A DNA stretch of 64,000 bases, taken from Flavobacterium sp. 83 (GTDB lineage Bacteria > Bacteroidota > Bacteroidia > Flavobacteriales > Flavobacteriaceae). Below are positions 1 to 64,000 of this stretch, one piece after another (positions within the stretch are counted from its first letter, which is position 1; each line of letters opens with the position of its first letter). The translations under genes were made by a program, and so were the position numbers. The notes beneath the pieces are model-generated. The model was not told the origin of the DNA. It made no database searches and saw nothing but the letters and a program-made list of their open reading frames with translations. The stretch is taken from NCBI RefSeq assembly GCF_000744835.1, contig NZ_JQMS01000001.1:2356001-2420000 (forward strand). The letters run 5' to 3'.

Positions 1-689
1 CTGTAGTTTGGAATTGGGAACCTTCTAGAGTGGCTCATGTGCAATATTTAAATTTAACAGGAAACATAATTGGAATGATTTTGACTGGATTCTTTTTGGC
101 TAAATCAGTTTCTTCCCGCTATATTTTTATAATAGGATTTTCACTTTTGGCAGTATTTCATTTCTGGTTTACTTTGCTTTTTGTGCCGGATGCTTCCTTT
201 TCGGATATTGCGATTCCGTATATGTTGCAAGGTGTGGCTGTTGGAATAATATTTGTTCCGTTGGTCTTATTCACCGTATCTGCTGTTCCTACACATTTTG
301 CTCCGTTTGCTGGAATTGTTGGCGTTGCTGGGCGTTTTTGGGGAAGTATAATGGGTTTTGCGATGATTCAAAACGCAGGATTGTTTTTGCAAAACACCCA
401 TTTTACAAAATTCAGACAATTTATCCTTCCCGAAAGTCCGGAAACACAAATACGTGTCGAGCAAATTACCAGAAGTTTTATGGCTAAAGGCTATTCGATA
501 GATGATTCCAATAAATTAGCGATGAAACAAATCATTAGTTCGGTTTCAAAACAATCGGTTTTATTGTCCAATATGGAAATCTTCACCGTTATTGGTTATT
601 TAATGGTTATTGTCGTTATTTTTCTATTGCTTAATCAACATTTAAGACAAACATTTGATGTTTTCAAAAATAGAATTTGGGGGAATTAA
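1..689 (+). CDS. MFS drug-efflux transporter, C-terminal part (5' truncated)
   Basis: The reading frame is open from the window edge (codons from base 3) and ends with TAA at 687-689, so the start lies outside the window. About 228 residues are visible, with several hydrophobic helices (for example a stretch ending in FHFWFTLLFVP and a C-terminal IGYLMVIVVIFLLL helix). The layout is like the last helices of 14-helix DHA2/EmrB-type major-facilitator exporters, including a polar loop before the last helix. The likely role is proton-driven export of small toxic molecules across the inner membrane. The GTG at base 30 could be mistaken for a start, but in-frame coding continues upstream of it. The substrate cannot be inferred. 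Family confidence is moderate because only the C-terminal part is seen. Confidence 0.7.
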   Translation, partial: VVWNWEPSRVAHVQYLNLTGNIIGMILTGFFLAKSVSSRYIFIIGFSLLAVFHFWFTLLFVPDASFSDIAIPYMLQGVAVGIIFVPLVLFTVSAVPTHFAPFAGIVGVAGRFWGSIMGFAMIQNAGLFLQNTHFTKFRQFILPESPETQIRVEQITRSFMAKGYSIDDSNKLAMKQIISSVSKQSVLLSNMEIFTVIGYLMVIVVIFLLLNQHLRQTFDVFKNRIWGN

Positions 690-724
690 AAAATGCTACA
701 GTTTACTAAAACCGTTTAAAAAGT

Positions 725-764
725 AAAATATCCTATTCTAATTAATTTAAGAATAGGATATTTT
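725..764. terminator. Bidirectional terminator between convergent genes
   Basis: A perfect 15-bp inverted repeat (AAAATATCCTATTCT at 725-739 and its complement at 750-764) with a 10-nt loop. Its A-rich and T-rich ends allow termination in both directions. It sits between the convergent transporter and M3 peptidase genes. Confidence 0.85.
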
Positions 765-795
765 ATTTATTGGAACAATTAATCTTTGGATTTTT

Positions 796-2880
796 TTAGG
801 ATTTGCTGGTTTCTTTTCTGTCCAAACCTCGTTTTCTCAATAGCGGTTCAACACTAGGTTCTGCACCGCGAAAACGTTTATACAAAACCATTGGTTCTTC
901 GGTTCCCCCTTTTTCTAAAATGTTTTTGCGAAATGATTTTGCTTTTTCAGGATTGAATAAGTTGGCTGTTTTGAAAACTTCAAAAGCATCCGTATCCAAA
1001 ACGCCTGACCAGATATAGCTGTAATATCCAGCCGAATAACCCCCAGAGAAAATATGATTGTAATACGTACTTCTATATCTTGGAATAATAGCTTGTATTA
1101 GCCCTATTTCGTTCATTGCATTTTTTTCAAAAGTATTGGCATCTATGGTAATTGTAGACTTTTGAGTGTGATACTTTAAGTCTAAAAAGGAAGCGGCTAA
1201 ATATTCTGTTGTCATAAATCCTTGATCAAAAGTGCTGGATTCCTGCATTTTTTTAATCAAATCATCGGGAATGACTGCTCCTGTTTGGTAATGTTTAGCA
1301 TACAATTTTAAAACTTCTGGTTCTCCTGCCCAATTTTCCATAATTTGCGAAGGCAATTCAACAAAATCTCTTGGCACGTTAGTACCGGCTAAACTTCGGT
1401 AGGTTACATTCGACAATAATCCGTGTAAAGCGTGGCCAAATTCATGGAAAAAAGTAGTCACCTCGTCAAAAGTCAATAAAGCTGGATTATTTTCTGTGGG
1501 TTTAGAAAAATTGCAAACAATAGAAATCACTGGAGCTTGTCGCAGTCCGTCAATTGTTTTTTGGGTTCTGTAGGAAGTCATCCAGGCACCGCCACGTTTT
1601 GAATTTCGAGGAAAAAAATCCATATATAAAATACCTACAAGCGTTCCGTCTGACTCTGAAACTTCCCAAACATCCACTTCTTGATGGTATTTTGGAACTT
1701 CTTGTAAGGGTTTGAATTGTAAGCCGTATAAGTTTTTGGTAACTTGAAAAACACCTTTTGTGACGTTTTCTAAACTAAAATAGGGTTTTAGTTCCTGCTC
1801 GTCCAGATCAAAACGTTCTTTTCGGATTTTTTCAGTGTAAAATCGCCAATCGTAGGGCTGAACTACATCATTGATTCCATCTTTTTTCATCATTTCTTGA
1901 ATGTCTGCTGCTTCCGTTTTGGCAATTTCTAAAGCAGGTTTCCATAAATCATTCAAAAGTTTGTAAACATTTTCAGGAGTTTTGGCCATGCTTTCCTCAA
2001 GAACATAATGAGCATGCGTTTCATAACCAAGAAGGCGCGCTTTTTCGCCACGAAGATTCGCTAATTTCAAGGCATTTTCTTTATTATCAAAATCGTCATC
2101 ATGATTGGCACGAGTTTGATAGGCTTCCCAGATTTGCTGTCTTAAACTTCTGTTGGCGCTGTATTGTAAAAACGGAATTACGCTGGAATTAGATAAGGTA
2201 AAAACCCATTTACCTTCGTTTCCTTTTGATTTTCCATCTGCAAGAGCGGCAGTAATTAATTCCTGTGGTAATCCTGATAAATCGTTTTTATCTTCAATAA
2301 CCAATTTGTATGTATTGGTTTCAGCTAAAACATTTTGACCATATTTTAGCGAAGTCAGCGAAAGTTCCTCGTTTATTTTTCTCAGTTTATCTTTGTCGGA
2401 ATCAGCTAAATTTGCTCCACTTCGTACAAATGCTTTGTGCAAATTATCCAAAACCTTTGCTTGCTCTATATTCAGATTTAGTTTTTCTTTTTCATTCCAA
2501 AGTGACTTTACTTTCCAAAATAATTTTTCGTTCAAATAGATATTATCGTTATGCGCAGCTAAGTTGGGAGCCAGTTCTTTGGCTATGTTTTGAAGGTCAT
2601 CGTTTGTATTAGCACCGTTCAAATTAGAAAATACCATATTGACCTTCAAAAGAAATTCCCCAGCATTTTCCATTGCGAGAATGGTATTTTCAAAAGTTGG
2701 GATATCTGTATTATCCGTAATTTGATCTATTTGTATTTGATGCAGTTTAATTCCTTCTAAAATAGCGGGTTTAAAATGTTCATTTTTTATTTTATCAAAA
2801 GGCGGAACATTATAAGGGGTATTATAGACCTGAAAAAATGGATTCATTACTTCATTTTGATCTTTTTCTTGGGTTTCCAT
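796..2880 (-). CDS. dcp: M3 family peptidyl-dipeptidase Dcp (zinc metallopeptidase)
   Basis: A 694-residue M3A metallopeptidase, close to the usual length of Dcp (about 680). The zinc motif HEFGH is at residues 479-483, and the third zinc ligand is expected at E508 in VELPSQ, 25 residues after H483 as in family members. The N-terminus (MNPFF from residue 12, then PPFDKI, PTFENTI and LAPNLAAH) follows the Dcp pattern closely. There is no signal peptide, so a cytoplasmic enzyme that removes dipeptides from the C-terminus of short peptides is likely. The start could be M1 or M12. M12 aligns best with the family, but M1 has no obvious defect. The gene stands alone, convergent with the upstream transporter. 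OpdA/PrlC is the closest alternative. Confidence 0.93.
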   Translation of the reverse strand: METQEKDQNEVMNPFFQVYNTPYNVPPFDKIKNEHFKPAILEGIKLHQIQIDQITDNTDIPTFENTILAMENAGEFLLKVNMVFSNLNGANTNDDLQNIAKELAPNLAAHNDNIYLNEKLFWKVKSLWNEKEKLNLNIEQAKVLDNLHKAFVRSGANLADSDKDKLRKINEELSLTSLKYGQNVLAETNTYKLVIEDKNDLSGLPQELITAALADGKSKGNEGKWVFTLSNSSVIPFLQYSANRSLRQQIWEAYQTRANHDDDFDNKENALKLANLRGEKARLLGYETHAHYVLEESMAKTPENVYKLLNDLWKPALEIAKTEAADIQEMMKKDGINDVVQPYDWRFYTEKIRKERFDLDEQELKPYFSLENVTKGVFQVTKNLYGLQFKPLQEVPKYHQEVDVWEVSESDGTLVGILYMDFFPRNSKRGGAWMTSYRTQKTIDGLRQAPVISIVCNFSKPTENNPALLTFDEVTTFFHEFGHALHGLLSNVTYRSLAGTNVPRDFVELPSQIMENWAGEPEVLKLYAKHYQTGAVIPDDLIKKMQESSTFDQGFMTTEYLAASFLDLKYHTQKSTITIDANTFEKNAMNEIGLIQAIIPRYRSTYYNHIFSGGYSAGYYSYIWSGVLDTDAFEVFKTANLFNPEKAKSFRKNILEKGGTEEPMVLYKRFRGAEPSVEPLLRKRGLDRKETSKS

Positions 2881-3210
2881 TGGTGTAATTTTGTAGTTGT
2901 TTGTGAAATATAAAAAAAAAGTTTTTGTAAATTTAACAGAAACCAGCTTGATTATAAAACCAAAGAATGTTATTTAATTTTATTTTAAGAAATTCAGCAA
3001 TAAATGAATTTTGTTTATCAGATAGTGCCTCCTCTCGATGGATGGAATTAATTATTTGTAGATTATAAAATTTTAAATTTAAATGAATATTCAAAATATA
3101 TTTTAAGATAAAATGAGAACTAGTAAGTGTTTTTTTTTACTTATAAAATACATTTTAGTTAAAAAATCATTAACTTAGTGTTCTGTAAGTCAGTTTAATA
3201 AAATATAAAT
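2881..3210. other. Divergent intergenic region
   Basis: About 330 bp of AT-rich DNA between the divergent peptidase gene and the acidic-protein gene. It must hold both promoters. A minus-strand TATATTTC about 30 bp before the peptidase start resembles the TAnnTTTG -7 box but misses the last base. I see no repeat or RNA structure. Confidence 0.4.
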
Positions 3211-3573
3211 ATGGAAAATATAGATGATGAGTTAAATTTAAATAAAATGAAACCGGATAAGAAAGATAAAAATAAAGTACCGGATTCTCTTTTATATCCT
3301 CCAAGTGAAGATATATATAGCCAGTTCCAAAAAGAAATTGAAATTGACCCAGAAGATATTACTAAAAAGAAGGTGCCGGTTGAAATAAATAATGTCAGGG
3401 AATTGAATCAAAAAGATTTTGAAGAAGATGAATCTGGAAGTGATTTAGACGTTCCCGGATCAGAATTTGATGATGATCAGGAAGATACCGGGAGTGAGGA
3501 TGAAGAGAATAACAATTACAGTATTGGTGGTGATAATCACAGCAATTTAGACGAGAATACAGGAAAAAGTTGA
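3211..3573 (+). CDS. Small highly acidic hypothetical protein
   Basis: A 120-residue hydrophilic protein with no signal peptide or membrane segment. Its second half is dominated by Asp, Glu, Gly, Ser and Asn (FEEDESGSDLD, EFDDDQED, GSEDEENNN), and its N-terminal third is Lys/Asp rich. The composition suggests an intrinsically disordered polypeptide. I recognise no named family. It ends about 95 bp before the LigD-type phosphoesterase gene on the same strand, so co-transcription is possible. The ATG at 3211 is the only good start. A DNA- or metal-interaction role would be a guess. Confidence 0.7.
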   Translation: MENIDDELNLNKMKPDKKDKNKVPDSLLYPPSEDIYSQFQKEIEIDPEDITKKKVPVEINNVRELNQKDFEEDESGSDLDVPGSEFDDDQEDTGSEDEENNNYSIGGDNHSNLDENTGKS

Positions 3574-3668
3574 ACCCAATCTAAATGATTTTTTAGTTTG
3601 TTGACTTATTTCACGAGTTTATCAATCCCTTGCCTTTTAGATTTATTTTAACTCTAATTTTATTTAAC

Positions 3669-4262
3669 ATGATATCTTTAAATAAATACAATCAAAAGCG
3701 TAATTTTAATACTACTGCTGAACCTGAAAGCGTAATTAAAAAATCAATAACAGAATTAGTTTTTGTTGTACAAAAACACGCTGCATCTCATTTGCACTAT
3801 GATTTTCGTATGGAAATGGACGGAGTATTGAAAAGTTGGGTAATACCCAAAGGGCCATCGATGAATCCTGTGGATAAAAGACTGGCGATTATGGTGGAAG
3901 ATCATCCGTATGATTACAAAGATTTTGAAGGAATTATTCCCGATGGAAATTATGGCGCAGGAACTGTTATGATTTGGGATAATGGAACCTATACTTTAGC
4001 TGATCAAGAAGGTGCGGATAATGTTGAAAAAAAGTTGAAATCAGATTTTGAGAAAGGACACCTTAGTTTTATTCTAAACGGCAAAAAACTCAAAGGGGAA
4101 TTTGCATTGGTGGAACTTAACACAAAAGACGAAAACACGTGGCTTTTGATAAAAAAAAATGATCAATTTGCTTGTAATGATGATGTTTTGCAAGAAGATA
4201 AATCAGTGATTTCGAATTTGACTTTAGAAAATTTAGAAAGTTTTGAAAATTTGAAAAATTAA
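3669..4262 (+). CDS. Stand-alone LigD 3'-phosphoesterase (PE) domain protein
   Basis: A 197-residue protein made only of the phosphoesterase domain found at the N-terminus of bacterial DNA ligase D. It trims 3'-ribonucleotides or 3'-phosphates at broken DNA ends. Residues matching the known PE active site at a constant offset are visible: H37, H43, D45 and R47 in QKHAASHLHYDFR, and H79 and Y83 in EDHPYDYKD. The YGAG and IWDNGTY motifs are also present. The frame is open upstream to 3630, but ATG 3669 gives the usual family start (short SLNKYNxKRNF stretch), while the upstream part would add a spurious hydrophobic leader. No ligase or polymerase domain is fused, and no ku or ligD gene is in the window. 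Confidence 0.9.
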   Translation: MISLNKYNQKRNFNTTAEPESVIKKSITELVFVVQKHAASHLHYDFRMEMDGVLKSWVIPKGPSMNPVDKRLAIMVEDHPYDYKDFEGIIPDGNYGAGTVMIWDNGTYTLADQEGADNVEKKLKSDFEKGHLSFILNGKKLKGEFALVELNTKDENTWLLIKKNDQFACNDDVLQEDKSVISNLTLENLESFENLKN

Positions 4263-4279
4263 AAAAAGTATATAAAAAC

Positions 4280-4313
4280 AAAACTCCAAAGCTTCATTGC
4301 TTTGGAGTTTTTT
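4280..4313 (+). terminator. Rho-independent terminator after the PE-domain gene
   Basis: AAACTCCAAAGC (4281-4292), a 6-nt loop TTCATT and the perfect complement (4299-4310), followed by a run of T. It lies between convergent genes and could act in both directions. Confidence 0.85.
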
Positions 4314-4350
4314 GTTGTCTATAGAAATCTGTATTAAAGGAAAATAATAA

Positions 4351-5061
4351 TTAATGTATTGTTTCTAATTCTAAATACAGTCGATCAACTTCATTTTCTA
4401 ATTTTTTAATTTCTTTTTGCCAGTGGATAATATCATCTTCTATCAAGTTAATTTGATCCTCTCTTTCATTTTCGGATCTTAATAACTTAAAATCCTTAGC
4501 ATCTATTAATTTATTTTGATCTTCTTCTAAATTGGCATTATTGACAATAAGTAACTCCTTGATTTCTGATATTCTGTTGTTTACAGAATCTTTTTTTTGT
4601 TTTGAAAGTCTATCGTTGTTTATTTTTTCTTGAATAGCAATTTGTATTTTTTCTTCGTCCGTTTGTTTTTGCTGCATTTCAATTTGTTGATTTTGAAATT
4701 CAGTTTGCTTATTTTTCTCTTCTAATTCTAAACTTCTGTTGTCTTGATAGGTATTGAAAATCAGTGTTGCAACAATTAATGTTGAAATTCCACAAGCCCA
4801 AAAAAAGATGCTTTTGTCCATTCCTAAAATAGTTTGACTTACTACTTTTTCCTTTTCTTTTGGCAAAGGTGGAATGTTTTTCAAAGGTGGTGGTATTACG
4901 GCCAAAATACTTCTTAATTCAGGAATGTCTCCGGCATATTTCCATTCGTCCATGCCTTCGAACCATATTAATGTTGTTTTTGTTATTTTTTTAGCCTTTA
5001 ATTCGTCCAAGAGAAATGGACCACTGTTTTCAGTTCCGTTATGAATGTAATAGGTTTTCAT
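4351..5061 (-). CDS. GYF_2 (DUF4339) domain membrane protein with C-terminal coiled coil
   Basis: 236 residues. Positions 1-52 match the GYF_2/DUF4339 pattern (YYIHNGTENSGPF, then LIWFEGMDEW, then a PEL end). This fold is usually taken to bind proline-rich or other peptide segments. A Pro-rich linker (about 56-68) leads to one transmembrane helix (about 84-103). A long charged segment (about 108-233), rich in Glu, Lys and Gln, then follows and is very likely coiled coil. The GYF domain should face the cytoplasm if the N-terminus is inside. Its partner is unknown. The gene is upstream of nothing obvious on its strand, and the RMD1-family gene follows in the same orientation. Confidence 0.8.
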   Translation of the reverse strand: MKTYYIHNGTENSGPFLLDELKAKKITKTTLIWFEGMDEWKYAGDIPELRSILAVIPPPLKNIPPLPKEKEKVVSQTILGMDKSIFFWACGISTLIVATLIFNTYQDNRSLELEEKNKQTEFQNQQIEMQQKQTDEEKIQIAIQEKINNDRLSKQKKDSVNNRISEIKELLIVNNANLEEDQNKLIDAKDFKLLRSENEREDQINLIEDDIIHWQKEIKKLENEVDRLYLELETIH

Positions 5062-5274
5062 TTTAATGTTTTATAGGGCTATTTTCTCATTTCTTGCTTT
5101 AAAAGCAGCTGGTCGATATTAAAAAAGAGTATAATTTAGTTTATTCTCTAGTTATTTTATCTTTCAAAAGCAAAAATAGCTAAAATGACTTTGTTTATAG
5201 AATAAAGAATCAAAGAAATATTTTGATTTTAGTGTGTGAAGTAAGTGAGAATTTGCTGCATGAATTTTAGTTTT

Positions 5275-6063
5275 TTAATGGAAAAATAAAGCTATTGCAA
5301 TTTCCAGTCCAATTAATATGATAACTACCCATTCCAAACGAGAGCTTTCTCTCACGTTCAATACATCAGTAAACAGTCTTAGGTTATTTTCTACAATTTG
5401 CAGGCGATAATCAAGGTCTTTGAAGCGGGTGTTGATATCAAAATTAGCTTTGAGTTGACGGTTGAGGAGATTGAGCTCTTCATTGTCCCAAACGAGATTT
5501 GGGTCGTCAAGAATGTATAAATTATCGACAATACTATTTTTTACATTCAGCACTTTGCCTATGTATTTGAGCAAATTAGTTTTGGAGATACTGAGTTTTC
5601 CGTGTTGTTCTAATTCCAGAATGTAGTGTTTAGAGGAACTAATAAGTTCATCAGTTAAGACCTCATAATAGTCTAATGCTACTGATTGGCCAATGTTGAG
5701 CATCACAATGCGCAATATAGAAGAGTCTATTTGAGGAACGGTTACATAATTGTTTTTTACGGTGACTTTTTGCAGTTTTTCATCAGTTTCAATTCGGTAT
5801 TCTTCTGATAAATGGATGTCAACTAAAGTTGTTGCATAATTTTTTATAAAGCTTATCAATTCACTTTTGGCTACCGCATCATAATTGGCGAAGACCACAA
5901 CACCATAATCAAAAACATATAAATAGCGCTCATTTTCTTCCAATGCATAAAATACTTCAGTAGTAGAACCTGAATGTATTTCGGCACGAAAATCGGCACG
6001 AAATTTCTTCATATTGAAGAACTCCGCAATTTGAACAGCTTCGATTTTGATTTCCATACCCAA
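5275..6063 (-). CDS. RMD1/YagE family protein (DUF155)
   Basis: 262 residues ending in one C-terminal transmembrane helix (about 243-261, RLEWVVIILIGLEIAIALFF). This is the hallmark arrangement of the DUF155/RMD1 family, which has relatives in yeast and mitochondria. The preceding helical region (NLYILDDPNLVWDN, RFKDLDYRLQIVENNLRLF) is also typical. The soluble N-terminal domain would lie in the cytoplasm with the protein tail-anchored. The molecular function in bacteria is not established. The start could be M1 or M3. The gene reads toward the GYF_2 gene with a 213-bp gap, so the two may or may not be co-transcribed. Confidence 0.85.
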   Translation of the reverse strand: MGMEIKIEAVQIAEFFNMKKFRADFRAEIHSGSTTEVFYALEENERYLYVFDYGVVVFANYDAVAKSELISFIKNYATTLVDIHLSEEYRIETDEKLQKVTVKNNYVTVPQIDSSILRIVMLNIGQSVALDYYEVLTDELISSSKHYILELEQHGKLSISKTNLLKYIGKVLNVKNSIVDNLYILDDPNLVWDNEELNLLNRQLKANFDINTRFKDLDYRLQIVENNLRLFTDVLNVRESSRLEWVVIILIGLEIAIALFFH

Positions 6064-6493
6064 ATTATTTTATACAAAATTAAGGAAAATTCAGATTTTA
6101 CACTCGTTTGTTATTTTAATTTTATAATATAATATTGTAAAAAATAGATAATATGATACCGATATCTTAACTGTAGGTGGATTTCAGAAAAAATCTAAAA
6201 AGGATTAAGGAACCGAATGCAACCACCGTATAAAAAACTTCAAAAATTTCTTGTTGTTTTTTGAGTGTTTACAAATTAATGCGTTAAAAAGCATTGATTT
6301 TGTTGCGTTCAACTATAAATGTATTAAATTTCGACTTTTATTAAGGTTTTACTTTTAAATAGAAATTAAGTATGTTTACTTAATTGTAAATAGTATTTCA
6401 TAAGTGAATAAAAATATCTTCTTATAAATTTGATTCCAAATAATTTGAAATTTATTTGAATTCATCATTTAAAAATACAAAAAATAAGTTCGT
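6064..6493. other. Divergent regulatory region upstream of the gntR-lysR pair
   Basis: 430 bp between the divergent RMD1 and gntR genes. A -7-like TAAATTTG is at 6425-6432, about 60 bp before the gntR start, and a perfect 9-bp-arm inverted repeat (6364-6385) lies upstream of it. I see no coding capacity or RNA gene. Confidence 0.45.
6364..6385. promoter_or_regulatory. Candidate operator: perfect inverted repeat upstream of gntR
   Basis: AATTAAGTA (6364-6372), spacer TGTT, TACTTAATT (6377-6385): a perfect 9-bp dyad about 110 bp before the gntR start and about 40 bp upstream of a TAAATTTG -7-like box. Its size suits a dimeric winged-helix regulator, so autoregulation by GntR is possible. No second copy was noticed at the other rhamnose promoters. 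Confidence 0.35.
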
Positions 6494-7525
6494 ATGAAAA
6501 AAATGTCAAAAATTGATAGCCTTAGAATTGATGAGCTTTCTGCCACTCCAAAGTATCAGCAGCTGGTCAACGCAGTTTTGAATGCCATTAAGCAAGGTAT
6601 TCTTAAAAAAGGGGATGCGATGCCGTCTATCAATGAATTGAGTTTTCAATACGAAATATCTAGGGTTACGATTGAAAAAGGATATAATAAGTTACGAAAA
6701 ATGGGCATTTTAGAAGCCTTTCATGGAAAAGGCTACTTTATTGCCAATACGGATGTATCACAAGATTTGAAAATATTCCTGATGTTTAATAAATTGAGTG
6801 CGCACAAGAAAATTATTTATGATGCTTTTGTAGAGACTTTGGGCGAAAAAGCAGCTATTGATTTTTATATTTATAATAATGATTACGGTCTTTTCAAAAA
6901 ATTATTGAACCAACAAAAAAGTATTTATACCCACTATGTTATCATTCCCCATTTTATTGAAAAAGCAGAAGGCTATCAATTGTTGATTGAAGAAATTCCA
7001 AAAGAAAAATTAATTATCGTAGGTAAAAAAATTGAAGGTATTACGGGAAATTATGGTGCAGTTTACGAGAATTTCGAAGAAGATATTTACAATGCGCTCA
7101 GTAAAGCTTTAGACCTTTTGAGTAAATACCATACCATAAAATTGATTTTTCCTGACAATAGTTATTTTCCAGATGAGATAATAAAAGGGTTTAAAAACTT
7201 TTGTTACAGTTATGCTTTCAATTATAAAATCGTACATAATCTGGATCAGGAAGAAGTAAATGAAGGTGAAGTATATATTAATTTAATGGAAGAAGATTTA
7301 GTGAAAATTTTGGATAAAATCATCACCTTGAATTTAACGGTAGGGGAGCAAGTAGGGGTAATTTCTTATAATGAAACACCTCTCAAGAAATTTATCATGA
7401 ATGGACTTACCACTATCTCAACCGATTTTGCTACAATGGGAAAATCTGCGGCACAGCTGGTGTTAAACTCTTCAAAAGAACATATCGAAAATCCGTTTGA
7501 ACTGATTCTTAGAGGATCTTTATAA
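6494..7525 (+). CDS. GntR-type regulator with periplasmic-binding-like sensor domain
   Basis: 343 residues. A GntR winged helix is at about 18-85 (YQQLVNAVLNAIKQG, DAMPSINELS, SRVTIEKGYNKLRKMGIL, HGKGYFIAN). The rest (about 90-343) resembles the LacI/AraR-type sugar-sensing domain, including a C-terminal stretch like GVISYNETPLKKFIMNGLTT with TDFATMGKSAA, where LacI-type sensors usually read TI, then a promoter-like 'M' and 'G..A'. This GntR-plus-sugar-sensor design is used by AraR-like regulators. Its position at the head of the rhamnose island makes it the best candidate for the rhamnose-responsive regulator. It forms a pair with the lysR gene 10 bp downstream. The effector and the sign of regulation are inferred, not shown. 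Confidence 0.88.
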   Translation: MKKMSKIDSLRIDELSATPKYQQLVNAVLNAIKQGILKKGDAMPSINELSFQYEISRVTIEKGYNKLRKMGILEAFHGKGYFIANTDVSQDLKIFLMFNKLSAHKKIIYDAFVETLGEKAAIDFYIYNNDYGLFKKLLNQQKSIYTHYVIIPHFIEKAEGYQLLIEEIPKEKLIIVGKKIEGITGNYGAVYENFEEDIYNALSKALDLLSKYHTIKLIFPDNSYFPDEIIKGFKNFCYSYAFNYKIVHNLDQEEVNEGEVYINLMEEDLVKILDKIITLNLTVGEQVGVISYNETPLKKFIMNGLTTISTDFATMGKSAAQLVLNSSKEHIENPFELILRGSL

Positions 7526-7535
7526 TACAATATTA

Positions 7536-8426
7536 ATGGAATTACGTAAATTAAAATCGTTTCTGGTTGTTGCAAAAGAATTGCATTTTGGTAAAGCTGC
7601 TGAAAAATTAAATATTACTCAACCGGCCTTAACACATCAAATTCAGCAATTGGAAAACGAGCTGGGTTTTGAACTTTTTGACAAAGTAAAACGGGTTAAT
7701 AATAGAAAAGTTGAATTGACTGAAGCGGGTGCTTATTTAATGAAAGAAGTAAGTCGTGTAATAGATTTACTAGACAGAACAATTAAAAGTGCCAAGATAA
7801 ATAGTGAAAAAAGTAAACAATTAAAACTGGGCATCCCTAAAATGTCTCCTACAAGTGAGGTTATAGCAGTATTACAAAAGTTACAACTGAAGTTTCCTGA
7901 AACCACTTTTAAAATAATAGAATGTTCTACAGTGGTATCAGTGCAAGAAGCGCTTTTTAAAGGGAATATAGATATTGGAATTACTACTTTACCGCTAGTT
8001 TTTAAAGGTTTGGATTATCAGGTTTTCCGGAAAGAATCTCTAAATGTTATTATGCCTAAAAAACATCCACTGGCAAAATATCAAAAAATTAAAATTGAAC
8101 AACTTCGTAATGACAAATGGGTAGAGTTAACTAAGGACTTGTGTCCTGCAATTCTGGAAGATGTAGAAGTCTTTTGCAGAAATGTAGGTTTCTCTAGAGA
8201 TGCTAATATTGTTCAGGAAGTGTCAAATGTTGAATTATTGATTGGATTGGTTACTGTAGGAATTGGAATTGCTATTTTTCCATCCTATTATCCAACAAAT
8301 TTAGAGGGGATTATTTCTAAAGAATTAGTTTTTTCTGAAAATACCCATTTAGAAGTTACCAAAATAGTGGCATACAAAGAAACACTTGAGGAAGAATACC
8401 AGCAAACAATAAAAAATGTTTGGTAA
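7536..8426 (+). CDS. LysR family transcriptional regulator
   Basis: 296 residues, the usual length for the family. The N-terminal helix-turn-helix (about 1-60) shows the LysR signature: LRKLKSFLVVAKELHFGKAA, ITQPALTHQIQQLE, LGFELFD. The C-terminal part (about 90-290) is the two-lobed effector-binding domain (IDIGITTLP and GIGIAIFPSYY segments). It starts 10 bp after gntR, so the two are probably translated from one message. LysR regulators are uncommon for neutral sugar catabolism, so it may sense an acid such as lactate or regulate an unlinked target. It is followed by a strong terminator and then the GH106 unit. Confidence 0.92.
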   Translation: MELRKLKSFLVVAKELHFGKAAEKLNITQPALTHQIQQLENELGFELFDKVKRVNNRKVELTEAGAYLMKEVSRVIDLLDRTIKSAKINSEKSKQLKLGIPKMSPTSEVIAVLQKLQLKFPETTFKIIECSTVVSVQEALFKGNIDIGITTLPLVFKGLDYQVFRKESLNVIMPKKHPLAKYQKIKIEQLRNDKWVELTKDLCPAILEDVEVFCRNVGFSRDANIVQEVSNVELLIGLVTVGIGIAIFPSYYPTNLEGIISKELVFSENTHLEVTKIVAYKETLEEEYQQTIKNVW

Positions 8427-8520
8427 ATAGTCTTTTACCAATAGCGTACTAAATAATGAATTGTTTGAAGGATCTAAAAAAAATGTTAACTAACATTTTA
8501 GCATAGAGTACTTTATTTTT

Positions 8521-8563
8521 AAAACCAACTCTTCTCTTTAAGAGGAGTTGGTTTTCTTTTTGT
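8521..8563 (+). terminator. Rho-independent terminator after the gntR-lysR pair
   Basis: AAAACCAACTC (8521-8531) pairs with GAGTTGGTTTT (8545-8555) around a short pyrimidine/purine loop that can extend the stem. A T-rich tract follows. It separates the regulator operon from the GH106 promoter. Confidence 0.85.
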
Positions 8564-8641
8564 GTTTTTTTGATTCGAGATTTCCAATAAATAAATTTTA
8601 TTAAAAAGAATAAAAAAAGTAATCAAAAAGTAGTTTGCGAT

Positions 8642-8687
8642 AACGATTGAGTAGGACAGTTATGTTTTTGATATTTCTTTAATTTAC
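8642..8687 (+). promoter_or_regulatory. Rhamnose-type promoter box 1 (upstream of GH106)
   Basis: AACGATTGAG directly followed by TAGGACAGTT (8652-8661). The two halves share the pattern nGAYnG at a 10-bp offset, as in a direct-repeat activator site. The box ends 18 bp before a -7-like TAATTTAC (8680-8687). Near-identical arrangements occur at 12627-12646 and 19561-19580, and the match with the third site continues through the spacer. An activator overlapping the -33 region is inferred. Confidence 0.6.
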
Positions 8688-8840
8688 AAAAAAGAACATC
8701 AGTAGTATTTCTATATTTAAAAGAGAAATATTTTTTGTAGTATTAAAAAAGGGAAACTTTTAATAAAAATGGCTGGTTACTTTTTAAATATGTCTTTCAG
8801 TAAAATTTAAAATAATTTTCAATCTATATAATTTTCAAAT

Positions 8841-11800
8841 ATGAAAAAAAATTCGGGATTAATAGCAGCATTTTCTTTGATGCTTGCCTGCAGCTCTGGT
8901 TATGCTCAAAATAAGAGTGATAACTTATTGAAAGAGTTTGCTACACCTCCAAATTCTGCAAAGCCTCGTGTATGGTGGCATTGGATGAATGGTAATATTT
9001 CTAAAGATGGTATTACCAAAGATCTTTTGTGGATGAATAGAATAGGTATTGGTGGTTTCATGAATTTTGATGCTGCGATGGCAACACCTCAAATTGTAAA
9101 AAAGCGCCTAACTTACATGACTCCTGAATGGAAAGATGCTTTTCAGTTTACAACTAAATTGGCCGATTCCCTAAAACTGGAAATGGCTATTGCAGGTTCA
9201 CCGGGATGGAGCGAAAGTGGTGGGCCGTGGGTAAGTCCAAAAGATGGAATGAAAAAATTAGTGTGGAGTGAAATCCGCATAAAAGGCGGAAAAAAATTCA
9301 CTGGGGTTTTGCCAAAAGCGCCTACTAAAACAGGACCATTCCAGAACATTCCTTTCTTTGAAGCAATGCCTATGGGAGAATCGGTAGCAGCTCCAGCTGA
9401 TTATTATGAAGACATCAGTCTTATGGCATATAAATTGCCGGATACAGAAATAAATTTAAGCGATTTAAAACCAAAGATTACCTCAAGTGGAGGGGCTTTT
9501 ACGATAAACCAACTTACAGACGGAGACTTAGGAACGACTATTTTGCTGCCTGCTACTAAAAACGATGAAAGCGCCTGGATACAATTTGCTTTTGAAAAAC
9601 CACAAACGTTCAAAGGAATAACTGTTGTTGGTGGTGGAGACAAAGGCCCTTTTGGTCTTTTTGGAGACAAAGCGGATACACGTTCCGTTGAAGTAAGCGA
9701 TGATGGTGTTCATTTCAAAAAAATCACTTTTATTCCTGCTGGAGGAATTGTACAACAAACTATTAATTTTTCAGTAACAACTGCAAAATATTTCAGGGTT
9801 ACTTTTAAAAATCCTCCTCCTCTTTTTAGTTTTGCAGCGATGATGGGGTCAAACGAAGCTCCAAAACCTTCGCCAGGAACGGATGTTGCCGAAATAGTTT
9901 TGCATAATACAACGCAAATTGATCGATTTGAAGAAAAAGCGGCTTTTGCTGCTGTCAGAAATATCGACATAAATGGTACTCCTAGTACTGATGGAATTGC
10001 ATTGGAAAATGTAATTGATTTATCAGGTAAATTGAATGCAGACGGAACATTGAATTGGACTCCACCTGCAGGAAATTGGAAGCTTGTACGTTTTGGATAT
10101 TCATTGTTGGGAATAACCAATCATCCGGCTTCACCGGAAGCAACCGGATTAGAAGTAGACAAATTAGATCCAGTTGCCATAAAAGCGTATTTTGAAAATT
10201 ACCTCGATCAATACAAGAGTGCTACAGGAGGCTTAATGGGAGATAAAGGTGGTTTACAATACATTGTTACCGATAGTTGGGAAGCTGGAGCGCAAAACTG
10301 GACGAAAAATTTACCGGCTGAGTTTGCCAAAAGAAGAGGATATAGTTTATTGCCATGGTTACCAGTATTAACGGGGCAAATTATTAAAAGTTCTGAAGTC
10401 AGTGAAAAATTCTTATGGGATTACCGCAAAACTTTAAGCGAAATGGTATCTGAATACCATTATGATCAGTTGACAACATTATTAGCGGAGCGTGGAATGA
10501 AGCGCTATTCTGAATCTCATGAGTCTGGTCGTACGTTAATTGCCGATGGTATGGAAGTCAAACGTACGGCTTCTATCCCTATGGGAGCGATGTGGACACC
10601 AGGAGGCTTAGGAGGAGATGATGCAGTACATAAGGCAGATATTAGAGAATCCGCATCGGTAGCCCATATTTATGGACAAAATTTAGTGGCAGCCGAGTCG
10701 CTTACTGCAATTGGTAACGCATGGGCATTTTCACCAGAGCGGTTGAAACCAACTGCAGATATGGAATTAGCGAGTGGACTCAATCGATTTGTGATTCATA
10801 CTTCGGTACATCAACCATCAGATGAGCATGTTCCCGGTCTTGGACTTGGACCATTCGGACAGTGGTTTACGCGTCACGAAACTTGGGCCGAACAAGCAAC
10901 AGCCTGGACAGATTATCTTTCCCGCAGTTCCTATTTGTTGCAACAAGGGAAATTTGTAGCGGATGTTATTTATTATTATGGAGAAGACAATAATATCACG
11001 TCTCTTTTTGAAAAAAAATCACCAAACATTCCGCAAGGATATAATTTTGATTATGTTAATGCCGATGCGCTTCTTAACTTGCTTTCTGTAAAAAATGGAC
11101 AAATTGTTACTCCAAGTGGTATGCATTATAAAGTTTTGGCACTGGATGCTAATAGCCAACAAATGACATTAAAAGTGGCTAATAAAATTAGTGAATTAGT
11201 AAAAGCAGGAGCAATTGTTGTAGGGCCTAAGCCAATAGGGTCTCCAAGTTTAAACGATGATAAAACTGCTTTTAATACAATTGTAGCTGAGTTATGGGGT
11301 GCTGATAACACGGTAAAATCGATTGGTGACGGAAAAGTATATACAGGAGAAACCATCGAAAAAGTCTTAACCGCTTTAGCTGTTAAACCAGATTTTGAAT
11401 ATACTAAACCGCAGGCTGATACTCAGTTATTATTTGTGCATCGTGAATTACCGGAGCAAGAATTGTATTGGGTAAACAATCGCAATGCAAGAACCGAAGA
11501 TCTTGAAGCAACTTTCAGAGTTTCTGGAAAAACAGTAGAAATTTGGCATCCTGAAACAGGTAAGTCGCAACCAGCTTCATATTCTTTTGCAGATGGACGC
11601 ACTAAAGTAGCTTTGCATTTAGAGCCTAATGATGCTGTATTTGTTGTTTTTAAAGACAATACTACTACAACAGCGCAAATTTTACCAGCTGTAACCGAAA
11701 CTAAATTAGCTGCTGTGGAAGGAAACTGGAATTTGAGTTTCCAAAAAGAAAGAGGAGCGCCTTCAGAAATTACAATGGATAAGTTGACTTCTTGGACAGA

Positions 11801-12188
11801 TAATTCAGATGCTGGCGTGAAGTATTTTTCAGGAACAGGAACCTATTCAAAAACAATTGATGCACCAAAAAGCTGGTTTAAAAATCAGGGACAATTATGG
11901 ATTGATCTTGGAGAAGTAAAAAACCTGGCCGAAGTTATCGTTAATGGAAAATCATTAGGAATTGTTTGGAAAAAACCATTCAGAGTAGATGCAACTGGTA
12001 TTTTGAAACCAGGAAAAAACACCTTGGCGATAAAAGTGACGAATCTTTGGGTAAATAGACTTATTGGAGATGCACAACCGGGAGTAGTAAAGAAAATCAC
12101 CTATACTACGATGCCATTTTACAAAGCAGACGCTCCATTGTTACCGTCAGGATTACTGAGTACAGTAACTGTTTTATCAGTGAAATAG
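8841..12188 (+). CDS. GH106 alpha-L-rhamnosidase, exported
   Basis: 1115 residues. The mature N-terminus carries the GH106 hallmarks FATPPNSAKPRVWWHWMNGNI, then a TKDLLWMNRIGIGGF-like stretch, GSPGWSESGGPWV and SHESGRTLIADGMEV. The central part matches the long catalytic (beta/alpha) domain of family 106. The C-terminus has a GH2-like beta-sandwich (WIDLGEVKNLAEVIVNGKSLG, NTLAIKVTNLWVN). An N-terminal signal (MKKN..AFSLML, ending SGYAQ) exports it. The Cys in LMLAC is a weak lipobox, so surface or periplasmic anchoring is possible. The enzyme removes terminal alpha-L-rhamnose from plant or microbial glycans. It has its own promoter box upstream and a terminator downstream, so it forms a single-gene unit. 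Confidence 0.93.
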   Translation: MKKNSGLIAAFSLMLACSSGYAQNKSDNLLKEFATPPNSAKPRVWWHWMNGNISKDGITKDLLWMNRIGIGGFMNFDAAMATPQIVKKRLTYMTPEWKDAFQFTTKLADSLKLEMAIAGSPGWSESGGPWVSPKDGMKKLVWSEIRIKGGKKFTGVLPKAPTKTGPFQNIPFFEAMPMGESVAAPADYYEDISLMAYKLPDTEINLSDLKPKITSSGGAFTINQLTDGDLGTTILLPATKNDESAWIQFAFEKPQTFKGITVVGGGDKGPFGLFGDKADTRSVEVSDDGVHFKKITFIPAGGIVQQTINFSVTTAKYFRVTFKNPPPLFSFAAMMGSNEAPKPSPGTDVAEIVLHNTTQIDRFEEKAAFAAVRNIDINGTPSTDGIALENVIDLSGKLNADGTLNWTPPAGNWKLVRFGYSLLGITNHPASPEATGLEVDKLDPVAIKAYFENYLDQYKSATGGLMGDKGGLQYIVTDSWEAGAQNWTKNLPAEFAKRRGYSLLPWLPVLTGQIIKSSEVSEKFLWDYRKTLSEMVSEYHYDQLTTLLAERGMKRYSESHESGRTLIADGMEVKRTASIPMGAMWTPGGLGGDDAVHKADIRESASVAHIYGQNLVAAESLTAIGNAWAFSPERLKPTADMELASGLNRFVIHTSVHQPSDEHVPGLGLGPFGQWFTRHETWAEQATAWTDYLSRSSYLLQQGKFVADVIYYYGEDNNITSLFEKKSPNIPQGYNFDYVNADALLNLLSVKNGQIVTPSGMHYKVLALDANSQQMTLKVANKISELVKAGAIVVGPKPIGSPSLNDDKTAFNTIVAELWGADNTVKSIGDGKVYTGETIEKVLTALAVKPDFEYTKPQADTQLLFVHRELPEQELYWVNNRNARTEDLEATFRVSGKTVEIWHPETGKSQPASYSFADGRTKVALHLEPNDAVFVVFKDNTTTTAQILPAVTETKLAAVEGNWNLSFQKERGAPSEITMDKLTSWTDNSDAGVKYFSGTGTYSKTIDAPKSWFKNQGQLWIDLGEVKNLAEVIVNGKSLGIVWKKPFRVDATGILKPGKNTLAIKVTNLWVNRLIGDAQPGVVKKITYTTMPFYKADAPLLPSGLLSTVTVLSVK

Positions 12189-12238
12189 AAAATTATTCCT
12201 TTCGAATGATTTGAAATAATTAGAATTTAATTTTAAAG

Positions 12239-12277
12239 AGGTGGAACCAAAACGAAATAGTTTGGTTTCACCTTTTT
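12239..12277 (+). terminator. Rho-independent terminator after GH106
   Basis: GGTGGAACCAAAAC (from 12240) pairs with GTTTGGTTTCACC (to 12272), with one G-T wobble and one bulged A, followed by TTTTT. Confidence 0.8.
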
Positions 12278-12626
12278 GTTGTTTTATAAATTCAAATCCT
12301 TTTTGAGGCTTTTTTAAGAGTATTATTTCAATATTTTGGACTATAAAGCATGTGGATTTATTTTTAAAAGAGAAAAATACCCTTTTAAAGATATTAAATG
12401 TCAATTTTTTAATTGTAAAAACACACAAACTCCCTTGTTTATGAGGGTTTAAGTAAATAATTAGGGATTTAAGTGTAAGATTTTTAACTGTTTAAAATGT
12501 TTTCTTTGACCGTTTGTATGCTTAGAGGCTCCCTTTTTTCTATGCAGTCTTTATCTTTCATAGCTGTTTTGATTAATAAAATTTATTATTTTAATAAATA
12601 AAAAGAATTAAAACAATGTTTTCTAT

Positions 12627-12671
12627 TACGATTGCGTAGGACAGTTGATAGAAGTGGTATTGTTAAATTTG
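12627..12671 (+). promoter_or_regulatory. Rhamnose-type promoter box 2 (upstream of the TonB receptor)
   Basis: TACGATTGCG followed by TAGGACAGTT (12637-12646). It ends 17 bp before TAAATTTG (12664-12671), a perfect TAnnTTTG -7 box. There is no TTTG at the -33 spacing; the box occupies that position, as expected for activator-dependent promoters. Confidence 0.65.
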
Positions 12672-12749
12672 AATTATATAAAACATAAAAATATGTTATG
12701 TATAAAAAAATCCAAGAATAAATAAATACTAACTAAAAAAAACCAAAAA

Positions 12750-15635
12750 ATGAAGAAGTTTTTACAACAACATCGAGTTGCCCTGTTCCTGATAAAGGCA
12801 TTGGTGTTGTATTTGGGATTCTGTACCCAAGCGATGGCGCAACAAATTATTCAGGGTAAAGTGACTGATGAAAAGAATGAACCACTTATAGGTGTAAGTG
12901 TTACAATAAAAGGAATAAATAATGGAATAAATACTGATGCTGATGGAAAGTATACAATCACAGCTAAAAGTAATTCGACTTTAGTTTTTAATTATATAGG
13001 TTTTAAAACTAAACAGGTTGTTATTAGTAATCAAACAACTGTTAATGTTGTACTACAAGGAGACACACAGGCATTAGATGAGGTTGTAGTTACAGGTGTA
13101 TTGGATAAGCGTACAAGAATGCAATCTTCTGTTTCTATTTCGACCATTAGTGCGAAACAATTTGATAAAATTGCGATTACCAGTTCTGCTGATTTATTGA
13201 AAAATATCCCAGGAGTATTTGTGAATTCCTCTTTAGGAGAAATACGTAATACAGTATACTCTCGTGGGGTATCTGTAGGGTCAAATGATGGAGCTTCGGG
13301 TTATTATTATATTTCTATGCAAGAGGATGGATTACCGGTAACGAATGCAACATTTGGTAATTACGGTCCTGATTATTTCTTACGCACAGATGCTACTTTA
13401 GGTAAACTGGAAGCAGTAAGAGGAGGAACAGCTTCTATCTTGGGTAATAATGCTCCCGGAGGAATCTTTAATTATGTTTCTAAATTAGGTGGATCTAAAT
13501 TTGAAGGAGAAATTCGTGCTAAATATGGTTTAGAAGGAAACGGAAAAAATCCGTATTACCGAACTGACTTTGATTTTGGAGGGCCTTTGAGTAAAGCCAA
13601 ATCGGTTACATTTAACGTAGGTGGATTTTTACGTCAATCTGATGGAGCCAGATATTCTGGATACCCGATGAATAATGGTGGACAAATAAAAGCGAATTTG
13701 GTAAAAACGTATAAAACGGGTTCTGTTAAAGTTTTTGCAAAGTACCTTAATGATAAAAATGGATGGAACGAATTTACACCAACTATTGGTTTTAGTGATC
13801 CACATTATCCAGCTGGGGTTACTAATACTACTTCGGTATTAATTCCGGCAGTTACAGCTGATTTTACAGTAAACCAAACGGGGGAAAAGATGCACTATGA
13901 TTCAAGAGATAAAGTACATTCTATTGATAAATCTATTGGAATTAACTGGGATCAAGACTTAGGAAAAGGATGGAAATTAGACAATAAAATACGTTATTCT
14001 GATAAAAGTGCTGTTTGGAATACTACCGCTGTAGTGTATCCATTTGCTACTGATACTCCTGTTTTTTATGCTGTTTCTGGGAATTTATTCAATTTTGGAA
14101 CATATTCTTTTAACGATCATGCAACTGGAACTCAAATAGGTTCAGTTACTCATTCTCCAAATATAATTGGCGGTAATTTTGCAGGATTTAATGAAACAGT
14201 AAATTATAGTAACTTTCCTGGTGCTTCTATACAGCCTAACTCTTTGTATTTTAATCCTATTTTCTTCAATCAAAATAAAATGAAAGAAATCATAGATCAA
14301 TTTACAATTACCAAAAAAATCAATAAAATGACTTTTACGGGAGGAATGTTTTTTGCTAAATCAAATTTAGATAGATTGTCATCTACAGGTATTGGGGTAT
14401 CATATTCTCAAATGACTTCACCACGTCCATCATTAACAGATATTTCATATATTGGTTTATTTGATGGTCAAACGTATCAAGTAACAAATCCTGACGGAAT
14501 AACTGGTGGTTCAGGAAAAAGTGCTCCAGTAGATATTATTTCAGTAGCTCAAAAACAAATGGCTTTTTTCTTTGGTCATACTTGGGAGATGAGTTCAAAA
14601 GTAAATTTTGACTGGGGTATTCGTTCTGAAACAGTATCTTTTAATGGAAACAATCAAATTTCTGAAAGTGTAGCTACAACTAATCCAGGTGGAACAGATG
14701 GAAATCCATTGACATTATATGATAATACAATGGGGCGTATTGCTGCAACTTATGCTTATTCAGACAAGAAAGTAAATACTTTTTCTTTTTCAAGTGGTTT
14801 GAATTATAAATTTGCTGATAATCAAGCTGTTTATGGTCGTTATTCTCTTGGGAATAAAGCGCCAGATATGGATATGTTTGTAACTACAAACACAGCATTT
14901 GGAGCTGCTAATTTGAATCCTACGGCTCAAAAAATACAACAATATGAGGCTGGTTACAAATTGAAAACTGCAGGAACTAATTTATTTGTAACTCCTTTTT
15001 ATAGTATCGTGAGCAATGTACCGCAACGAACAACTGGTCAAGAAACAGCTGATATTACTACTGCTTACAATACACCTGCTTTGTATAATAAATTTAGAAC
15101 TATGGGTGTTGAATTTGAAGTAAATCAGGAATTTACAGAAAAATTTAGTGTAAAAGCAGTAGCTACTTTTCAAGATTCTAAAGCAGTTATATACAGAACT
15201 TGGGATTTAGGGGCTAATGGATCAGCAGATGATAAAATAGTTGACTTTTCTGGAAACGAAACAGATAATAATGCTAAAGTAATTCTTAGAGTTTCACCTA
15301 CCTATGCTTCTGGTAAATTTTATTCTTCTCTTGATTTTTCTTATATGGGAAAACGTGCAGCTAACGTACCAAATGCATTCGAATTACCATCTTACAATCA
15401 AACAAACTTGAATTTAGGATACAATTTGACTGCAAAATTGCAATTGCAAGCTAACATTAACAACCTTTTTAACCAAATTGGCGTAATGGGTTGGTCAGCA
15501 CCAGGAGGATTTCCTGCAGCATTAGACAGACAAGGATTCACAGCAGAGAAATTGGCTGCTAATCCAAACGCAGTATATTCTACTTTAAGCTTACCGGCTA
15601 GAGCATATTTCATTACTGCTACTTATAAATTTTAA
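12750..15635 (+). CDS. TonB-dependent outer-membrane receptor (CarboxypepD_reg-like N-domain)
   Basis: 961 residues. A signal peptide is cut after AMA (residue 30). A carboxypeptidase-regulatory-like domain follows at about 34-104 (IQGKVTDEKNEPLIGVSVTI, DGKYTI, LVFNYIGFKT). A TonB box EVVVTG is at 111-116, then the plug (about 125-240; LLKNIPGVFV, RGGTASILGNNAPGGIFNYV) and a large beta barrel ending in a C-terminal Phe (ARAYFITATYKF). It should import a ligand across the outer membrane using TonB energy. It resembles SusC-like receptors in its N-domain, but no SusD lipoprotein follows. It heads a unit with an esterase and a GH78 rhamnosidase, so rhamnose-containing oligosaccharides or glycosides are the likely cargo. 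Confidence 0.92.
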   Translation: MKKFLQQHRVALFLIKALVLYLGFCTQAMAQQIIQGKVTDEKNEPLIGVSVTIKGINNGINTDADGKYTITAKSNSTLVFNYIGFKTKQVVISNQTTVNVVLQGDTQALDEVVVTGVLDKRTRMQSSVSISTISAKQFDKIAITSSADLLKNIPGVFVNSSLGEIRNTVYSRGVSVGSNDGASGYYYISMQEDGLPVTNATFGNYGPDYFLRTDATLGKLEAVRGGTASILGNNAPGGIFNYVSKLGGSKFEGEIRAKYGLEGNGKNPYYRTDFDFGGPLSKAKSVTFNVGGFLRQSDGARYSGYPMNNGGQIKANLVKTYKTGSVKVFAKYLNDKNGWNEFTPTIGFSDPHYPAGVTNTTSVLIPAVTADFTVNQTGEKMHYDSRDKVHSIDKSIGINWDQDLGKGWKLDNKIRYSDKSAVWNTTAVVYPFATDTPVFYAVSGNLFNFGTYSFNDHATGTQIGSVTHSPNIIGGNFAGFNETVNYSNFPGASIQPNSLYFNPIFFNQNKMKEIIDQFTITKKINKMTFTGGMFFAKSNLDRLSSTGIGVSYSQMTSPRPSLTDISYIGLFDGQTYQVTNPDGITGGSGKSAPVDIISVAQKQMAFFFGHTWEMSSKVNFDWGIRSETVSFNGNNQISESVATTNPGGTDGNPLTLYDNTMGRIAATYAYSDKKVNTFSFSSGLNYKFADNQAVYGRYSLGNKAPDMDMFVTTNTAFGAANLNPTAQKIQQYEAGYKLKTAGTNLFVTPFYSIVSNVPQRTTGQETADITTAYNTPALYNKFRTMGVEFEVNQEFTEKFSVKAVATFQDSKAVIYRTWDLGANGSADDKIVDFSGNETDNNAKVILRVSPTYASGKFYSSLDFSYMGKRAANVPNAFELPSYNQTNLNLGYNLTAKLQLQANINNLFNQIGVMGWSAPGGFPAALDRQGFTAEKLAANPNAVYSTLSLPARAYFITATYKF

Positions 15636-15661
15636 GTTTCATAATTGTTTTTTTAGAAATG

Positions 15662-15695
15662 ACCAGATAAGACTTATTGTCTTATCTGGTTTTTT
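15662..15695 (+). terminator. Terminator or attenuator after the receptor gene
   Basis: ACCAGATAAGAC (15662-15673), loop TTATT, perfect complement (15679-15690), then TTTTT. The following esterase starts only about 50 bp later with no clear promoter, so partial read-through that lowers esterase/GH78 expression relative to the receptor is likely. Confidence 0.8.
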
Positions 15696-15747
15696 AGGTA
15701 ACTTTCAATTTATAAATGATTTAAAAATATCCTCAAATCTTTCAAAA

Positions 15748-16746
15748 ATGATAAAACAAGCAACAATTCTAGTCCTGTTATTGAGCTTTACAATGAGTAA
15801 TGCTCAAAAAGTAATTCCACTTTACAATGGAAAAGTTCCTAATTCTAAAGAGATAGCAGGATTGACGGATACAACAGCTGTTTTTCCATCAGGAAATAAA
15901 ATGATTCATTTTGTTTTGAGGGTTGCCAGTCCGGATTTGACTATTTTTTTGCCAGAGAAAAGTAAAGCTACTGGTATAGCGGTTATTATTTGTCCAGGTG
16001 GAGGTTATTCGGGTTTGGCAATTGACCATGAAGGGTATGATATTGCCAAAAAATTAAATGAAAAAGGGATTGCGGGTTTTGTTTTAAAATACCGCTTGCC
16101 CAATGCGCTATATGTTGAAAACAAACAAATAGTTCCTTTGCAAGATGCACAACGTGCTATTCAGTTGGTTCGGGAAAATGCTAAAAAATGGGGAATCAAT
16201 CCCAATAAAATTGGTATAGAAGGAAATTCGGCAGGAGGACATTTAGCTTCCACAGCCGGCACACATTATCAAAAAGCACTAATTGACAATCCGCTAAAAA
16301 CCAGTTTGCGTCCAGATTTTATGGTTTTAAATTATCCCGTTATCAGCATGGCGGATAGTTTGACACATATGGGGTCACGATATAATTTGATAGGCGAAGG
16401 ATTATCTCCTGTAGCATTGAATAAAATTATGAGTGACTGGAAAACATCAGAACAAAAATTAGTCAGCCTACCAGTAAATGGAGATAAAATTAAAGAATAT
16501 TCTAATGAATTGCAGGTTACGGCAAATACACCTCCTACATTTATAACGCATTCGGTAGATGATAATACAGTTAAAGTGCAAAATTCTATTTTGTTTATAG
16601 CGGCGTTGCAAAAAAATAAAGTTCCGGTCGAATCTTTCTTTTATGCCAAAGGCGGACACGGTTATAGCATGGATAATCCTACTAGCGATGTAGAATGGAT
16701 TGACAGTTGTACAGCTTGGATTTTAAAGATTAATAAAGGATTATAA
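15748..16746 (+). CDS. Exported alpha/beta-hydrolase, probable carbohydrate (acetyl) esterase
   Basis: 332 residues with a signal peptide (MIKQATILVLLLSFTMSNA). The alpha/beta-hydrolase fold shows an oxyanion-type motif CPGGGYSGLA (82-91), the nucleophile elbow GNSAG with S161, D271 or D272 in SVDDNTV, and H304 in KGGHGY. The same layout occurs in BD-FAE-type and other polysaccharide-deacylating esterases of Bacteroidota. It likely removes acetyl or other acyl groups from rhamnose-containing glycans in the periplasm so that the rhamnosidases can act. It lies between the receptor and GH78 genes, 28 bp before the latter. The exact acyl substrate cannot be read from sequence. Confidence 0.88.
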   Translation: MIKQATILVLLLSFTMSNAQKVIPLYNGKVPNSKEIAGLTDTTAVFPSGNKMIHFVLRVASPDLTIFLPEKSKATGIAVIICPGGGYSGLAIDHEGYDIAKKLNEKGIAGFVLKYRLPNALYVENKQIVPLQDAQRAIQLVRENAKKWGINPNKIGIEGNSAGGHLASTAGTHYQKALIDNPLKTSLRPDFMVLNYPVISMADSLTHMGSRYNLIGEGLSPVALNKIMSDWKTSEQKLVSLPVNGDKIKEYSNELQVTANTPPTFITHSVDDNTVKVQNSILFIAALQKNKVPVESFFYAKGGHGYSMDNPTSDVEWIDSCTAWILKINKGL

Positions 16747-16774
16747 AATAAAAATTAACCTAATAGATCAAATA

Positions 16775-19462
16775 ATGAAAAAAAACATTCTGATTTTACT
16801 ATTCATTTGTTTCAATGCAATAGCTTTTGGACAAACAGAACTTCGAAATCTTACTGTCGAAAATGCAAGTAATCCAATTGGTATTGGAGTAAAAACACCA
16901 CGTTTTAGTTGGCAATTGGTTTCTAATAAAAGAAACGTAAAACAAACGGCTTACGAAATTCAGGTTAAAGAAGGAAATACTACCGTTTGGTCTTCCGGAA
17001 AAGTGACTTCGGAAGCGTCTATTTTTAATAAATATGCCGGTTCGCCATTAGTATCTAATGCGAAATACATTTGGCAAGTACGCGTTTGGGATAATCAAGG
17101 CAAGTCTTCTAAATGGGCAACAGCTTCTTTTGGAACTGCTTTACTTCATTCGAATGAATGGAAAGCAACTTGGATTGGATCTGGGTTAAAAAGCGATACC
17201 GTAAATGGTGTTGTACCCATGTTCAGAAAATCATTTTTGGCCAATAAAAAAATAGCTTCCGCAAAAGTGTATGTAACTTCAAGAGGTTTGTATGAGGTTC
17301 AAATCAACGGGAAACGAATGGGAGATTCCTATTTATCTCCAGGTTGGACCAGTTATGATAAGCACTTACAATACCAGACGTATGATGTTTCTGATTTGCT
17401 TTCAGAAGGGAAAAATGCCATTGGAGTATTGTTAGGAAGTGGTTGGTACCGCACGCGTTTAGGTTGGGAAAACAGGCAAAATATTTATGGAAAAGAAACG
17501 GCGCTGCTTTTTCAAATGGTAATTAAATACACTGACGGAACAACTGAAACGGTAGTTTCTGATACTTCTTGGAAATCGAGCAATAGTCACATTATCTCTT
17601 CTGAAATTTATAACGGCGAAGTTCAAGATGCCCGTTTGGAACAAAAAAACTATAGTGTTGCTAATTTTGATGATAGCAAATGGACAAACGTTGTTAACAA
17701 AGACTTTCCAACAAATTATATTACGGCTGCCATCAATGAGCCAATTCGCAAACACGAAAATTTAAAACCAATAGCTGTTTTGACTTCTCCAAAAGGGGAA
17801 ACAATTTTGGACTTTGGTCAAAACCTGGCAGGTTGGGTAAAAGTAAGTGTTCAAGGAAAAGCGGGTGATATCATCAAACTTTCTCACGTAGAAATGTTGG
17901 ACAAAAAAGGAACTCCTTATTTTGAAAACTTACGTTCTGCCAAAGCACAAGCTACTTACACTTTAAGTGGTAATGGAATTGAAACTTTCGAACCTCATTT
18001 TACGACTTTTGGTTTTCGTTATTTAAAAGTAGAAGGAATTACAGGGAAAATAAACCCAAATGATTTTACGGCAATTGCATTATATTCTGACATTAAAAAA
18101 ACGGGTGCTTTTGAAACTTCAAATGCATACCTAAACAAATTACAATCTAATATTCAATGGAGCCAAAGAGGGAATTTCTTGGACGTACCTACAGATTGTC
18201 CACAACGGGACGAACGTTTAGGCTGGACCGGTGATGCCGAAGTATTTTCAAGAACAGCTTCTTTTAATTTTAATGTGGATCAGTTTTTTGCAAAATGGCT
18301 AATTGATGTTGCGGCAGACCAAAAAGAAAATGGAGCAGTGCCATTTGTTATTCCAAATGCTTTGAAAGGATCTTTTTTTGATATGCCTGTTGGAGCTGCA
18401 GGTTGGTCGGATGCCAGTGTTATTATTCCGTACAATATGTATGTGAGTTTTGGCGACAAGGAAATCGTAGAAAGACAATATCCAAGCATGAAAGCGTATT
18501 TAGGCTATGTGCAAAGTACTGCCAAAAATGATTTGTGGAATACTGGTTTTCAGTTTGCAGATTGGTTGAGCTATAGAGTGGATGATTCGAAAGGGATGAT
18601 AGGAATGAAATCCGCTATTACCGATAACTATTTGGTTGCCCAATGTTTCTATGCCTACAATACTCAAATTATGATAAAAGCCGCTACTTTATTGGGTAAA
18701 ACCGATGAAGTACAGGAATATCAAGCGCTTTTGGAACGCATAAAGAAAGCATTTCAAACCGAATATATGACAGCATCAGGCAAGTTAATTTCGGAAACAC
18801 AAACTGCTTATATTTTGGCTTTACAATTTGATATGTTACCAGAAAACTTAAGAGCGCAAGCGGTTGATCGTTTGGTAAAAAATATCGAAAGTTATGAGTA
18901 TCATTTGACTACCGGATTCTTGGGAACACCTTTTTTAAATCCCGTTTTGACCCGTTTTGGACGAAATGACGTGGCTTACAAATTGTTGCTTCAAGACACC
19001 TATCCTTCATGGTTGTATCCAATAAAAGCGCACGGAGCGACTACAATTTGGGAACGTTGGGACTCGATGAAACCGGACGGTACTTTTCAAGATCCAAGCA
19101 TGACTTCCTTTAATCATTACGCGTATGGTGCAGTGGGAGATTGGATGTATAGAACAATTACAGGTATTGATACTAAAGAAGCCGAAGGTGCAGGATATAA
19201 ATCAATTATTATTAAACCTGAACTTGGTGGAAATTTGACGTATGCCAAAGCAAGTTTAGAAACAAATTATGGTTTAGTTTCTTCTTCTTGGAAAATAGAA
19301 AAGAACAAATTTATTCTTGATGTTGAAGTTCCTGCAAACACAAATGCTACGATTGAATTTCCAACAAATAAAATAGAAACTATAAAAGAAAACAATGCTG
19401 TTTTAAATGTAAAAACTAAAACAGTTGGTTCAGGAAAGTATCATTTTGAAATGGAACTTTAA
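16775..19462 (+). CDS. GH78 alpha-L-rhamnosidase, exported
   Basis: 895 residues with a signal peptide ending AFGQ. The domain order is typical of GH78: an N-terminal fibronectin-like region (PRFSWQL, YEIQVK), two beta-sandwich domains (about 125-440), an (alpha/alpha)6 barrel (about 445-790) and a C-terminal beta domain. The family signature DVPTDCPQRDERLGWTGDAE is at 470-489. E480 is the probable general acid, and E760 in TIWERWD is a probable base. It hydrolyses terminal alpha-L-rhamnosyl bonds. Having both GH78 and GH106 in one island suggests complementary linkage preferences. It follows the esterase by 28 bp in the same unit. Confidence 0.95.
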   Translation: MKKNILILLFICFNAIAFGQTELRNLTVENASNPIGIGVKTPRFSWQLVSNKRNVKQTAYEIQVKEGNTTVWSSGKVTSEASIFNKYAGSPLVSNAKYIWQVRVWDNQGKSSKWATASFGTALLHSNEWKATWIGSGLKSDTVNGVVPMFRKSFLANKKIASAKVYVTSRGLYEVQINGKRMGDSYLSPGWTSYDKHLQYQTYDVSDLLSEGKNAIGVLLGSGWYRTRLGWENRQNIYGKETALLFQMVIKYTDGTTETVVSDTSWKSSNSHIISSEIYNGEVQDARLEQKNYSVANFDDSKWTNVVNKDFPTNYITAAINEPIRKHENLKPIAVLTSPKGETILDFGQNLAGWVKVSVQGKAGDIIKLSHVEMLDKKGTPYFENLRSAKAQATYTLSGNGIETFEPHFTTFGFRYLKVEGITGKINPNDFTAIALYSDIKKTGAFETSNAYLNKLQSNIQWSQRGNFLDVPTDCPQRDERLGWTGDAEVFSRTASFNFNVDQFFAKWLIDVAADQKENGAVPFVIPNALKGSFFDMPVGAAGWSDASVIIPYNMYVSFGDKEIVERQYPSMKAYLGYVQSTAKNDLWNTGFQFADWLSYRVDDSKGMIGMKSAITDNYLVAQCFYAYNTQIMIKAATLLGKTDEVQEYQALLERIKKAFQTEYMTASGKLISETQTAYILALQFDMLPENLRAQAVDRLVKNIESYEYHLTTGFLGTPFLNPVLTRFGRNDVAYKLLLQDTYPSWLYPIKAHGATTIWERWDSMKPDGTFQDPSMTSFNHYAYGAVGDWMYRTITGIDTKEAEGAGYKSIIIKPELGGNLTYAKASLETNYGLVSSSWKIEKNKFILDVEVPANTNATIEFPTNKIETIKENNAVLNVKTKTVGSGKYHFEMEL

Positions 19463-19560
19463 TTTTTTTTGCGAGGAACTGTAAAAAAGTATAAATAACT
19501 ACTCCCACATTCGTATCACGTCTGAGAGGGTCGGGGAGAGGAAAAAAAAGGTGTTTTTAT

Positions 19561-19606
19561 AAGGACTGTATAGGACTGTTTTGTTTTAGATATTCTCTTA
19601 TTTTAC
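19561..19606 (+). promoter_or_regulatory. Rhamnose-type promoter box 3 (upstream of rhaT operon)
   Basis: Here the two halves are nearly exact copies: AGGACTGT (from 19562) and, 10 bp later, AGGACTGT in TAGGACTGTT (19571-19580). The box ends 18 bp before a -7-like TATTTTAC (19599-19606). The spacer (TTGTTTTAGATATTCTCT) is close to that of box 1. This marks a new start of transcription for the catabolic genes. Confidence 0.65.
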
Positions 19607-19643
19607 AACACCAGAATCACTAACCATAAATTATTAATATTAA

Positions 19644-20693
19644 ATGGAATCAATACTCGGAATTCTTTTTCACTCGATAGGAGGTTTCTCCTCAGGGAGT
19701 TTTTATATGCCTTTCAAAAAGGTAAAAGGTTGGGCTTGGGAAAGCTATTGGATCGTAGGTGGGTTTTTCTCTTGGTTGGTAGTTCCGCCAATTGCAGCCT
19801 ATTTAACCATTCCTGGTTTTGCCGAAATTATTAGTGCAGCAGTTCCAACAGTAAAAGCAGTTACCTATTCTATGGGATTGATTTGGGGAATAGGAGGACT
19901 TACGTATGGTCTTGGTGTACGCTATTTGGGAATGTCATTAGGGAATTCCATTACATTGGGTTTTTGTTCTGCTTTTGGAGCATTAGTACCTTCTATTTAT
20001 TATAATTTTTATCCAGTTGCAGGTAAAGTTTCTTTTACCGATATGCTTTCTAATACTGGTGGTCAAGTTGTTTTGCTAGGTGTATTGGTTTGTCTTATGG
20101 GTATTGCTATTTCTGGAAAAGCAGGAATGCTCAAAGAAGCAGATTTTGCTACGGGACATGAGGGTAAAGACAAAGATTTTAGCCTGGTAAAAGGATTGAT
20201 TATAGCTGTAATATCAGGTATTCTGAGTTCGTTTTTCAATTTTGGAATAGAAGCAGGAAAACCAATGGCTGATGAGGCAGTAAGACAGGGCTTTAATCCT
20301 TTGTTCCAGAATAATGTTACTTATGTAGTGTTGCTTTGGGGTGGATTGACTACCAACTTTATTTGGTGCATGTACCTAAATTTCAAAAACAAAACTTTTG
20401 GAGATTATACAAATACTGAAACTCCAATAGCTAAAAATACTTTTTTCTCAGCCATTGCAGGTACGATGTGGTTTTTACAATTCTTCTTTTATGGAATGGG
20501 CGAAAGCAAATTGGGTAACGGAGCCAGTTCTTGGATTTTACACATGGCAACTATTATTCTAACGGCTAACTTTTGGGGATTTTATCTCAAAGAATGGTCT
20601 GGGGTGTCCAAAAAAACTTTTAGAACATTCCTTTGGGGTATCGGTCTTATCATGGCTTCAATCTTTTTGGTGGGCATTGGAAATTCACTTTAA
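19644..20693 (+). CDS. rhaT: L-rhamnose/H+ symporter RhaT
   Basis: 349 residues with about ten hydrophobic helices and the RhaT family pattern from the first residues: ILFHSIGGFSSGSFYMPFKK, GWAWESYWIVGGFFSW, then GLTYGLGVRYLGMSLGNS. It imports L-rhamnose with a proton across the inner membrane, after periplasmic rhamnosidases release it. Codon and length match the family (about 340-350). It is the first gene of the unit running to lutC, and promoter box 3 lies just upstream. The next gene starts 46 bp downstream. Confidence 0.97.
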   Translation: MESILGILFHSIGGFSSGSFYMPFKKVKGWAWESYWIVGGFFSWLVVPPIAAYLTIPGFAEIISAAVPTVKAVTYSMGLIWGIGGLTYGLGVRYLGMSLGNSITLGFCSAFGALVPSIYYNFYPVAGKVSFTDMLSNTGGQVVLLGVLVCLMGIAISGKAGMLKEADFATGHEGKDKDFSLVKGLIIAVISGILSSFFNFGIEAGKPMADEAVRQGFNPLFQNNVTYVVLLWGGLTTNFIWCMYLNFKNKTFGDYTNTETPIAKNTFFSAIAGTMWFLQFFFYGMGESKLGNGASSWILHMATIILTANFWGFYLKEWSGVSKKTFRTFLWGIGLIMASIFLVGIGNSL

Positions 20694-20739
20694 TAATCAA
20701 AAAATAAGATACTTTTTATATCACTTTTAATATAACACT

Positions 20740-22881
20740 ATGTCAAATATAAATACAAATAACATGACTTTTCAGCACGTAAGCTACCTTTGGGATGAAG
20801 CTAAAGCTAAGGAATTAGCAGGAGATGAAGTAGCACTTTTCATTTATCGCTCTAATTTATTAGGAGCCGATTTGAGATTAACGAACTATGGAGGTGGAAA
20901 CACTTCGGTAAAAATTACTGATAAAGACCCATTAACAGGAACTGATTCTGAAGTAATGTGGATCAAAGGTTCTGGTGGAGACATTGGGACATTAACAAAA
21001 TCAGGTTGTGCGGCACTTTATTTAGAAAGACTTCGCAATTTGGAAAACGTATACAGAGGGATCGAATTTGAAGATGAAATGGTGGAATTATTCAATCACT
21101 GTATTTTTGACTTAGCGTCAAAAGCACCTTCAATTGATACCCCTTTACACGGTTTCTTGCCTTTCAAACATATTGATCACTTGCACCCAGATGCGGCTAT
21201 TGCTATTGCTGCTGCAAAAGACGGAGCGAAAATCACCGAAGAATTATTCAACGGAGAAATCGGTTGGGTGGGATGGCAACGTCCAGGTTTCGACTTGGGT
21301 TTACAAATGCGTGCTTGTCTGGAAGAAGCGGAAGCAAAAGGAAAAAAATTAAAAGGAGTAATGTTAGGTTCTCACGGTTTGTTTACTTGGGGAGACACTT
21401 CTTATGAAAGTTATGTCAATACGCTTGAAGTAATTGAAAAATGTGCCGAATATCTGGAAAGCAACTATGGTAAAAACCGTGCTGTTTTTGGAGGTCAAAA
21501 AATAGAAAGTTTAGATGTGGCTGCACGTCAATTGAAAGCGGCTAAAGTAGCTCCGATATTACGTGGTTTCTGTTCCTCAGAGCGCAAAATGATTGGTCAT
21601 TATACCGATGATGCCAGAGTATTGGAATTTATTAATTCGAATGATTTAGAGAAATTGGCTCCGCTTGGAACGTCTTGTCCAGACCATTTCTTGCGTACAA
21701 AAATTAGTCCTTTGGTATTGGAGTTAGATCCAAACGAAGATTTATCTGATGTGGAAGCAATCAAAGCAAAATTAACTCCTGCATTTGAAGCGTACCGTAA
21801 GATGTATTCAGACTATTACAATACGTGTAAGAAAGCGAATTCACCAGCGATGCGAGACCCAAATCCTGTGGTAATTTTATATCCAGGAGTTGGGATGTTC
21901 ACTTTCGCAAAAGATAAAACAATGGCGCGTTTAGCATCAGAATATTACATTAATGCGGTAAACGTGATGAAAGGTGCGGAAGCTGTTTCAGAATATACTT
22001 CGTTGCCGCGTCAGGAAGCTTTTGATATTGAATATTGGTTGCTTGAAGAAGCTAAATTGCAACGTATGGCAAAACCAAAAGCGTTGTCAGGGCGAATCGC
22101 TTTGATTACAGGTTCTGCGGGCGGGATAGGTAAAGCTATCGCAAAAAGATTTGCAGAAGAAGGTGCTTGTGTAGTTATCAATGACATCAATGAGGAACGT
22201 TTAGAAGGAGCTACAGCTGATTTTATAAAAACTTTTGGTAAAGATGCCGTTTCAAGTGCTTTGCTAAACGTAACCGATGAAAAAAGTACTGAAAAAGCAT
22301 TGGATGCTGCTTGTTTGGCCTTTGGAGGAGTAGATATTGTAGTAAATAATGCTGGAATCAGTATCTCAAAATCGATTGCAGAACACAGTTTAGAAGACTG
22401 GGATAAATTATATGATATCTTGGTTAAAGGGCAATTTATTGTCTCTAAAGCTGGAATAGAAGTAATGCGCAAACAAGGATTTGGTGGCGATATTGTAAAC
22501 ATCGTATCCAAAAATGCAGTAGTTGCAGGGCCAAATAACCCTGGTTATGGTTCCGCCAAAGCAGCTCAGGCACATTTAACACGTTTAATGGCTGCCGAAT
22601 TAGGTGCTGATAAAATTCGTGTGAATACCGTAAACCCTGATGCAGTAATCTCTGATTCCAATATTTGGTCAGGTGGTTGGGCAGAAGGTCGTGCCAAAGC
22701 GTATGGCGTTACGGTAGCTGAATTGCCGGCTTACTATGCAAAACGTACGTTGTTGAATGAAATTATATTACCGGATGATATTGCTAATGCCTGTTTTGCA
22801 TTTGTAGGTGGTTTGTTGAATAAATCAACAGGAAATGCCTTAAATGTTGATGGTGGAGTTGCAATGGGCTTTTATAGATAG
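20740..22881 (+). CDS. rhaEW: Bifunctional rhamnulose-1-phosphate aldolase / L-lactaldehyde dehydrogenase
   Basis: 713 residues combining two enzymes. Residues about 30-420 form a class II aldolase/adducin domain with metal-binding His clusters (DTPLHGFLPFKHIDHLHPDA, GSHGLFTWG). It splits L-rhamnulose-1-phosphate into dihydroxyacetone phosphate and L-lactaldehyde. Residues about 448-713 form a short-chain dehydrogenase with the nucleotide motif TGSAGGIG, VNNAGIS and the catalytic Y603xxxK607. It should oxidise L-lactaldehyde to L-lactate with NAD. This is the RhaEW fusion type known from other bacteria, unlike the separate RhaD of Escherichia coli. It is followed by the isomerase gene after a 173-bp gap containing a hairpin. 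Confidence 0.95.
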   Translation: MSNINTNNMTFQHVSYLWDEAKAKELAGDEVALFIYRSNLLGADLRLTNYGGGNTSVKITDKDPLTGTDSEVMWIKGSGGDIGTLTKSGCAALYLERLRNLENVYRGIEFEDEMVELFNHCIFDLASKAPSIDTPLHGFLPFKHIDHLHPDAAIAIAAAKDGAKITEELFNGEIGWVGWQRPGFDLGLQMRACLEEAEAKGKKLKGVMLGSHGLFTWGDTSYESYVNTLEVIEKCAEYLESNYGKNRAVFGGQKIESLDVAARQLKAAKVAPILRGFCSSERKMIGHYTDDARVLEFINSNDLEKLAPLGTSCPDHFLRTKISPLVLELDPNEDLSDVEAIKAKLTPAFEAYRKMYSDYYNTCKKANSPAMRDPNPVVILYPGVGMFTFAKDKTMARLASEYYINAVNVMKGAEAVSEYTSLPRQEAFDIEYWLLEEAKLQRMAKPKALSGRIALITGSAGGIGKAIAKRFAEEGACVVINDINEERLEGATADFIKTFGKDAVSSALLNVTDEKSTEKALDAACLAFGGVDIVVNNAGISISKSIAEHSLEDWDKLYDILVKGQFIVSKAGIEVMRKQGFGGDIVNIVSKNAVVAGPNNPGYGSAKAAQAHLTRLMAAELGADKIRVNTVNPDAVISDSNIWSGGWAEGRAKAYGVTVAELPAYYAKRTLLNEIILPDDIANACFAFVGGLLNKSTGNALNVDGGVAMGFYR

Positions 22882-22914
22882 GGTTTTTAGATGTTTGTTT
22901 TTTAGATTGATTTG

Positions 22915-22943
22915 TCTAACGTCCCTATATTTAGGGCGTTAGA
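22915..22943 (+). other. Intercistronic hairpin between rhaEW and rhaI
   Basis: TCTAACG-T-CCCTA (22915-22927) pairs with TAGGGCGTTAGA (22932-22943) with one bulged T. There is no T-run after it, so it is more likely an mRNA-processing or stability element than a terminator. It sits in the longest gap of the catabolic unit. Confidence 0.5.
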
Positions 22944-23054
22944 TTTGTCTAAATTTGTAAACAAGTTCTTTTAAAAATTTAAATTGTTTTAATAATATGC
23001 TTCATCCATCAACTTCTTTTAAAGAAGTTTTTTATTTACCTTAAAAAAATTACT

Positions 23055-24329
23055 ATGTTAATTGATTCCAATAAAATAGCCTCTCACAATGAAGATTTAA
23101 TAAAATCTCATACCAATAAATTGGTTTTCACTGCATCAGAAATTGGTGAAACCGAAAGTATTATCCAAAAATTAATTGATTTCCAAATCGCAATTCCATC
23201 TTGGGCTTTAGGAACAGGAGGAACTCGTTTTGGTCGTTTTCCAGGTGGAGGAGAACCACGTTCTTTAGAAGAAAAAATTGAAGATGTAGGTTTGTTACAC
23301 GCTTTGAACAATGCTTCGGGTGCCATATCGTTACACATTCCTTGGGATATACCAACGGATTACCAAGCAATCAAAAACTTAGCGGCACAACACAACTTAA
23401 AATTTGATGCGGTTAATTCGAATACGTTTCAAGACCAAGCGAGTCAAGAATATTCGTATAAATTCGGTTCGTTGCAAAACGTAAATAAAGCAGTTCGTAA
23501 ACAAGCGATTGCCCATAATATCGAAGTGATTCAACAAGGAATTGCTTTGGGTTCTGAATCATTAACAGTTTGGCTTGCTGACGGTTCTTGTTTTCCGGGA
23601 CAATTGAATTTCCGTAAAGCCTACCAAAATACATTGGAAAGTTTAGAAGAAATTTATGCTGCATTGCCATCAAACTGGAAACTGTTTTTAGAATACAAAT
23701 GCGCGGAACCTAATTTTTATTCAACTACAGTGGCTGATTGGGGACAATCGTATTCTTATGTGAAAAAATTAGGAGACAAAGCCTTCACTTTGGTTGATTT
23801 GGGTCACCATTTACCGAATGCTAATATTGAGCAAATTGTTTCTTTATTATTGATGGAAGAAAAATTAGGTGGTTTCCACTTCAATGATTCGAAATATGGC
23901 GATGATGATTTAACGGCCGGTGCATTAAAACCATACCAATTATTCTTGATTTTCAACGAATTGGTAGAAGGTATGGATGCCAGAGGAATGAATCATGCTA
24001 AAGATTTAGGTTGGATGATTGATGCTTCTCATAATGTAAAAGATCCTATGGAAGATTTATTGCAATCGGTAGAAGCCATTATGGTTGCTTATGCACAAGC
24101 ACTTTCAGTTGACCGAAAAGCATTGGAAATCGCACAAAATGAAAATGATGTCGTGACTGCACAAGAGATTTTGCAAAATGCTTTCCGCACAGACGTTCGC
24201 GCCTTAGTTGCCGAAGCACGTTTGCGTTCTGGAGCTGCATTAAATCCGGTTGGTTTATACCGTGATTTAGCGGTAAGAAAGGAACTTATCAATGAAAGAG
24301 GATTCAAAACAGTAGCGACAGGCTTGTAA
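23055..24329 (+). CDS. rhaI: L-rhamnose isomerase (RhaI type)
   Basis: 424 residues, a TIM-barrel sugar isomerase of the RhaI family typified by the Pseudomonas stutzeri enzyme (about 430 residues) rather than the Escherichia coli RhaA type. Visible motifs are PSWALGTGGTRFGRFPGGGEP (about 48-68), the metal-ligand candidates E213 in FLEYKCAEP, D248 in LVDLGHH and H275 in FHFND. These three match P. stutzeri ligand positions at a constant offset of six. It converts L-rhamnose to L-rhamnulose in the cytoplasm. It starts with ATG at 23055 and is followed by the kinase gene after 13 bp. Confidence 0.95.
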   Translation: MLIDSNKIASHNEDLIKSHTNKLVFTASEIGETESIIQKLIDFQIAIPSWALGTGGTRFGRFPGGGEPRSLEEKIEDVGLLHALNNASGAISLHIPWDIPTDYQAIKNLAAQHNLKFDAVNSNTFQDQASQEYSYKFGSLQNVNKAVRKQAIAHNIEVIQQGIALGSESLTVWLADGSCFPGQLNFRKAYQNTLESLEEIYAALPSNWKLFLEYKCAEPNFYSTTVADWGQSYSYVKKLGDKAFTLVDLGHHLPNANIEQIVSLLLMEEKLGGFHFNDSKYGDDDLTAGALKPYQLFLIFNELVEGMDARGMNHAKDLGWMIDASHNVKDPMEDLLQSVEAIMVAYAQALSVDRKALEIAQNENDVVTAQEILQNAFRTDVRALVAEARLRSGAALNPVGLYRDLAVRKELINERGFKTVATGL

Positions 24330-24342
24330 AAACCAATCAAAA

Positions 24343-25704
24343 ATGAATGTAGTAGCGATTTTTGATATTGGTAAAACAAACAAAAAAGTCTTTCTGTTTA
24401 ATGAAAACTATCAAATTGTTTGGGAAAGATCTGCAAATCTTGCCGAAACTGTGGATGAAGATGGTTTCCCTTGTGAAGATATTGCTGAACTCAGAAATTG
24501 GATTGTTTATCGATTGTCTGAAATAAAGGAATTAAAAGAATATGTTTTAAAAGCGATAAATTTCAGCACTTACGGAGCCAGTTTTATTTACGTGGATGAA
24601 AAGGGTAACTCTTTAACACCATTATATAATTATCTAAAACCATATCCCGAGGCGCTAAAAAATAAGTTTTATGATACATACAAAGGAGAAGAAGCTTTTG
24701 CTTTAAAAACGGCTTCTCCTGTTTTAGGAAGTTTAAATTCTGGAATGCAGATTTACCATTTGAAAGAGGAAAATCCAGATTTATTTGAGAAAGTGAAATA
24801 CTGTTTGCACTTGCCACAATATTTAAGTTCTCTCTTGACCGGAAAATATTTTGCAGATATTACCAGTATCGGTTGTCATACCAATCTTTGGAATTTCAAG
24901 AAGATGAAATATCACAAATGGCTTAAGAAAGAAAATATTGCTGATAAAATTCCGCGTATTCATGATGCTGGAGATACTTTAAATATAATAGGAGATATAG
25001 CTGTAGGAGTAGGATTGCATGATAGTTCTTCAGCAATTATTCCTTATATGATAAATTTCACAGAGCCATTCGTTTTGTTGTCAACAGGAACCTGGAGTAT
25101 TTCCATGAATCCTTTCAATGATACACCATTAACTTTTGATGAAATGCAATACGACTGTTTGTGTTATTTGCAATACAAAGAAAAGCCAGTAAAGGCAGCT
25201 CGCTTGTTTGCCGGTAATGAGCATGAAGTGCAAACTAAAAAATTAGCAACTCATTTTGGAGTGCCATTAGACACATATAAAGAGGTCGCTTTCAATAAAG
25301 ATATTATTTCTAAATTGAGAGAAATTAACCTCAAAAATTATTCTTCAAAGGTTGATAAATATATAATTCTTCGAGAATCTCCTTTTGAAAAGAGAAATCT
25401 AAGTGATTTTAAAGATTACGAAACTGCCTATCATCAATTGATGTTGGATATAGTTGCACAGCAAATACTTTCAACTAATCTAGTGATTCATAATAGCCCT
25501 GTTAAAAAGGTATTTGTAGATGGCGGTTTTAGCAAAAACGCTATTTTTATGAATTTGCTTGCAGAAGCTTTCCCTAAAATAGAAGTATATGCCGCTTCTA
25601 TGGCGCAAGCCAGCGCTCTAGGTGCTGCCTTAGCTATTCATAAAAATTGGAATCCAAAACCGATTCAAAATGATATGATTGATTTAAAATTTTACAAACA
25701 TTAA
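24343..25704 (+). CDS. rhaB: FGGY-family sugar kinase, probable L-rhamnulokinase
   Basis: 453 residues of the FGGY carbohydrate kinase family. The N-terminal ATP-binding stretch FDIGKTNKKVFLF, the central LLSTGTWSISMNPF and the C-terminal DGGFSKNAIFMN with ASALGAAL are clear family signatures. The genomic position directly after the isomerase and in one unit with the aldolase supports L-rhamnulose as substrate, giving L-rhamnulose-1-phosphate. The sequence is divergent from Escherichia coli RhaB, so substrate assignment rests largely on context. The stop is followed by the lutA start after 1 bp. Confidence 0.88.
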   Translation: MNVVAIFDIGKTNKKVFLFNENYQIVWERSANLAETVDEDGFPCEDIAELRNWIVYRLSEIKELKEYVLKAINFSTYGASFIYVDEKGNSLTPLYNYLKPYPEALKNKFYDTYKGEEAFALKTASPVLGSLNSGMQIYHLKEENPDLFEKVKYCLHLPQYLSSLLTGKYFADITSIGCHTNLWNFKKMKYHKWLKKENIADKIPRIHDAGDTLNIIGDIAVGVGLHDSSSAIIPYMINFTEPFVLLSTGTWSISMNPFNDTPLTFDEMQYDCLCYLQYKEKPVKAARLFAGNEHEVQTKKLATHFGVPLDTYKEVAFNKDIISKLREINLKNYSSKVDKYIILRESPFEKRNLSDFKDYETAYHQLMLDIVAQQILSTNLVIHNSPVKKVFVDGGFSKNAIFMNLLAEAFPKIEVYAASMAQASALGAALAIHKNWNPKPIQNDMIDLKFYKH

Positions 25705-25705
25705 T

Positions 25706-26443
25706 ATGCGAATTGGACTTTTTATACCGTGTTATGTGGACCAATTTTATCCAAAAGTGGCTATTGCAACCTATGAATTATTACAGAAATTAGGCTGTGA
25801 TGTTCGTTTTCCAATGAAACAAACGTGCTGTGGACAGCCAATGGCCAATAGTGGGTACGCCCATTTGACTAAAGGTTGTGATGCTAATTTTATGGCTAAT
25901 TTTGCCGAATTTGATTACATTGTTTGTCCTTCTGGAAGTTGTGTATTGCATGTGAAAGAGCATTTGCATGATGAAAATAATGAAGAACTGGCTTCTAAAA
26001 TGAGAAAGCGAGTTTTTGAGTTAACCGAGTTTATCACCGATGTTTTGAAAGTGGAAACGATAGTTGGAAATTTTCCTTACAAAGTAGGAATGCATCAAAG
26101 TTGTCATGGACAACGTGGGTTGAAGCTTTCGCAAATGAGTGAATTGAATGCACCATTTTTTTCTAAACCGGAACAATTGCTAAGCAAAATAAAAGGAATT
26201 AATCTGGTTTCATTGAGTCGAAAAGATGAATGTTGTGGATTTGGGGGAACTTTTTGTGTAACCGAAGAAGCAATTTCTGTAAAAATGGGCCAGGACCGTA
26301 TAAAGGACCATGAAGCCCATCAGGTAGATTACATTACTGGTGGTGATATGTCTTGTTTAATGCACTTAGAAGGTATTTTGAAAAGACAAAAAAGCCCGAT
26401 ACAAATTATTCACATTGCCGAAATATTAAACGCTACTGTATGA
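25706..26443 (+). CDS. lutA: LutA-type L-lactate oxidation subunit (CCG Fe-S oxidoreductase)
   Basis: 245 residues with two cysteine-rich CCG domains: CYVDQF with QTCCGQPMANSG in the first half, and HQSCHGQRGL with ECCGFGGTFCV in the second. This is the LutA/YkgE subunit of the LutABC (LldEFG) complex that oxidises L-lactate to pyruvate and passes electrons to the respiratory chain. It lies 1 bp after the rhamnulokinase gene and overlaps lutB by 4 bp (ATGA), so translation is coupled. Its place in the rhamnose unit fits L-lactate formed from L-lactaldehyde. Confidence 0.95.
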   Translation: MRIGLFIPCYVDQFYPKVAIATYELLQKLGCDVRFPMKQTCCGQPMANSGYAHLTKGCDANFMANFAEFDYIVCPSGSCVLHVKEHLHDENNEELASKMRKRVFELTEFITDVLKVETIVGNFPYKVGMHQSCHGQRGLKLSQMSELNAPFFSKPEQLLSKIKGINLVSLSRKDECCGFGGTFCVTEEAISVKMGQDRIKDHEAHQVDYITGGDMSCLMHLEGILKRQKSPIQIIHIAEILNATV

Positions 26444-27834
26444 AAAACAATTTAGAACATAGCGAAGCTGCAGCAATTTTTAATAAAGATGTTAAACGGG
26501 TCGATTGGCATGATGAAACGCTTTGGTTTGTTCGTGAAAAAAGAGATAAAGCGGCGCATCAAATTCCCGAATGGGAATTACTAAGAGAAATGGCTTCAGA
26601 GATTAAGAATAATGTGCTTTCGAATATTCATGATTATTTACTTGAATTTGAATCGAATGCTCAGAAAAACGGAATCGTAGTTCATTGGGCTGCAGATGCA
26701 GAGGAACACAATAAAATAGTCCATTCCATAATGGAAAAACATGGCGTGAAGCAGATGGTGAAATCTAAATCAATGCTTACCGAAGAATGCCATTTGAATG
26801 AATATTTATCCGAAAAAGGAATTGATGTAATCGATTCAGATTTAGGAGAACGTATTGTTCAGCTTAGAAAAGAACCACCAAGTCATATTGTTTTGCCTGC
26901 GATTCACCTTAAAAAAGAAGATGTAAGTGAAACTTTTCACGAACACCTTGGAACTGAAAAAGGAAATAATGACCCACAATATTTAACCGAAGCCGCGCGA
27001 TTGCACTTACGAGATACGTTCTTAACCAGAAAAGTAGCTTTGACAGGAGTTAATTTTGCCATTGCTGAAACGGGTGAAATTGTGGTTTGTACCAATGAAG
27101 GAAATGCGGATATGGGGGCGCATCTAGCTGATGTACATATTGCCTGTATGGGTTTTGAAAAAATAATTCCGCAACGCAAACATCTGAGTGTTTTTCTTAG
27201 ATTATTGGCAAGAAGTGCAACCGGACAACCCATTACAACTTTTTCGAGTCATTTCAAAAAACCAAGAGACGGTAAAGAAATGCATATTGTTATTGTCGAT
27301 AATGGCAGAACTACCCAATTAGGCAGGGAAGATTTCAGAAATTCATTGAAATGTATCCGTTGTGGGGCTTGTATGAATACCTGTCCCGTTTATAGACGCA
27401 GCGGGGGTCACAGTTATCATAATGCAGTAGCGGGACCTATTGGTTCTATATTGGCACCCAATCTCGACATGAATAAAAATGCCGATTTGCCTTTTGCCAG
27501 TACACTTTGCGGTTCGTGTACTAATGTTTGTCCGGTAAAAATTGATATTCATGATCAATTGTATAAATGGCGTCAGGTATTGGTAAAAGAAGGGCATGCG
27601 CCATTAGGAAAAACAATTGCGATGAATGGAATGGCAACTGTTTTAGCCAATCCAATGGTTTTTGATTTAGCTGGGAAAGTGGGTCGATTTGTAATGAAAA
27701 ACATACCCGTTCTGGTTAATAACAGCCTTAATCCTTGGTATAAACAACGTGAAATGCCTGCACCACCAAACGAATCATTTAGAGAATGGTACAAGAAAAA
27801 TGGTACAGAATTTAATAACAAAAACAATGAGTAG
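26440..27834 (+). CDS. lutB: LutB-type L-lactate oxidation subunit (LUD domain plus two 4Fe-4S)
   Basis: 464 residues from ATG 26440, whose ATGA overlaps the lutA stop. The frame is open further upstream, but that part duplicates the lutA end in another frame and has no family match. The N-terminal two thirds is the LUD domain (LTGVNFAIAETGEIVVCTNEGN). It is followed by two ferredoxin-type clusters: CIRCGACMNTCPVY starting at residue 305 and CGSCTNVCPV starting at about 357. It is the central electron-transfer subunit of LutABC. The C-terminus ends with the usual REWYKKNG stretch. It overlaps lutC by 8 bp. Confidence 0.95.
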   Translation: MKNNLEHSEAAAIFNKDVKRVDWHDETLWFVREKRDKAAHQIPEWELLREMASEIKNNVLSNIHDYLLEFESNAQKNGIVVHWAADAEEHNKIVHSIMEKHGVKQMVKSKSMLTEECHLNEYLSEKGIDVIDSDLGERIVQLRKEPPSHIVLPAIHLKKEDVSETFHEHLGTEKGNNDPQYLTEAARLHLRDTFLTRKVALTGVNFAIAETGEIVVCTNEGNADMGAHLADVHIACMGFEKIIPQRKHLSVFLRLLARSATGQPITTFSSHFKKPRDGKEMHIVIVDNGRTTQLGREDFRNSLKCIRCGACMNTCPVYRRSGGHSYHNAVAGPIGSILAPNLDMNKNADLPFASTLCGSCTNVCPVKIDIHDQLYKWRQVLVKEGHAPLGKTIAMNGMATVLANPMVFDLAGKVGRFVMKNIPVLVNNSLNPWYKQREMPAPPNESFREWYKKNGTEFNNKNNE

Positions 27835-28414
27835 CAGAACTATTATTTTAGAAAAAATAAAACAAAACCAACCGACCGCTACCAGTGTATTACCTAATTT
27901 AGATATTTTAGGATTGGAAGCTTTTGATGTACTTGAAAAATACAAAACCGTATTGAAGGGCATTGGCGGAGACTTTCTTGAAGTCAAAGATTATGATGCT
28001 GTGATTGATTTTGTCAAAAAAAACTATGCGCTTGATAAAAGAATAATTACAACTCTTCCAGAGCTTTCTGAAATTGCTGATACTGATTGGTTTAATGATG
28101 AACCACATACATTAGAAAATGTAGAATTAACTTTAATCAAAGCACATTTTGGCGTTGCAGAGAATTCTGCTCTTTGGGTAACTGATGCTTTATTAGGACA
28201 AAGAGTTACCGCTTTTATAACACAATATTTGGCAATTGTAGTGCATAAAAAAGATATTGTTGCAACAATGCATCAAGGGTATGACCGAATCGGGGATCAA
28301 GAATATGGTTTTGGAACTTTCATAGCCGGACCTTCAAAAACAGCCGATATTGAACAATCATTAGTTTTAGGAGCTCATGGAGCAAGAGGATTAATAGTGT
28401 TTATTATGGATTGA
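27827..28414 (+). CDS. lutC: LutC-type L-lactate oxidation subunit (LUD domain)
   Basis: 195 residues from ATG 27827, overlapping the lutB stop by 8 bp. Earlier in-frame starts lie inside lutB and are unlikely. The LUD domain shows FGVAENSALWV, the IVVHKKDIV stretch and the terminal SKTADIEQSLVLGAHGARGL motif typical of LutC/YkgG. With LutA and LutB it should complete L-lactate to pyruvate oxidation. It is the last gene of the rhaT-lutC unit. No clear terminator follows. Confidence 0.94.
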   Translation: MSSRTIILEKIKQNQPTATSVLPNLDILGLEAFDVLEKYKTVLKGIGGDFLEVKDYDAVIDFVKKNYALDKRIITTLPELSEIADTDWFNDEPHTLENVELTLIKAHFGVAENSALWVTDALLGQRVTAFITQYLAIVVHKKDIVATMHQGYDRIGDQEYGFGTFIAGPSKTADIEQSLVLGAHGARGLIVFIMD

Positions 28415-28756
28415 TTTTTCTGTTTTATGATAGAAATCAAATAACCATCCTATCAGAATTAAATCTTCTAAAAAAGTGATAATCTTTTAGGGGTATTTTT
28501 TAGGAATAGGCATTGTCGTAGCTGTGATTTCTTTCTGATATTCTGCTGGGCACTTTTCTTAGTATTGAAAGTTGGAATCTCTGTCATTGTACTTTCCGAA
28601 GCTAATTTATGACAGAACATTTTTAATCCTTAGTTTACTCTTTTCATCTTTCCTTTTTCTAATTATTTAATACTACAAAAACTACAATATTTCAAGTTAT
28701 TTATTCGTAAATTAGCAATGGCTATTGCCACAATAATTAACTTAATATTTGCTATT
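28415..28756. other. Intergenic region after lutC
   Basis: 342 bp with no gene, strong hairpin or repeat that I can support. A weak pairing between GTTTTATGATAG and CCATCCTATCAG near the lutC end is too poor to call a terminator. Confidence 0.4.
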
Positions 28757-29239
28757 ATGAAAAATCTAGGCCTTTTTTGTTTCTTGCTTGCTTCTATTGG
28801 CTTCCAAAGTTGTAAAAAAAATCAAAGTGAAAAAGTTGTTGAAGGTACGCAAGTTCAGGTTGAAAAACCGGTAAGTGTTCAGTGTTATAGAGCTTTGTAT
28901 CAAGAGGATACTATTGAATTAAAAATGAATACTTTAAAAAATGGAAAGATAACCGGAGATATGGTTATGAAATTTTTTAATATGCCGAAAAAGGTTGGTA
29001 AGATAGCCGGGGAATTTCGTGGAGATACATTATTTGCTAGCTATACATTTATTCAAGGAACATATGACAAAGTGACCTATAAAAATCCAATGGCATTTTT
29101 AAAGCGCGGAAATGAACTTATTTTAGGTAATGGAAAAATAGAAACGACTATGGGAGCCTCTTATTTTGTTAAAGGTGAACCTATAGATTTTGAACGTGTG
29201 AAATTTAAGTTATCAACTGTTGACTGCGAGGGTAAATAA
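28757..29239 (+). CDS. Small putative lipoprotein of unknown function
   Basis: 160 residues from ATG 28757 (MKNLGLFCFLLASIGFQSC). The signal ends at a Cys followed by KKN, a usual Bacteroidota lipobox even though the -3 position is Phe. An in-frame ATG at 28718 would place extra hydrophobic residues before the lysine and is less likely. The mature part is mostly beta-strand-like (VQCYRALYQEDTIELKMN, GKIAGEFRGDTLFASYTF). I do not recognise a named family with confidence. It stands alone between the lut genes and the IS remnant. Confidence 0.75.
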   Translation: MKNLGLFCFLLASIGFQSCKKNQSEKVVEGTQVQVEKPVSVQCYRALYQEDTIELKMNTLKNGKITGDMVMKFFNMPKKVGKIAGEFRGDTLFASYTFIQGTYDKVTYKNPMAFLKRGNELILGNGKIETTMGASYFVKGEPIDFERVKFKLSTVDCEGK

Positions 29240-29371
29240 TTAAATTTACCCGAACAATATTTATAAAAACACCTGTATGAATTTGTTGTATTTTGTCAAC
29301 TTTTTCACGGTTTATTTATAAAAATGACAAACTCTTACTTCTTTAAAACGATAATATTACAACTCATTTTT

Positions 29372-30059
29372 AATCCTGTTATTGGTTTACAATAATAGGA
29401 TTTTTCATATAATAATTATTTCATAATTTTCCTGCTTTTATATTATTTTGATGAACATGATTTGGAGTTAGATTGCCGATACTCATATGTGGTCTTTCAT
29501 TGTTGTATAATTGAACAACAGCACTTAATAATTCTTTAGCTTCTCCTAAATCATCTACCTGATAATCATTAAGTATTCTTCTTTTATAATACCATTTACT
29601 CTTTCTGCAATAGCATTCTCTAGAGGGTCTCCATTTTCTGTCATACTAATTCCTATGTTATTGCTTTCTAAAAGCTTTACATACATGTCGCTGCAATACT
29701 GCATTCCTCGATCAAGTATGGTGCGTGAGTTGGAAATTGCAATCTGGCCTCTTCTTTAGCCCTGAGATTGCCATTTTCAATGCTCCCATGGTTTGGGCGG
29801 CTTCCATAGTTTGTGCTTCATGATAGCCGACAACTTTTCTAGAATAGGCATCGGTTATAAAACTGATGTAAACAAATCCACTTGAGATTTTCCAAACGGT
29901 GTTTTACTTCAACTTCACGTCTGGTTAGAGAACCAGTTAAATAATCATTACATACAAATCTCTTAAATTCTTCCGAATATTTTGATTGCCATTTTGATGA
30001 ATATTCCTTTGAATATCTTTCCATATTTTTACACTTTTTTGTAAACCTATTTTAGGACA
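29372..30059 (-). mobile_element. Degenerate, internally deleted IS3-family element
   Basis: The ends are inverted relatives: inward from 30059 TGTCCTAAAATAGGTTTACA, and inward from about 29372 ATCCTGTTATTGGTTTACA; 15 of 20 aligned positions agree. On the minus strand an orfA start (from 30024; SKWQSKYSEEFKRFVCNDYL) breaks off and joins the orfB integrase core out of frame (SGFVYISFITDAYSRKVVGYH). HH-DRG and an IAERVNG motif with the last catalytic Glu remain, as does the C-terminal YNNERPHMSIGNLTPN. Length is about 690 bp against the usual 1.2-1.3 kb. No target duplication is visible. It cannot encode an active transposase. Confidence 0.8.
29429..30024 (-). pseudogene. IS3-family transposase remnant (orfA/orfB, frameshifted)
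   Basis: OrfA begins MERYSKEYSSKWQ at 30024 and is intact for about 44 residues up to REVEVKH. A deletion of several hundred bp then fuses it to orfB in another frame. OrfB keeps ITDAYSRKVVGY but has a frameshift at HHT/LDRG (an extra T gives a stop) and a second one at KEEYL/NDYQV (one base missing). Its last residues PNHVHQ end near 29430. The first catalytic Asp is lost with the deletion; the second Asp (DRG) and final Glu remain. The orfA piece alone would read as a 61-residue protein but is not a real gene. Confidence 0.8.
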
Positions 30060-30126
30060 AGACAGTTTCTCCGTTCTGATTTTTCTTGTCTCCTTTTAGG
30101 TAGAAGGTCACTTTTTGTTTTTTCAT
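30060..30126 (-). pseudogene. Tyrosine-recombinase-like integrase N-terminal stub
   Basis: Reading on the minus strand from ATG 30126, KKQKVTFYLKGDKKNQNGE resembles the beginning of the arm-binding domain of Bacteroidota tyrosine integrases (pattern KVTF.L..DK.NKNGE.PIYLR). The frame runs straight into the IS left end at 30059 and stops there, so the gene was cut after about 22 codons. A -7 box TACGTTTG (30155-30148) lies at the right distance upstream. No continuation was recognised beyond the other IS end. The call rests on a short stretch. Confidence 0.5.
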
Positions 30127-30370
30127 GTTTTACGTTTTAAATTTTCACAAACGTACTTTTGAAAGTTTACCAGCTCTAGTTATAGTTGGCAATTGTCAAC
30201 TTTTGGTACATTAATTTGCGTATAGATTTATGGGGTACCAAATAGGGTACCTGTCGAATCCGATTTAAAGTGTACAATGAAATTAGGTTCCATTTTACAA
30301 TTCAATTAGGTTTAACTCTTAGGTGCTGTAAAATAAGGGATTTTGTAAATAAAGGAAAGTATTGAAATGT

Positions 30371-30396
30371 AAAAAGCCCCTCATTGAGGGGCTTTT
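30371..30396 (-). terminator. Terminator of tRNA-Ser
   Basis: AAAAGCCCCTCA (30372-30383) and its complement TGAGGGGCTTTT (30385-30396) form a perfect hairpin with a minimal loop, only 3 nt downstream of the tRNA 3' end on the minus strand. A/T runs at both edges permit termination. Confidence 0.85.
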
Positions 30397-30398
30397 CG

Positions 30399-30483
30399 CG
30401 GAGAAAGAGGGATTCGAACCCCCGGACCTGTTACAGTCAACAGTTTTCAAGACTGCCGCATTCGACCGCTCTGCCATTTCTCC
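30399..30483 (-). tRNA. tRNA-Ser (anticodon UGA)
   Basis: On the minus strand GGAGAAA (from 30483) pairs with TTTCTCC near the 3' end. The D stem AGCGGTC region, an anticodon loop CTTGAAA with anticodon TGA, a long variable arm and the T loop GGTTCGAATCC are all present. Length 85 nt with the discriminator base G; CCA is not encoded. The long extra arm and the anticodon identify serine. It is the likely anchor of the integrase remnant nearby. Confidence 0.95.
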
Positions 30484-30515
30484 AGTATGTCGCTTTCATT
30501 ACCTGATTGCGAGTG

Positions 30516-30547
30516 CAAATATAAGAACCTTTTTTGGTTATGCAAAT
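30516..30547 (-). promoter_or_regulatory. Bacteroidota-type promoter of tRNA-Ser
   Basis: On the minus strand TTTG (30546-30543), a 19-nt spacer and TATATTTG (30523-30516), a full match to the -33 / -7 TAnnTTTG consensus. The start of transcription would be some 20-25 nt before the tRNA 5' end at 30483. Confidence 0.7.
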
Positions 30548-30649
30548 GTATTTTTAGAAAAAAAGCATCTATTTTTAGGACTATTTTTTAAATGTTTCAT
30601 TTTCTATGCTTTAGAAGTAATTTTTTTTTAAAAAAAATAGCAAATAGGT

Positions 30650-31783
30650 TTAGTACTTTACATATTCGGTTATTTCTAACCCATATCCAATCATACCGAC
30701 ACGTTTTGTTCCTTCAGTATTTGATACTAATCTGATTTTTGAGATGTCAATATCATGTAATATTTGAGCCCCAATTCCAAAATCTTTACTATCGATAACA
30801 ATTTTAGGCGCTTTCATTTCTCCAGTTTCCTGTAGCGATTTCAATTCAGTGAGACGACTTAATAAATTAATAGATTGCATATCCTGATTAATAAATATAA
30901 AAGCCCCTTTGCCGTGCTCGTTAATGACCTTAAACATATCGTCAAGTTGTTGGTCAACATTATTTGTTAAGGTTCCCAATAAGTCATTGTTAACTTGTGA
31001 AGAATGAATTCGGGTTAAAATAGGGTCTCCTAAATTCCAATTTCCTTTTGTTAAAGCAATATGAATTTGTTTGTTAGTTGTTTGTTGGTATGCACGTAGT
31101 CTAAATGTACCAAAACGCGTATCAATGTCAAAATCTTCTTTTTTAACAATCAAACTATCGTGTTGCATGCGGTATGCTACTAAATCTTCGATAGAAACTA
31201 ATTTTAAATCGAATTTTTTAGCCACTTTTACTAATTGTGGTAAGCGAGCCATAGAACCATCTTCGTTCATGATTTCTACAATTACTCCAGCTGATTTAAA
31301 ACCTGCTAAACGAGCAAAATCGATCGCAGCTTCAGTATGTCCAGTTCTTCGTAATACACCACCTTGTTTAGCTATAAGCGGGAATATATGCCCTGGTCGT
31401 GCTAAATCATGTGGTTTTGTTTTTGAATCAACTAGAGATAAAATAGTTTTGGCCCTGTCGGCAGCTGATATTCCTGTAGTTACTCCGTTTCCTCTTAAAT
31501 CTACTGAAACTGTAAAAGCAGTTTCCATAGGATCAGTATTATTGCTCACCATTACATGCAGTCCTAGTTCTTTACATCGGCTTTCTGTCAATGGAGCGCA
31601 TATTAATCCACGACCGTGTGTAGCCATGAAATTAATCATTTCTGGTGTCACTTTTTCGGCTGCAGCCAAAAAATCTCCCTCATTCTCTCGATCTTCATCG
31701 TCAACAACAATAATAATTTTTCCTTGACGAATATCTTCAATTGCCTCTTCTATTGTATTGAGTTGTATTTTATTTGTAACCAT
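30650..31783 (-). CDS. ribB: 3,4-dihydroxy-2-butanone-4-phosphate synthase with degenerate GTP cyclohydrolase II domain
   Basis: 377 residues with a RibBA layout. Residues 1-205 are an intact RibB domain: DDEDRENEGD (28-37), THGRGLI, TGISAADRA, RPGHIFPL and GHTEAAIDFARLAG. It makes the four-carbon riboflavin precursor from ribulose-5-phosphate. Residues about 220-377 align with GTP cyclohydrolase II, but the three zinc cysteines are replaced (Q263, N274, V276 in the segment starting HSSQVNND) and the usual RQEGRGIGL reads NQDMQSINL. This half should not bind zinc or open GTP. It may be structural. It is the last gene of the ftsK-lolA-lptF run, with 9 bp to the upstream permease gene. Confidence 0.92.
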   Translation of the reverse strand: MVTNKIQLNTIEEAIEDIRQGKIIIVVDDEDRENEGDFLAAAEKVTPEMINFMATHGRGLICAPLTESRCKELGLHVMVSNNTDPMETAFTVSVDLRGNGVTTGISAADRAKTILSLVDSKTKPHDLARPGHIFPLIAKQGGVLRRTGHTEAAIDFARLAGFKSAGVIVEIMNEDGSMARLPQLVKVAKKFDLKLVSIEDLVAYRMQHDSLIVKKEDFDIDTRFGTFRLRAYQQTTNKQIHIALTKGNWNLGDPILTRIHSSQVNNDLLGTLTNNVDQQLDDMFKVINEHGKGAFIFINQDMQSINLLSRLTELKSLQETGEMKAPKIVIDSKDFGIGAQILHDIDISKIRLVSNTEGTKRVGMIGYGLEITEYVKY

Positions 31784-31792
31784 GAGTGGTGT

Positions 31793-33226
31793 TTAATTTT
31801 GTGATGGAAATATTTTTTGAATTATTTTCTGAAATGGAGCCAGAATAACGTCTAAATTTATTAGTCCAATATCGTTTGTGGCTCGGTAAGACAAAAGGAC
31901 AGCTAATGGTGATAGAATTATGGATGACATCCAGGCCCCTAGAAAAGGAGTCAGACCATCTTCTTGTGAAATTCTTTTACCAAAAGTGTTTATAAAATGG
32001 AATGATATGAAAATTAAAACTGCAAAAATTATAGGAAGACCAAGACCTCCCTTTCGAATAATGGCTCCTAAAGGGGCTCCAATAAAAAACATTAGAAAAC
32101 AAGCAAACGAAATAACAAACTTGTCATAAAAAGCAAGCAAATGATTGTTTATGTTTTTACGTTTGTTTTTAAATTCGGTATTGCTGGCATCAATAGAATA
32201 TTTTGTGCTCGCCAGGTTACTAATAGCCAGATCTAAGATTTTAGATTTTTGATCATTGTTATACAAGGAAAGAATATTGTTGGGTAGTTTTTTGCTTTTT
32301 TTAAGTTGTTGTACTTTATTGTCTTTTGGGAAGGCTATTCGCTGATTCATATTTTCTGAAAAAGAAATAACATCAGTTTTTAAGTTTTTATGCAACGAAT
32401 CCAATGTGTAATTTAATTCGCTTACCGTAAGCATAGTATTGGTGTTAGCAATACTTTGGTCATTAACATCTACTTGATTTAATTTTGATAAATCAATATT
32501 GATTACATATTTTTTAAAGGAGCTTTTTGCAAATGGCATTTTACCTCGGTCCTCAAATTTTTTAGGAATTATATCTTCATAATAGTATCCGTCATTGAGT
32601 ACTAATTTTAAAATATTGGATTTATCATTGCTGATTAATTCTCCATTCTTAGCTTTAATAACTGTCTTGCTGCCATCACCAAGATTTGATTTTTTGTGAA
32701 TAGTGATACCAGTAAGGAAATTTCCGTTTTCTCCTGATTTTTTATTCACTTTTATATTGTAAAATCCCACATCGCTAAATTGCCCTTCTGCAATTGCCAA
32801 AGCGGGCTTAGCTTGCGCTATATTTTTTCTAAAATTGATAAATTTAAATTCAGCAAAAGGAATCACATTATTTGCAAAAAAAAACGCAATAATACTTAAT
32901 AAAAGAATGAAAATAGTCAAGCTTTTCATTGCTCTTTTTAAAGAAACACCAGCTGACTTCATGGCTGCCAGTTCATAATTTTCTGATAAATCACCAAAAG
33001 TCATTATAGAAGCCAATAAAACAGATAATGGTAAAACCAAAGGAATAATTCTAGGCATTGAAAAGCCCAGAAACTTGATTACCATCATAAAATCCAGATC
33101 TTTACCAGCTAATTCAGCTATAAATAACCAAACAGTCTGAAGTATAAAAATGAAAAATAGTATTACAAATACCGTGGTAAATGTAGTAAGGAATGTTTTT
33201 AATAAGTATTTGTCAAGAATTTTCAC
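31793..33226 (-). CDS. LptF/LptG family (YjgP/YjgQ) permease
   Basis: 477 residues. Three N-terminal helices with the family pattern LDKYLLKTFLTTF, the GFSMPRIIPLVLPLSVLLASIM stretch and LSENYELAAMKSAGVS, then a large periplasmic beta-jellyroll-like region (about 115-350) and three C-terminal helices (about 365-455). These proteins form the transmembrane part of the LPS-export ABC transporter, working with LptB. Bacteroidota genes of this type cannot be sorted easily into LptF or LptG, so no letter is given. It follows lolA by 6 bp and precedes ribB by 9 bp, an envelope-biogenesis operon. Confidence 0.9.
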   Translation of the reverse strand: MKILDKYLLKTFLTTFTTVFVILFFIFILQTVWLFIAELAGKDLDFMMVIKFLGFSMPRIIPLVLPLSVLLASIMTFGDLSENYELAAMKSAGVSLKRAMKSLTIFILLLSIIAFFFANNVIPFAEFKFINFRKNIAQAKPALAIAEGQFSDVGFYNIKVNKKSGENGNFLTGITIHKKSNLGDGSKTVIKAKNGELISNDKSNILKLVLNDGYYYEDIIPKKFEDRGKMPFAKSSFKKYVINIDLSKLNQVDVNDQSIANTNTMLTVSELNYTLDSLHKNLKTDVISFSENMNQRIAFPKDNKVQQLKKSKKLPNNILSLYNNDQKSKILDLAISNLASTKYSIDASNTEFKNKRKNINNHLLAFYDKFVISFACFLMFFIGAPLGAIIRKGGLGLPIIFAVLIFISFHFINTFGKRISQEDGLTPFLGAWMSSIILSPLAVLLSYRATNDIGLINLDVILAPFQKIIQKIFPSQN

Positions 33227-33232
33227 CTATAA

Positions 33233-33877
33233 TTAATCTAATTTATTGATGTAGTAATTTGGGTATTTACTTTCGGTAAAGGTAAATTGATTTTTTGATA
33301 AAGGTTGATTGGTTTTAAAAGAATTAACTGTTAAAGTAGTTTTCGTTCCTTTTTTACCCATTTCAATCAAATTATAAATGTGTTTAGTCTGCACATCAAT
33401 ACCTAATAATATTTCTTTTCTCTGATCTTTTGTATTGGTAGGAATCAATTTAATGTACTGAATTTTTCGACCCTTTACATCTTGCAACATATCCATATTG
33501 TATTTGTATCCAGAATTGAAAAAAGTTAATAATTTTGATGGTGTAATAGCATTATCGTCTTTATCATTTACTTTAGAAATGGTTATTTCTTCATCTTCAG
33601 GGACAATGGTATAGCTTTTTTTACCATCAAAAATTTTTGTAACACCCATGAAATTCAATACAAATTGATTGCCTTTCATGATTACATTTCCTTTGCTGTC
33701 TTGATTTATATTTTCTTTGGAATTATTCAAGGAATATTTAAAATCAATTACGATATTGTCATAACTTCTCACTTTTGCTGTAACTTGATCTAGAAGATCT
33801 TTTGCTTTTTTATCTTGTGCTTGTATAGAAAAACTAAAAAGTAATAAAGCGGTAATTTGAAAAAACATTTTGCTCAT
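33233..33877 (-). CDS. lolA: LolA-like outer-membrane lipoprotein carrier
   Basis: Periplasmic lipoprotein chaperone of the LolA fold. A signal peptide (FFQITALLLFSFSIQAQ) is followed by DKKAKDLLDQVTAKVRSYDNIVIDFKY, and the central IFDGKKSYTIVPEDEEITI is typical of the family. I chose the ATG at 33877, giving 214 residues, because it leaves a normal short n-region (MSKM). ATG 33922, 5 nt after the ftsK stop, is also possible and would add a 15-residue lysine-rich extension. Even longer starts would overlap ftsK. It is in the operon ftsK-lolA-lptF/G-ribB and should shuttle lipoproteins from the inner to the outer membrane. Confidence 0.85.
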   Translation of the reverse strand: MSKMFFQITALLLFSFSIQAQDKKAKDLLDQVTAKVRSYDNIVIDFKYSLNNSKENINQDSKGNVIMKGNQFVLNFMGVTKIFDGKKSYTIVPEDEEITISKVNDKDDNAITPSKLLTFFNSGYKYNMDMLQDVKGRKIQYIKLIPTNTKDQRKEILLGIDVQTKHIYNLIEMGKKGTKTTLTVNSFKTNQPLSKNQFTFTESKYPNYYINKLD

Positions 33878-33926
33878 TCCTTTTATATTATTTTTTTTTA
33901 ATGCTTGAATCGTTGATTTCATGTTG

Positions 33927-36377
33927 TTAATTGTTTTGTTCATTGTTGAAAAATTGATCAAGAGAACTCATGTCCAGAATATTTACACTTCGTGCTTTAC
34001 TTCCTTCAAAAGGACCCACAATTCCAGCAGCTTCTAACTGATCTATTAATCGACCTGCTCTGTTGTAGCCTAATTTTAATTTTCTTTGTAACAATGAAGC
34101 GGAACCTTGTTGTGCGTTAACAATAATTTCGGCGGCTTCTCTAAACAAAGTATCTCTGTCGGAAATATCCATATCAAGATTAATGCCACTTTCCTCTCCA
34201 ACAAATTCTGGGAGTAAATAAGCTGTTGCATATGCTTTCTGAGAGCCAATAAATTCGGTAATCTTTTCTACTTCTGGCGTGTCGATAAAGGCACATTGTA
34301 CCCGGACAACATCATTTCCATTTGTGTAAAGCATGTCTCCTCGGCCTATTAATTGATCAGCACCCTGAGTATCTAGAATAGTCCTTGAATCAATTTTTGA
34401 GGTAACTCTAAATGCTATTCTTGCGGGGAAATTAGCTTTTATTAAACCTGTAATAACATTTACTGAGGGTCTTTGTGTTGCTATAATTAAGTGAATTCCA
34501 ATGGCTCGAGCTAATTGTGCTAAACGTGCAATAGGAACTTCAACCTCTTTACCGGCAGTCATAATCAAATCGGCAAACTCATCTACTACAAGAACGATAT
34601 AAGGTAAAAATCGGTGACCATTTTCGGGATTTAGTTTTCGAGCTTTAAATTTGTCGTTGTATTCTTTAATGTTACGCACCATTGCATCTTTCAATAACGA
34701 ATAACGGTTATCCATTTCTACACAAAGCGAATTCAAAGTATTGACTACTTTTGCATTATCAGTAATAATAGCATCATCCATGTCAGGAAGTTTCGCTAAA
34801 TAATGTCTTTCAATTTTATTAAATAATGTAAGCTCTACTTTTTTAGGATCTACCAATACAAATTTAACTTCAGCTGGATGTTTTTTGTACAAAAGTGAAG
34901 TCAGAACAGCATTCAATCCAACAGATTTTCCTTGACCTGTTGCTCCCGCCATTAAAAGGTGAGGCATTTTGGCTAAATCTACTACGAAAGTTTCATTCGA
35001 AATGGTTTTTCCAAGTGCAATAGGCAATTCCATTTCGGCTTCTTGAAATTTGGCTGAACCAATAACACTTTTCATAGAAACCATGGTAGGATTCTTATTA
35101 GGAACCTCGATTCCTATTGTTCCTTTTCCGGGAATAGGCGCGATGATACGAATGCCTAATGCCGAAAGTGACAAAGCAATATCATCCTCTAAACTTTTGA
35201 TTTTAGAAATACGAATTCCTGCTTCCGGTACAATTTCATACAAGGTAACTGATGGCCCAACTGTCGCTTTTATTTGTGCAATTTCAATTTTGTAATTGCG
35301 CAATGTGTCAACAATTCTGTTTTTATTTTCTTCTAATTCTTCCTGATTAATGGTAATTCCTCCCGTTGAATATTCTTTCAATAAGTCTAAAGTAGGAAAT
35401 TTATAATTGGACAAATCCAAAGTTGGATCAAATAGTCCAAAATCAGCCACTAATCGAGATGCCAAGTTTTCCTCAATAATATCTTCTTCTGGAGCAGTTT
35501 CAATTACGAAAGTATCTGCCTGATTTGAAATAATTTCGGGAGTAGCAACAGGTGTAACTTCCATTGCAATTGGCTTTACAACTGGATCTCTGTTAATGTC
35601 AGATGAGTTACTTATAGTGGGTTTCAACGCTTCTTTGTTGATTTCAAATTGAGAGCCATTTGTTTTTAAATGTATCTCATCTATTTCCTCTTCTTCAACT
35701 GCAAATTCTTCTAAATTATAGACACTGTTTTTAGTACTATTTAAAGGGATAGTCGCTAAATCAGCATTGATTTCTTTTTTTGTATTGTCAAAAAAAGAGT
35801 GGATTTTTTCAGGTGAAATTTTAATTTTGAAAATTACATAGATGATTAATCCAAACAACAAAATCAATAATGTTCCCGTTTTTCCGATGTAGTCCTGCAA
35901 AAATAAATTCAGTTCATATCCTATTGTTCCGCCTAATTCAGGAATTGAAGTCGCAAAAAAACCAAATAAAACAGATAGAATGATGATTACAAATAAATCC
36001 CAAAACCAAATATTTTTTAGTTTTCTTAAGGAAATACCAAGAACCATGTATATTCCCGAAAGGAAAAATAAACGGACAAATATAAATGCAGCAAGTCCAA
36101 ATCCTTTATAAACAATCAAGTCAGCTAAAAAAGCACCAAATTTACCGAGCCAATTGTGAACAGTTTCGGTTCTGTTAGTCAGTTCATCAACAGCACTTTG
36201 GTCCTGTTGGCCATAAATATAAAAGGAAATGAATGCAAATAATAAAGCAATTGAAAATAATACCAAAAGAGAACCCAGAACAATTTTATGTTGTTTGTTT
36301 ACTCTCCAGGTATTATTTTCTTCAGATTTAGAATCTTTTTTTTTGTCTAAAGGTGCTGTTTTAATTGTTTTTGCCAT
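33927..36377 (-). CDS. ftsK: DNA translocase FtsK/SpoIIIE
   Basis: 816 residues. Four N-terminal transmembrane helices (about 32-54, 85-115, 124-145, 168-187) anchor it at the division site. A Glu-rich linker (about 195-310) follows, then the alpha/beta motor with Walker A GATGQGKS (478-485) and the Walker B region YIVLVVDEFADL. The C-terminal gamma winged helix (LLQRKLKLGYNRAGRLIDQLE, GIVGPFEGSKAR) reads chromosome-orienting sequences. It moves DNA through the closing septum and helps resolve dimers. It is separated from dgkA upstream by 19 bp. The N-terminal linker is shorter than in Escherichia coli FtsK, as is usual outside gamma-proteobacteria. Confidence 0.97.
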   Translation of the reverse strand: MAKTIKTAPLDKKKDSKSEENNTWRVNKQHKIVLGSLLVLFSIALLFAFISFYIYGQQDQSAVDELTNRTETVHNWLGKFGAFLADLIVYKGFGLAAFIFVRLFFLSGIYMVLGISLRKLKNIWFWDLFVIIILSVLFGFFATSIPELGGTIGYELNLFLQDYIGKTGTLLILLFGLIIYVIFKIKISPEKIHSFFDNTKKEINADLATIPLNSTKNSVYNLEEFAVEEEEIDEIHLKTNGSQFEINKEALKPTISNSSDINRDPVVKPIAMEVTPVATPEIISNQADTFVIETAPEEDIIEENLASRLVADFGLFDPTLDLSNYKFPTLDLLKEYSTGGITINQEELEENKNRIVDTLRNYKIEIAQIKATVGPSVTLYEIVPEAGIRISKIKSLEDDIALSLSALGIRIIAPIPGKGTIGIEVPNKNPTMVSMKSVIGSAKFQEAEMELPIALGKTISNETFVVDLAKMPHLLMAGATGQGKSVGLNAVLTSLLYKKHPAEVKFVLVDPKKVELTLFNKIERHYLAKLPDMDDAIITDNAKVVNTLNSLCVEMDNRYSLLKDAMVRNIKEYNDKFKARKLNPENGHRFLPYIVLVVDEFADLIMTAGKEVEVPIARLAQLARAIGIHLIIATQRPSVNVITGLIKANFPARIAFRVTSKIDSRTILDTQGADQLIGRGDMLYTNGNDVVRVQCAFIDTPEVEKITEFIGSQKAYATAYLLPEFVGEESGINLDMDISDRDTLFREAAEIIVNAQQGSASLLQRKLKLGYNRAGRLIDQLEAAGIVGPFEGSKARSVNILDMSSLDQFFNNEQNN

Positions 36378-36396
36378 TCTTGATTGTAATTCTATC

Positions 36397-36771
36397 TTAG
36401 AATAATATAGGTATATATATGATTAAACCGATTGCTATTGCAGTTAAAGCAGCAAAAAAAACGGCACCTGCGGCAATATCCTTTATGAAGCCAATTCTTT
36501 CATGATAATTGGGATGAATAAAATCGGCAATTTTTTCTACAGCTGTATTTAAACCTTCTATACTCATAATAAGGCCTATGGCCATAGTTTGAAATAGCCA
36601 TTCTGTAGTAGTGATACCAAAATAGAATCCAGCAATAGTCATTATTATTCCTAATGAAAATTGTACCATTATGCTGTGTTCTGTAGTAATTAATTTTACA
36701 GCACCATTAAAAGCATAAGTGACACTTTTTAATCTTCCGGTAAAGAAAGTATTATCTTTTTGAAATTCCAT
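36397..36771 (-). CDS. dgkA: Diacylglycerol/undecaprenol kinase (DgkA family)
   Basis: 124 residues with three hydrophobic helices. The family signature is present: IEGLNTAVEKIADF (Glu and Asn of the active site), HPNYHERIGFIKDIAAGAVF with the Lys-Asp and the small-residue helix. These integral-membrane kinases phosphorylate diacylglycerol or undecaprenol; the Bacteroidota and Gram-positive type may prefer undecaprenol, linking it to wall lipid recycling. It lies 19 bp upstream of ftsK and 10 bp downstream of tpx in the same direction. Confidence 0.93.
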   Translation of the reverse strand: MEFQKDNTFFTGRLKSVTYAFNGAVKLITTEHSIMVQFSLGIIMTIAGFYFGITTTEWLFQTMAIGLIMSIEGLNTAVEKIADFIHPNYHERIGFIKDIAAGAVFFAALTAIAIGLIIYIPILF

Positions 36772-36781
36772 CCGTATGCTA

Positions 36782-37279
36782 TTAAAGTGCCGCTAAAGCA
36801 GCTTCATAATTAGGTTCGTTTGCAATTTCAGCAACTTGCTCTGTGTGCGTAACTGTTCCGTTTTCATCAAGCACAATTATAGCTCTGGAATGCAATCCTG
36901 CTAATGGACCGTCTACAATTTCTAGACCATTTGCTTTTCCAAAACTTCCCGCTTGAAAATCAGATAAATTGATGACATTTTCAAGTCCTTCAGCACCACA
37001 AAAACGTTTTTGAGCAAAAGGTAAATCCCTTGAGATACATAATACATTAGTGTTTTCTAATTTACTTGCACTTTCGTTAAATTTTCTAACTGATGTCGCA
37101 CATGTACCTGTATCAATACTAGGAAAAATATTTAAAACTAATTTTTTTCCTGCAAAATCATTTAGTGAAGCAATAGAAAGGTCATTTTTAATTAATTTAA
37201 AATCAATAAGTTTAGAACCTACTTTTGGTAATTCTCCTGAAGTCTGTATTGGATTTCCTCCTAATGTGATTGAAGCCAT
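36782..37279 (-). CDS. tpx: Thiol peroxidase Tpx (atypical 2-Cys peroxiredoxin)
   Basis: 165 residues. The peroxidatic Cys C60 in PSIDTGTC and the resolving Cys C94 in KRFCG match the Escherichia coli pair (61, 95). A third Cys, C81, is in VLCIS. The family motif [17 protein letters not shown] is present. It reduces hydrogen peroxide and alkyl peroxides in the cytoplasm with electrons from thioredoxin. A thioredoxin gene and a 2-Cys peroxiredoxin lie about 0.6-1.6 kb upstream on the same strand, so the region is a peroxide-defence cluster. It starts the downstream run to dgkA-ftsK. Confidence 0.96.
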
Positions 37280-37413
37280 AATATTTGTTTTTTAATGAGG
37301 TTCAAAAGTATGAAAATTATTTAAGATTTAGTTACGAAACTTCGGGATAAAGTTCAAGATTTTGGAGTATCAAGTAAACCCGTATAACCCAATGTTATTT
37401 TCATAAAATGCAT

Positions 37414-37444
37414 AAAAAAACGCACTCGTTTGGGAGTGCGTTTT
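37414..37444 (-). terminator. Terminator after the DUF6952 gene
   Basis: AAAACGCACTC (37417-37427), loop, GAGTGCGTTTT (37434-37444): an 11-bp perfect stem with A/T flanks, so it can end transcription from the Prx-Trx-DUF6952 unit before tpx. Confidence 0.85.
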
Positions 37445-37471
37445 ATAAATATTGAATTAAAGAATCCTTTT

Positions 37472-37729
37472 TTATTTGTCGATGGAACCTAGAACACGTT
37501 TCATAAAACCATTTAAAGCCTCTTTTTTATCCGTTCCGGTTTTTACCAGTTTATTGACTTCTAATGCACCATACATATTAGAAATTAATTCGCCAATTAC
37601 ATCTAATTCTTCATCTTTCAATGATGTAATTTCAGTCATAGCTTCTAAAACTTCAATGGTTTCTATGATATAATCTTCATCATTGTCTTCTATAAACTGT
37701 GTTAAATGCTTGATTACAGGTAATTTCAT
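37472..37729 (-). CDS. DUF6952 family small protein
   Basis: 85 residues, highly charged and probably all-helical (MKLPVIKHLTQFIEDNDEDY, ETIEVLEAMTEI, KKEALNGFMKRVLGSIDK). This short family is found in Bacteroidota next to thioredoxin and peroxiredoxin genes, as here. Its function is unknown. It has no signal peptide, membrane segment or cysteine. It is the last gene of the peroxiredoxin-thioredoxin unit and is followed by a terminator. Confidence 0.82.
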   Translation of the reverse strand: MKLPVIKHLTQFIEDNDEDYIIETIEVLEAMTEITSLKDEELDVIGELISNMYGALEVNKLVKTGTDKKEALNGFMKRVLGSIDK

Positions 37730-37845
37730 ATTGTTTTATTTGAAGTTTAAAGTTTAAAAAGTTTAAGGTTTCTTAATTGCTATTGAAAATGGTGTAATGA
37801 AGTCTATCTTGACTTTGTCATTCCGTTTTTCAACAAAAAAAAATA

Positions 37846-38154
37846 TTAAACAATTTCGTTTACTAAATCAATTAATACTTCCTGTTTGTTGGTTTGTATT
37901 TCGTTTACTAATTTTCCATTTACAAAAGTGGCAAAAGTTGGCAAATTACTCACATTAGCTAATTTTCTAGATTCAGGAAAATTTTCAGCATCGACAAGAG
38001 CAAAAGTAATTGTTTCGTTTTCTGAAGCCAGTTTTTTGAATTTTGGTTTCATGATACGACAATTTCCACACCATGAAGCTGAAAATTGAACAACAACTTT
38101 TTCGTCTTTTGTGATTAAATCTGCTAATGTATCTTCGTTTAATTCGATTAACAT
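37846..38154 (-). CDS. Thioredoxin-family protein (CGNC active site)
   Basis: 102 residues with a thioredoxin fold. The active site reads WCGNC (in SASWCGNCRIMKP) instead of the common WCGPC. The cis-Pro is in NLPTFATF. It most likely reduces the adjacent 2-Cys peroxiredoxin, whose gene lies 70 bp upstream. The Asn in place of the Pro of CGPC should change its redox potential, which fits a dedicated partner rather than general thioredoxin. It is cytoplasmic, with no signal peptide. Confidence 0.9.
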   Translation of the reverse strand: MLIELNEDTLADLITKDEKVVVQFSASWCGNCRIMKPKFKKLASENETITFALVDAENFPESRKLANVSNLPTFATFVNGKLVNEIQTNKQEVLIDLVNEIV

Positions 38155-38224
38155 AATTTTTATTTTTTATTTAAATTCAACAGCAATTTTGAAATTTAAA
38201 ATAGCTGTTGAATTTAGTTTTTTA

Positions 38225-38863
38225 TTAGTTTGCGCTTAAGTATTCTGCAGTACTTTTTCTGTCAGCGCTCATTGCTTCTTTTCCAGCTTCCCAGTTTGCA
38301 GGACAAACTTCCCCTTTTTCTTGGATGTGTGTATACGCATCAACCATACGTAAATATTCATTTACATTACGACCTAATGGCATATCGTTTACACTTTCGT
38401 GGAAAATTTTACCAGTTTCATCGATAAGGTAAGTAGCTCTATACGTTACATTAGATCCTTCAATAATGATAGAATCCGTTTCTTCACTATAACCCGTTTC
38501 TTCAATGTCTAAAATTCCTAAAATATTAGATAAGTTTCTATTAGTATCAGCAAGAATTGGATACGTAACGCCTTCGATTCCGCCATTGTTTTTTGGAGTG
38601 TTTAACCATGCAAAATGTACTTCATTAGTATCGCAAGATGCACCTATAACTATTGTATTTCTTTTTTCGAATTCTGGTAAAGCTGCTTGAAAAGCGTGTA
38701 ATTCAGTTGGACAAACGAATGTGAAATCTTTCGGGTACCAAAACAAAAGTACTTTTTTATTGTTTTTTGTTGCTTCTTCGAAGATGTTGATTTTTAAATT
38801 ATCACCCATTTCTGAAATTGCGTCAACTGAAATACTTGGGAATTTTTTTCCTACTAATGACAT
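38225..38863 (-). CDS. Typical 2-Cys peroxiredoxin (AhpC/Prx1 type)
   Basis: 212 residues. The peroxidatic Cys C51 is in FTFVCPTELHAF, and the resolving Cys C188 is in GEVCPANW. The C-terminal tail (KEAMSADRKSTAEYLSAN) resembles the extended helix of AhpC-like enzymes. It reduces hydrogen and alkyl peroxides. No AhpF gene follows; the next gene is a thioredoxin with an unusual active site, its likely reductant. A TATTTTTG -7-like box (38905-38898) is upstream. Confidence 0.95.
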   Translation of the reverse strand: MSLVGKKFPSISVDAISEMGDNLKINIFEEATKNNKKVLLFWYPKDFTFVCPTELHAFQAALPEFEKRNTIVIGASCDTNEVHFAWLNTPKNNGGIEGVTYPILADTNRNLSNILGILDIEETGYSEETDSIIIEGSNVTYRATYLIDETGKIFHESVNDMPLGRNVNEYLRMVDAYTHIQEKGEVCPANWEAGKEAMSADRKSTAEYLSAN

Positions 38864-38897
38864 ATTATTTATTTTTAGTTAATTTTTTTTGATGGTG

Positions 38898-38905
38898 CAA
38901 AAATA
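38898..38905 (-). promoter_or_regulatory. -7 box upstream of the peroxiredoxin gene
   Basis: TATTTTTG on the minus strand fits TAnnTTTG and lies about 35 nt before the start codon at 38863. No clear -33 TTTG is found at the usual spacing. Confidence 0.4.
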
Positions 38906-39005
38906 GCCTATACAAAAGGTTTGTTGAGATAGTATTTGATTATAAATATTTATTTCAAAATAGAGAATTGCTATGATGTGATTTTTGAATGATTTAAGTG
39001 ATTGA

Positions 39006-40616
39006 TTACGAAAAGTTAACCTCTACTGGAAGAGTTCCTTTGCATTCTTTGTTTTCTAAAAGTTGCACTGCAGCGATTTCTTGAAATTCTGTAAAATCTT
39101 GATACATTTGAACTATTCCTGAAGCGTTTTTTAAATTTGGTATAACTTGAAGTGCATAAGGATTCCCAAAAAGATACAAAACACATTTTTTGTTTTGGAA
39201 TACATTATCCAAAAACTGAAGTACTGAATCCTCAATTTCAAAATTATGTAAAGGTTTCGCCTTTGGCACAAACAAAGAAATAATAAGCGTATCAAAACGG
39301 TTTAATGATTTTTCCAATTCATATAATGTCAAATCACTTCCCGTTTCATAACAAAACTCAGGAGAAGGTAAAGCAGCAGATAAGCGCTTGAAAAATGAAT
39401 TATCGGCGTTCTTATAAAAGCTAATTTTAGCGAGATCTTCTCTGTTTTTAGCATCAAAAACCGTCATGGTATTGTGATTGTCTTTTATTTTTGTAATGCA
39501 GTTTTGAGCAATTTTCCTATTTAAAACGGACGTAGTTTCAAAATCAAAATTACTTTTGCTAAGGTTGGGTAAAAGGGGTTCTGCATCGACAATTCCCACT
39601 TTTTGTTTGCATTTCCACAATCGGTTAAAACTGGCTTCAATTCGCTCCGGAGTTGCGTTTTTTAGGATTTCCTCAATTCCTTCTGATACATTTTCTGCAA
39701 AACACAAAACATCATTTCCTGCATTAAAAGCTTCCCATTCCAATTGCCCTTTTTTCTCGTATAATTTCGAGACGCTATGCATATTCAACGCATCCGAAAT
39801 CACCAGACCGTCATATCCTAATTTCTTTCGCAAAAGCGTTTCAATTATTGATTTGGATAACGTTGCCGATGTGTTTTTTCCGTCATTTAGAGCGGGAACT
39901 GCCAAATGACCAATCATAATGGAATCGACATTGTTTTCTATACCTTTTATAAAAGGAACTAATTCATTGGCTAGTAATTCTTCCAATGTTTCTTCTAAAA
40001 CGGGTAATCCCAAATGCGAATCGACATTCGTATTTCCGTGGCCAGGAAAATGTTTGAGACAACCTAAAATGCCAACCTCATTCATTCCTTTGAGGTATTC
40101 GAGGGCGAAATCAGCTACTTTTTCTTTATTTTCACCAAAAGAACGGTACCCAATTACAGGATTATTCGGATTATTATTGACATCCGCCAATGGCGCTAAA
40201 TTATAATGGATTCCAACTGATTTTAAGTCCAAACCTATTTGTTTCCCCACTTCGTAAACCAAATTTTTTTCACTATTTGGTAGAGCGCCAAGAGTAATGG
40301 CATATGGATATTGAGGTGTTTTCTCTACGCGCATGGCTAATCCCCATTCAGCATCAATACTCATCAATAATGGAGTAGTAGCACATTTTTGATACCTGAC
40401 GATAAGTTCCTTCAAACGCTGAAAGCTATTATCATTTAAAACTATTTTTTTCTTAGTTTCATAATTGGTTGCGGCACTGGCTCTGCTATGAAAAAAAGTC
40501 AATCCGCCTATATTGTGTTCTTTGATTAATCGTTCGGTTGCCAGAATGTTTTCTTCGGTATCATTAATGAAAACGGCAGGGAAGAAAAATTGCCCTATTT
40601 TTTGTTCTAATGTCAT
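39006..40616 (-). CDS. nagZ: GH3 family beta-N-acetylglucosaminidase, NagZ-like
   Basis: 536 residues without a signal peptide. The GH3 catalytic domain (1-330) shows the NagZ signature KHFPGHG, then LVISDALNMH containing the nucleophile Asp. The His in the KHFPGHG loop supplies the acid/base in NagZ. A smaller second domain (about 380-536) follows; Escherichia coli NagZ (341 residues) lacks it, while many Bacteroidota NagZ-like proteins carry one. It probably cleaves GlcNAc from anhydro-muropeptides in the cytoplasm. The next genes upstream are an AmpG-like permease and a DigH-like hydrolase, which supports peptidoglycan recycling. Confidence 0.88.
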   Translation of the reverse strand: MTLEQKIGQFFFPAVFINDTEENILATERLIKEHNIGGLTFFHSRASAATNYETKKKIVLNDNSFQRLKELIVRYQKCATTPLLMSIDAEWGLAMRVEKTPQYPYAITLGALPNSEKNLVYEVGKQIGLDLKSVGIHYNLAPLADVNNNPNNPVIGYRSFGENKEKVADFALEYLKGMNEVGILGCLKHFPGHGNTNVDSHLGLPVLEETLEELLANELVPFIKGIENNVDSIMIGHLAVPALNDGKNTSATLSKSIIETLLRKKLGYDGLVISDALNMHSVSKLYEKKGQLEWEAFNAGNDVLCFAENVSEGIEEILKNATPERIEASFNRLWKCKQKVGIVDAEPLLPNLSKSNFDFETTSVLNRKIAQNCITKIKDNHNTMTVFDAKNREDLAKISFYKNADNSFFKRLSAALPSPEFCYETGSDLTLYELEKSLNRFDTLIISLFVPKAKPLHNFEIEDSVLQFLDNVFQNKKCVLYLFGNPYALQVIPNLKNASGIVQMYQDFTEFQEIAAVQLLENKECKGTLPVEVNFS

Positions 40617-40736
40617 TTTGAAATAGTTTTAAGAATAATTTTAACCATACAAGAAATTTAAGCTGAAATAAAAATCTAAAAAACACACTTACTTAAGTGA
40701 CCTTACATTTCTTATATGGTTGAAGTTTATATACTT

Positions 40737-42005
40737 CTATACTTGCTCTGATTTTTTTCCAAAATCGGAAGGGAAAATTAAAAATCGGGAAAGTATTAAT
40801 CCTGGTATTGTGGCGCAAAATACCCAAATAAAGAAATTTCCATAGCCCAAATATTCTTGAATAAATCCGCTTAACATTCCTGGCAGCATCATTCCTAAAG
40901 CCATAAATCCGGTTGCGATGGAATAGTGGGATGTTTTTGATTCACCATCGGCAATATAAATTAAATACATCATGAAGGCAGCGAAACCAAAACCGTAGCC
41001 AAATTGTTCTGCAATTACAGTCGCATAAACATAGAAAATAGATTCAGGATGAAAATGGGAAAGTAAAATGAATCCTATTATGGGTAAGTGCATGGCCAGA
41101 AACATGGGTAACATCCATTTGCCTAGCCCTCCTTTGGAAATGGCTACTCCGCCAAGAATTCCTCCTATTACCAATGCTGCGACACCAAAGGTCCCATAAA
41201 TGATTCCTACGTCTTCGGTGGCTAATCCCATACCTCCTTTAATTTTTTCATCAATTAAAAAGGGTGTTAGCATTTTTAATAATTGGGATTCTCCTAATCT
41301 GAAAAGCAATATAAAGGCTAATACAAGTCCGATTTGTTTCTTCTGAAAAAAGGTTTTAAAAACAACCCCAAAACTCTGCTTATTTTTAGTTTCACCAGTA
41401 ACTTTAGCTTCTTCTACTTTTGGAGTGGTAAGAAAGTTGTAGATGGTTAGAAAAACCATAATCAAAGCTACAATTATCATCGTGTACGACCAAGCTTTGC
41501 TTTTGTCTCCATATTTCTGTTCCAGAAAACCACCTAGAATAACGATTAATCCATTGGCAGTAAGCATAGAAAGTCTATAAAAAGTGCTTCGAATTCCTAG
41601 AAAAAAAGATTGTTGTTCTTTGGCTAAAGCCAACATATAAAAGCCGTCGCTAGCAACGTCATTTGAAGCCGATGCAAAAGCTGCAACCCAAAAAATAGCC
41701 AGACTTAGGACGAAAAAATTACTCATTGGGATGCTTAGTCCTACAATCAAAAACGTTATTGCAATAACCAGTTGCATCGTCAGAAACCACTTTCTTTTAG
41801 TTGAATATAAATCTATAAATGGGCTCCATAATGGTTTAATAACCCACGGCAAATACAACAAACTGGTGTACACTCCGATGTCTTCATTGCTGACACCTAA
41901 ACTTTTGTACATAATCACAGATACAGAGATTATGATGGCATACGGAAATCCCGATGCGAAATTTAATAATGGAATCCAATACCAAGGGCTGTTGTCTTTT
42001 CTCAT
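40737..42005 (-). CDS. ampG: AmpG-like muropeptide permease (MFS)
   Basis: 422 residues with about 12 transmembrane helices. The N-terminus (WIPLLNFASGFPYAIIISV, GVYTSLLYLPWVIKPLWSP, then ASNDVASDGFYMLAL) matches the AmpG/Muropeptide transporter pattern. It should import GlcNAc-anhydroMurNAc peptides from the periplasm. Its neighbours are a NagZ-like GH3 enzyme 120 bp downstream and a DigH-like periplasmic hydrolase 28 bp upstream. An acetyl-CoA/other AmpG relative cannot be excluded from sequence alone, but the context supports muropeptides. Confidence 0.88.
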   Translation of the reverse strand: MRKDNSPWYWIPLLNFASGFPYAIIISVSVIMYKSLGVSNEDIGVYTSLLYLPWVIKPLWSPFIDLYSTKRKWFLTMQLVIAITFLIVGLSIPMSNFFVLSLAIFWVAAFASASNDVASDGFYMLALAKEQQSFFLGIRSTFYRLSMLTANGLIVILGGFLEQKYGDKSKAWSYTMIIVALIMVFLTIYNFLTTPKVEEAKVTGETKNKQSFGVVFKTFFQKKQIGLVLAFILLFRLGESQLLKMLTPFLIDEKIKGGMGLATEDVGIIYGTFGVAALVIGGILGGVAISKGGLGKWMLPMFLAMHLPIIGFILLSHFHPESIFYVYATVIAEQFGYGFGFAAFMMYLIYIADGESKTSHYSIATGFMALGMMLPGMLSGFIQEYLGYGNFFIWVFCATIPGLILSRFLIFPSDFGKKSEQV

Positions 42006-42033
42006 TTATAGCGGATTATATTCAATTCAAATT

Positions 42034-43566
42034 TTATAGTGTAAAGTTCACTAAAGTTGGCTCACTTTCATTACCATAAAAATCTATGAATGTAATGGCG
42101 CAGGAGCTATTTTTATCTAGTTTGCAAGTGGGTATAATTACTTCGACAGCATTACTTTTTTCTTGAAACGGTATTTTTTCAATGATTTGACTTGGATCAT
42201 TAATATCAATTTTAGTAGTTGCATTTGATCCATATACCATGACATAGCGAATTTTGCTGTTCAAAGGGGATTTTACATTGAAGCTAGAAGAAACTGCATT
42301 TTTTACGATGGTATTGACTGTTGGTACATCAACTACTTTTCTAATGGAATTAGGTACAACATTAGGAAGCGCAGGGTATTTATATTGATTTTCTAACAGT
42401 AGTTGCGTTACGGTTTGATTTCTGTTTAAAAAGGATTTGGCACTAAAAAAAGCATTTCCCTGAATGTTTTTATAACTACGGGTAATGTCAATTTGATTTG
42501 GAATTTCATTTGGATTATTCCATCTTTTATCAGAATCAGTATTTATTTTATAAGTTCCGTTTCCAATGTAAATTGCCGTATTAGTCGAGTTTTCGGACCA
42601 CCAACGCAATAGTTTTGAATACGAAGCTTTAGGATGATCCATGCTCCAATACAATTGAGGAACAAGGTAATCAATCCATTTGTTTTGCATCCACGCTATT
42701 GGATCGGCAAATAAATCATCATAATTTGTTTGTCCCGCTTCCGTTTCTGAGCCTTTTGGATCCATTGATTTATTTCTCCAAACTCCAAACGGGCTGATAC
42801 CAAATTGTACCCAAGGTTTTATGTTTTTGATGGAAATGGAAACATTTTTGACAAAATTATTCACATTAGATCGCCTCCAATCTTCTAAGCTTAAGTTGTT
42901 TCCATATTTTACAAAAGCTGCAGTGTCATTGAAATAGTCTCCTTTTACTTTGTATGGATAGAAATAATCATCAAAATGAATGGCATCAATGTCATAGTTT
43001 TTAACCACTTCATTTACTACTTTCAATAGATGGTCTTGAACTTCTGGAAGCGCTGGATTGTAATAATATTTACCGCCATATTTAATCATCCAATCGGGAT
43101 GTTGGTAAAAATCATGTTTAGGACTTAAGATTGCTGTGTTTAAATCCATCGTGGCACGATAGGGGTTTAGCCAAGCATGAAATTCAAAGCCTCTGGCATG
43201 CGTTTCGTTTATCATCCATGCTAATGTGTCGAAATATGGTTTTGGCGCCTGTCCTTCTTTTCCGGTCAAAAATCGAGACCAAGGAGCTAATTCAGTAGGA
43301 TAAAAGGCATCACCAACACTTCGAATCTGAACGATAACGGCGTTATAATTTAGTTTTTTATAGTTGTCTAAAATTTCAATAAAATCAGCTTTTTGTTTGT
43401 TAACATTGTCCGTGCTGCTTTTTGGCCAGTCAATATTAACAACAGTTGCTATCCAAACTGCTCTAAATTCATTTTTAGGATTTGTAGCTATCATTTGTGC
43501 TTTTACATTCGAAAACGAAAGTAAAAAGAACGAAATAAGTATTATGACAAGCTTGCATTTTTTCAT
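42034..43566 (-). CDS. GH10-like glycosyl hydrolase, DigH/YngK type (exported)
   Basis: 510 residues. The signal peptide MKKCKLVIILISFFLLSFSNVKAQ is followed by the GHL10 (formerly DUF187) domain: EFRAVWIATVVNIDWP, YNAVIVQIRSVGDAFYP, FEFHAWLNPYRA, IDAIHFDDYFYPY and YLVPQLYWSM. A C-terminal beta region (about 410-510) resembles fibronectin-like domains. Escherichia coli DigH (YddW) of this family acts on peptide-free (denuded) glycan strands of peptidoglycan. The adjacency to ampG and nagZ fits wall turnover. The protein may instead use another glycan; catalytic residues are not assigned here. Confidence 0.88.
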   Translation of the reverse strand: MKKCKLVIILISFFLLSFSNVKAQMIATNPKNEFRAVWIATVVNIDWPKSSTDNVNKQKADFIEILDNYKKLNYNAVIVQIRSVGDAFYPTELAPWSRFLTGKEGQAPKPYFDTLAWMINETHARGFEFHAWLNPYRATMDLNTAILSPKHDFYQHPDWMIKYGGKYYYNPALPEVQDHLLKVVNEVVKNYDIDAIHFDDYFYPYKVKGDYFNDTAAFVKYGNNLSLEDWRRSNVNNFVKNVSISIKNIKPWVQFGISPFGVWRNKSMDPKGSETEAGQTNYDDLFADPIAWMQNKWIDYLVPQLYWSMDHPKASYSKLLRWWSENSTNTAIYIGNGTYKINTDSDKRWNNPNEIPNQIDITRSYKNIQGNAFFSAKSFLNRNQTVTQLLLENQYKYPALPNVVPNSIRKVVDVPTVNTIVKNAVSSSFNVKSPLNSKIRYVMVYGSNATTKIDINDPSQIIEKIPFQEKSNAVEVIIPTCKLDKNSSCAITFIDFYGNESEPTLVNFTL

Positions 43567-43764
43567 TAGGATCTTATTTTATAAAGTATTCAAAAATAGT
43601 TTTTTTAGTGAAATTTACCAGATAAAATAGGTATAAAATTTGACTTATTTTACTAGCGCAATTTCTTTGCCAAAGTATTTTTAAAAAAAAATACTTTATC
43701 TCAAAAGATAATTTTTTTTGATTTTTTCTTATTTGATTTTCGGTCATATAATACGCTATATATT

Positions 43765-43772
43765 TATATTTG
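43765..43772 (+). promoter_or_regulatory. -7 box upstream of the FAD/Fe-S dehydrogenase
   Basis: TATATTTG matches TAnnTTTG. It lies 49 nt before ATG 43821 and overlaps the TTG that would be the longest start, which argues against that start. No TTTG -33 element is at the usual distance. Confidence 0.45.
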
Positions 43773-43820
43773 TCAAATAATGCTGTAGTATCAGCTTTTA
43801 TGAAATATAATGTATCAACC

Positions 43821-46736
43821 ATGCCAACCTCACTTCAACTAGAACAATTGTCTCAATCATTAGAAGGAACACTTTTATATGATAATCTTCATAAAACACT
43901 TTATGCCACAGATGCTTCGGCATATAGAATTATGCCACTTGCCGTAGCACTTCCAAAAAATGAAGAAGACATTATCAAAATTATTCGCTTTGCAGCAAAA
44001 AATAAAATTTCAATAACGCCTAGAACTGCCGGAACTTCATTGGCAGGACAAACCGTAGGTAGCGGAATTATTGTTGATGTTTCGAAATATTTTACCAAGA
44101 TTGTTGCTTTCGATGCAAATAAAAAAACGGTAACGGTACAACCAGGAGTGATTCGTGATGAACTGAATTTGTTCTTGAAACCACACGGTTTGTTTTTTGG
44201 ACCCAATACTTCTACCTCAAATCGATGTATGATAGGAGGGATGGTAGGGAATAATTCATCGGGAACTACATCAATACGTTATGGCGTAACCCGAGATAAA
44301 ATTGTGGAATTAAAAGCTGTTTTGAGTGATGGAAGTACCGCAGTATTCAAAGATTTGACTTCGGAAGAATTCTTGGAAAAAGCAAAAGGAAATACACTTG
44401 AGAACACAATTTATAAAGCAATTTATGAGGAACTTTCGAATGTAGAAAACCAGAAAGAAATTGTAAAGGAGTTTCCAAAACCAGAAATTCACAGGCGAAA
44501 TACGGGTTATGCTATAGATTTATTATTAAAATCAGAACTGTTTTCAGGAACAGAAAAAACAATAAACTTAGGGAAATTACTTTGTGGAAGCGAAGGAACT
44601 TTAGCATTTACTACAGAAATAACGTTGAAAGTGGATGATTTACCGCCAACGAATAATGTCATGGTAGTAGCGCATTTTCATACCATTCAAGAAAGTTTAG
44701 AAGCCGTAGTCACAGCGATGAAACATCATTTGTACACGTGTGAAATGATGGATGACACCATATTAGATTGTACTAAAACAAACAGAGAACAAGCCAAAAA
44801 CAGGTTTTTTATACAAGGGGAACCAAAAGCAGTTATTATGCTTGAAGTAGCGTCTCATCATAGCATGGAAGATGCCGAATCACAAGCTAATGCTTTGATA
44901 GCAGATCTAGAAAGAAATAATTTTGGTTATGCTTTACCTAAAATTTACGGCTCTGATATTGATAAAATAAATGAGTTGCGTAAAGCAGGTCTCGGGCTTT
45001 TAGGAAGTATTGTTGGTGATGATAAAGCAGCTGATTCTATTGAAGATACCGCTGTCGAGTTAAGTGATTTACCCAATTATATTGCCGAGTTCTCCGCAAT
45101 GATGCAGCGTCATGGCCAGAGCGCCATTTATTATGCCCATGCCGGAGCCGGAGAAATTCACTTGCGACCTGTTTTAAATTTAAAAACGAAAGAAGGATTG
45201 CACCAATTTAGAAATATCGCTACCGAAGTAGCTATTTTGGTAAAAAAATATAGGGGATCATTGAGTGGGGAACATGGAGACGGAATAGTTCGTGGTGAGT
45301 TTTTACCTTTTATGATTGGAGAAAAGAATTACGAATTATTAAAGCGAGTAAAAAAGGCTTTTGATCCAGATACTATTTTAAATGTTGGAAAAATTGTAAA
45401 TGCCTTCAAAATGGATGAAAACCTTCGAGTAGAAGCGGGAAGGGTTGAACCGGATATCAAAACGATTCAGGATTTCTCTGATAGTATGGGGATTTTGCGT
45501 GCTGCTGAGAAATGCAATGGTTCAGGAGATTGCAGAAAATTACCTTCGGCTGGCGGTACTTTATGTCCAAGTTATCGAGCTACACGGAATGAAAAAGATA
45601 CGACTCGTGCCAGAGCCAATGCGCTGCGAGAATATTTGACGCATTCAGAAAAAGACAATAAGTTCAATCACGAAGAATTATATAAAGTTTTTGAATTGTG
45701 TGTAAGTTGTAAAGCTTGTGCAAGCGAATGCCCAAGTAATGTAGATGTAGCTGCTTTAAAATCGGAATTTTTGTATCAATACCAAAAAGCAAACGGATTT
45801 TCATTGCGGAATAAAATATTTGCTTTCAACTCTAAATTAAATAACCTGGGGAGCGTTACTCCTTCGATTACTAATTTTATAGTTAATTTACCTTTGGTAA
45901 AAAATAGTATGGGTATTGCTCCAAAAAGAGAAGTTCCTTTATTGGCTCCGACTACTTTTAGAAAATGGTATAAAAAAAATAAATCAAAAGCGCCAAGTAC
46001 TTCTTTTGCAAACGGAAAAGTATATTTGTTTTGTGATGAGTTTACCAATTATTACGATGTTTCGGTAGGAATAGATGCCTACGAATTACTGACAGGAATT
46101 GGCTATGAAGTAATTGTCGTGGATCATGAGGAAAGTGGAAGAGCTTTTATATCCAAAGGTTTTCTGGAAGAAGCAAAAGCAATTGCCAATAAAAATGTTG
46201 CTGTTTTTTCGACTATAATTACTGATAATTCTCCTTTAATAGGAATAGAACCATCGGCGATATTAACTTTTAGGGATGAATACATCCGTTTGGTAGATGA
46301 TAAAGACAATGCCGAAAAATTATCCAAAAATGTATTTACCATCGAAGAGTTTTTTAAAAATGAGATTACAACTGGAAAAATTCATTCTGAACAATTTTCT
46401 GATGCGGAGCGAACAATAAAAATTCATGGGCACTGTCATCAAAAGTCATTGAGTTCTATTGAAGCGACTTTTGCTATGTTGAATGTACCAAAAAACAGTT
46501 CGGTTACGATTTATAATTCGGGATGTTGTGGAATGGCAGGTTCTTTTGGATATGAAAAAGAGCATTATGACATTAGTATGCAAATGGGAGAAGATACTTT
46601 GTTTCCAAAAATCAGAGCGACTGATGCCACTATAACCATTGCTGCTGCTGGGACAAGTTGTCGTCATCAGATTTTTGACGGTACCAATAGAAAAGCGCTG
46701 CATCCGGTATCAGTTTTAAAGTCATATTTAAAATAG
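43821..46736 (+). CDS. Fused FAD-linked oxidase / Fe-S 2-hydroxyacid dehydrogenase
   Basis: 971 residues from ATG 43821. An ATG at 43800 is an alternative, and a TTG at 43770 is unlikely because a -7 box overlaps it. An FAD-binding domain of the PCMH type (about 25-240; PRTAGTSLAGQ, GGMVGNNSSGTTSIRYG) is followed by an FAD-oxidase C domain. A ferredoxin-like region has CNGSGDCRK starting at residue 565 and CVSCKACASECP at 627. CCG domains (HCHQKS, SGCCGMAGSFG) close it. This GlcD/GlcF-type fusion resembles YdiJ-like D-lactate or D-2-hydroxyglutarate dehydrogenases that donate electrons to the membrane pool. The exact substrate is not clear from sequence. Confidence 0.88.
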   Translation: MPTSLQLEQLSQSLEGTLLYDNLHKTLYATDASAYRIMPLAVALPKNEEDIIKIIRFAAKNKISITPRTAGTSLAGQTVGSGIIVDVSKYFTKIVAFDANKKTVTVQPGVIRDELNLFLKPHGLFFGPNTSTSNRCMIGGMVGNNSSGTTSIRYGVTRDKIVELKAVLSDGSTAVFKDLTSEEFLEKAKGNTLENTIYKAIYEELSNVENQKEIVKEFPKPEIHRRNTGYAIDLLLKSELFSGTEKTINLGKLLCGSEGTLAFTTEITLKVDDLPPTNNVMVVAHFHTIQESLEAVVTAMKHHLYTCEMMDDTILDCTKTNREQAKNRFFIQGEPKAVIMLEVASHHSMEDAESQANALIADLERNNFGYALPKIYGSDIDKINELRKAGLGLLGSIVGDDKAADSIEDTAVELSDLPNYIAEFSAMMQRHGQSAIYYAHAGAGEIHLRPVLNLKTKEGLHQFRNIATEVAILVKKYRGSLSGEHGDGIVRGEFLPFMIGEKNYELLKRVKKAFDPDTILNVGKIVNAFKMDENLRVEAGRVEPDIKTIQDFSDSMGILRAAEKCNGSGDCRKLPSAGGTLCPSYRATRNEKDTTRARANALREYLTHSEKDNKFNHEELYKVFELCVSCKACASECPSNVDVAALKSEFLYQYQKANGFSLRNKIFAFNSKLNNLGSVTPSITNFIVNLPLVKNSMGIAPKREVPLLAPTTFRKWYKKNKSKAPSTSFANGKVYLFCDEFTNYYDVSVGIDAYELLTGIGYEVIVVDHEESGRAFISKGFLEEAKAIANKNVAVFSTIITDNSPLIGIEPSAILTFRDEYIRLVDDKDNAEKLSKNVFTIEEFFKNEITTGKIHSEQFSDAERTIKIHGHCHQKSLSSIEATFAMLNVPKNSSVTIYNSGCCGMAGSFGYEKEHYDISMQMGEDTLFPKIRATDATITIAAAGTSCRHQIFDGTNRKALHPVSVLKSYLK

Positions 46737-47038
46737 GATAGTACTTGTTTTGGAACATTAAATGTGTAATATTTGTAAAAAATGAATTTAGTTTAAAAGT
46801 TTTGTTTTATATCTGTTATTTCGTAAAAATTAGGGCTATTAAATATTGATTTGATATTTTTTAATGGTTAAAAAAACGAAATATGGAATGAGATGTGAAG
46901 TTAAAAACAAAATAGTTTCCTTAAAATTTCTAATATTGAAATTGTTTTATATATTTGATTTTTTATAAAATTTACGTTATTTTCGGATTAAACCGTAAAA
47001 TTTACGACAGATTAATTTTTAATGATAAAATTTACAAT
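46737..47038. other. Leader of the amino-acid permease gene
   Basis: 302 bp. The first 220 bp show no structure I can name. The last 75 bp hold three copies of TAAAATTTAC at exactly 30-bp spacing, listed separately. Confidence 0.5.
46966..47035 (+). repeat. Three TAAAATTTAC boxes at exact 30-bp spacing before the permease start
   Basis: Copies at 46966-46975, 46996-47005 and 47026-47035; the last ends 3 nt before ATG 47039. Each copy centres on the odd palindrome TAAA-A-TTTA (the middle copy extends to CGTAAAATTTACG). A 30-bp period is close to three helical turns, as for a set of operators on one DNA face. In the frame open upstream of the permease, the period would give a ten-residue repeat with a KIY core, so a leader-peptide explanation is also possible. 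Confidence 0.6.
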
Positions 47039-48970
47039 ATGGCATTAAGTGGTTTATTCAGAAAGAAAACAGTACAAGACATTCTAAAACAGGTCGAAAA
47101 GAATAATGCGGATGGGCATAATGCACTTGGAAAGCATTTAACCGCTCGTGATTTAACCGCCTTTGGAATTGCAGCAATCGTAGGAGCCGGTATTTTTAGT
47201 ACTATAGGAAAAGCAAGTGCTGATGGAGGTCCTGCAGTTATCTTTCTTTTCTTGTTTACTGCCATAGCCTGTAGTTTTGCGGCCTTTGCTTATGCTGAAT
47301 TTGCTTCGATGGTCCCTGTTTCCGGAAGTGCTTATACTTATTCTTATGTAGCTTTTGGAGAAATAATCGCTTGGATTATTGGTTGGGCATTAATAATGGA
47401 ATATGCAGTAGGGAATATAACCGTTGCCATATCGTGGAGTGATTATTTTACCGGATTGCTCGATAGTATGGGGGTTCATCTTCCACAATATGCCCAAATG
47501 GATTATTTATCGGCTTCCAATGGTTTTAAAGATGCAACAGCTTTAATGCAAAGTGGGAAAACATTTGAAAATCTAAGTTTAGCAACACAAGCGGCATATA
47601 CAGCATGGACTACTTCACCTGTTATTGGTTCCTTTCACCTTGTGGCTGATTTACCAGCTTTATTAATTATTGTTTTAATTACGGCTTTGGTTTACCGCGG
47701 TATGAAAGAGTCTCGTAATGCAAGTAATATAATGGTAGTTGTTAAATTATGCATTGTACTTTTAGTAATAGCAGTAGGGATTTTTTATGTAGATGTTGAT
47801 AATTGGCATCCGTTTGCGCCTAATGGAGTTTCAGGCGTTTTAAAAGGAGTTTCGGCCGTATTCTTTGCTTATATCGGGTTTGATGCAATTTCTACAACTG
47901 CTGAAGAATGTAAAGATCCGCAACGCGATTTACCAAAAGGAATGATGTGGGCCATTATTATTTGTACCCTTTTATATATTGCAATCGCATTAGTATTAAC
48001 TGGTATGGTAAGCTACAATGAATTGAATGTAGGAGATCCATTAGCATTTGTATTTGATAAACTGCATTTAAAATGGATGTCGGGAATAATTGCTGTAAGT
48101 GCTGTAATTGCCATGGCAAGTGTTTTATTGGTCTTTCAAATGGGACAACCTCGTATCTGGATGAGTATGAGTCGTGATGGATTATTGCCGAAGCGTTTTT
48201 CTAAAGTACATCCAAAATTCAAAACACCTTCTTACGCTACAATTGTTACTGGTTTTGTAGTGGCAATACCTGCTTTGTTTTTGAATTTAACCATGGTTAC
48301 AGATTTATGTAGTATTGGGACTTTGTTTGCTTTCGTATTGGTTTGTGCAGGAGTTTTGGCTTTGCAAAACAGAACCGATATTCCTCGTGGAAAATTCAAA
48401 ACACCTTACGTGAATTCAAAATTCATTATGCCAGTTTTAATGATAATGGGATTGGTTTTTGCTTTTGGATACAACAAAAAAAACACAATGGATTTCATTA
48501 CTAATGAAACCCAAATCAATAGTTCAGCAGCAATAATTACATCATTAAATAAAGAAGAAACTCAAAAAGTATATGATTATTTAGTAAGTGTTGATGCTAA
48601 AAATGCGACAACAGGTACGCCGGATTTAGAATTTTTGCTAAGTCAATACCAACAAGATGATGCGAAATATGCTAGTGTAATTGCCAGTTTACCAGTATCA
48701 GATTCAGTTAAGTATGAAAGTGGTTTAGGATTGTTTAAACATAAAATACCAATGTGGATTTTTCTGATTGTTTTGGTTGGACTATCCGTTTGGTCGTTTA
48801 AGGAAAATTTGTCATTAATTCCATTACTTGGTTTAATCTGTTGTTTGTATATGATGGCAGAACTAAGTGTTTGGAACTGGATTTATTTTACAATTTGGTT
48901 GTTAATAGGTTTAGTGATTTATTTTAGCTTCAGCCGTAACAACAGTAAGTTGAATTTGAAAGAGGTTTAA
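47039..48970 (+). CDS. APC-family cationic amino-acid permease
   Basis: 643 residues from ATG 47039. The frame is open upstream to 46955, but that stretch is the repeat-bearing leader. About 12 or more transmembrane helices include the APC motif LTAFGIAAIVGAGIFSTIG, FAEFASMVPVSGSAYTYSY and the GFDAISTTAEECK stretch typical of basic amino-acid and YfnA-like permeases. A soluble insert of about 90 residues (about 490-580) lies before the last two helices. A further insert near residues 145-190 is present. The likely role is amino-acid uptake at the inner membrane. Followed by a terminator. Confidence 0.9.
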   Translation: MALSGLFRKKTVQDILKQVEKNNADGHNALGKHLTARDLTAFGIAAIVGAGIFSTIGKASADGGPAVIFLFLFTAIACSFAAFAYAEFASMVPVSGSAYTYSYVAFGEIIAWIIGWALIMEYAVGNITVAISWSDYFTGLLDSMGVHLPQYAQMDYLSASNGFKDATALMQSGKTFENLSLATQAAYTAWTTSPVIGSFHLVADLPALLIIVLITALVYRGMKESRNASNIMVVVKLCIVLLVIAVGIFYVDVDNWHPFAPNGVSGVLKGVSAVFFAYIGFDAISTTAEECKDPQRDLPKGMMWAIIICTLLYIAIALVLTGMVSYNELNVGDPLAFVFDKLHLKWMSGIIAVSAVIAMASVLLVFQMGQPRIWMSMSRDGLLPKRFSKVHPKFKTPSYATIVTGFVVAIPALFLNLTMVTDLCSIGTLFAFVLVCAGVLALQNRTDIPRGKFKTPYVNSKFIMPVLMIMGLVFAFGYNKKNTMDFITNETQINSSAAIITSLNKEETQKVYDYLVSVDAKNATTGTPDLEFLLSQYQQDDAKYASVIASLPVSDSVKYESGLGLFKHKIPMWIFLIVLVGLSVWSFKENLSLIPLLGLICCLYMMAELSVWNWIYFTIWLLIGLVIYFSFSRNNSKLNLKEV

Positions 48971-48990
48971 ATTTTAAATATTTATAAAGT

Positions 48991-49022
48991 AAATCGTCTT
49001 GTGTAAGCAAGACGATTTTTTT
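48991..49022 (+). terminator. Terminator after the permease gene
   Basis: AAATCGTCTTG (48991-49001), loop TGTAAG, CAAGACGATTT (49008-49018), then T-run. Strong 11-bp perfect stem. Confidence 0.88.
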
Positions 49023-49028
49023 GTTTAT

Positions 49029-49065
49029 AAAAAAAATCCGTTCGAAATATATTTTCAAACGGATT
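49029..49065 (-). terminator. Terminator of the trans-sulfuration gene
   Basis: AATCCGTTCGAAA (from 49035) pairs with TTTCAAACGGATT (to 49065) with a single mismatch. Read on the minus strand it is followed by eight T. It lies between convergent genes, back to back with the permease terminator. Confidence 0.8.
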
Positions 49066-49114
49066 CAACAAACTACAACAAACTAAAAAAAAACTATTCC
49101 ATCAAAACAGATTC

Positions 49115-50320
49115 TTATGTGAGTACATTCAATTCTATCATGCATTTTTTCATCATCTGGTAGGTTCTTTCAATATCATTATCTAAACCTATAGAAAACC
49201 GAATTAAACCATCAGTCAATCCCATTGCTATTTGTTCGTCCATTGGAATTTCGCTTGAAGTAGAAGTTCCCGGCGCACTAAATAAGGTTTTGTAAAACCC
49301 CAAACTCACTGCCAAATAACCGAGGTTTTTTGCCTGCATCAATTCCATTAATTCATTGGCTTTCGCCAAAGTTCCAACATCAAGTGTCATCATTCCGCCA
49401 AAACCATATTCCGGATTAATCATCGTTTTATAGATTTCGTGGCTTGGATGACTTGCTAATCCAGGATAAACTGTTTTCAGTCCGTCTTTTTCAAAACGTT
49501 CTGCCAGATACATCGCATTGTAACTGTGTTGTTTCATTCTAATATGTAATGTGCGCAAATTTTTCATTACACTCGCCGAACGTAAACTATCCATTGTTGG
49601 TCCAAGTAGCATACTGGCACCACTATTCACATTTTTTAAACTATCGATAAATTCTTGCGAAGCACACGTTACACCGCCCACCGTATCGCTGCTTCCGTTG
49701 ATGTATTTTGTCAAACTGTGAATCACAATATCAGCACCTAATCGTGCAGGAGAGACTGATAAGGGCGAAAAAGTATTATCTACAACCAATTTCAAATTGT
49801 ATTTTTTTGCAATTTTTGCTAAACTGGCAATATCAGCCACTTCCAGCAAAGGATTACTAACTGTTTCACAATATAAAACTTTAGTTTCCGAAGTAATAGC
49901 AGCTTCTACAACATCTAATTTTGTGATGTCAACAAAAGTGGTTTTGATACCTAATCTCGGCGCGAAATTCTTCAAGAAAGCATATGTTCCACCGTAAATT
50001 GTTCTGCTGGAAACGATGTGATCACCCGTTCCGCATAATTGCAATAGCGTAGGCGTTATTGCTCCCATACCTGAAGCTGAAACATTGGCTGTTTCCGTTC
50101 CTTCCATTGCGGCCAATGCTTTGTCTAAATACAAATTACTTGGAGAGGAATGGCGAGAATACAAATAACAGCCTTCCATATTACCTTCAAAAGTATCAAA
50201 CATGGTCTTTGCCGAGAGGAAAGTATAGGTTGAGGAATCAGAAATCGATGGATTCACACCACCAAATTCACCAAAGTACTGTAAATCCTGAATGTTGTCT
50301 GCGGGATTGAAATTTTTCAT
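49115..50320 (-). CDS. Cys/Met metabolism PLP enzyme (cystathionine gamma-synthase/lyase family)
   Basis: 401 residues, the typical size. The PLP-binding Lys is K205 in IVIHSLTKYINGSSD, and the substrate-phosphate region ASGMGAIT (82-89) and YCETVSNP are present. The residue equivalent to the methionine gamma-lyase Cys (YGC) is Gly (G111 in YGGTYAF), so a dedicated methionine gamma-lyase is less likely. Cystathionine gamma-synthase, cystathionine lyase or O-acetylhomoserine sulfhydrylase activity remain options. A divergent Lrp/AsnC regulator 300 bp away may control it. Confidence 0.85.
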   Translation of the reverse strand: MKNFNPADNIQDLQYFGEFGGVNPSISDSSTYTFLSAKTMFDTFEGNMEGCYLYSRHSSPSNLYLDKALAAMEGTETANVSASGMGAITPTLLQLCGTGDHIVSSRTIYGGTYAFLKNFAPRLGIKTTFVDITKLDVVEAAITSETKVLYCETVSNPLLEVADIASLAKIAKKYNLKLVVDNTFSPLSVSPARLGADIVIHSLTKYINGSSDTVGGVTCASQEFIDSLKNVNSGASMLLGPTMDSLRSASVMKNLRTLHIRMKQHSYNAMYLAERFEKDGLKTVYPGLASHPSHEIYKTMINPEYGFGGMMTLDVGTLAKANELMELMQAKNLGYLAVSLGFYKTLFSAPGTSTSSEIPMDEQIAMGLTDGLIRFSIGLDNDIERTYQMMKKCMIELNVLT

Positions 50321-50620
50321 AATTATTTTTTGTTATTTGAAGCTATTCCTGCTATTCGCTGTATCTTTCTAATCCTGAACTTGTTTCAGGATCCTGAAAC
50401 AAGTTCAGGATTAGAAAGGATGCCGCTGCTATCAGGGCTAGGGATTTCGGTCTGTATAAAATCTATTCAAAATAACAGCGTTATAGATTAATAATCAATC
50501 ATATCGTTTAATATTGGATTTTAAAACTATTATAGTTTAATTATGTAATTTAATTTTCTAAATTAGCTTCTCAAATAAGAATTTTATAGATTATTTATCC
50601 ATTCCAAATTTTTCAATAAA
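50321..50620. other. Divergent region with an embedded palindromic repeat
   Basis: 300 bp between the trans-sulfuration gene and the asnC-type gene. It contains the 54-nt perfect palindrome at 50365-50418 and its flanking GC-richer sequence (about 50343-50450). The rest (about 50450-50620) is AT-rich with no clear -7 box. Confidence 0.5.
50365..50418. repeat. 54-nt perfect palindrome, REP-like element
   Basis: From CTTTCTAATCCTGAACTTG through the centre GGATCC (50389-50394) to its exact complement ending at 50418: 27-bp arms without a mismatch. The flanks (CTATTCCTGCTATTCGCTG on the left, GATGCCGCTGCTATCAGG on the right) are GC-richer than the surroundings and partly complementary, with G-T wobbles. 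This looks like a mobile palindromic element (REP-like) inserted in the intergenic region. No T-run follows, so it is not a simple terminator. Confidence 0.75.
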
Positions 50621-51079
50621 ATGACATTAGATTCAATTGATAAAAAGTTGCTTTTTTTATTACAAACAGATAGTAAGAAGACGACCAAGGAATTGTCCTT
50701 AAAACTTAATCTTTCTGTAACAGCCGTTTACGAACGCATTAAAAAAATGGAAAGGGAAGGGATTATCGATAAATACGTTGTATTAGTCAATCGGTCGAAA
50801 GTTGAGAAAGGATTTGTGGTTTTCTGTCATCTTAAATTAATACAACATACCAAAGAGTTTCTTACTAAGTTTGAAAGTGAAGTTGTAAAACTAAAAGAAG
50901 TGATAGAATGCCATCATGTGAGTGGCGATTATGATTACATATTGAAAATAATAGTTAAAGATATGGAAGCGTACCGAGAATTTTTGGTCACAAAACTCAC
51001 CACATTACAGCATATTGGAAGTACCCACAGCACTTTTATGATTAGCGAAGTGAAAAATACAACCGTTGTTGATATTTAG
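50621..51079 (+). CDS. Lrp/AsnC family transcriptional regulator
   Basis: 152 residues. The winged helix-turn-helix is at about 1-60 (LDSIDKKLLFLLQTDSKKTT, LSVTAVYERIKKMEREGII). The RAM effector domain (about 65-150; ECHHVSGDYDYILKIIVKDM) follows. These regulators respond to amino acids. It is divergent from the Cys/Met PLP enzyme, the classical arrangement of Lrp-type genes next to their target. The amino acid sensed is unknown. The gene ends about 150 bp before lpdA. Confidence 0.92.
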   Translation: MTLDSIDKKLLFLLQTDSKKTTKELSLKLNLSVTAVYERIKKMEREGIIDKYVVLVNRSKVEKGFVVFCHLKLIQHTKEFLTKFESEVVKLKEVIECHHVSGDYDYILKIIVKDMEAYREFLVTKLTTLQHIGSTHSTFMISEVKNTTVVDI

Positions 51080-51185
51080 TATATATGCGAATTTAAGTAG
51101 GTATTCAACGGTATGTAAATACGAATTGCTAAAAATTCATAACAAAAAACCTTGTAAATTAAACTTTAAACAAAACTTAATTCCT

Positions 51186-51193
51186 TAATTTTG
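51186..51193 (+). promoter_or_regulatory. -7 box upstream of lpdA
   Basis: TAATTTTG matches TAnnTTTG and lies 38 nt before the lpdA start. No well-placed -33 TTTG was seen. Confidence 0.45.
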
Positions 51194-51230
51194 TGCAACA
51201 TTTTATAAAAACACAATAAAAAAATATACT

Positions 51231-52634
51231 ATGAGTTCATTTGACGTAGTCATTATAGGTTCTGGACCAGGCGGATATGTATCAGCGATTCGTTGTGCAC
51301 AATTGGGTTTCAAAACAGCAATTATTGAAAAATATTCCACTCTAGGAGGAACTTGCCTAAATGTAGGTTGTATTCCTTCAAAAGCATTACTTGCTTCTTC
51401 TCATCATTACAGTGAAATTGCTCATTTTGCAGATCACGGAATTGAAGTTTCCGGAGAAGTAAAAGTGAACCTTGAAAAAATGATTGCACGTAAACAAGCT
51501 GTTGTTGATCAAACTTCGGGTGGTGTGAAATTTTTAATGGACAAAAATAAAATTACAGTTCTTGAAGGATTAGGTTCGTTTGTTGATGCTACACACGTTG
51601 CTGTTGCAAAAGCAGATGGAACTTCTGAAACTATCGAAGCTAAAAACATCATAATCGCAACAGGTTCTAAACCTTCTTCTTTGCCATTTATCAAAATCGA
51701 TAAAGAAAGAATCATTACTTCTACTGAAGCTTTGAAACTTAAAGAAGTGCCAAAACATTTGGTAATTATTGGTGGTGGAGTAATTGGGATTGAATTAGGT
51801 CAAGTGTATTTACGATTGGGAGCGCAAGTTTCTGTTGTAGAATATTTAGACAGAATCATTCCAGGAATGGATGCTTCATTATCTAAAGAATTGACTAAAG
51901 TATTGAAGAAACAAGGTATGAAATTCTACGTTTCACACAAAGTGAAATCAGTAGAAAGAAATGGCGAAGGCGTTGTAGTTCAAGCTGAAAATGCAAAAGG
52001 AGAAACAATTACGCTGGAAGGAGATTATTCATTAGTTTCTGTGGGTCGTCGTCCGTATACTGATGGATTGAATGCTGATAAAGCAGGCGTGAAAATCTCA
52101 GATAGAGGAATGGTTGAAGTAAATGATCATTTGCAAACCAACGTTCCTAATATTTATGCAATTGGAGATGTAGTTCGTGGAGCTATGCTAGCGCACAAAG
52201 CCGAAGAAGAAGGAACTATGGTTGCTGAGATTATTGCAGGTCAAAAACCACATATTGATTACAACTTGATTCCCGGTGTTGTTTACACTTGGCCAGAAGT
52301 CGCTGCAGTTGGACAAACGGAAGAGCAATTGAAAGCCGCTGGAGTAGATTATAAATCAGGAAGTTTCCCTTTCAAAGCTTTAGGTCGTGCAAGAGCAGGA
52401 GGAGATTTAGACGGATTTGTAAAAATTCTTGCTGATGCAAAAACAGATGAAGTTCTTGGAGTTCACATGATTGGTGCTCGTTGTGCGGATTTAATTGCTG
52501 AAGCAGTTACTGCAATGGAATTCAAAGCATCTGCTGAGGATATTTCAAGAATGTCTCATGCACACCCAACATTTGCAGAAGCAATAAAAGAAGCTGCATT
52601 AGCTGCTACTGATAACAGAGCTTTACATGTGTAA
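51231..52634 (+). CDS. lpdA: Dihydrolipoyl dehydrogenase
   Basis: 467 residues, the E3 flavoprotein of 2-oxoacid dehydrogenase complexes and the glycine cleavage system. The FAD motif VVIIGSGPGGYVSAI, the redox pair C42-C47 in GGTCLNVGCIPSK, an NAD-binding region VIIGGGVIGIELG and the His-Glu pair H445-E450 in HAHPTFAE are visible. It re-oxidises dihydrolipoamide to lipoamide and makes NADH. It is a single gene with its own terminator; no E1 or E2 gene is adjacent, so it is likely shared between complexes. Confidence 0.97.
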   Translation: MSSFDVVIIGSGPGGYVSAIRCAQLGFKTAIIEKYSTLGGTCLNVGCIPSKALLASSHHYSEIAHFADHGIEVSGEVKVNLEKMIARKQAVVDQTSGGVKFLMDKNKITVLEGLGSFVDATHVAVAKADGTSETIEAKNIIIATGSKPSSLPFIKIDKERIITSTEALKLKEVPKHLVIIGGGVIGIELGQVYLRLGAQVSVVEYLDRIIPGMDASLSKELTKVLKKQGMKFYVSHKVKSVERNGEGVVVQAENAKGETITLEGDYSLVSVGRRPYTDGLNADKAGVKISDRGMVEVNDHLQTNVPNIYAIGDVVRGAMLAHKAEEEGTMVAEIIAGQKPHIDYNLIPGVVYTWPEVAAVGQTEEQLKAAGVDYKSGSFPFKALGRARAGGDLDGFVKILADAKTDEVLGVHMIGARCADLIAEAVTAMEFKASAEDISRMSHAHPTFAEAIKEAALAATDNRALHV

Positions 52635-52650
52635 TTAAAAAATATCTTTT

Positions 52651-52689
52651 TAAACAAGAAACCCGCTATCTAAGCGGGTTTCTTGTTTT
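52651..52689 (+). terminator. Terminator after lpdA
   Basis: AAACAAGAAACCCGCT (52652-52667), loop ATCTA, and the perfect 16-bp complement (52673-52688). Convergent with the DoxX-like gene, so it may work for both. Confidence 0.9.
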
Positions 52690-52700
52690 ATAATACTGGA

Positions 52701-53078
52701 TTATTTAGCCACAAATACACTTTTATAATTTTCCCAATGGCTAAAGATTAAAAAGATATTTCCAAAAAACACAAATAATGCAATTGGTAGATTTTGTGGT
52801 GTTAAGAAAAAATTGATTAATAATATATTTAAAGTTACAGGTAAAATGATAAGATTAGCCAATGTTACATATCGTCCGGTTATAAATGATAACCCGCAAA
52901 GAAATTCCAAAGATTTTGCTAATGGCATCAAATAAGTAGACGCCATTAAACCGACACTAAATGCTTTGAAGTTTCCAGTTGTTTCAGCCTCAGGGGATAG
53001 ATGTAAAAAAAAACTAATTGAGGTATAAAGGAAAAGTAGCCCAAGTAAAGATCGAATAATAATGATTGCAATTTTCAT
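52701..53078 (-). CDS. DoxX-like / MauE-type small membrane protein
   Basis: 125 residues with four predicted transmembrane helices. The first helix with IIRSLLGLLFLYTSISFFLHL and the third region LAKSLEFLCGLSFITGRY fit the DoxX/SURF4-like family of small membrane proteins. Such proteins are involved in redox or sulfur metabolism in a few cases, but here no partner gene is evident. The function is unknown. It is convergent with lpdA and stands about 10 bp after its terminator. Confidence 0.75.
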   Translation of the reverse strand: MKIAIIIIRSLLGLLFLYTSISFFLHLSPEAETTGNFKAFSVGLMASTYLMPLAKSLEFLCGLSFITGRYVTLANLIILPVTLNILLINFFLTPQNLPIALFVFFGNIFLIFSHWENYKSVFVAK

Positions 53079-53460
53079 GATATATGGTTTTATAGGTTAC
53101 ACATTAAAATTTACTATCGTTGGCATAGTATTTCCATTCCTACACAAGATTTCACATTTGGTACACCTATAAATCAGTTATACCTGCATATTCATCCATC
53201 ATCTTGTCGTTTTATAAATAGCCAGTATCAATTGCATTTTTAACTATTTCATCTCCTTTTTCGCTGCTTTCAGTATCACTAGCAATCAGTTCTTCTTGTA
53301 TTCTTATCTGTAAATTTTCAAAGGAATTTAAAATCAACTTCCTTTTGACAACCATATATTTACAAATATTTCCTAATTCATCTGAATTAGTTTTCAAATT
53401 ATTATATAAAGATAATTAATTTTTTAAAACGAAAACGATTGATTTTTAACAGTTTTGATT
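53079..53460. other. Intergenic region with one weak small ORF
   Basis: 382 bp between the DoxX-like gene and the DUF4349 gene, both on the minus strand. It contains an open frame on the minus strand (53212-53397, 61 codons), listed separately with low confidence. I see no RNA gene or repeat. Confidence 0.4.
53212..53397 (-). CDS. Possible small charged protein (doubtful)
   Basis: 61 residues with a helical, charged C-terminal half (SFENLQIRIQEELIASDTESSEKGDE). No family recognised, no signal peptide and no membrane segment. The composition is more protein-like than most random frames here, but nothing else supports it. It may be a remnant or a chance frame. Confidence 0.25.
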   Translation of the reverse strand: MKTNSDELGNICKYMVVKRKLILNSFENLQIRIQEELIASDTESSEKGDEIVKNAIDTGYL

Positions 53461-54354
53461 TTATTTATGCAAATATTTCTTATAAACAATAAAACCAACG
53501 GTTCCTATTAACAGAATTGCCCAAAAATTGAAGATAAAAACAATAATTTCTTTAAGCATATACCAACCATTTTTCAGTGCATCCAGGATTTCAATTCCTA
53601 TATTCGTTTGATAGTCACTTTTATCTTTAGTATTCGCAATTTTTTCCTGTTTTAACGATTCAGGTTGATAGATTTGCAACTTTAATGTACTGAAATTTAC
53701 TTGGTCTTGTAGCGATAGGTTTTCGATTTTGCTGGAATCATTTTGTTCCTTTTGGTCTTCTAAATCACTTTCGGCGATTGTGATGTCATTCAGTTTTTTG
53801 CCTTTAGTATTAATGGCTTTTTCCAATCGTTTTTGATGATTTTTTTTTCTGGTTTGTATCAATTGGTTCTTTATCATTTGTATGGAAACATCATCTGCTT
53901 TTATCAGTCGATAGTCTAAAAAGGCAATTTGTTTTGCTATCACTTTTATCAGGGTATCGAGCTTGGTATTTGGAACTCGGATAGTAATGTTGTTTTCTAC
54001 TGAAAACTTTGTAGTTTCCAGAATGCTGTCTTGACTTATTTTGGTCTCTATTTGGTCTGAAATAGTACTTTGTAAATTAGTGTAGGTAACATATCCTCCA
54101 AATTTATTGGTTGCATTTTCGATTGCATATGTTGATTGTGGTACATTTTTCACCTTAAATTTAAGGTCTGCTGTCCGAATAAATTTTCGATTATCTCCTT
54201 TTTTCTCAACCGCTGCTGATGAAGATATGGCGGCAGTTGATTTAGTTGACGATTCGAGTGTTCTTTCTTCAGCTTGAGCTTCCCCTTTTTTACAGGAAAA
54301 TAGTAATGTGATAATTGCGAACGATGTTACGCTTAATTTTACAATTGTTTTCAT
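53461..54354 (-). CDS. DUF4349-domain lipoprotein
   Basis: 297 residues. A lipoprotein signal ends LLFSC (Cys 21). After a Ser/Thr/Ala-rich linker comes the DUF4349 pattern: RKFIRTADLKFKVKNVPQS, KFGGYVTY, and NITIRVPNTKLDTLIKVI. It contains a helical charged segment (about 165-220, probable coiled coil with RLEKAINTKGKKLNDITIAESDL) and one C-terminal transmembrane helix (about 270-291). The function is unknown; the layout suggests an envelope protein linking both membranes or a stress sensor. It is transcribed away from pabB. Confidence 0.85.
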   Translation of the reverse strand: MKTIVKLSVTSFAIITLLFSCKKGEAQAEERTLESSTKSTAAISSSAAVEKKGDNRKFIRTADLKFKVKNVPQSTYAIENATNKFGGYVTYTNLQSTISDQIETKISQDSILETTKFSVENNITIRVPNTKLDTLIKVIAKQIAFLDYRLIKADDVSIQMIKNQLIQTRKKNHQKRLEKAINTKGKKLNDITIAESDLEDQKEQNDSSKIENLSLQDQVNFSTLKLQIYQPESLKQEKIANTKDKSDYQTNIGIEILDALKNGWYMLKEIIVFIFNFWAILLIGTVGFIVYKKYLHK

Positions 54355-54574
54355 AGAGAATTGATTTTAAATATTGATTAAAAATGATTTACTAATTAGA
54401 GCTAATCGAGTTGTTTTTATTAAAAACGGATAAGTAATTTTTTATCAATAGTCAGATCAATTTAAGTACGTACAGTCATTCTTTTTGTAATAAAAATCGT
54501 GCCATTAATTTTTGGATACTGCTTCTTGGATGGAATTTTTTTATTGTAATTTTGAATTCTAAAATAAATCGTTT

Positions 54575-55861
54575 TTGAGAGTTTCAATTTATAAGCAAAT
54601 ATCCGATCTGTCCGCCTTCAAGCAGCAACTTTTACTTTGGTCGCAACAATTCCGTGAAGTCGTTTTCATGGATAGTAATGACTATCCGCAGGGATATTCT
54701 AGTTACGATTGTTTGCTTGCAGTAGACGCTTTTACTTCTATAAAAACAGATTATCATAATGCTTTTGAAGATTTAAAACAATACCAGCAAATTACCAAAG
54801 ACTGGCTTTTTGGTTATTTATCATATGATTTAAAAAATGATGTAGAGCAATTGCAATCTAATAATTTTGACGGACTGAGTTTTCCAGATTTATTTTTCTT
54901 TCAGCCTAAGAAATTATTTTTGTTGAAAGGAAATGTACTAGAAATTCGATATCTTAATATGTGTGATGATGAGGTTGATGGAGATTTTGAAGATATAGTT
55001 GAAAGTCAAAATTCGAAATTCGAAATAGAAGAAATAGTAACAATTCAACAACGAATTTCAAAAGATAAATATCTCGAAAAGGTATCCAAAATATTAGAAC
55101 ACATTCACCACGGAGATATTTACGAAGCTAATTTTTGCATGGAGTTTTTTGCAGAAAATACAACAATTGATCCCATTGAAAAGTTTATAAAATTGAACGA
55201 AATTTCTCTGGCGCCATTCGCTGTTTTTTTTAAGAATAATACCCAATTTTTGCTTTCAGCTTCTCCAGAGCGTTATTTGAAAAAAGAAGGAGAATTAATT
55301 ATTTCTCAGCCTATTAAAGGGACTGCAAAACGATTTTCGGATCCAGAGGAAGATGAAAAATCTAAAACTCAATTGGCTTCAGACCCAAAAGAGCGTTCTG
55401 AGAATATTATGATTACTGATTTAGTCCGAAATGATTTGTCGCATACAGCACAAAAAGGTTCTGTAACGGTAACCGAGTTATGCAAAATATATTCTTTTTT
55501 GCAAGTACACCAAATGATTTCTACAGTTACTTCGAAATTAGATCTTCAATATACTGCGGTTGATGCTATAAAAACTACTTTCCCGATGGGCAGTATGACC
55601 GGAGCACCAAAAATTTCAGCAATGAAAATTATCGAAAAACAGGAAGAAACAAAACGAGGATTGTATAGCGGGGCAGTAGGATATTTTACGCCAAGTGGTG
55701 ATTTTGATTTCAATGTAGTAATCCGCAGTATCTTGTACAATCAGGAGAAAAAATATGTTTCTTTTTCAGTGGGAAGTGCTATAACATCACAGTCAATTCC
55801 GGCGAAGGAATATGAGGAATGTTTGCTTAAAGCTAAAGCTATGCGAGAAGTTTTAAGCTAA
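54575..55861 (+). CDS. pabB: Aminodeoxychorismate synthase component I (PabB)
   Basis: 428 residues of the chorismate-binding family. Motifs are clear: QPIKGTAKR, SENIMITDLVRNDLS, TVTSKL, TFPMGSMTGAPKISAMKII and GLYSGAVGYF. It makes 4-amino-4-deoxychorismate for folate, with a glutaminase partner not seen here. The only start consistent with the N-terminal YKQISDLSAFKQQL-type sequence is TTG at 54575; an in-frame stop TAA lies at 54560-54562 and the first in-frame ATG is 31 codons later. Anthranilate synthase (TrpE) is less likely on length. tilS follows 27 bp later. Confidence 0.9.
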   Translation: MRVSIYKQISDLSAFKQQLLLWSQQFREVVFMDSNDYPQGYSSYDCLLAVDAFTSIKTDYHNAFEDLKQYQQITKDWLFGYLSYDLKNDVEQLQSNNFDGLSFPDLFFFQPKKLFLLKGNVLEIRYLNMCDDEVDGDFEDIVESQNSKFEIEEIVTIQQRISKDKYLEKVSKILEHIHHGDIYEANFCMEFFAENTTIDPIEKFIKLNEISLAPFAVFFKNNTQFLLSASPERYLKKEGELIISQPIKGTAKRFSDPEEDEKSKTQLASDPKERSENIMITDLVRNDLSHTAQKGSVTVTELCKIYSFLQVHQMISTVTSKLDLQYTAVDAIKTTFPMGSMTGAPKISAMKIIEKQEETKRGLYSGAVGYFTPSGDFDFNVVIRSILYNQEKKYVSFSVGSAITSQSIPAKEYEECLLKAKAMREVLS

Positions 55862-55888
55862 ATCAAAATGAATTAATTACTTTTGAAT

Positions 55889-57199
55889 ATGCTACAGAAA
55901 TTCCAAAATCACCTTCTTCACAATTTTCAATTTTTGAATGGGAAAAGACTACTTCTTGCCACAAGCGGCGGTATAGACAGCATGGTTATGGTGCATTTAT
56001 TTCAGCAATTAGAATATAAAATTGGTATCGCACATTGCAATTTTCAACTTCGCGGAATGGAAAGTTTCGGTGATCAGGATTTTGTGAAAGAATATGCTGT
56101 TGCAAATGATATTCCGGTATTTATAACGCAATTTGATACCAAAGCATTTGCTAAGGATTATAAACTTTCTACTCAAGTAGCCGCTCGCGAGTTGCGTTAC
56201 AATTGGTTTTATGAATTATTGGAAACAGAAAAATTTGACTATATTATCACTGCACATCATGCTGATGATAATATTGAAACCTTTATAATAAATCTTACAC
56301 GAGGAACAGGATTGGAAGGTTTAAACGGAATTCCAGAGCAAAACGAGAATGTGATTCGGCCATTTTTATTGTTTTCCCGACAAGAAATTGAAGCTTATGC
56401 TAAAGAAAATACGATTCAATGGCGAGAAGACAGCAGTAATGCATCGGATAAATACCTTCGAAATAAAATACGCCATCATGTAGTACCAATGTTAAAGGAA
56501 TTGAATCCAAATTTCCTTTCTTCTTTTCATAAAACGGAAATATATTTGCAAGAAGCGCAAGCTATGGTTGAGGATGCAGCTATAATTGTATATCAACAAG
56601 TAGCAAAGCAGAAGGAGGAAAACATTCATTTTGATTTAAATAAATTGATGAAATTGCCCAATTACAAATCGTATTTGTACCAATGGCTGAAAGAATTTGG
56701 ATTTTCGGCATGGGATGATATTTATGATTTGGTCGAAAGCCAATCAGGTAAACAGGTTTTTTCTTCAGAGTTTCGATTATTGAAAGACAGAGATTCATTA
56801 ATCCTAAGTCCAATAAATTTCGTAAATGAAAAGGAGGAGTTTTTAATCGAAGTAAATCAGAAAGAAGTTAAGATTCCCTTAAATCTTTCGTTTTGTAAAG
56901 TAGCTGACATTAGTATCGTTTCAAATAAAACTATCTTTGTAGATGCCACTAAATTACAATTTCCTTTGATTTTACGACATTGGAATGAAGGAGATGTCTT
57001 TCAGCCTTTTGGGATGGACGGCAAATCCAAGAAAGTGAGTAAGTTATTCAAGGATGAGAAATTATCATTGATTGAGAAAGAAAACACTTGGCTTTTATGT
57101 TCCCAAAATGAAATTATTTGGATTGTTGGTATCCGTCAGGATAACCGTTTTAGAATAGAAAACGACACAAAAAATATACTTAAAATAGAATTACAATAA
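55889..57199 (+). CDS. tilS: tRNA(Ile)-lysidine synthase
   Basis: 436 residues from ATG 55889; a TTG two codons earlier is not needed. The PP-loop SGGIDSM (about 28-34) binds ATP. The N-terminal domain follows, with ITAHHADDNIETF and the LNGIPE region, then a TilS substrate-binding middle part and a C-terminal domain (LRHWNEGDVFQPFGMDG, KKVSKLFKDEKLS). It modifies cytidine 34 of tRNA-Ile(CAU) to lysidine so that AUA is read as Ile. It overlaps dsbD by one base (TAATG). Confidence 0.96.
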   Translation: MLQKFQNHLLHNFQFLNGKRLLLATSGGIDSMVMVHLFQQLEYKIGIAHCNFQLRGMESFGDQDFVKEYAVANDIPVFITQFDTKAFAKDYKLSTQVAARELRYNWFYELLETEKFDYIITAHHADDNIETFIINLTRGTGLEGLNGIPEQNENVIRPFLLFSRQEIEAYAKENTIQWREDSSNASDKYLRNKIRHHVVPMLKELNPNFLSSFHKTEIYLQEAQAMVEDAAIIVYQQVAKQKEENIHFDLNKLMKLPNYKSYLYQWLKEFGFSAWDDIYDLVESQSGKQVFSSEFRLLKDRDSLILSPINFVNEKEEFLIEVNQKEVKIPLNLSFCKVADISIVSNKTIFVDATKLQFPLILRHWNEGDVFQPFGMDGKSKKVSKLFKDEKLSLIEKENTWLLCSQNEIIWIVGIRQDNRFRIENDTKNILKIELQ

Positions 57200-59199
57200 T
57201 GAAAAAATTATTATTTATCTTTTTTACCTTTTTAGCTTTCGCCAAAGGAAATGCCCAAATTCTTGATCCTGCAAAATGGACTACTAAAATTGAAAAAAAA
57301 TCTGAAAATACTTATTTGTTAAGTTTTAATGCCGTTATCGAAAAAGACTGGCATATGTACTCACAGTTTACACCAGATGGTGGGCCACTGCCTTTGGAAA
57401 TTATCTTTAAAGATCAAAAAGGCAATTTTACTTTAGTGGGCAAAGCTAAGGAAAGTAAAACGACTACCGCTTTCAATGATGTTTTTGGGGTAAATGAAAC
57501 TTTTTTTCATGATAAAGCGCAAATTCAGCAAGAAATAAAAATAACAAACCCTAAGATTGTTAAAATTGAAGTTAGCTTGAATTATCAAGTTTGCAAAGAT
57601 GCTTGTATTAATTTAGAGAAAAAATTCACGTTTACTATTCCATTAAATTCAAAAGAGCCTATTGAGGTTATCAAAACTGATACTGTAAAAGTGGATGCAA
57701 TAGTTTCAAAACCAGCAGTAAATAAGACCGTTATTCCTGTAAAAACAAAAAATGAGGCTGCAAAACCAGCTACTCAAAAAGGGTTGTGGTCTATTTTCTT
57801 TATTGCTTTTTTATCAGGATTTGCTGCATTGCTTACTCCTTGTGTTTTCCCGATGATTCCTATGACAGTAAGCTTTTTTACCAAACAAAGTAAAACAAAA
57901 GCAAAAGGGATTAGAAATGCTATTGTTTATGGGATTTCCATAATATTCATTTATGTTGTATTAGGATTTTTAGTAACCTGGATTTTTGGTGCCGATGCGC
58001 TGAATGCGTTGTCTACTAATGTTTGGTTTAATATCATATTTTTTATTTTATTGATTGTTTTTGCCGCTTCATTTCTTGGTGCATTCGAGATTATGTTGCC
58101 TAATTCATGGGCAAATAAAGTAGACAGCCAAGCCGATAGGGGAGGTATAATAGGTATATTGTTTATGGCATTAGCTCTTGCAATAGTGTCTTTCTCTTGT
58201 ACAGGACCTATTGTGGGAACCCTTTTGGTTGATGCTGCTTCCAAAGGCGGTATCGCACCTATCATTGGAATGTTAGGCTTTTCTTTGGCTTTGGCCTTAC
58301 CATTTATGTTATTTGCTATGTTTCCGGGTTGGTTGCATTCTTTGCCAAAATCTGGTGGATGGCTTAATACAGTGAAAGTAGTTTTAGGTTTTCTTGAATT
58401 AGCTTTGGCTTTCAAATTTTTATCGAATGCTGATTTGGTTTTACAATTGCATTTGTTGGAAAGAGAAGTGTTTTTGGCGATTTGGATAGCTGTTTTTGGA
58501 GCATTAGCATTTTATTTATTTGGAAAAATTACATTGCCACATGATAGTCCTATGGGCCATATTTCAGTGGGAAGATTGTTAATGGGATTGTTGGTTTTGA
58601 CGTTTACCGTTTATTTGATTCCAGGGCTTTGGGGAGCACCGTTAAAATTGATTAATGCTTTTCCACCTCCAATAGAGTATAGTGAAAGTCCGATGGGTTT
58701 TGGAGGTTCAGGAATTAAAAATTCGACTGCTCTTTTACCGGAAGGAGCTAAAATCGGACCACACGGACTAATTGTTTTTGACGATTATGAAAAAGGTCTT
58801 GCTTACGCCAAATCGGTAAACAAGCCCATTATGCTTGATTTTACAGGCTATGCTTGTGTGAATTGCAGAAAAATGGAAAATAATGTTTGGTCTGATGATC
58901 GTGTATTCTCTATTTTGAATAATGAGGTTGTTTTGATTTCTTTATATGTTGACGACAAGCGTGAATTACCTAAAAATGAACATTATATTTCTAAGACAAC
59001 TGGATCTGAAATAGAAACGACAGGCGATAAATGGACTGATTTTATGATTTCGAAATATAAAACCAATACGCAACCTTTGTATGTTTTAACGGATTTGAAA
59101 GGTAATAGTCTAAACGAGTTTAAACCAACAATAAGTTATGTTGGTGTTGACGAATATGAAAGTTGGTTAAAAACCGGAATATCAAATTTTAAAAAATAA
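57199..59199 (+). CDS. dsbD: Thiol:disulfide interchange protein DsbD family
   Basis: 666 residues. A signal peptide (ending GNAQ) leads to an N-terminal DsbD-alpha-like domain with a Cys pair C132/C136 (VCKDACIN). The membrane domain (about 195-485, eight or so helices) carries the two buried redox cysteines C215 (LLTPCVFPMIP) and C334 (SFSCTGP). The C-terminal thioredoxin-like domain has C553xxC556 (YACVNCRK). It moves electrons from cytoplasmic thioredoxin to periplasmic partners such as disulfide isomerases and cytochrome-maturation proteins. It overlaps tilS and ends in a terminator. Confidence 0.95.
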   Translation: MKKLLFIFFTFLAFAKGNAQILDPAKWTTKIEKKSENTYLLSFNAVIEKDWHMYSQFTPDGGPLPLEIIFKDQKGNFTLVGKAKESKTTTAFNDVFGVNETFFHDKAQIQQEIKITNPKIVKIEVSLNYQVCKDACINLEKKFTFTIPLNSKEPIEVIKTDTVKVDAIVSKPAVNKTVIPVKTKNEAAKPATQKGLWSIFFIAFLSGFAALLTPCVFPMIPMTVSFFTKQSKTKAKGIRNAIVYGISIIFIYVVLGFLVTWIFGADALNALSTNVWFNIIFFILLIVFAASFLGAFEIMLPNSWANKVDSQADRGGIIGILFMALALAIVSFSCTGPIVGTLLVDAASKGGIAPIIGMLGFSLALALPFMLFAMFPGWLHSLPKSGGWLNTVKVVLGFLELALAFKFLSNADLVLQLHLLEREVFLAIWIAVFGALAFYLFGKITLPHDSPMGHISVGRLLMGLLVLTFTVYLIPGLWGAPLKLINAFPPPIEYSESPMGFGGSGIKNSTALLPEGAKIGPHGLIVFDDYEKGLAYAKSVNKPIMLDFTGYACVNCRKMENNVWSDDRVFSILNNEVVLISLYVDDKRELPKNEHYISKTTGSEIETTGDKWTDFMISKYKTNTQPLYVLTDLKGNSLNEFKPTISYVGVDEYESWLKTGISNFKK

Positions 59200-59607
59200 T
59201 AATTTAAAATTTTAAAATAGTTAAAACCTGTTCAAGTGATTGAGCAGGTTTTTTTATTGCATAAAATTTTGATGGATTTAAATTAGGGGAGGCGATTAAA
59301 GCAAATTTATTCTTTGATTAGTCTCTTTTATTTTGTTTAAATAATTTAAATGTGTAGTTAATAGTTTTTTTTAATCCTTTAGTCGAAAATGTATTAAAAA
59401 TAAGATTAATGTCTTCTTAATTATATAAATTAGTATTTAAGTTGTTGAATTTTAGATAATTATGTAAGTGTTTTCTATTAAGAAATATTTATTATAAAAA
59501 GAGTTCAGCTAAAATAAATTAAAAAAATAGAAACCCCATTCTATTGATTTTGCATTTTATAGTTAGGCATATAGTATTCGTTATTTTATTATTTTAAATC
59601 AATAAAT
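59200..59607. other. Intergenic region before the giant adhesin gene
   Basis: 408 bp. The dsbD terminator occupies 59223-59256. The remaining 350 bp are very AT-rich with no coding capacity. I see no consensus TAnnTTTG box at a clear distance before ATG 59608. Confidence 0.45.
59223..59256 (+). terminator. Terminator after dsbD
   Basis: AAAACCTGTTCAA (59223-59235), loop GTGA, TTGAGCAGGTTTT (59240-59252) with one G-T wobble, then further T. Confidence 0.87.
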
Positions 59608-62600
59608 ATGAAAACATTTCTACGTAAATCCGCATTTTTAATGATTATTCTTTTTGTTGCAAATACAGCTTTCGGGCAGGCAACGGTTACCACTGATTTA
59701 CTGGATTATCCACCTGGAGCAACTGTTTTTATAACGGGGAGTGGTTTTCAGGCAGATGAAAGTGTCGACCTACAGGTAATTCATACTCTCGCAAATGGAG
59801 ATAATGATACCAGTGCTGCACATTTACCATGGGTTATAATTGCAGATTCAAGTGGGAATATTAATTCAACGTGGTTAGTTCCATTTGATGAAGATGAATT
59901 AGGTGCTACACTATTATTAACTGCGAATGGACAAAGTTCAGGAATTCATGCAGAGTGGACTTTTACTGATGCGAATACAAGTTTATCCTCACCATCACCA
60001 ACGACAGCAGTTTATGGATCTGTTATCAGTTTTTCTAGTACACTTAGTCAAAGCGGTGCAAATGGAACCTGTACATTATGTGTGGGTAATAATAATCCAA
60101 TTCCAGGAAGGACTTTAGATTTTAGTGTTAATAATGGTACTTCTTTAGGTTCAACTATTACAAATGCATTAGGAGTGGCTACATCGTCTGTAAGTATTTC
60201 TATTCCAGTTGGAAATTACAATGGAACGAATAACAAATTAAAAGTAAGTTTTGCGGGAGATACAACACCTTATGCTGCTCAAACGGCAACTGTTAATTTT
60301 AATGTTACAAAAGCATCTACTTCTTTTTCTGCGATTACTGGTTTTGGAATTTATGGAGGAAGTATTAGCTTGAGTGCTAATGTTAATTTAAATATTGCCG
60401 GTTTGCCTATTGTATTCAGTTTAGATGGAACTGTAGTAGGCACAGGTAATACGAGCGCTTCTGGTGTAGCTACATTAATAGTTCCTTTTTCTTCAATTCC
60501 TTCTACAGTAAATAGTGCTGGGGTATATACAAATAAAGTTTCAGTAAGTATTGTTGGTACTACAAATTATTCTTCTACAACTGGAGTAGGAATATTAACA
60601 ATAGGAAAAGCTATTTCTACTACAGTGGTAACGATTAACGGAGGTCTGTTTACTTACACCGGTTCAGCCCAAACGCCGGCCACGGTTAGTGTGACGGGAG
60701 CCAATTTGAATGCAACTCCAACAGCGAATTATTCAAACAATACCAATGCAGGAACAGCCACGGCAAGTTATGCTTATGCCGGAGATGCCAACCATGAAGC
60801 AAGTTCTGACAGTAAAACTTTTGAAATAGGAAAAGCAGCTTCTGTCACACTGGTAACAATCAACGGAGGTCCGTTTATTTACACTGGTTCAGCCCAAACG
60901 CCAGCGACGGTTAGTGTGACTGGAGCGAATTTGAGTACAACTCCAACAGCGAATTATTCGAACAATACCAATGCCGGAACAGCCGCAGCAAGTTATGCTT
61001 ATGCGGGCGATGCCAATCATGAAGCAAGTGCTGACAGTAAAACTTTTGAAATAGGAAAAGCAGCTTCTGTCACACTGGTAACAATTAACGGAGGTCTGTT
61101 TACTTACACTGGTTCAGCCCAAACGCCAGCCACGGTTAGTGTAACGGGAGCCAATTTGAGTACAACTCCAACAGCGAATTATTCGAACAATACCAATGCC
61201 GGAACAGCCACGGCAAGTTATGCTTATGCGGGCGATGCCAATCACGAAGCAAGTGCTGACAGTAAAACTTTTGAAATAGGAAAAGCAGCTTCTGCCACAG
61301 TGGTAACAATCAACGGAGGTCCTTTCACTTACACCGGTTCAGCCCAAACTCCGGCTATGGTTAGTGTAACGGGAGCCAATTTGAATGCAAGTCCAACAGC
61401 GAATTATTCTAACAATACTGATGCAGGAATAGCCACAGCAAGTTATGCTTATGCCGGAGATGCCAATCACGAAGCAAGTGCTGACAGTAAAACTTTTGAA
61501 ATCGGAAAAGCAGCTTCTGTCACACTGGTAACAATCAACGGAGGTCCGTTTACTTACACCGGTTCAGCCCAAACTCCGGCTATGGTTAGTGTGACTGGAG
61601 CCAATTTGAATGAAAGTCCAACAGCGAATTATTCGAACAATACCAATGCAGGAACAGCCACAGCAAGTTATGCTTATGGCGGAGATGCCAATCATGAAGC
61701 AAGTGCAGACAGTAAAACTTTTGAAATAGGAAAGGCAGCTTCTGCCACAGTGGTAACAATCAACGGAGGTCCATTTACTTACACCGGCTCAGCCCAAACG
61801 CCAGCCACGGTTAGTGTAACGGGAGCCAATTTGAGTGCGACTCCAATAGCGGATTATTCGAACAATACTGATGCAGGAACAGCCACAGCAAGTTATGCTT
61901 ATGCGGGCGATGCCAATCATGAAGCAAGTGCTGACAGTAAAACTTTTGAAATAGGAAAAGCTATTTCTACCACAGTGGTAACGATTAACGGAGGTCCGTT
62001 TATTTACACTGGTTCAGCCCAAACGCCAGCGACGGTTAGTGTGACTGGAGCCAATTTGAATGAAAGTCTAACAGCGAATTATTCGAACAATACCAATGCC
62101 GGAACAGCCACAGCAAGTTATGCTTATGCTGGAGATGCCAATCATGAAGCAAGTGCTGACAGTAAAACTTTTGAAATAGGAAAAGCAGCTTCTGCCACAG
62201 TGGTAACGATTAACGGTGGTCCGTTTACTTACACCGGTTCAGCCCAAACGCCGGCCACGGTTAGTGTAACGGGAGCCAATTTGAATGAAAGTCTAACAGC
62301 GAATTATTCGAACAATACCAATGCAGGAACAGCCACAGCAAGTTATGCTTATGCTGGAGATGCCAATCATGAAGCAAGTGCTGACAGTAAAACTTTTGAA
62401 ATAGGAAAAGCAGCTTCTGCCACAGTGGTAACAATCAACGGAGGTCCGTTTACTTACACCGGTTCAGCCCAAACGCCGGCTATGGTTAGTGTAACGGGAG
62501 CCAATTTGAATGAAAGTCCAACAGCGAATTATTCGAACAATATTGATGCAGGAACAGCCACAGCAAGTTATACTTATGCTGGAGATGCCAATCACGAAGC

Positions 62601-64000
62601 AAGTGCAGACAGTAAAACTTTTGAAATAGGAAAAGCTATTTCTACCACAGTGGTAACAATCAACGGAGGTCCTTTCACTTACACCGGTTCAGCCCAAACG
62701 CCAGCGACGGTTAGTGTGACTGGAGCGAATTTGAGTACAACTCCAACAGCGAATTATTCGAACAATACCAATGCCGGAACAGCCACAGCAAGTTATGCTT
62801 ATGCTGGAGATGCCAATCACGAAGCAAGTGCAGACAGTAAAAATTTTGAAATAGGAAAAGCAGCTTCTGTCACACTGGTAACAATCAACGGAGGTCCGTT
62901 TACTTACACTGGTTCAGCCCAAACGCCAGCGACGGTTAGTGTGACTGGAGCGAATTTGAGTACAACTCCAACAGCGAATTATTCAAACAATACCAATGCC
63001 GGAACAGCCACAGCAAGTTATGCTTATGTAGGCGATGCCAATCATGAAGCAAGTTCTGACAGTAAAACTTTTGAAATAGGAAAAGCTATTTCTACTACAA
63101 TGGTAACGATTAACGGAGGTCCATTTACTTACACTGGTTCAGTCCAAACGCCAGCGACGGTTAGTGTGACTGGAGCGAATTTGAGTACAACTCCAACAGC
63201 GGATTATTTGAACAATATTAATGCAGGAACAGCCACAGCAACTTATGCTTATGCCGGAGATGCCAATCATGAAGCAAGTGCAGACAGTAAAAATTTTGAA
63301 ATAGGAAAAGCAGCTTCTGCCACAGTGGTAACGATTAACGGAGGTCCGTTTACTTACACCGGTTCAGCCCAAACTCCGGCTATGGTTAGTGTCACGGGAG
63401 CCAATTTGAGTGAAAGTCAAACAGCGAATTATTCGAACAATACCAATGCAGGAACAGCCACAGCAAGTTATGCTTATGGCGGAGATGCCAATCATGAAGC
63501 AAGTGCAGACAGTAAAACTTTTGAAATAGGAAAAGCAGCTTCTGTCACACTGGTAACAATCAACGGAGGTCCGTTTACTTACACCGGTTCAGCCCAAACG
63601 CCAGCCACGGTTAGTGTGACTGGAGCCAATTTGAATGAAAGTCCAACAGCGAATTATTCGAACAATACCAATGCCGGAACAGCCACAGCAAGTTATGCTT
63701 ATGCTGGAGATGCCAATCATGAAGCAAGTGCTGACAGTAAAACTTTTGAAATAGGAAAAGCAGCTTCTGTCACACTGGTAACAATCAACGGAGGTCCGTT
63801 TACTTACACCGGTTCAGCCCAAACGCCAGCCACGGTTAGTGTGACTGGAGCCAATTTGAATGAAAGTCCAACAGCGAATTATTCGAACAATACCAATGCA
63901 GGAACAGCCACAGCAAGTTATGCTTATGCGGGCGATGCCAATCATGAAGCAAGTGCAGACAGTAAAAATTTTGAAATAGGAAAAGCAGCTTCTGCCACAG
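59608..64000 (+). CDS. Giant secreted adhesin-like protein with MBG/Ig-like repeats (3' truncated)
   Basis: The frame opens with ATG 59608 and stays open to the window edge (1464 codons visible), so the C-terminus is outside. A signal peptide (MKTFLRKSAFLMIILFVANTAFGQ-like, about 24 residues) is followed by a first domain (about 25-130) with YPPGATVFITGSGF and GQSSGIHAEWTFTDA motifs. Two Ig-like domains (about 131-330) follow. From base 60601 a tandem array of 75-residue units begins (GKAxS..VTINGGPFTYTGSAQTPA ... AYAGDANHEASADSKTF), a beta-sandwich repeat of the MBG type. It is likely exported to the surface, possibly by the type IX system, but the C-terminal sorting domain is not in the window. 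Confidence 0.88.
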   Translation, partial: MKTFLRKSAFLMIILFVANTAFGQATVTTDLLDYPPGATVFITGSGFQADESVDLQVIHTLANGDNDTSAAHLPWVIIADSSGNINSTWLVPFDEDELGATLLLTANGQSSGIHAEWTFTDANTSLSSPSPTTAVYGSVISFSSTLSQSGANGTCTLCVGNNNPIPGRTLDFSVNNGTSLGSTITNALGVATSSVSISIPVGNYNGTNNKLKVSFAGDTTPYAAQTATVNFNVTKASTSFSAITGFGIYGGSISLSANVNLNIAGLPIVFSLDGTVVGTGNTSASGVATLIVPFSSIPSTVNSAGVYTNKVSVSIVGTTNYSSTTGVGILTIGKAISTTVVTINGGLFTYTGSAQTPATVSVTGANLNATPTANYSNNTNAGTATASYAYAGDANHEASSDSKTFEIGKAASVTLVTINGGPFIYTGSAQTPATVSVTGANLSTTPTANYSNNTNAGTAAASYAYAGDANHEASADSKTFEIGKAASVTLVTINGGLFTYTGSAQTPATVSVTGANLSTTPTANYSNNTNAGTATASYAYAGDANHEASADSKTFEIGKAASATVVTINGGPFTYTGSAQTPAMVSVTGANLNASPTANYSNNTDAGIATASYAYAGDANHEASADSKTFEIGKAASVTLVTINGGPFTYTGSAQTPAMVSVTGANLNESPTANYSNNTNAGTATASYAYGGDANHEASADSKTFEIGKAASATVVTINGGPFTYTGSAQTPATVSVTGANLSATPIADYSNNTDAGTATASYAYAGDANHEASADSKTFEIGKAISTTVVTINGGPFIYTGSAQTPATVSVTGANLNESLTANYSNNTNAGTATASYAYAGDANHEASADSKTFEIGKAASATVVTINGGPFTYTGSAQTPATVSVTGANLNESLTANYSNNTNAGTATASYAYAGDANHEASADSKTFEIGKAASATVVTINGGPFTYTGSAQTPAMVSVTGANLNESPTANYSNNIDAGTATASYTYAGDANHEASADSKTFEIGKAISTTVVTINGGPFTYTGSAQTPATVSVTGANLSTTPTANYSNNTNAGTATASYAYAGDANHEASADSKNFEIGKAASVTLVTINGGPFTYTGSAQTPATVSVTGANLSTTPTANYSNNTNAGTATASYAYVGDANHEASSDSKTFEIGKAISTTMVTINGGPFTYTGSVQTPATVSVTGANLSTTPTADYLNNINAGTATATYAYAGDANHEASADSKNFEIGKAASATVVTINGGPFTYTGSAQTPAMVSVTGANLSESQTANYSNNTNAGTATASYAYGGDANHEASADSKTFEIGKAASVTLVTINGGPFTYTGSAQTPATVSVTGANLNESPTANYSNNTNAGTATASYAYAGDANHEASADSKTFEIGKAASVTLVTINGGPFTYTGSAQTPATVSVTGANLNESPTANYSNNTNAGTATASYAYAGDANHEASADSKNFEIGKAASAT
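60601..64000 (+). repeat. Tandem array of 225-bp coding repeats (15 complete units)
   Basis: The anchor ATAGGAAAAG recurs at 60601, 60826, 61051, 61276 (ATAGGAAAAG or one-base variants) and so on to 63976, always exactly 225 bp apart, so 15 complete units and the start of a sixteenth are present. Units are nearly identical. Three variants of the first positions occur (GKAIST..VV, GKAASV..LV and GKAASA..VV), scattered along the array, and internal changes such as NLNESPTAN versus NLSTTPTAN are mixed independently. This is a pattern of recombination and homogenisation. Confidence 0.95.

Follow-up and report, generated by a model that had tools for sequence, protein, structure and literature searches.

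An apparent tandem-repeat box conserved at rhamnose promoters of Flavobacteriaceae, and a GntR/LacI-type regulator as its probable binder

Results

Organization of the rhamnose locus

The window analysed here is a 64,000-nucleotide stretch of the genome of Flavobacterium sp. 83 (3.79 Mb, single contig), which has its nearest relatives in Flavobacterium. It carries two regulator genes and a set of rhamnose genes, together with three copies of a 20-bp box, each followed by a -7 or -7-like element:

6494-7525, + strand: GntR-family regulator, 343 aa (Pfam PF00392, E 1.7e-12; PF13377, E 1.3e-6), candidate box binder
7536-8426, + strand: LysR-family regulator, 296 aa (PF00126/PF03466), 10 bp after the GntR gene
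8642-8661, + strand: box site 1, AACGATTGAGTAGGACAGTT, before the GH106 gene
8680-8687, + strand: -7-like element of site 1, TAATTTAC, 18 bp after box 1, an imperfect match to TAnnTTTG
8841-12188, + strand: GH106 alpha-L-rhamnosidase (Pfam PF17132, 1119.6 bits)
12627-12646, + strand: box site 2, TACGATTGCGTAGGACAGTT, before the TonB-dependent receptor gene
12664-12671, + strand: -7 element of site 2, TAAATTTG, 17 bp after box 2
12750-15635, + strand: TonB-dependent receptor (Pfam PF00593/PF07715)
15748-16746, + strand: esterase (Pfam PF20434)
16775-19462, + strand: GH78 rhamnosidase (Pfam PF17389)
19561-19580, + strand: box site 3, AAGGACTGTATAGGACTGTT, before rhaT, an exact tandem of AGGACTGT with a 10-bp period
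19599-19606, + strand: -7-like element of site 3, TATTTTAC, 18 bp after box 3
19644-20693, + strand: rhaT (ORF, Pfam; NCBIfam RhaT above cut-off)
20740-22881, + strand: rhaEW, aldolase-dehydrogenase fusion (Pfam; NCBIfam bifunctional aldolase/dehydrogenase above cut-off)
23055-24329, + strand: rhaI, TIM-barrel isomerase (Pfam; NCBIfam isomerase model below cut-off)
24343-25704, + strand: rhaB, FGGY kinase (Pfam; NCBIfam kinase model below cut-off)

The three genes after rhaB are presumably lutA, lutB and lutC, and the genes from rhaT through lutC (19644-28414, + strand) form an apparent rhamnose catabolic operon. The name rhaEW for the fusion is taken from the accessible text of PMC3870299. 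Among the ten genes scanned with Pfam (6494-25704), the regulators are the GntR and LysR genes. The GntR-family protein has an N-terminal winged helix (PF00392, 47.3 bits against a cut-off of 27) and a C-terminal LacI-like sensor (Peripla_BP_3, residues 267-342, 29.1 bits against a cut-off of 26.5), and the sensor domain also shows a weak match to residues 201-304 of CcpA.

Three boxes in one window

Direct reading of the sequence bears out most of what the initial annotation had said about the boxes. All three lie where it had placed them, their spacers to the -7 elements are 18, 17 and 18 bp (17-18 bp had been claimed), sites 1 and 3 stay alike through the spacer, and the halves of site 3 are indeed copies of AGGACTGT. 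The left half had been described as RGGAYWGT-like at every site. This holds at site 3, where the tandem is exact, but fits only loosely at sites 1 and 2, where the left half reads ACGATTG[A/C]G, two mismatches off the pattern and a loose copy of the right half.

The 10-bp core TAGGACWGTT, allowing one mismatch, occurs 7 times in the 64-kb window against 6.0 expected, and because this frequency is not above chance we dropped the core alone as evidence. The 19-mer AGGAYWGTNTAGGACWGTT is more selective: at up to two mismatches its sole matches in the genome are the three sites (0, 2 and 2 mismatches), against one match for the reversed control. At up to three mismatches it is lost in background, with 8 matches in the genome versus 23 for the reversed control. 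A combination of half-box, spacer and -7 element gave 5 exact matches in the genome, the three sites included, and 2 for the control. That the box is not a product of chance is settled by its conservation in other genomes, described below, and we conclude that it is real and functional-looking. We also scanned the region upstream of the GntR gene itself (6064-6520), where the best match had 6 mismatches; autoregulation of this gene through the box was rejected on these grounds.

The box is conserved at rhaT and rhaEW loci

A search of the genome collection with rhaT gave 568 relatives, and we kept the best 80, nearly all labelled Flavobacterium. In 80 of these best 80 a box with 0-2 mismatches lies 79-105 bp upstream of rhaT, and the closest other match in the same stretch has 5-8. 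Most of the 80 sites also contain TATTTTAC. A GntR homolog is found in 75 of the same 80 loci. Seventy of these homologs are 36-39% identical to the window protein and lie directly upstream of rhaT in divergent orientation, and the remaining five are 77-90% identical and on the same strand as rhaT. At five loci (L009, L012, L021, L041 and L085) no GntR homolog was found, L041 and L085 having too little upstream DNA. Most Flavobacterium loci also have a second conserved element between the GntR gene and rhaT, for which a scan of the window gave only 7-mismatch matches. Sites of the form AAAGGATTGTATACAACAGGTTT, roughly 2-9 kb upstream in several loci, were set aside, the group at -2.3 kb being judged intracoding from its distance to rhaT and the gene map (gene cluster c2).

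One genome of another genus, G083, has the same gene order as the window, with GntR at 86% identity, LysR at 82%, GH106 at 88-89%, the receptor at 50%, the esterase at 81%, GH78 at 86% and rhaEW at 95%; no rhaT reached E 1e-40 in this genome. Each of the three boxes has a counterpart at the matching place. At site 1 the aligned boxes are identical and their flanks differ, and at site 3 the box is identical and near-identity runs on through the -7 element. At site 2 identity covers nearly all of the 170 bp compared, so conservation does not mark out the box there.

The rhaEW gene allowed a survey across the family. It occurs in 61 of 249 genomes, at 62 places, and we analysed 60 of these, leaving aside the window's own copy and one at a contig end in G061. 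The pattern CAGKAYWGTAYAGGAYWGT was set on the first 34 loci, which had been chosen by their GntR or rhaT matches, and was then fixed before the 26 held-out loci were searched. With up to four mismatches it was present upstream of rhaEW in 26 of the 34 pattern-setting loci (reversed pattern 0/34; shuffles 6/680) and in 26/26 held-out loci (reversed 0/26; shuffles 10/1040). The held-out set includes the G223 site, which an earlier list had contained, and L206, an additional copy from a genome already represented among the 34. Ten held-out loci had one mismatch, five had two, nine had three and two had four. The other promoters of these 26 loci were bimodal: 8 of 122 were at 0-3 mismatches, none at 4 and 114 at 5 or more.

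Both sets together have the box at rhaEW in 52 of 60 loci. Of the eight rhaEW promoters without a box at up to four mismatches, two (L120 and L140) have one at a greater distance upstream, ahead of rhaT or of what remains of it. In L142 and L145 variants precede GH106, and L143, L144 and L166 carry variants with 5 mismatches that are accompanied by a -7 element; at L184 no box or variant was found. The initial annotation had suggested looking for enrichment of the box at rhamnose genes in other genomes, and this search (80/80 at rhaT, 52/60 at rhaEW) comes out in favour of the box. The shared box proposed to define a rhamnose regulon is thus supported, as an operator common to several rhamnose genes and conserved at their orthologs. 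Calling that regulon local was too narrow, as the box extends across the family and, as variants, across the class.

In other families of the order and class we examined 20 rhaEW loci, and a GntR gene was in the stretch in 13. The fixed pattern preceded a rhamnose gene in 9 of the 20; a relaxed pattern, made post hoc, preceded rhaT, rhaEW or rhaI in 16 of the 20, its reversed control matching 4 of 153 promoters. Twelve more distant rhaEW loci (39-43% identical) and L267 (68%), all with no GntR gene in the stretch, had no promoter within four mismatches. Boxes outside the window also precede other kinds of gene. Of 10 proteins scanned from such places, three were SusC-type receptors, four were GDSL lipases or esterases, one was a DUF5722 protein and two had no match, and the lutA-like genes in L128 and L198 are preceded by boxes as well. 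The boxes before receptors and lipases or esterases indicate that elsewhere the regulon extends to uptake and deacetylation genes.

The box occupies the place of the -33 element

A TA..TT element follows the 19-mer by 17-19 bp in 50 of the 52 rhaEW sites, and the stricter TA..TT[TC] lies at exactly 18 bp in 39 sites and at 16 bp in 5. TTG at the usual -33 spacing is present in only 2 of 50 sites. In an alignment of 31 sites, in which the window row is misregistered by one base, the box and the -7 element are conserved and the spacer is not. According to the accessible part of PMC9723704, TAnnTTTG was mapped at -12 to -5 for sigma-A in Flavobacterium psychrophilum; taking the element at that position, the box would span about -49 to -31. 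The earlier claim that the box replaces the -33 element is upheld by these spacings. The layout resembles that of a class-II-type activator promoter, in which the site lies over the -35/-33 region at near-fixed spacing and that element is missing, and the position of the box is what would be expected for an activator standing in for the -33 element.

The consensus of the box looks like two tandem copies of a 10-bp unit. Self-similarity of the matrix, computed from 31 rows of which one is misregistered, was 0.29 at a shift of 10, 0.29 at a shift of 5 and 0.27 in the best inverted register. As these scores are alike, we set the measure aside as proof of a direct over an inverted repeat.

GntR co-occurs and covaries with the box

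The initial annotation had left the binder between the GntR protein and an unlinked protein. Gene neighbourhood, and the presence of GntR in every rhaEW-bearing family genome examined, strongly favour GntR. A GntR match at E 1e-30 or better exists in 61/61 family genomes with rhaEW versus 56/188 without it. A GntR gene is within the 10-kb stretch at 16 of the 26 held-out loci. The other 10 have good boxes with GntR absent from that stretch, and 8 of these 10 genomes, all but G223 and G130, whose GntR proteins are unplaced, have a GntR protein in the rhamnose-linked group of the tree. That tree holds 74 GntR rows. Of these, 60 form a supported group to which the window protein belongs, and 45 of the 60 are labelled rhamnose-linked; labels were assigned from neighbours within 6 kb, with the window and the Flavobacterium representatives labelled by hand.

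We then searched for covariation between box and protein, leaving unit bases 3 and 4 free and thinning near-identical Flavobacterium loci to 10. Of 73 eligible loci, 59 gave a site with a -7 element and 14, without a match to the neutral pattern plus -7, were dropped. Of 55 sites whose GntR protein has V or I at recognition-helix residue 60, 54 have G at base 3 of unit 2, and all 4 sites whose protein has A at this residue have T. Of 55 with E at residue 61, 53 have G at base 4 (one of the exceptions being a register slip in L225), and all 4 with V have A. Protein columns that lie outside the helix reach equal or higher scores (315 for base 4; 332, 301 and 63 for base 3), and the ranking by mutual information, being confounded by clade, was rejected as proof of contact residues. 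Because the changes are few and bound to clades and non-helix columns score as well, the covariation favours contact without proving it.

Twelve other GntR rows form a supported group of their own, which includes the second GntR relative of the source genome (C1:792058, locus L159). The group is linked to galactose genes, the neighbours being galactokinase, galactose-1-phosphate uridyltransferase and a sodium symporter in L181, and aldose epimerase and transketolase in L159. Before their own genes these paralogs have a tandem CTACYAGTACCTACYAGTT at up to four mismatches in 12/12 cases (reversed 0/12), 8 of them facing one way and 4 the opposite way; it is also found at 11 of 137 other promoters, a count that takes in any shared divergent regions. 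The tree and CTACYAGTACCTACYAGTT together place two groups of one family beside two related 10-bp tandem operators, whose units differ in their first part and have the YAGT end in common.

Discussion

We infer that the 20-bp box is probably the operator of the GntR/LacI-type regulator at 6494-7525, which would respond to rhamnose and activate from the -33 position. Spanning about -49 to -31, the box would offer two tandem units of 10 bp, (A/C)A-G-G/T-A-Y-A-G-T, to a GntR dimer, which would touch each of them and, from the place of the -33 element, contact RNA polymerase, so that the TAnnTTTG-type -7 element would fire only when GntR holds rhamnose or a derivative. Three promoters would be served in this way: that of GH106, that of the TonB-dependent receptor with the esterase and GH78 genes, and that of rhaT-rhaEW-rhaI-rhaB with the genes after them.

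GntR could instead bind the box as a repressor that sits over the -33 region until rhamnose is present and then comes off. AraR of Bacillus subtilis, which has a similar architecture, is a repressor by its PDB molecule name; GntR proteins are mostly repressors, on palindromes, in the accessible parts of PMC4494728 and PMC5320631; and the operators of the galactose-linked paralogs, which stand in both orientations before the paralogs' own genes, suit repression. The rhamnose promoters, however, have the box in one orientation and at a near-fixed distance from the -7 element (50/52), and TTG at -33 in only 2 of 50. The site of a repressor need not be so placed, and a repressed promoter would keep its own -33 element. 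On this geometry we regard activation as more likely, and repression by GntR as an unlikely account.

The remaining readings take the box away from GntR. The published rhamnose regulators belong to the AraC, DeoR or LacI families, with repeats of 10-11 bp for DeoR and 21 bp for AraC, according to the accessible text of PMC3870299, and at ten held-out loci a box is present but no GntR gene is close by. The box might thus be bound by an unlinked activator from the AraC or DeoR family, the GntR gene being a mere neighbour. Yet eight of those ten genomes carry a GntR protein of the rhamnose-linked group, box variants track variants of the GntR recognition helix, and a paralog group of the same family has a related tandem operator of its own. 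GntR is therefore the likely binder, and we consider an unlinked activator improbable. The LysR protein (7536-8426) owes its candidacy to its position, just behind the GntR gene and adjoining GH106, an arrangement shared by G083. Its ortholog (at least 50% identity) was found in only 1 of 220 loci scanned, that of G083, whereas the box is nearly universal, and with so little conservation we rejected it as the binder, a role that is now barely conceivable. The commonness of the 10-bp core could also suggest a chance likeness or a general promoter feature unrelated to rhamnose. Against this stand the empty reversed controls (0/26), the 114 of 122 other promoters at five or more mismatches and the 12 distant rhaEW loci that lack a GntR gene nearby, none of whose promoters comes within four mismatches; with the box at 80/80 rhaT and 26/26 held-out rhaEW loci, this idea is refuted and we give it practically no weight.

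A wider proposal goes beyond the rhamnose genes. A GntR/LacI-type class of aerobic Bacteroidota might read tandem 10-bp units by a recognition-helix code, in which residue 60 specifies base 3 (V or I for G, A for T) and residue 61 base 4 (E for G, V for A). In the galactose paralogs, which go with CTACYAGT, residue 61 is L. The rhamnose members would be activators that replace the -33 element. We hold this tentatively and would put its chances a little short of even. If it is true, it would allow operators and regulons to be predicted from sequence for many paralogs that are so far uncharacterised.

Pectin (as rhamnogalacturonan) and the algal polysaccharide ulvan, which flavobacteria degrade, contain rhamnose as a building block. 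A candidate regulator, its operator and a promoter geometry are now named and directly testable, and the pattern can be used to locate the rhamnose regulon in genomes of Flavobacteriaceae. Should activation be borne out, the system might also supply a rhamnose-inducible promoter for Flavobacterium.

Several known systems share single features with the proposed one. RhaR of Bacteroides thetaiotaomicron (BT3768) is an activator of a rhamnose operon in the same phylum (accessible parts of PMC3870299 and PMC3878776), but it belongs to the AraC family and has a repeat period of 21 bp (PMC3870299). The same survey, as far as its accessible text goes, describes DeoR-family RhaR proteins that regulate rhamnose genes from a pair of imperfect direct repeats with a period of 10-11 bp; the one tested, in Rhizobium, is a repressor. 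Within the GntR family, FarR, NagQ and NanR are able to bind direct repeats; they belong to the HutC and FadR subfamilies, though, and have other signals and units of the TGTATTAWTT and TGGTAT types (accessible part of PMC4494728). AusR of Zobellia galactanivorans is a GntR regulator of a sugar locus in Flavobacteriaceae as well, but represses alginate genes, judging from a title cited in PMC9296495. The MocR subfamily (GabR, TauR, PdxR) consists of activators within the GntR family; they recognise direct repeats, and their genes frequently lie divergent from those they control (accessible part of PMC5320631). The MocR-type PdxR is the best NCBIfam match of the window's winged helix (E 2.8e-14), well below the model cut-off. 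MocR proteins, by the same source, have an aminotransferase-like domain and repeats two or three helical turns apart, whereas the window protein has a LacI-like domain and the repeats of the box are one turn apart; the Pfam scan found no aminotransferase family in it, which sets it apart from MocR. The accessible text of the rhamnose-regulon survey (PMC3870299) gives Bacteroidales an AraC regulator and does not use the words GntR or Flavobacter. Among the top-listed papers of our searches of the openly accessible literature, none reports a GntR rhamnose regulator in flavobacteria; the regulator may already be annotated in subscription journals or in RegPrecise.

The AraR operator is a palindrome. 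AraR of Bacillus subtilis has the same domain order as the window protein, whose winged helix matches the AraR DNA-binding domain (PDB 4egy, E 2.4e-5). The two differ in that AraR is a repressor (PDB name), whereas the window operator reads as a tandem, is placed as for an activator and stands before rhamnose genes. If activation holds, the window protein would be a GntR/LacI-type activator acting on a tandem repeat, unlike the AraR repressor.

Possible gene turnover behind conserved boxes

The TonB-dependent receptor of the window (12750-15635) is just 50% identical to its counterpart in G083, a genome of another genus that carries the whole rhamnose locus in the same order (locus L140, 9874-12699), whereas its neighbours are 81–89% identical between the two and the DNA of the receptor promoter region is nearly identical. 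Taken together, these sequence comparisons hint that the receptor gene has been replaced behind a retained promoter.

Gene remnants were also seen beside intact boxes. In L140, only an apparent remnant of rhaT lies between the box at 5888 and rhaEW (3379-5511), and the retained box now leads to rhaEW. In another related locus, L021, the rhaT box is intact and a decayed remnant of a GntR gene resembling that of the window lies within 400 bp upstream of rhaT. Ten further rhaEW loci (L200-L209) have a box at 1–4 mismatches in a 10-kb stretch without a GntR gene, and in several of these the lut genes adjoin rhaEW in its place. An extended tandem array of the 10-bp unit, with several overlapping copies in a row (AGGACAGTACAAGATAGTGCAGGATAGCACAGGATAGTACAAGATAGTG), was found at 1417-1465 of L155, upstream of a 1013-aa protein.

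Additional elements near GntR genes

By eye, another conserved element, ATTACGAAATCGATTGCTAAAATAG, was seen between the GntR gene and rhaT in many Flavobacterium loci (for example L013, L014 and L018), ~100 bp upstream of the rhaT box. It has CGATTG in common with the left half-boxes at sites 1 and 2 of the window, and may serve the divergent GntR gene as its promoter or as a site of autoregulation.

The window's own genome also encodes a second regulator of this type:

9535-10530 of L159 (G000:C1:782500-802400), second GntR/LacI-type regulator

A putative tandem operator, CTACYAGTACCTACYAGTT, precedes the gene for this regulator in 12/12 loci (L159, L161, L171, L175, L178, L181, L186, L187, L191, L192, L195 and L196), across which it occurs in both orientations. 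At the locus checked, L181, the regulator is accompanied by galactose genes.
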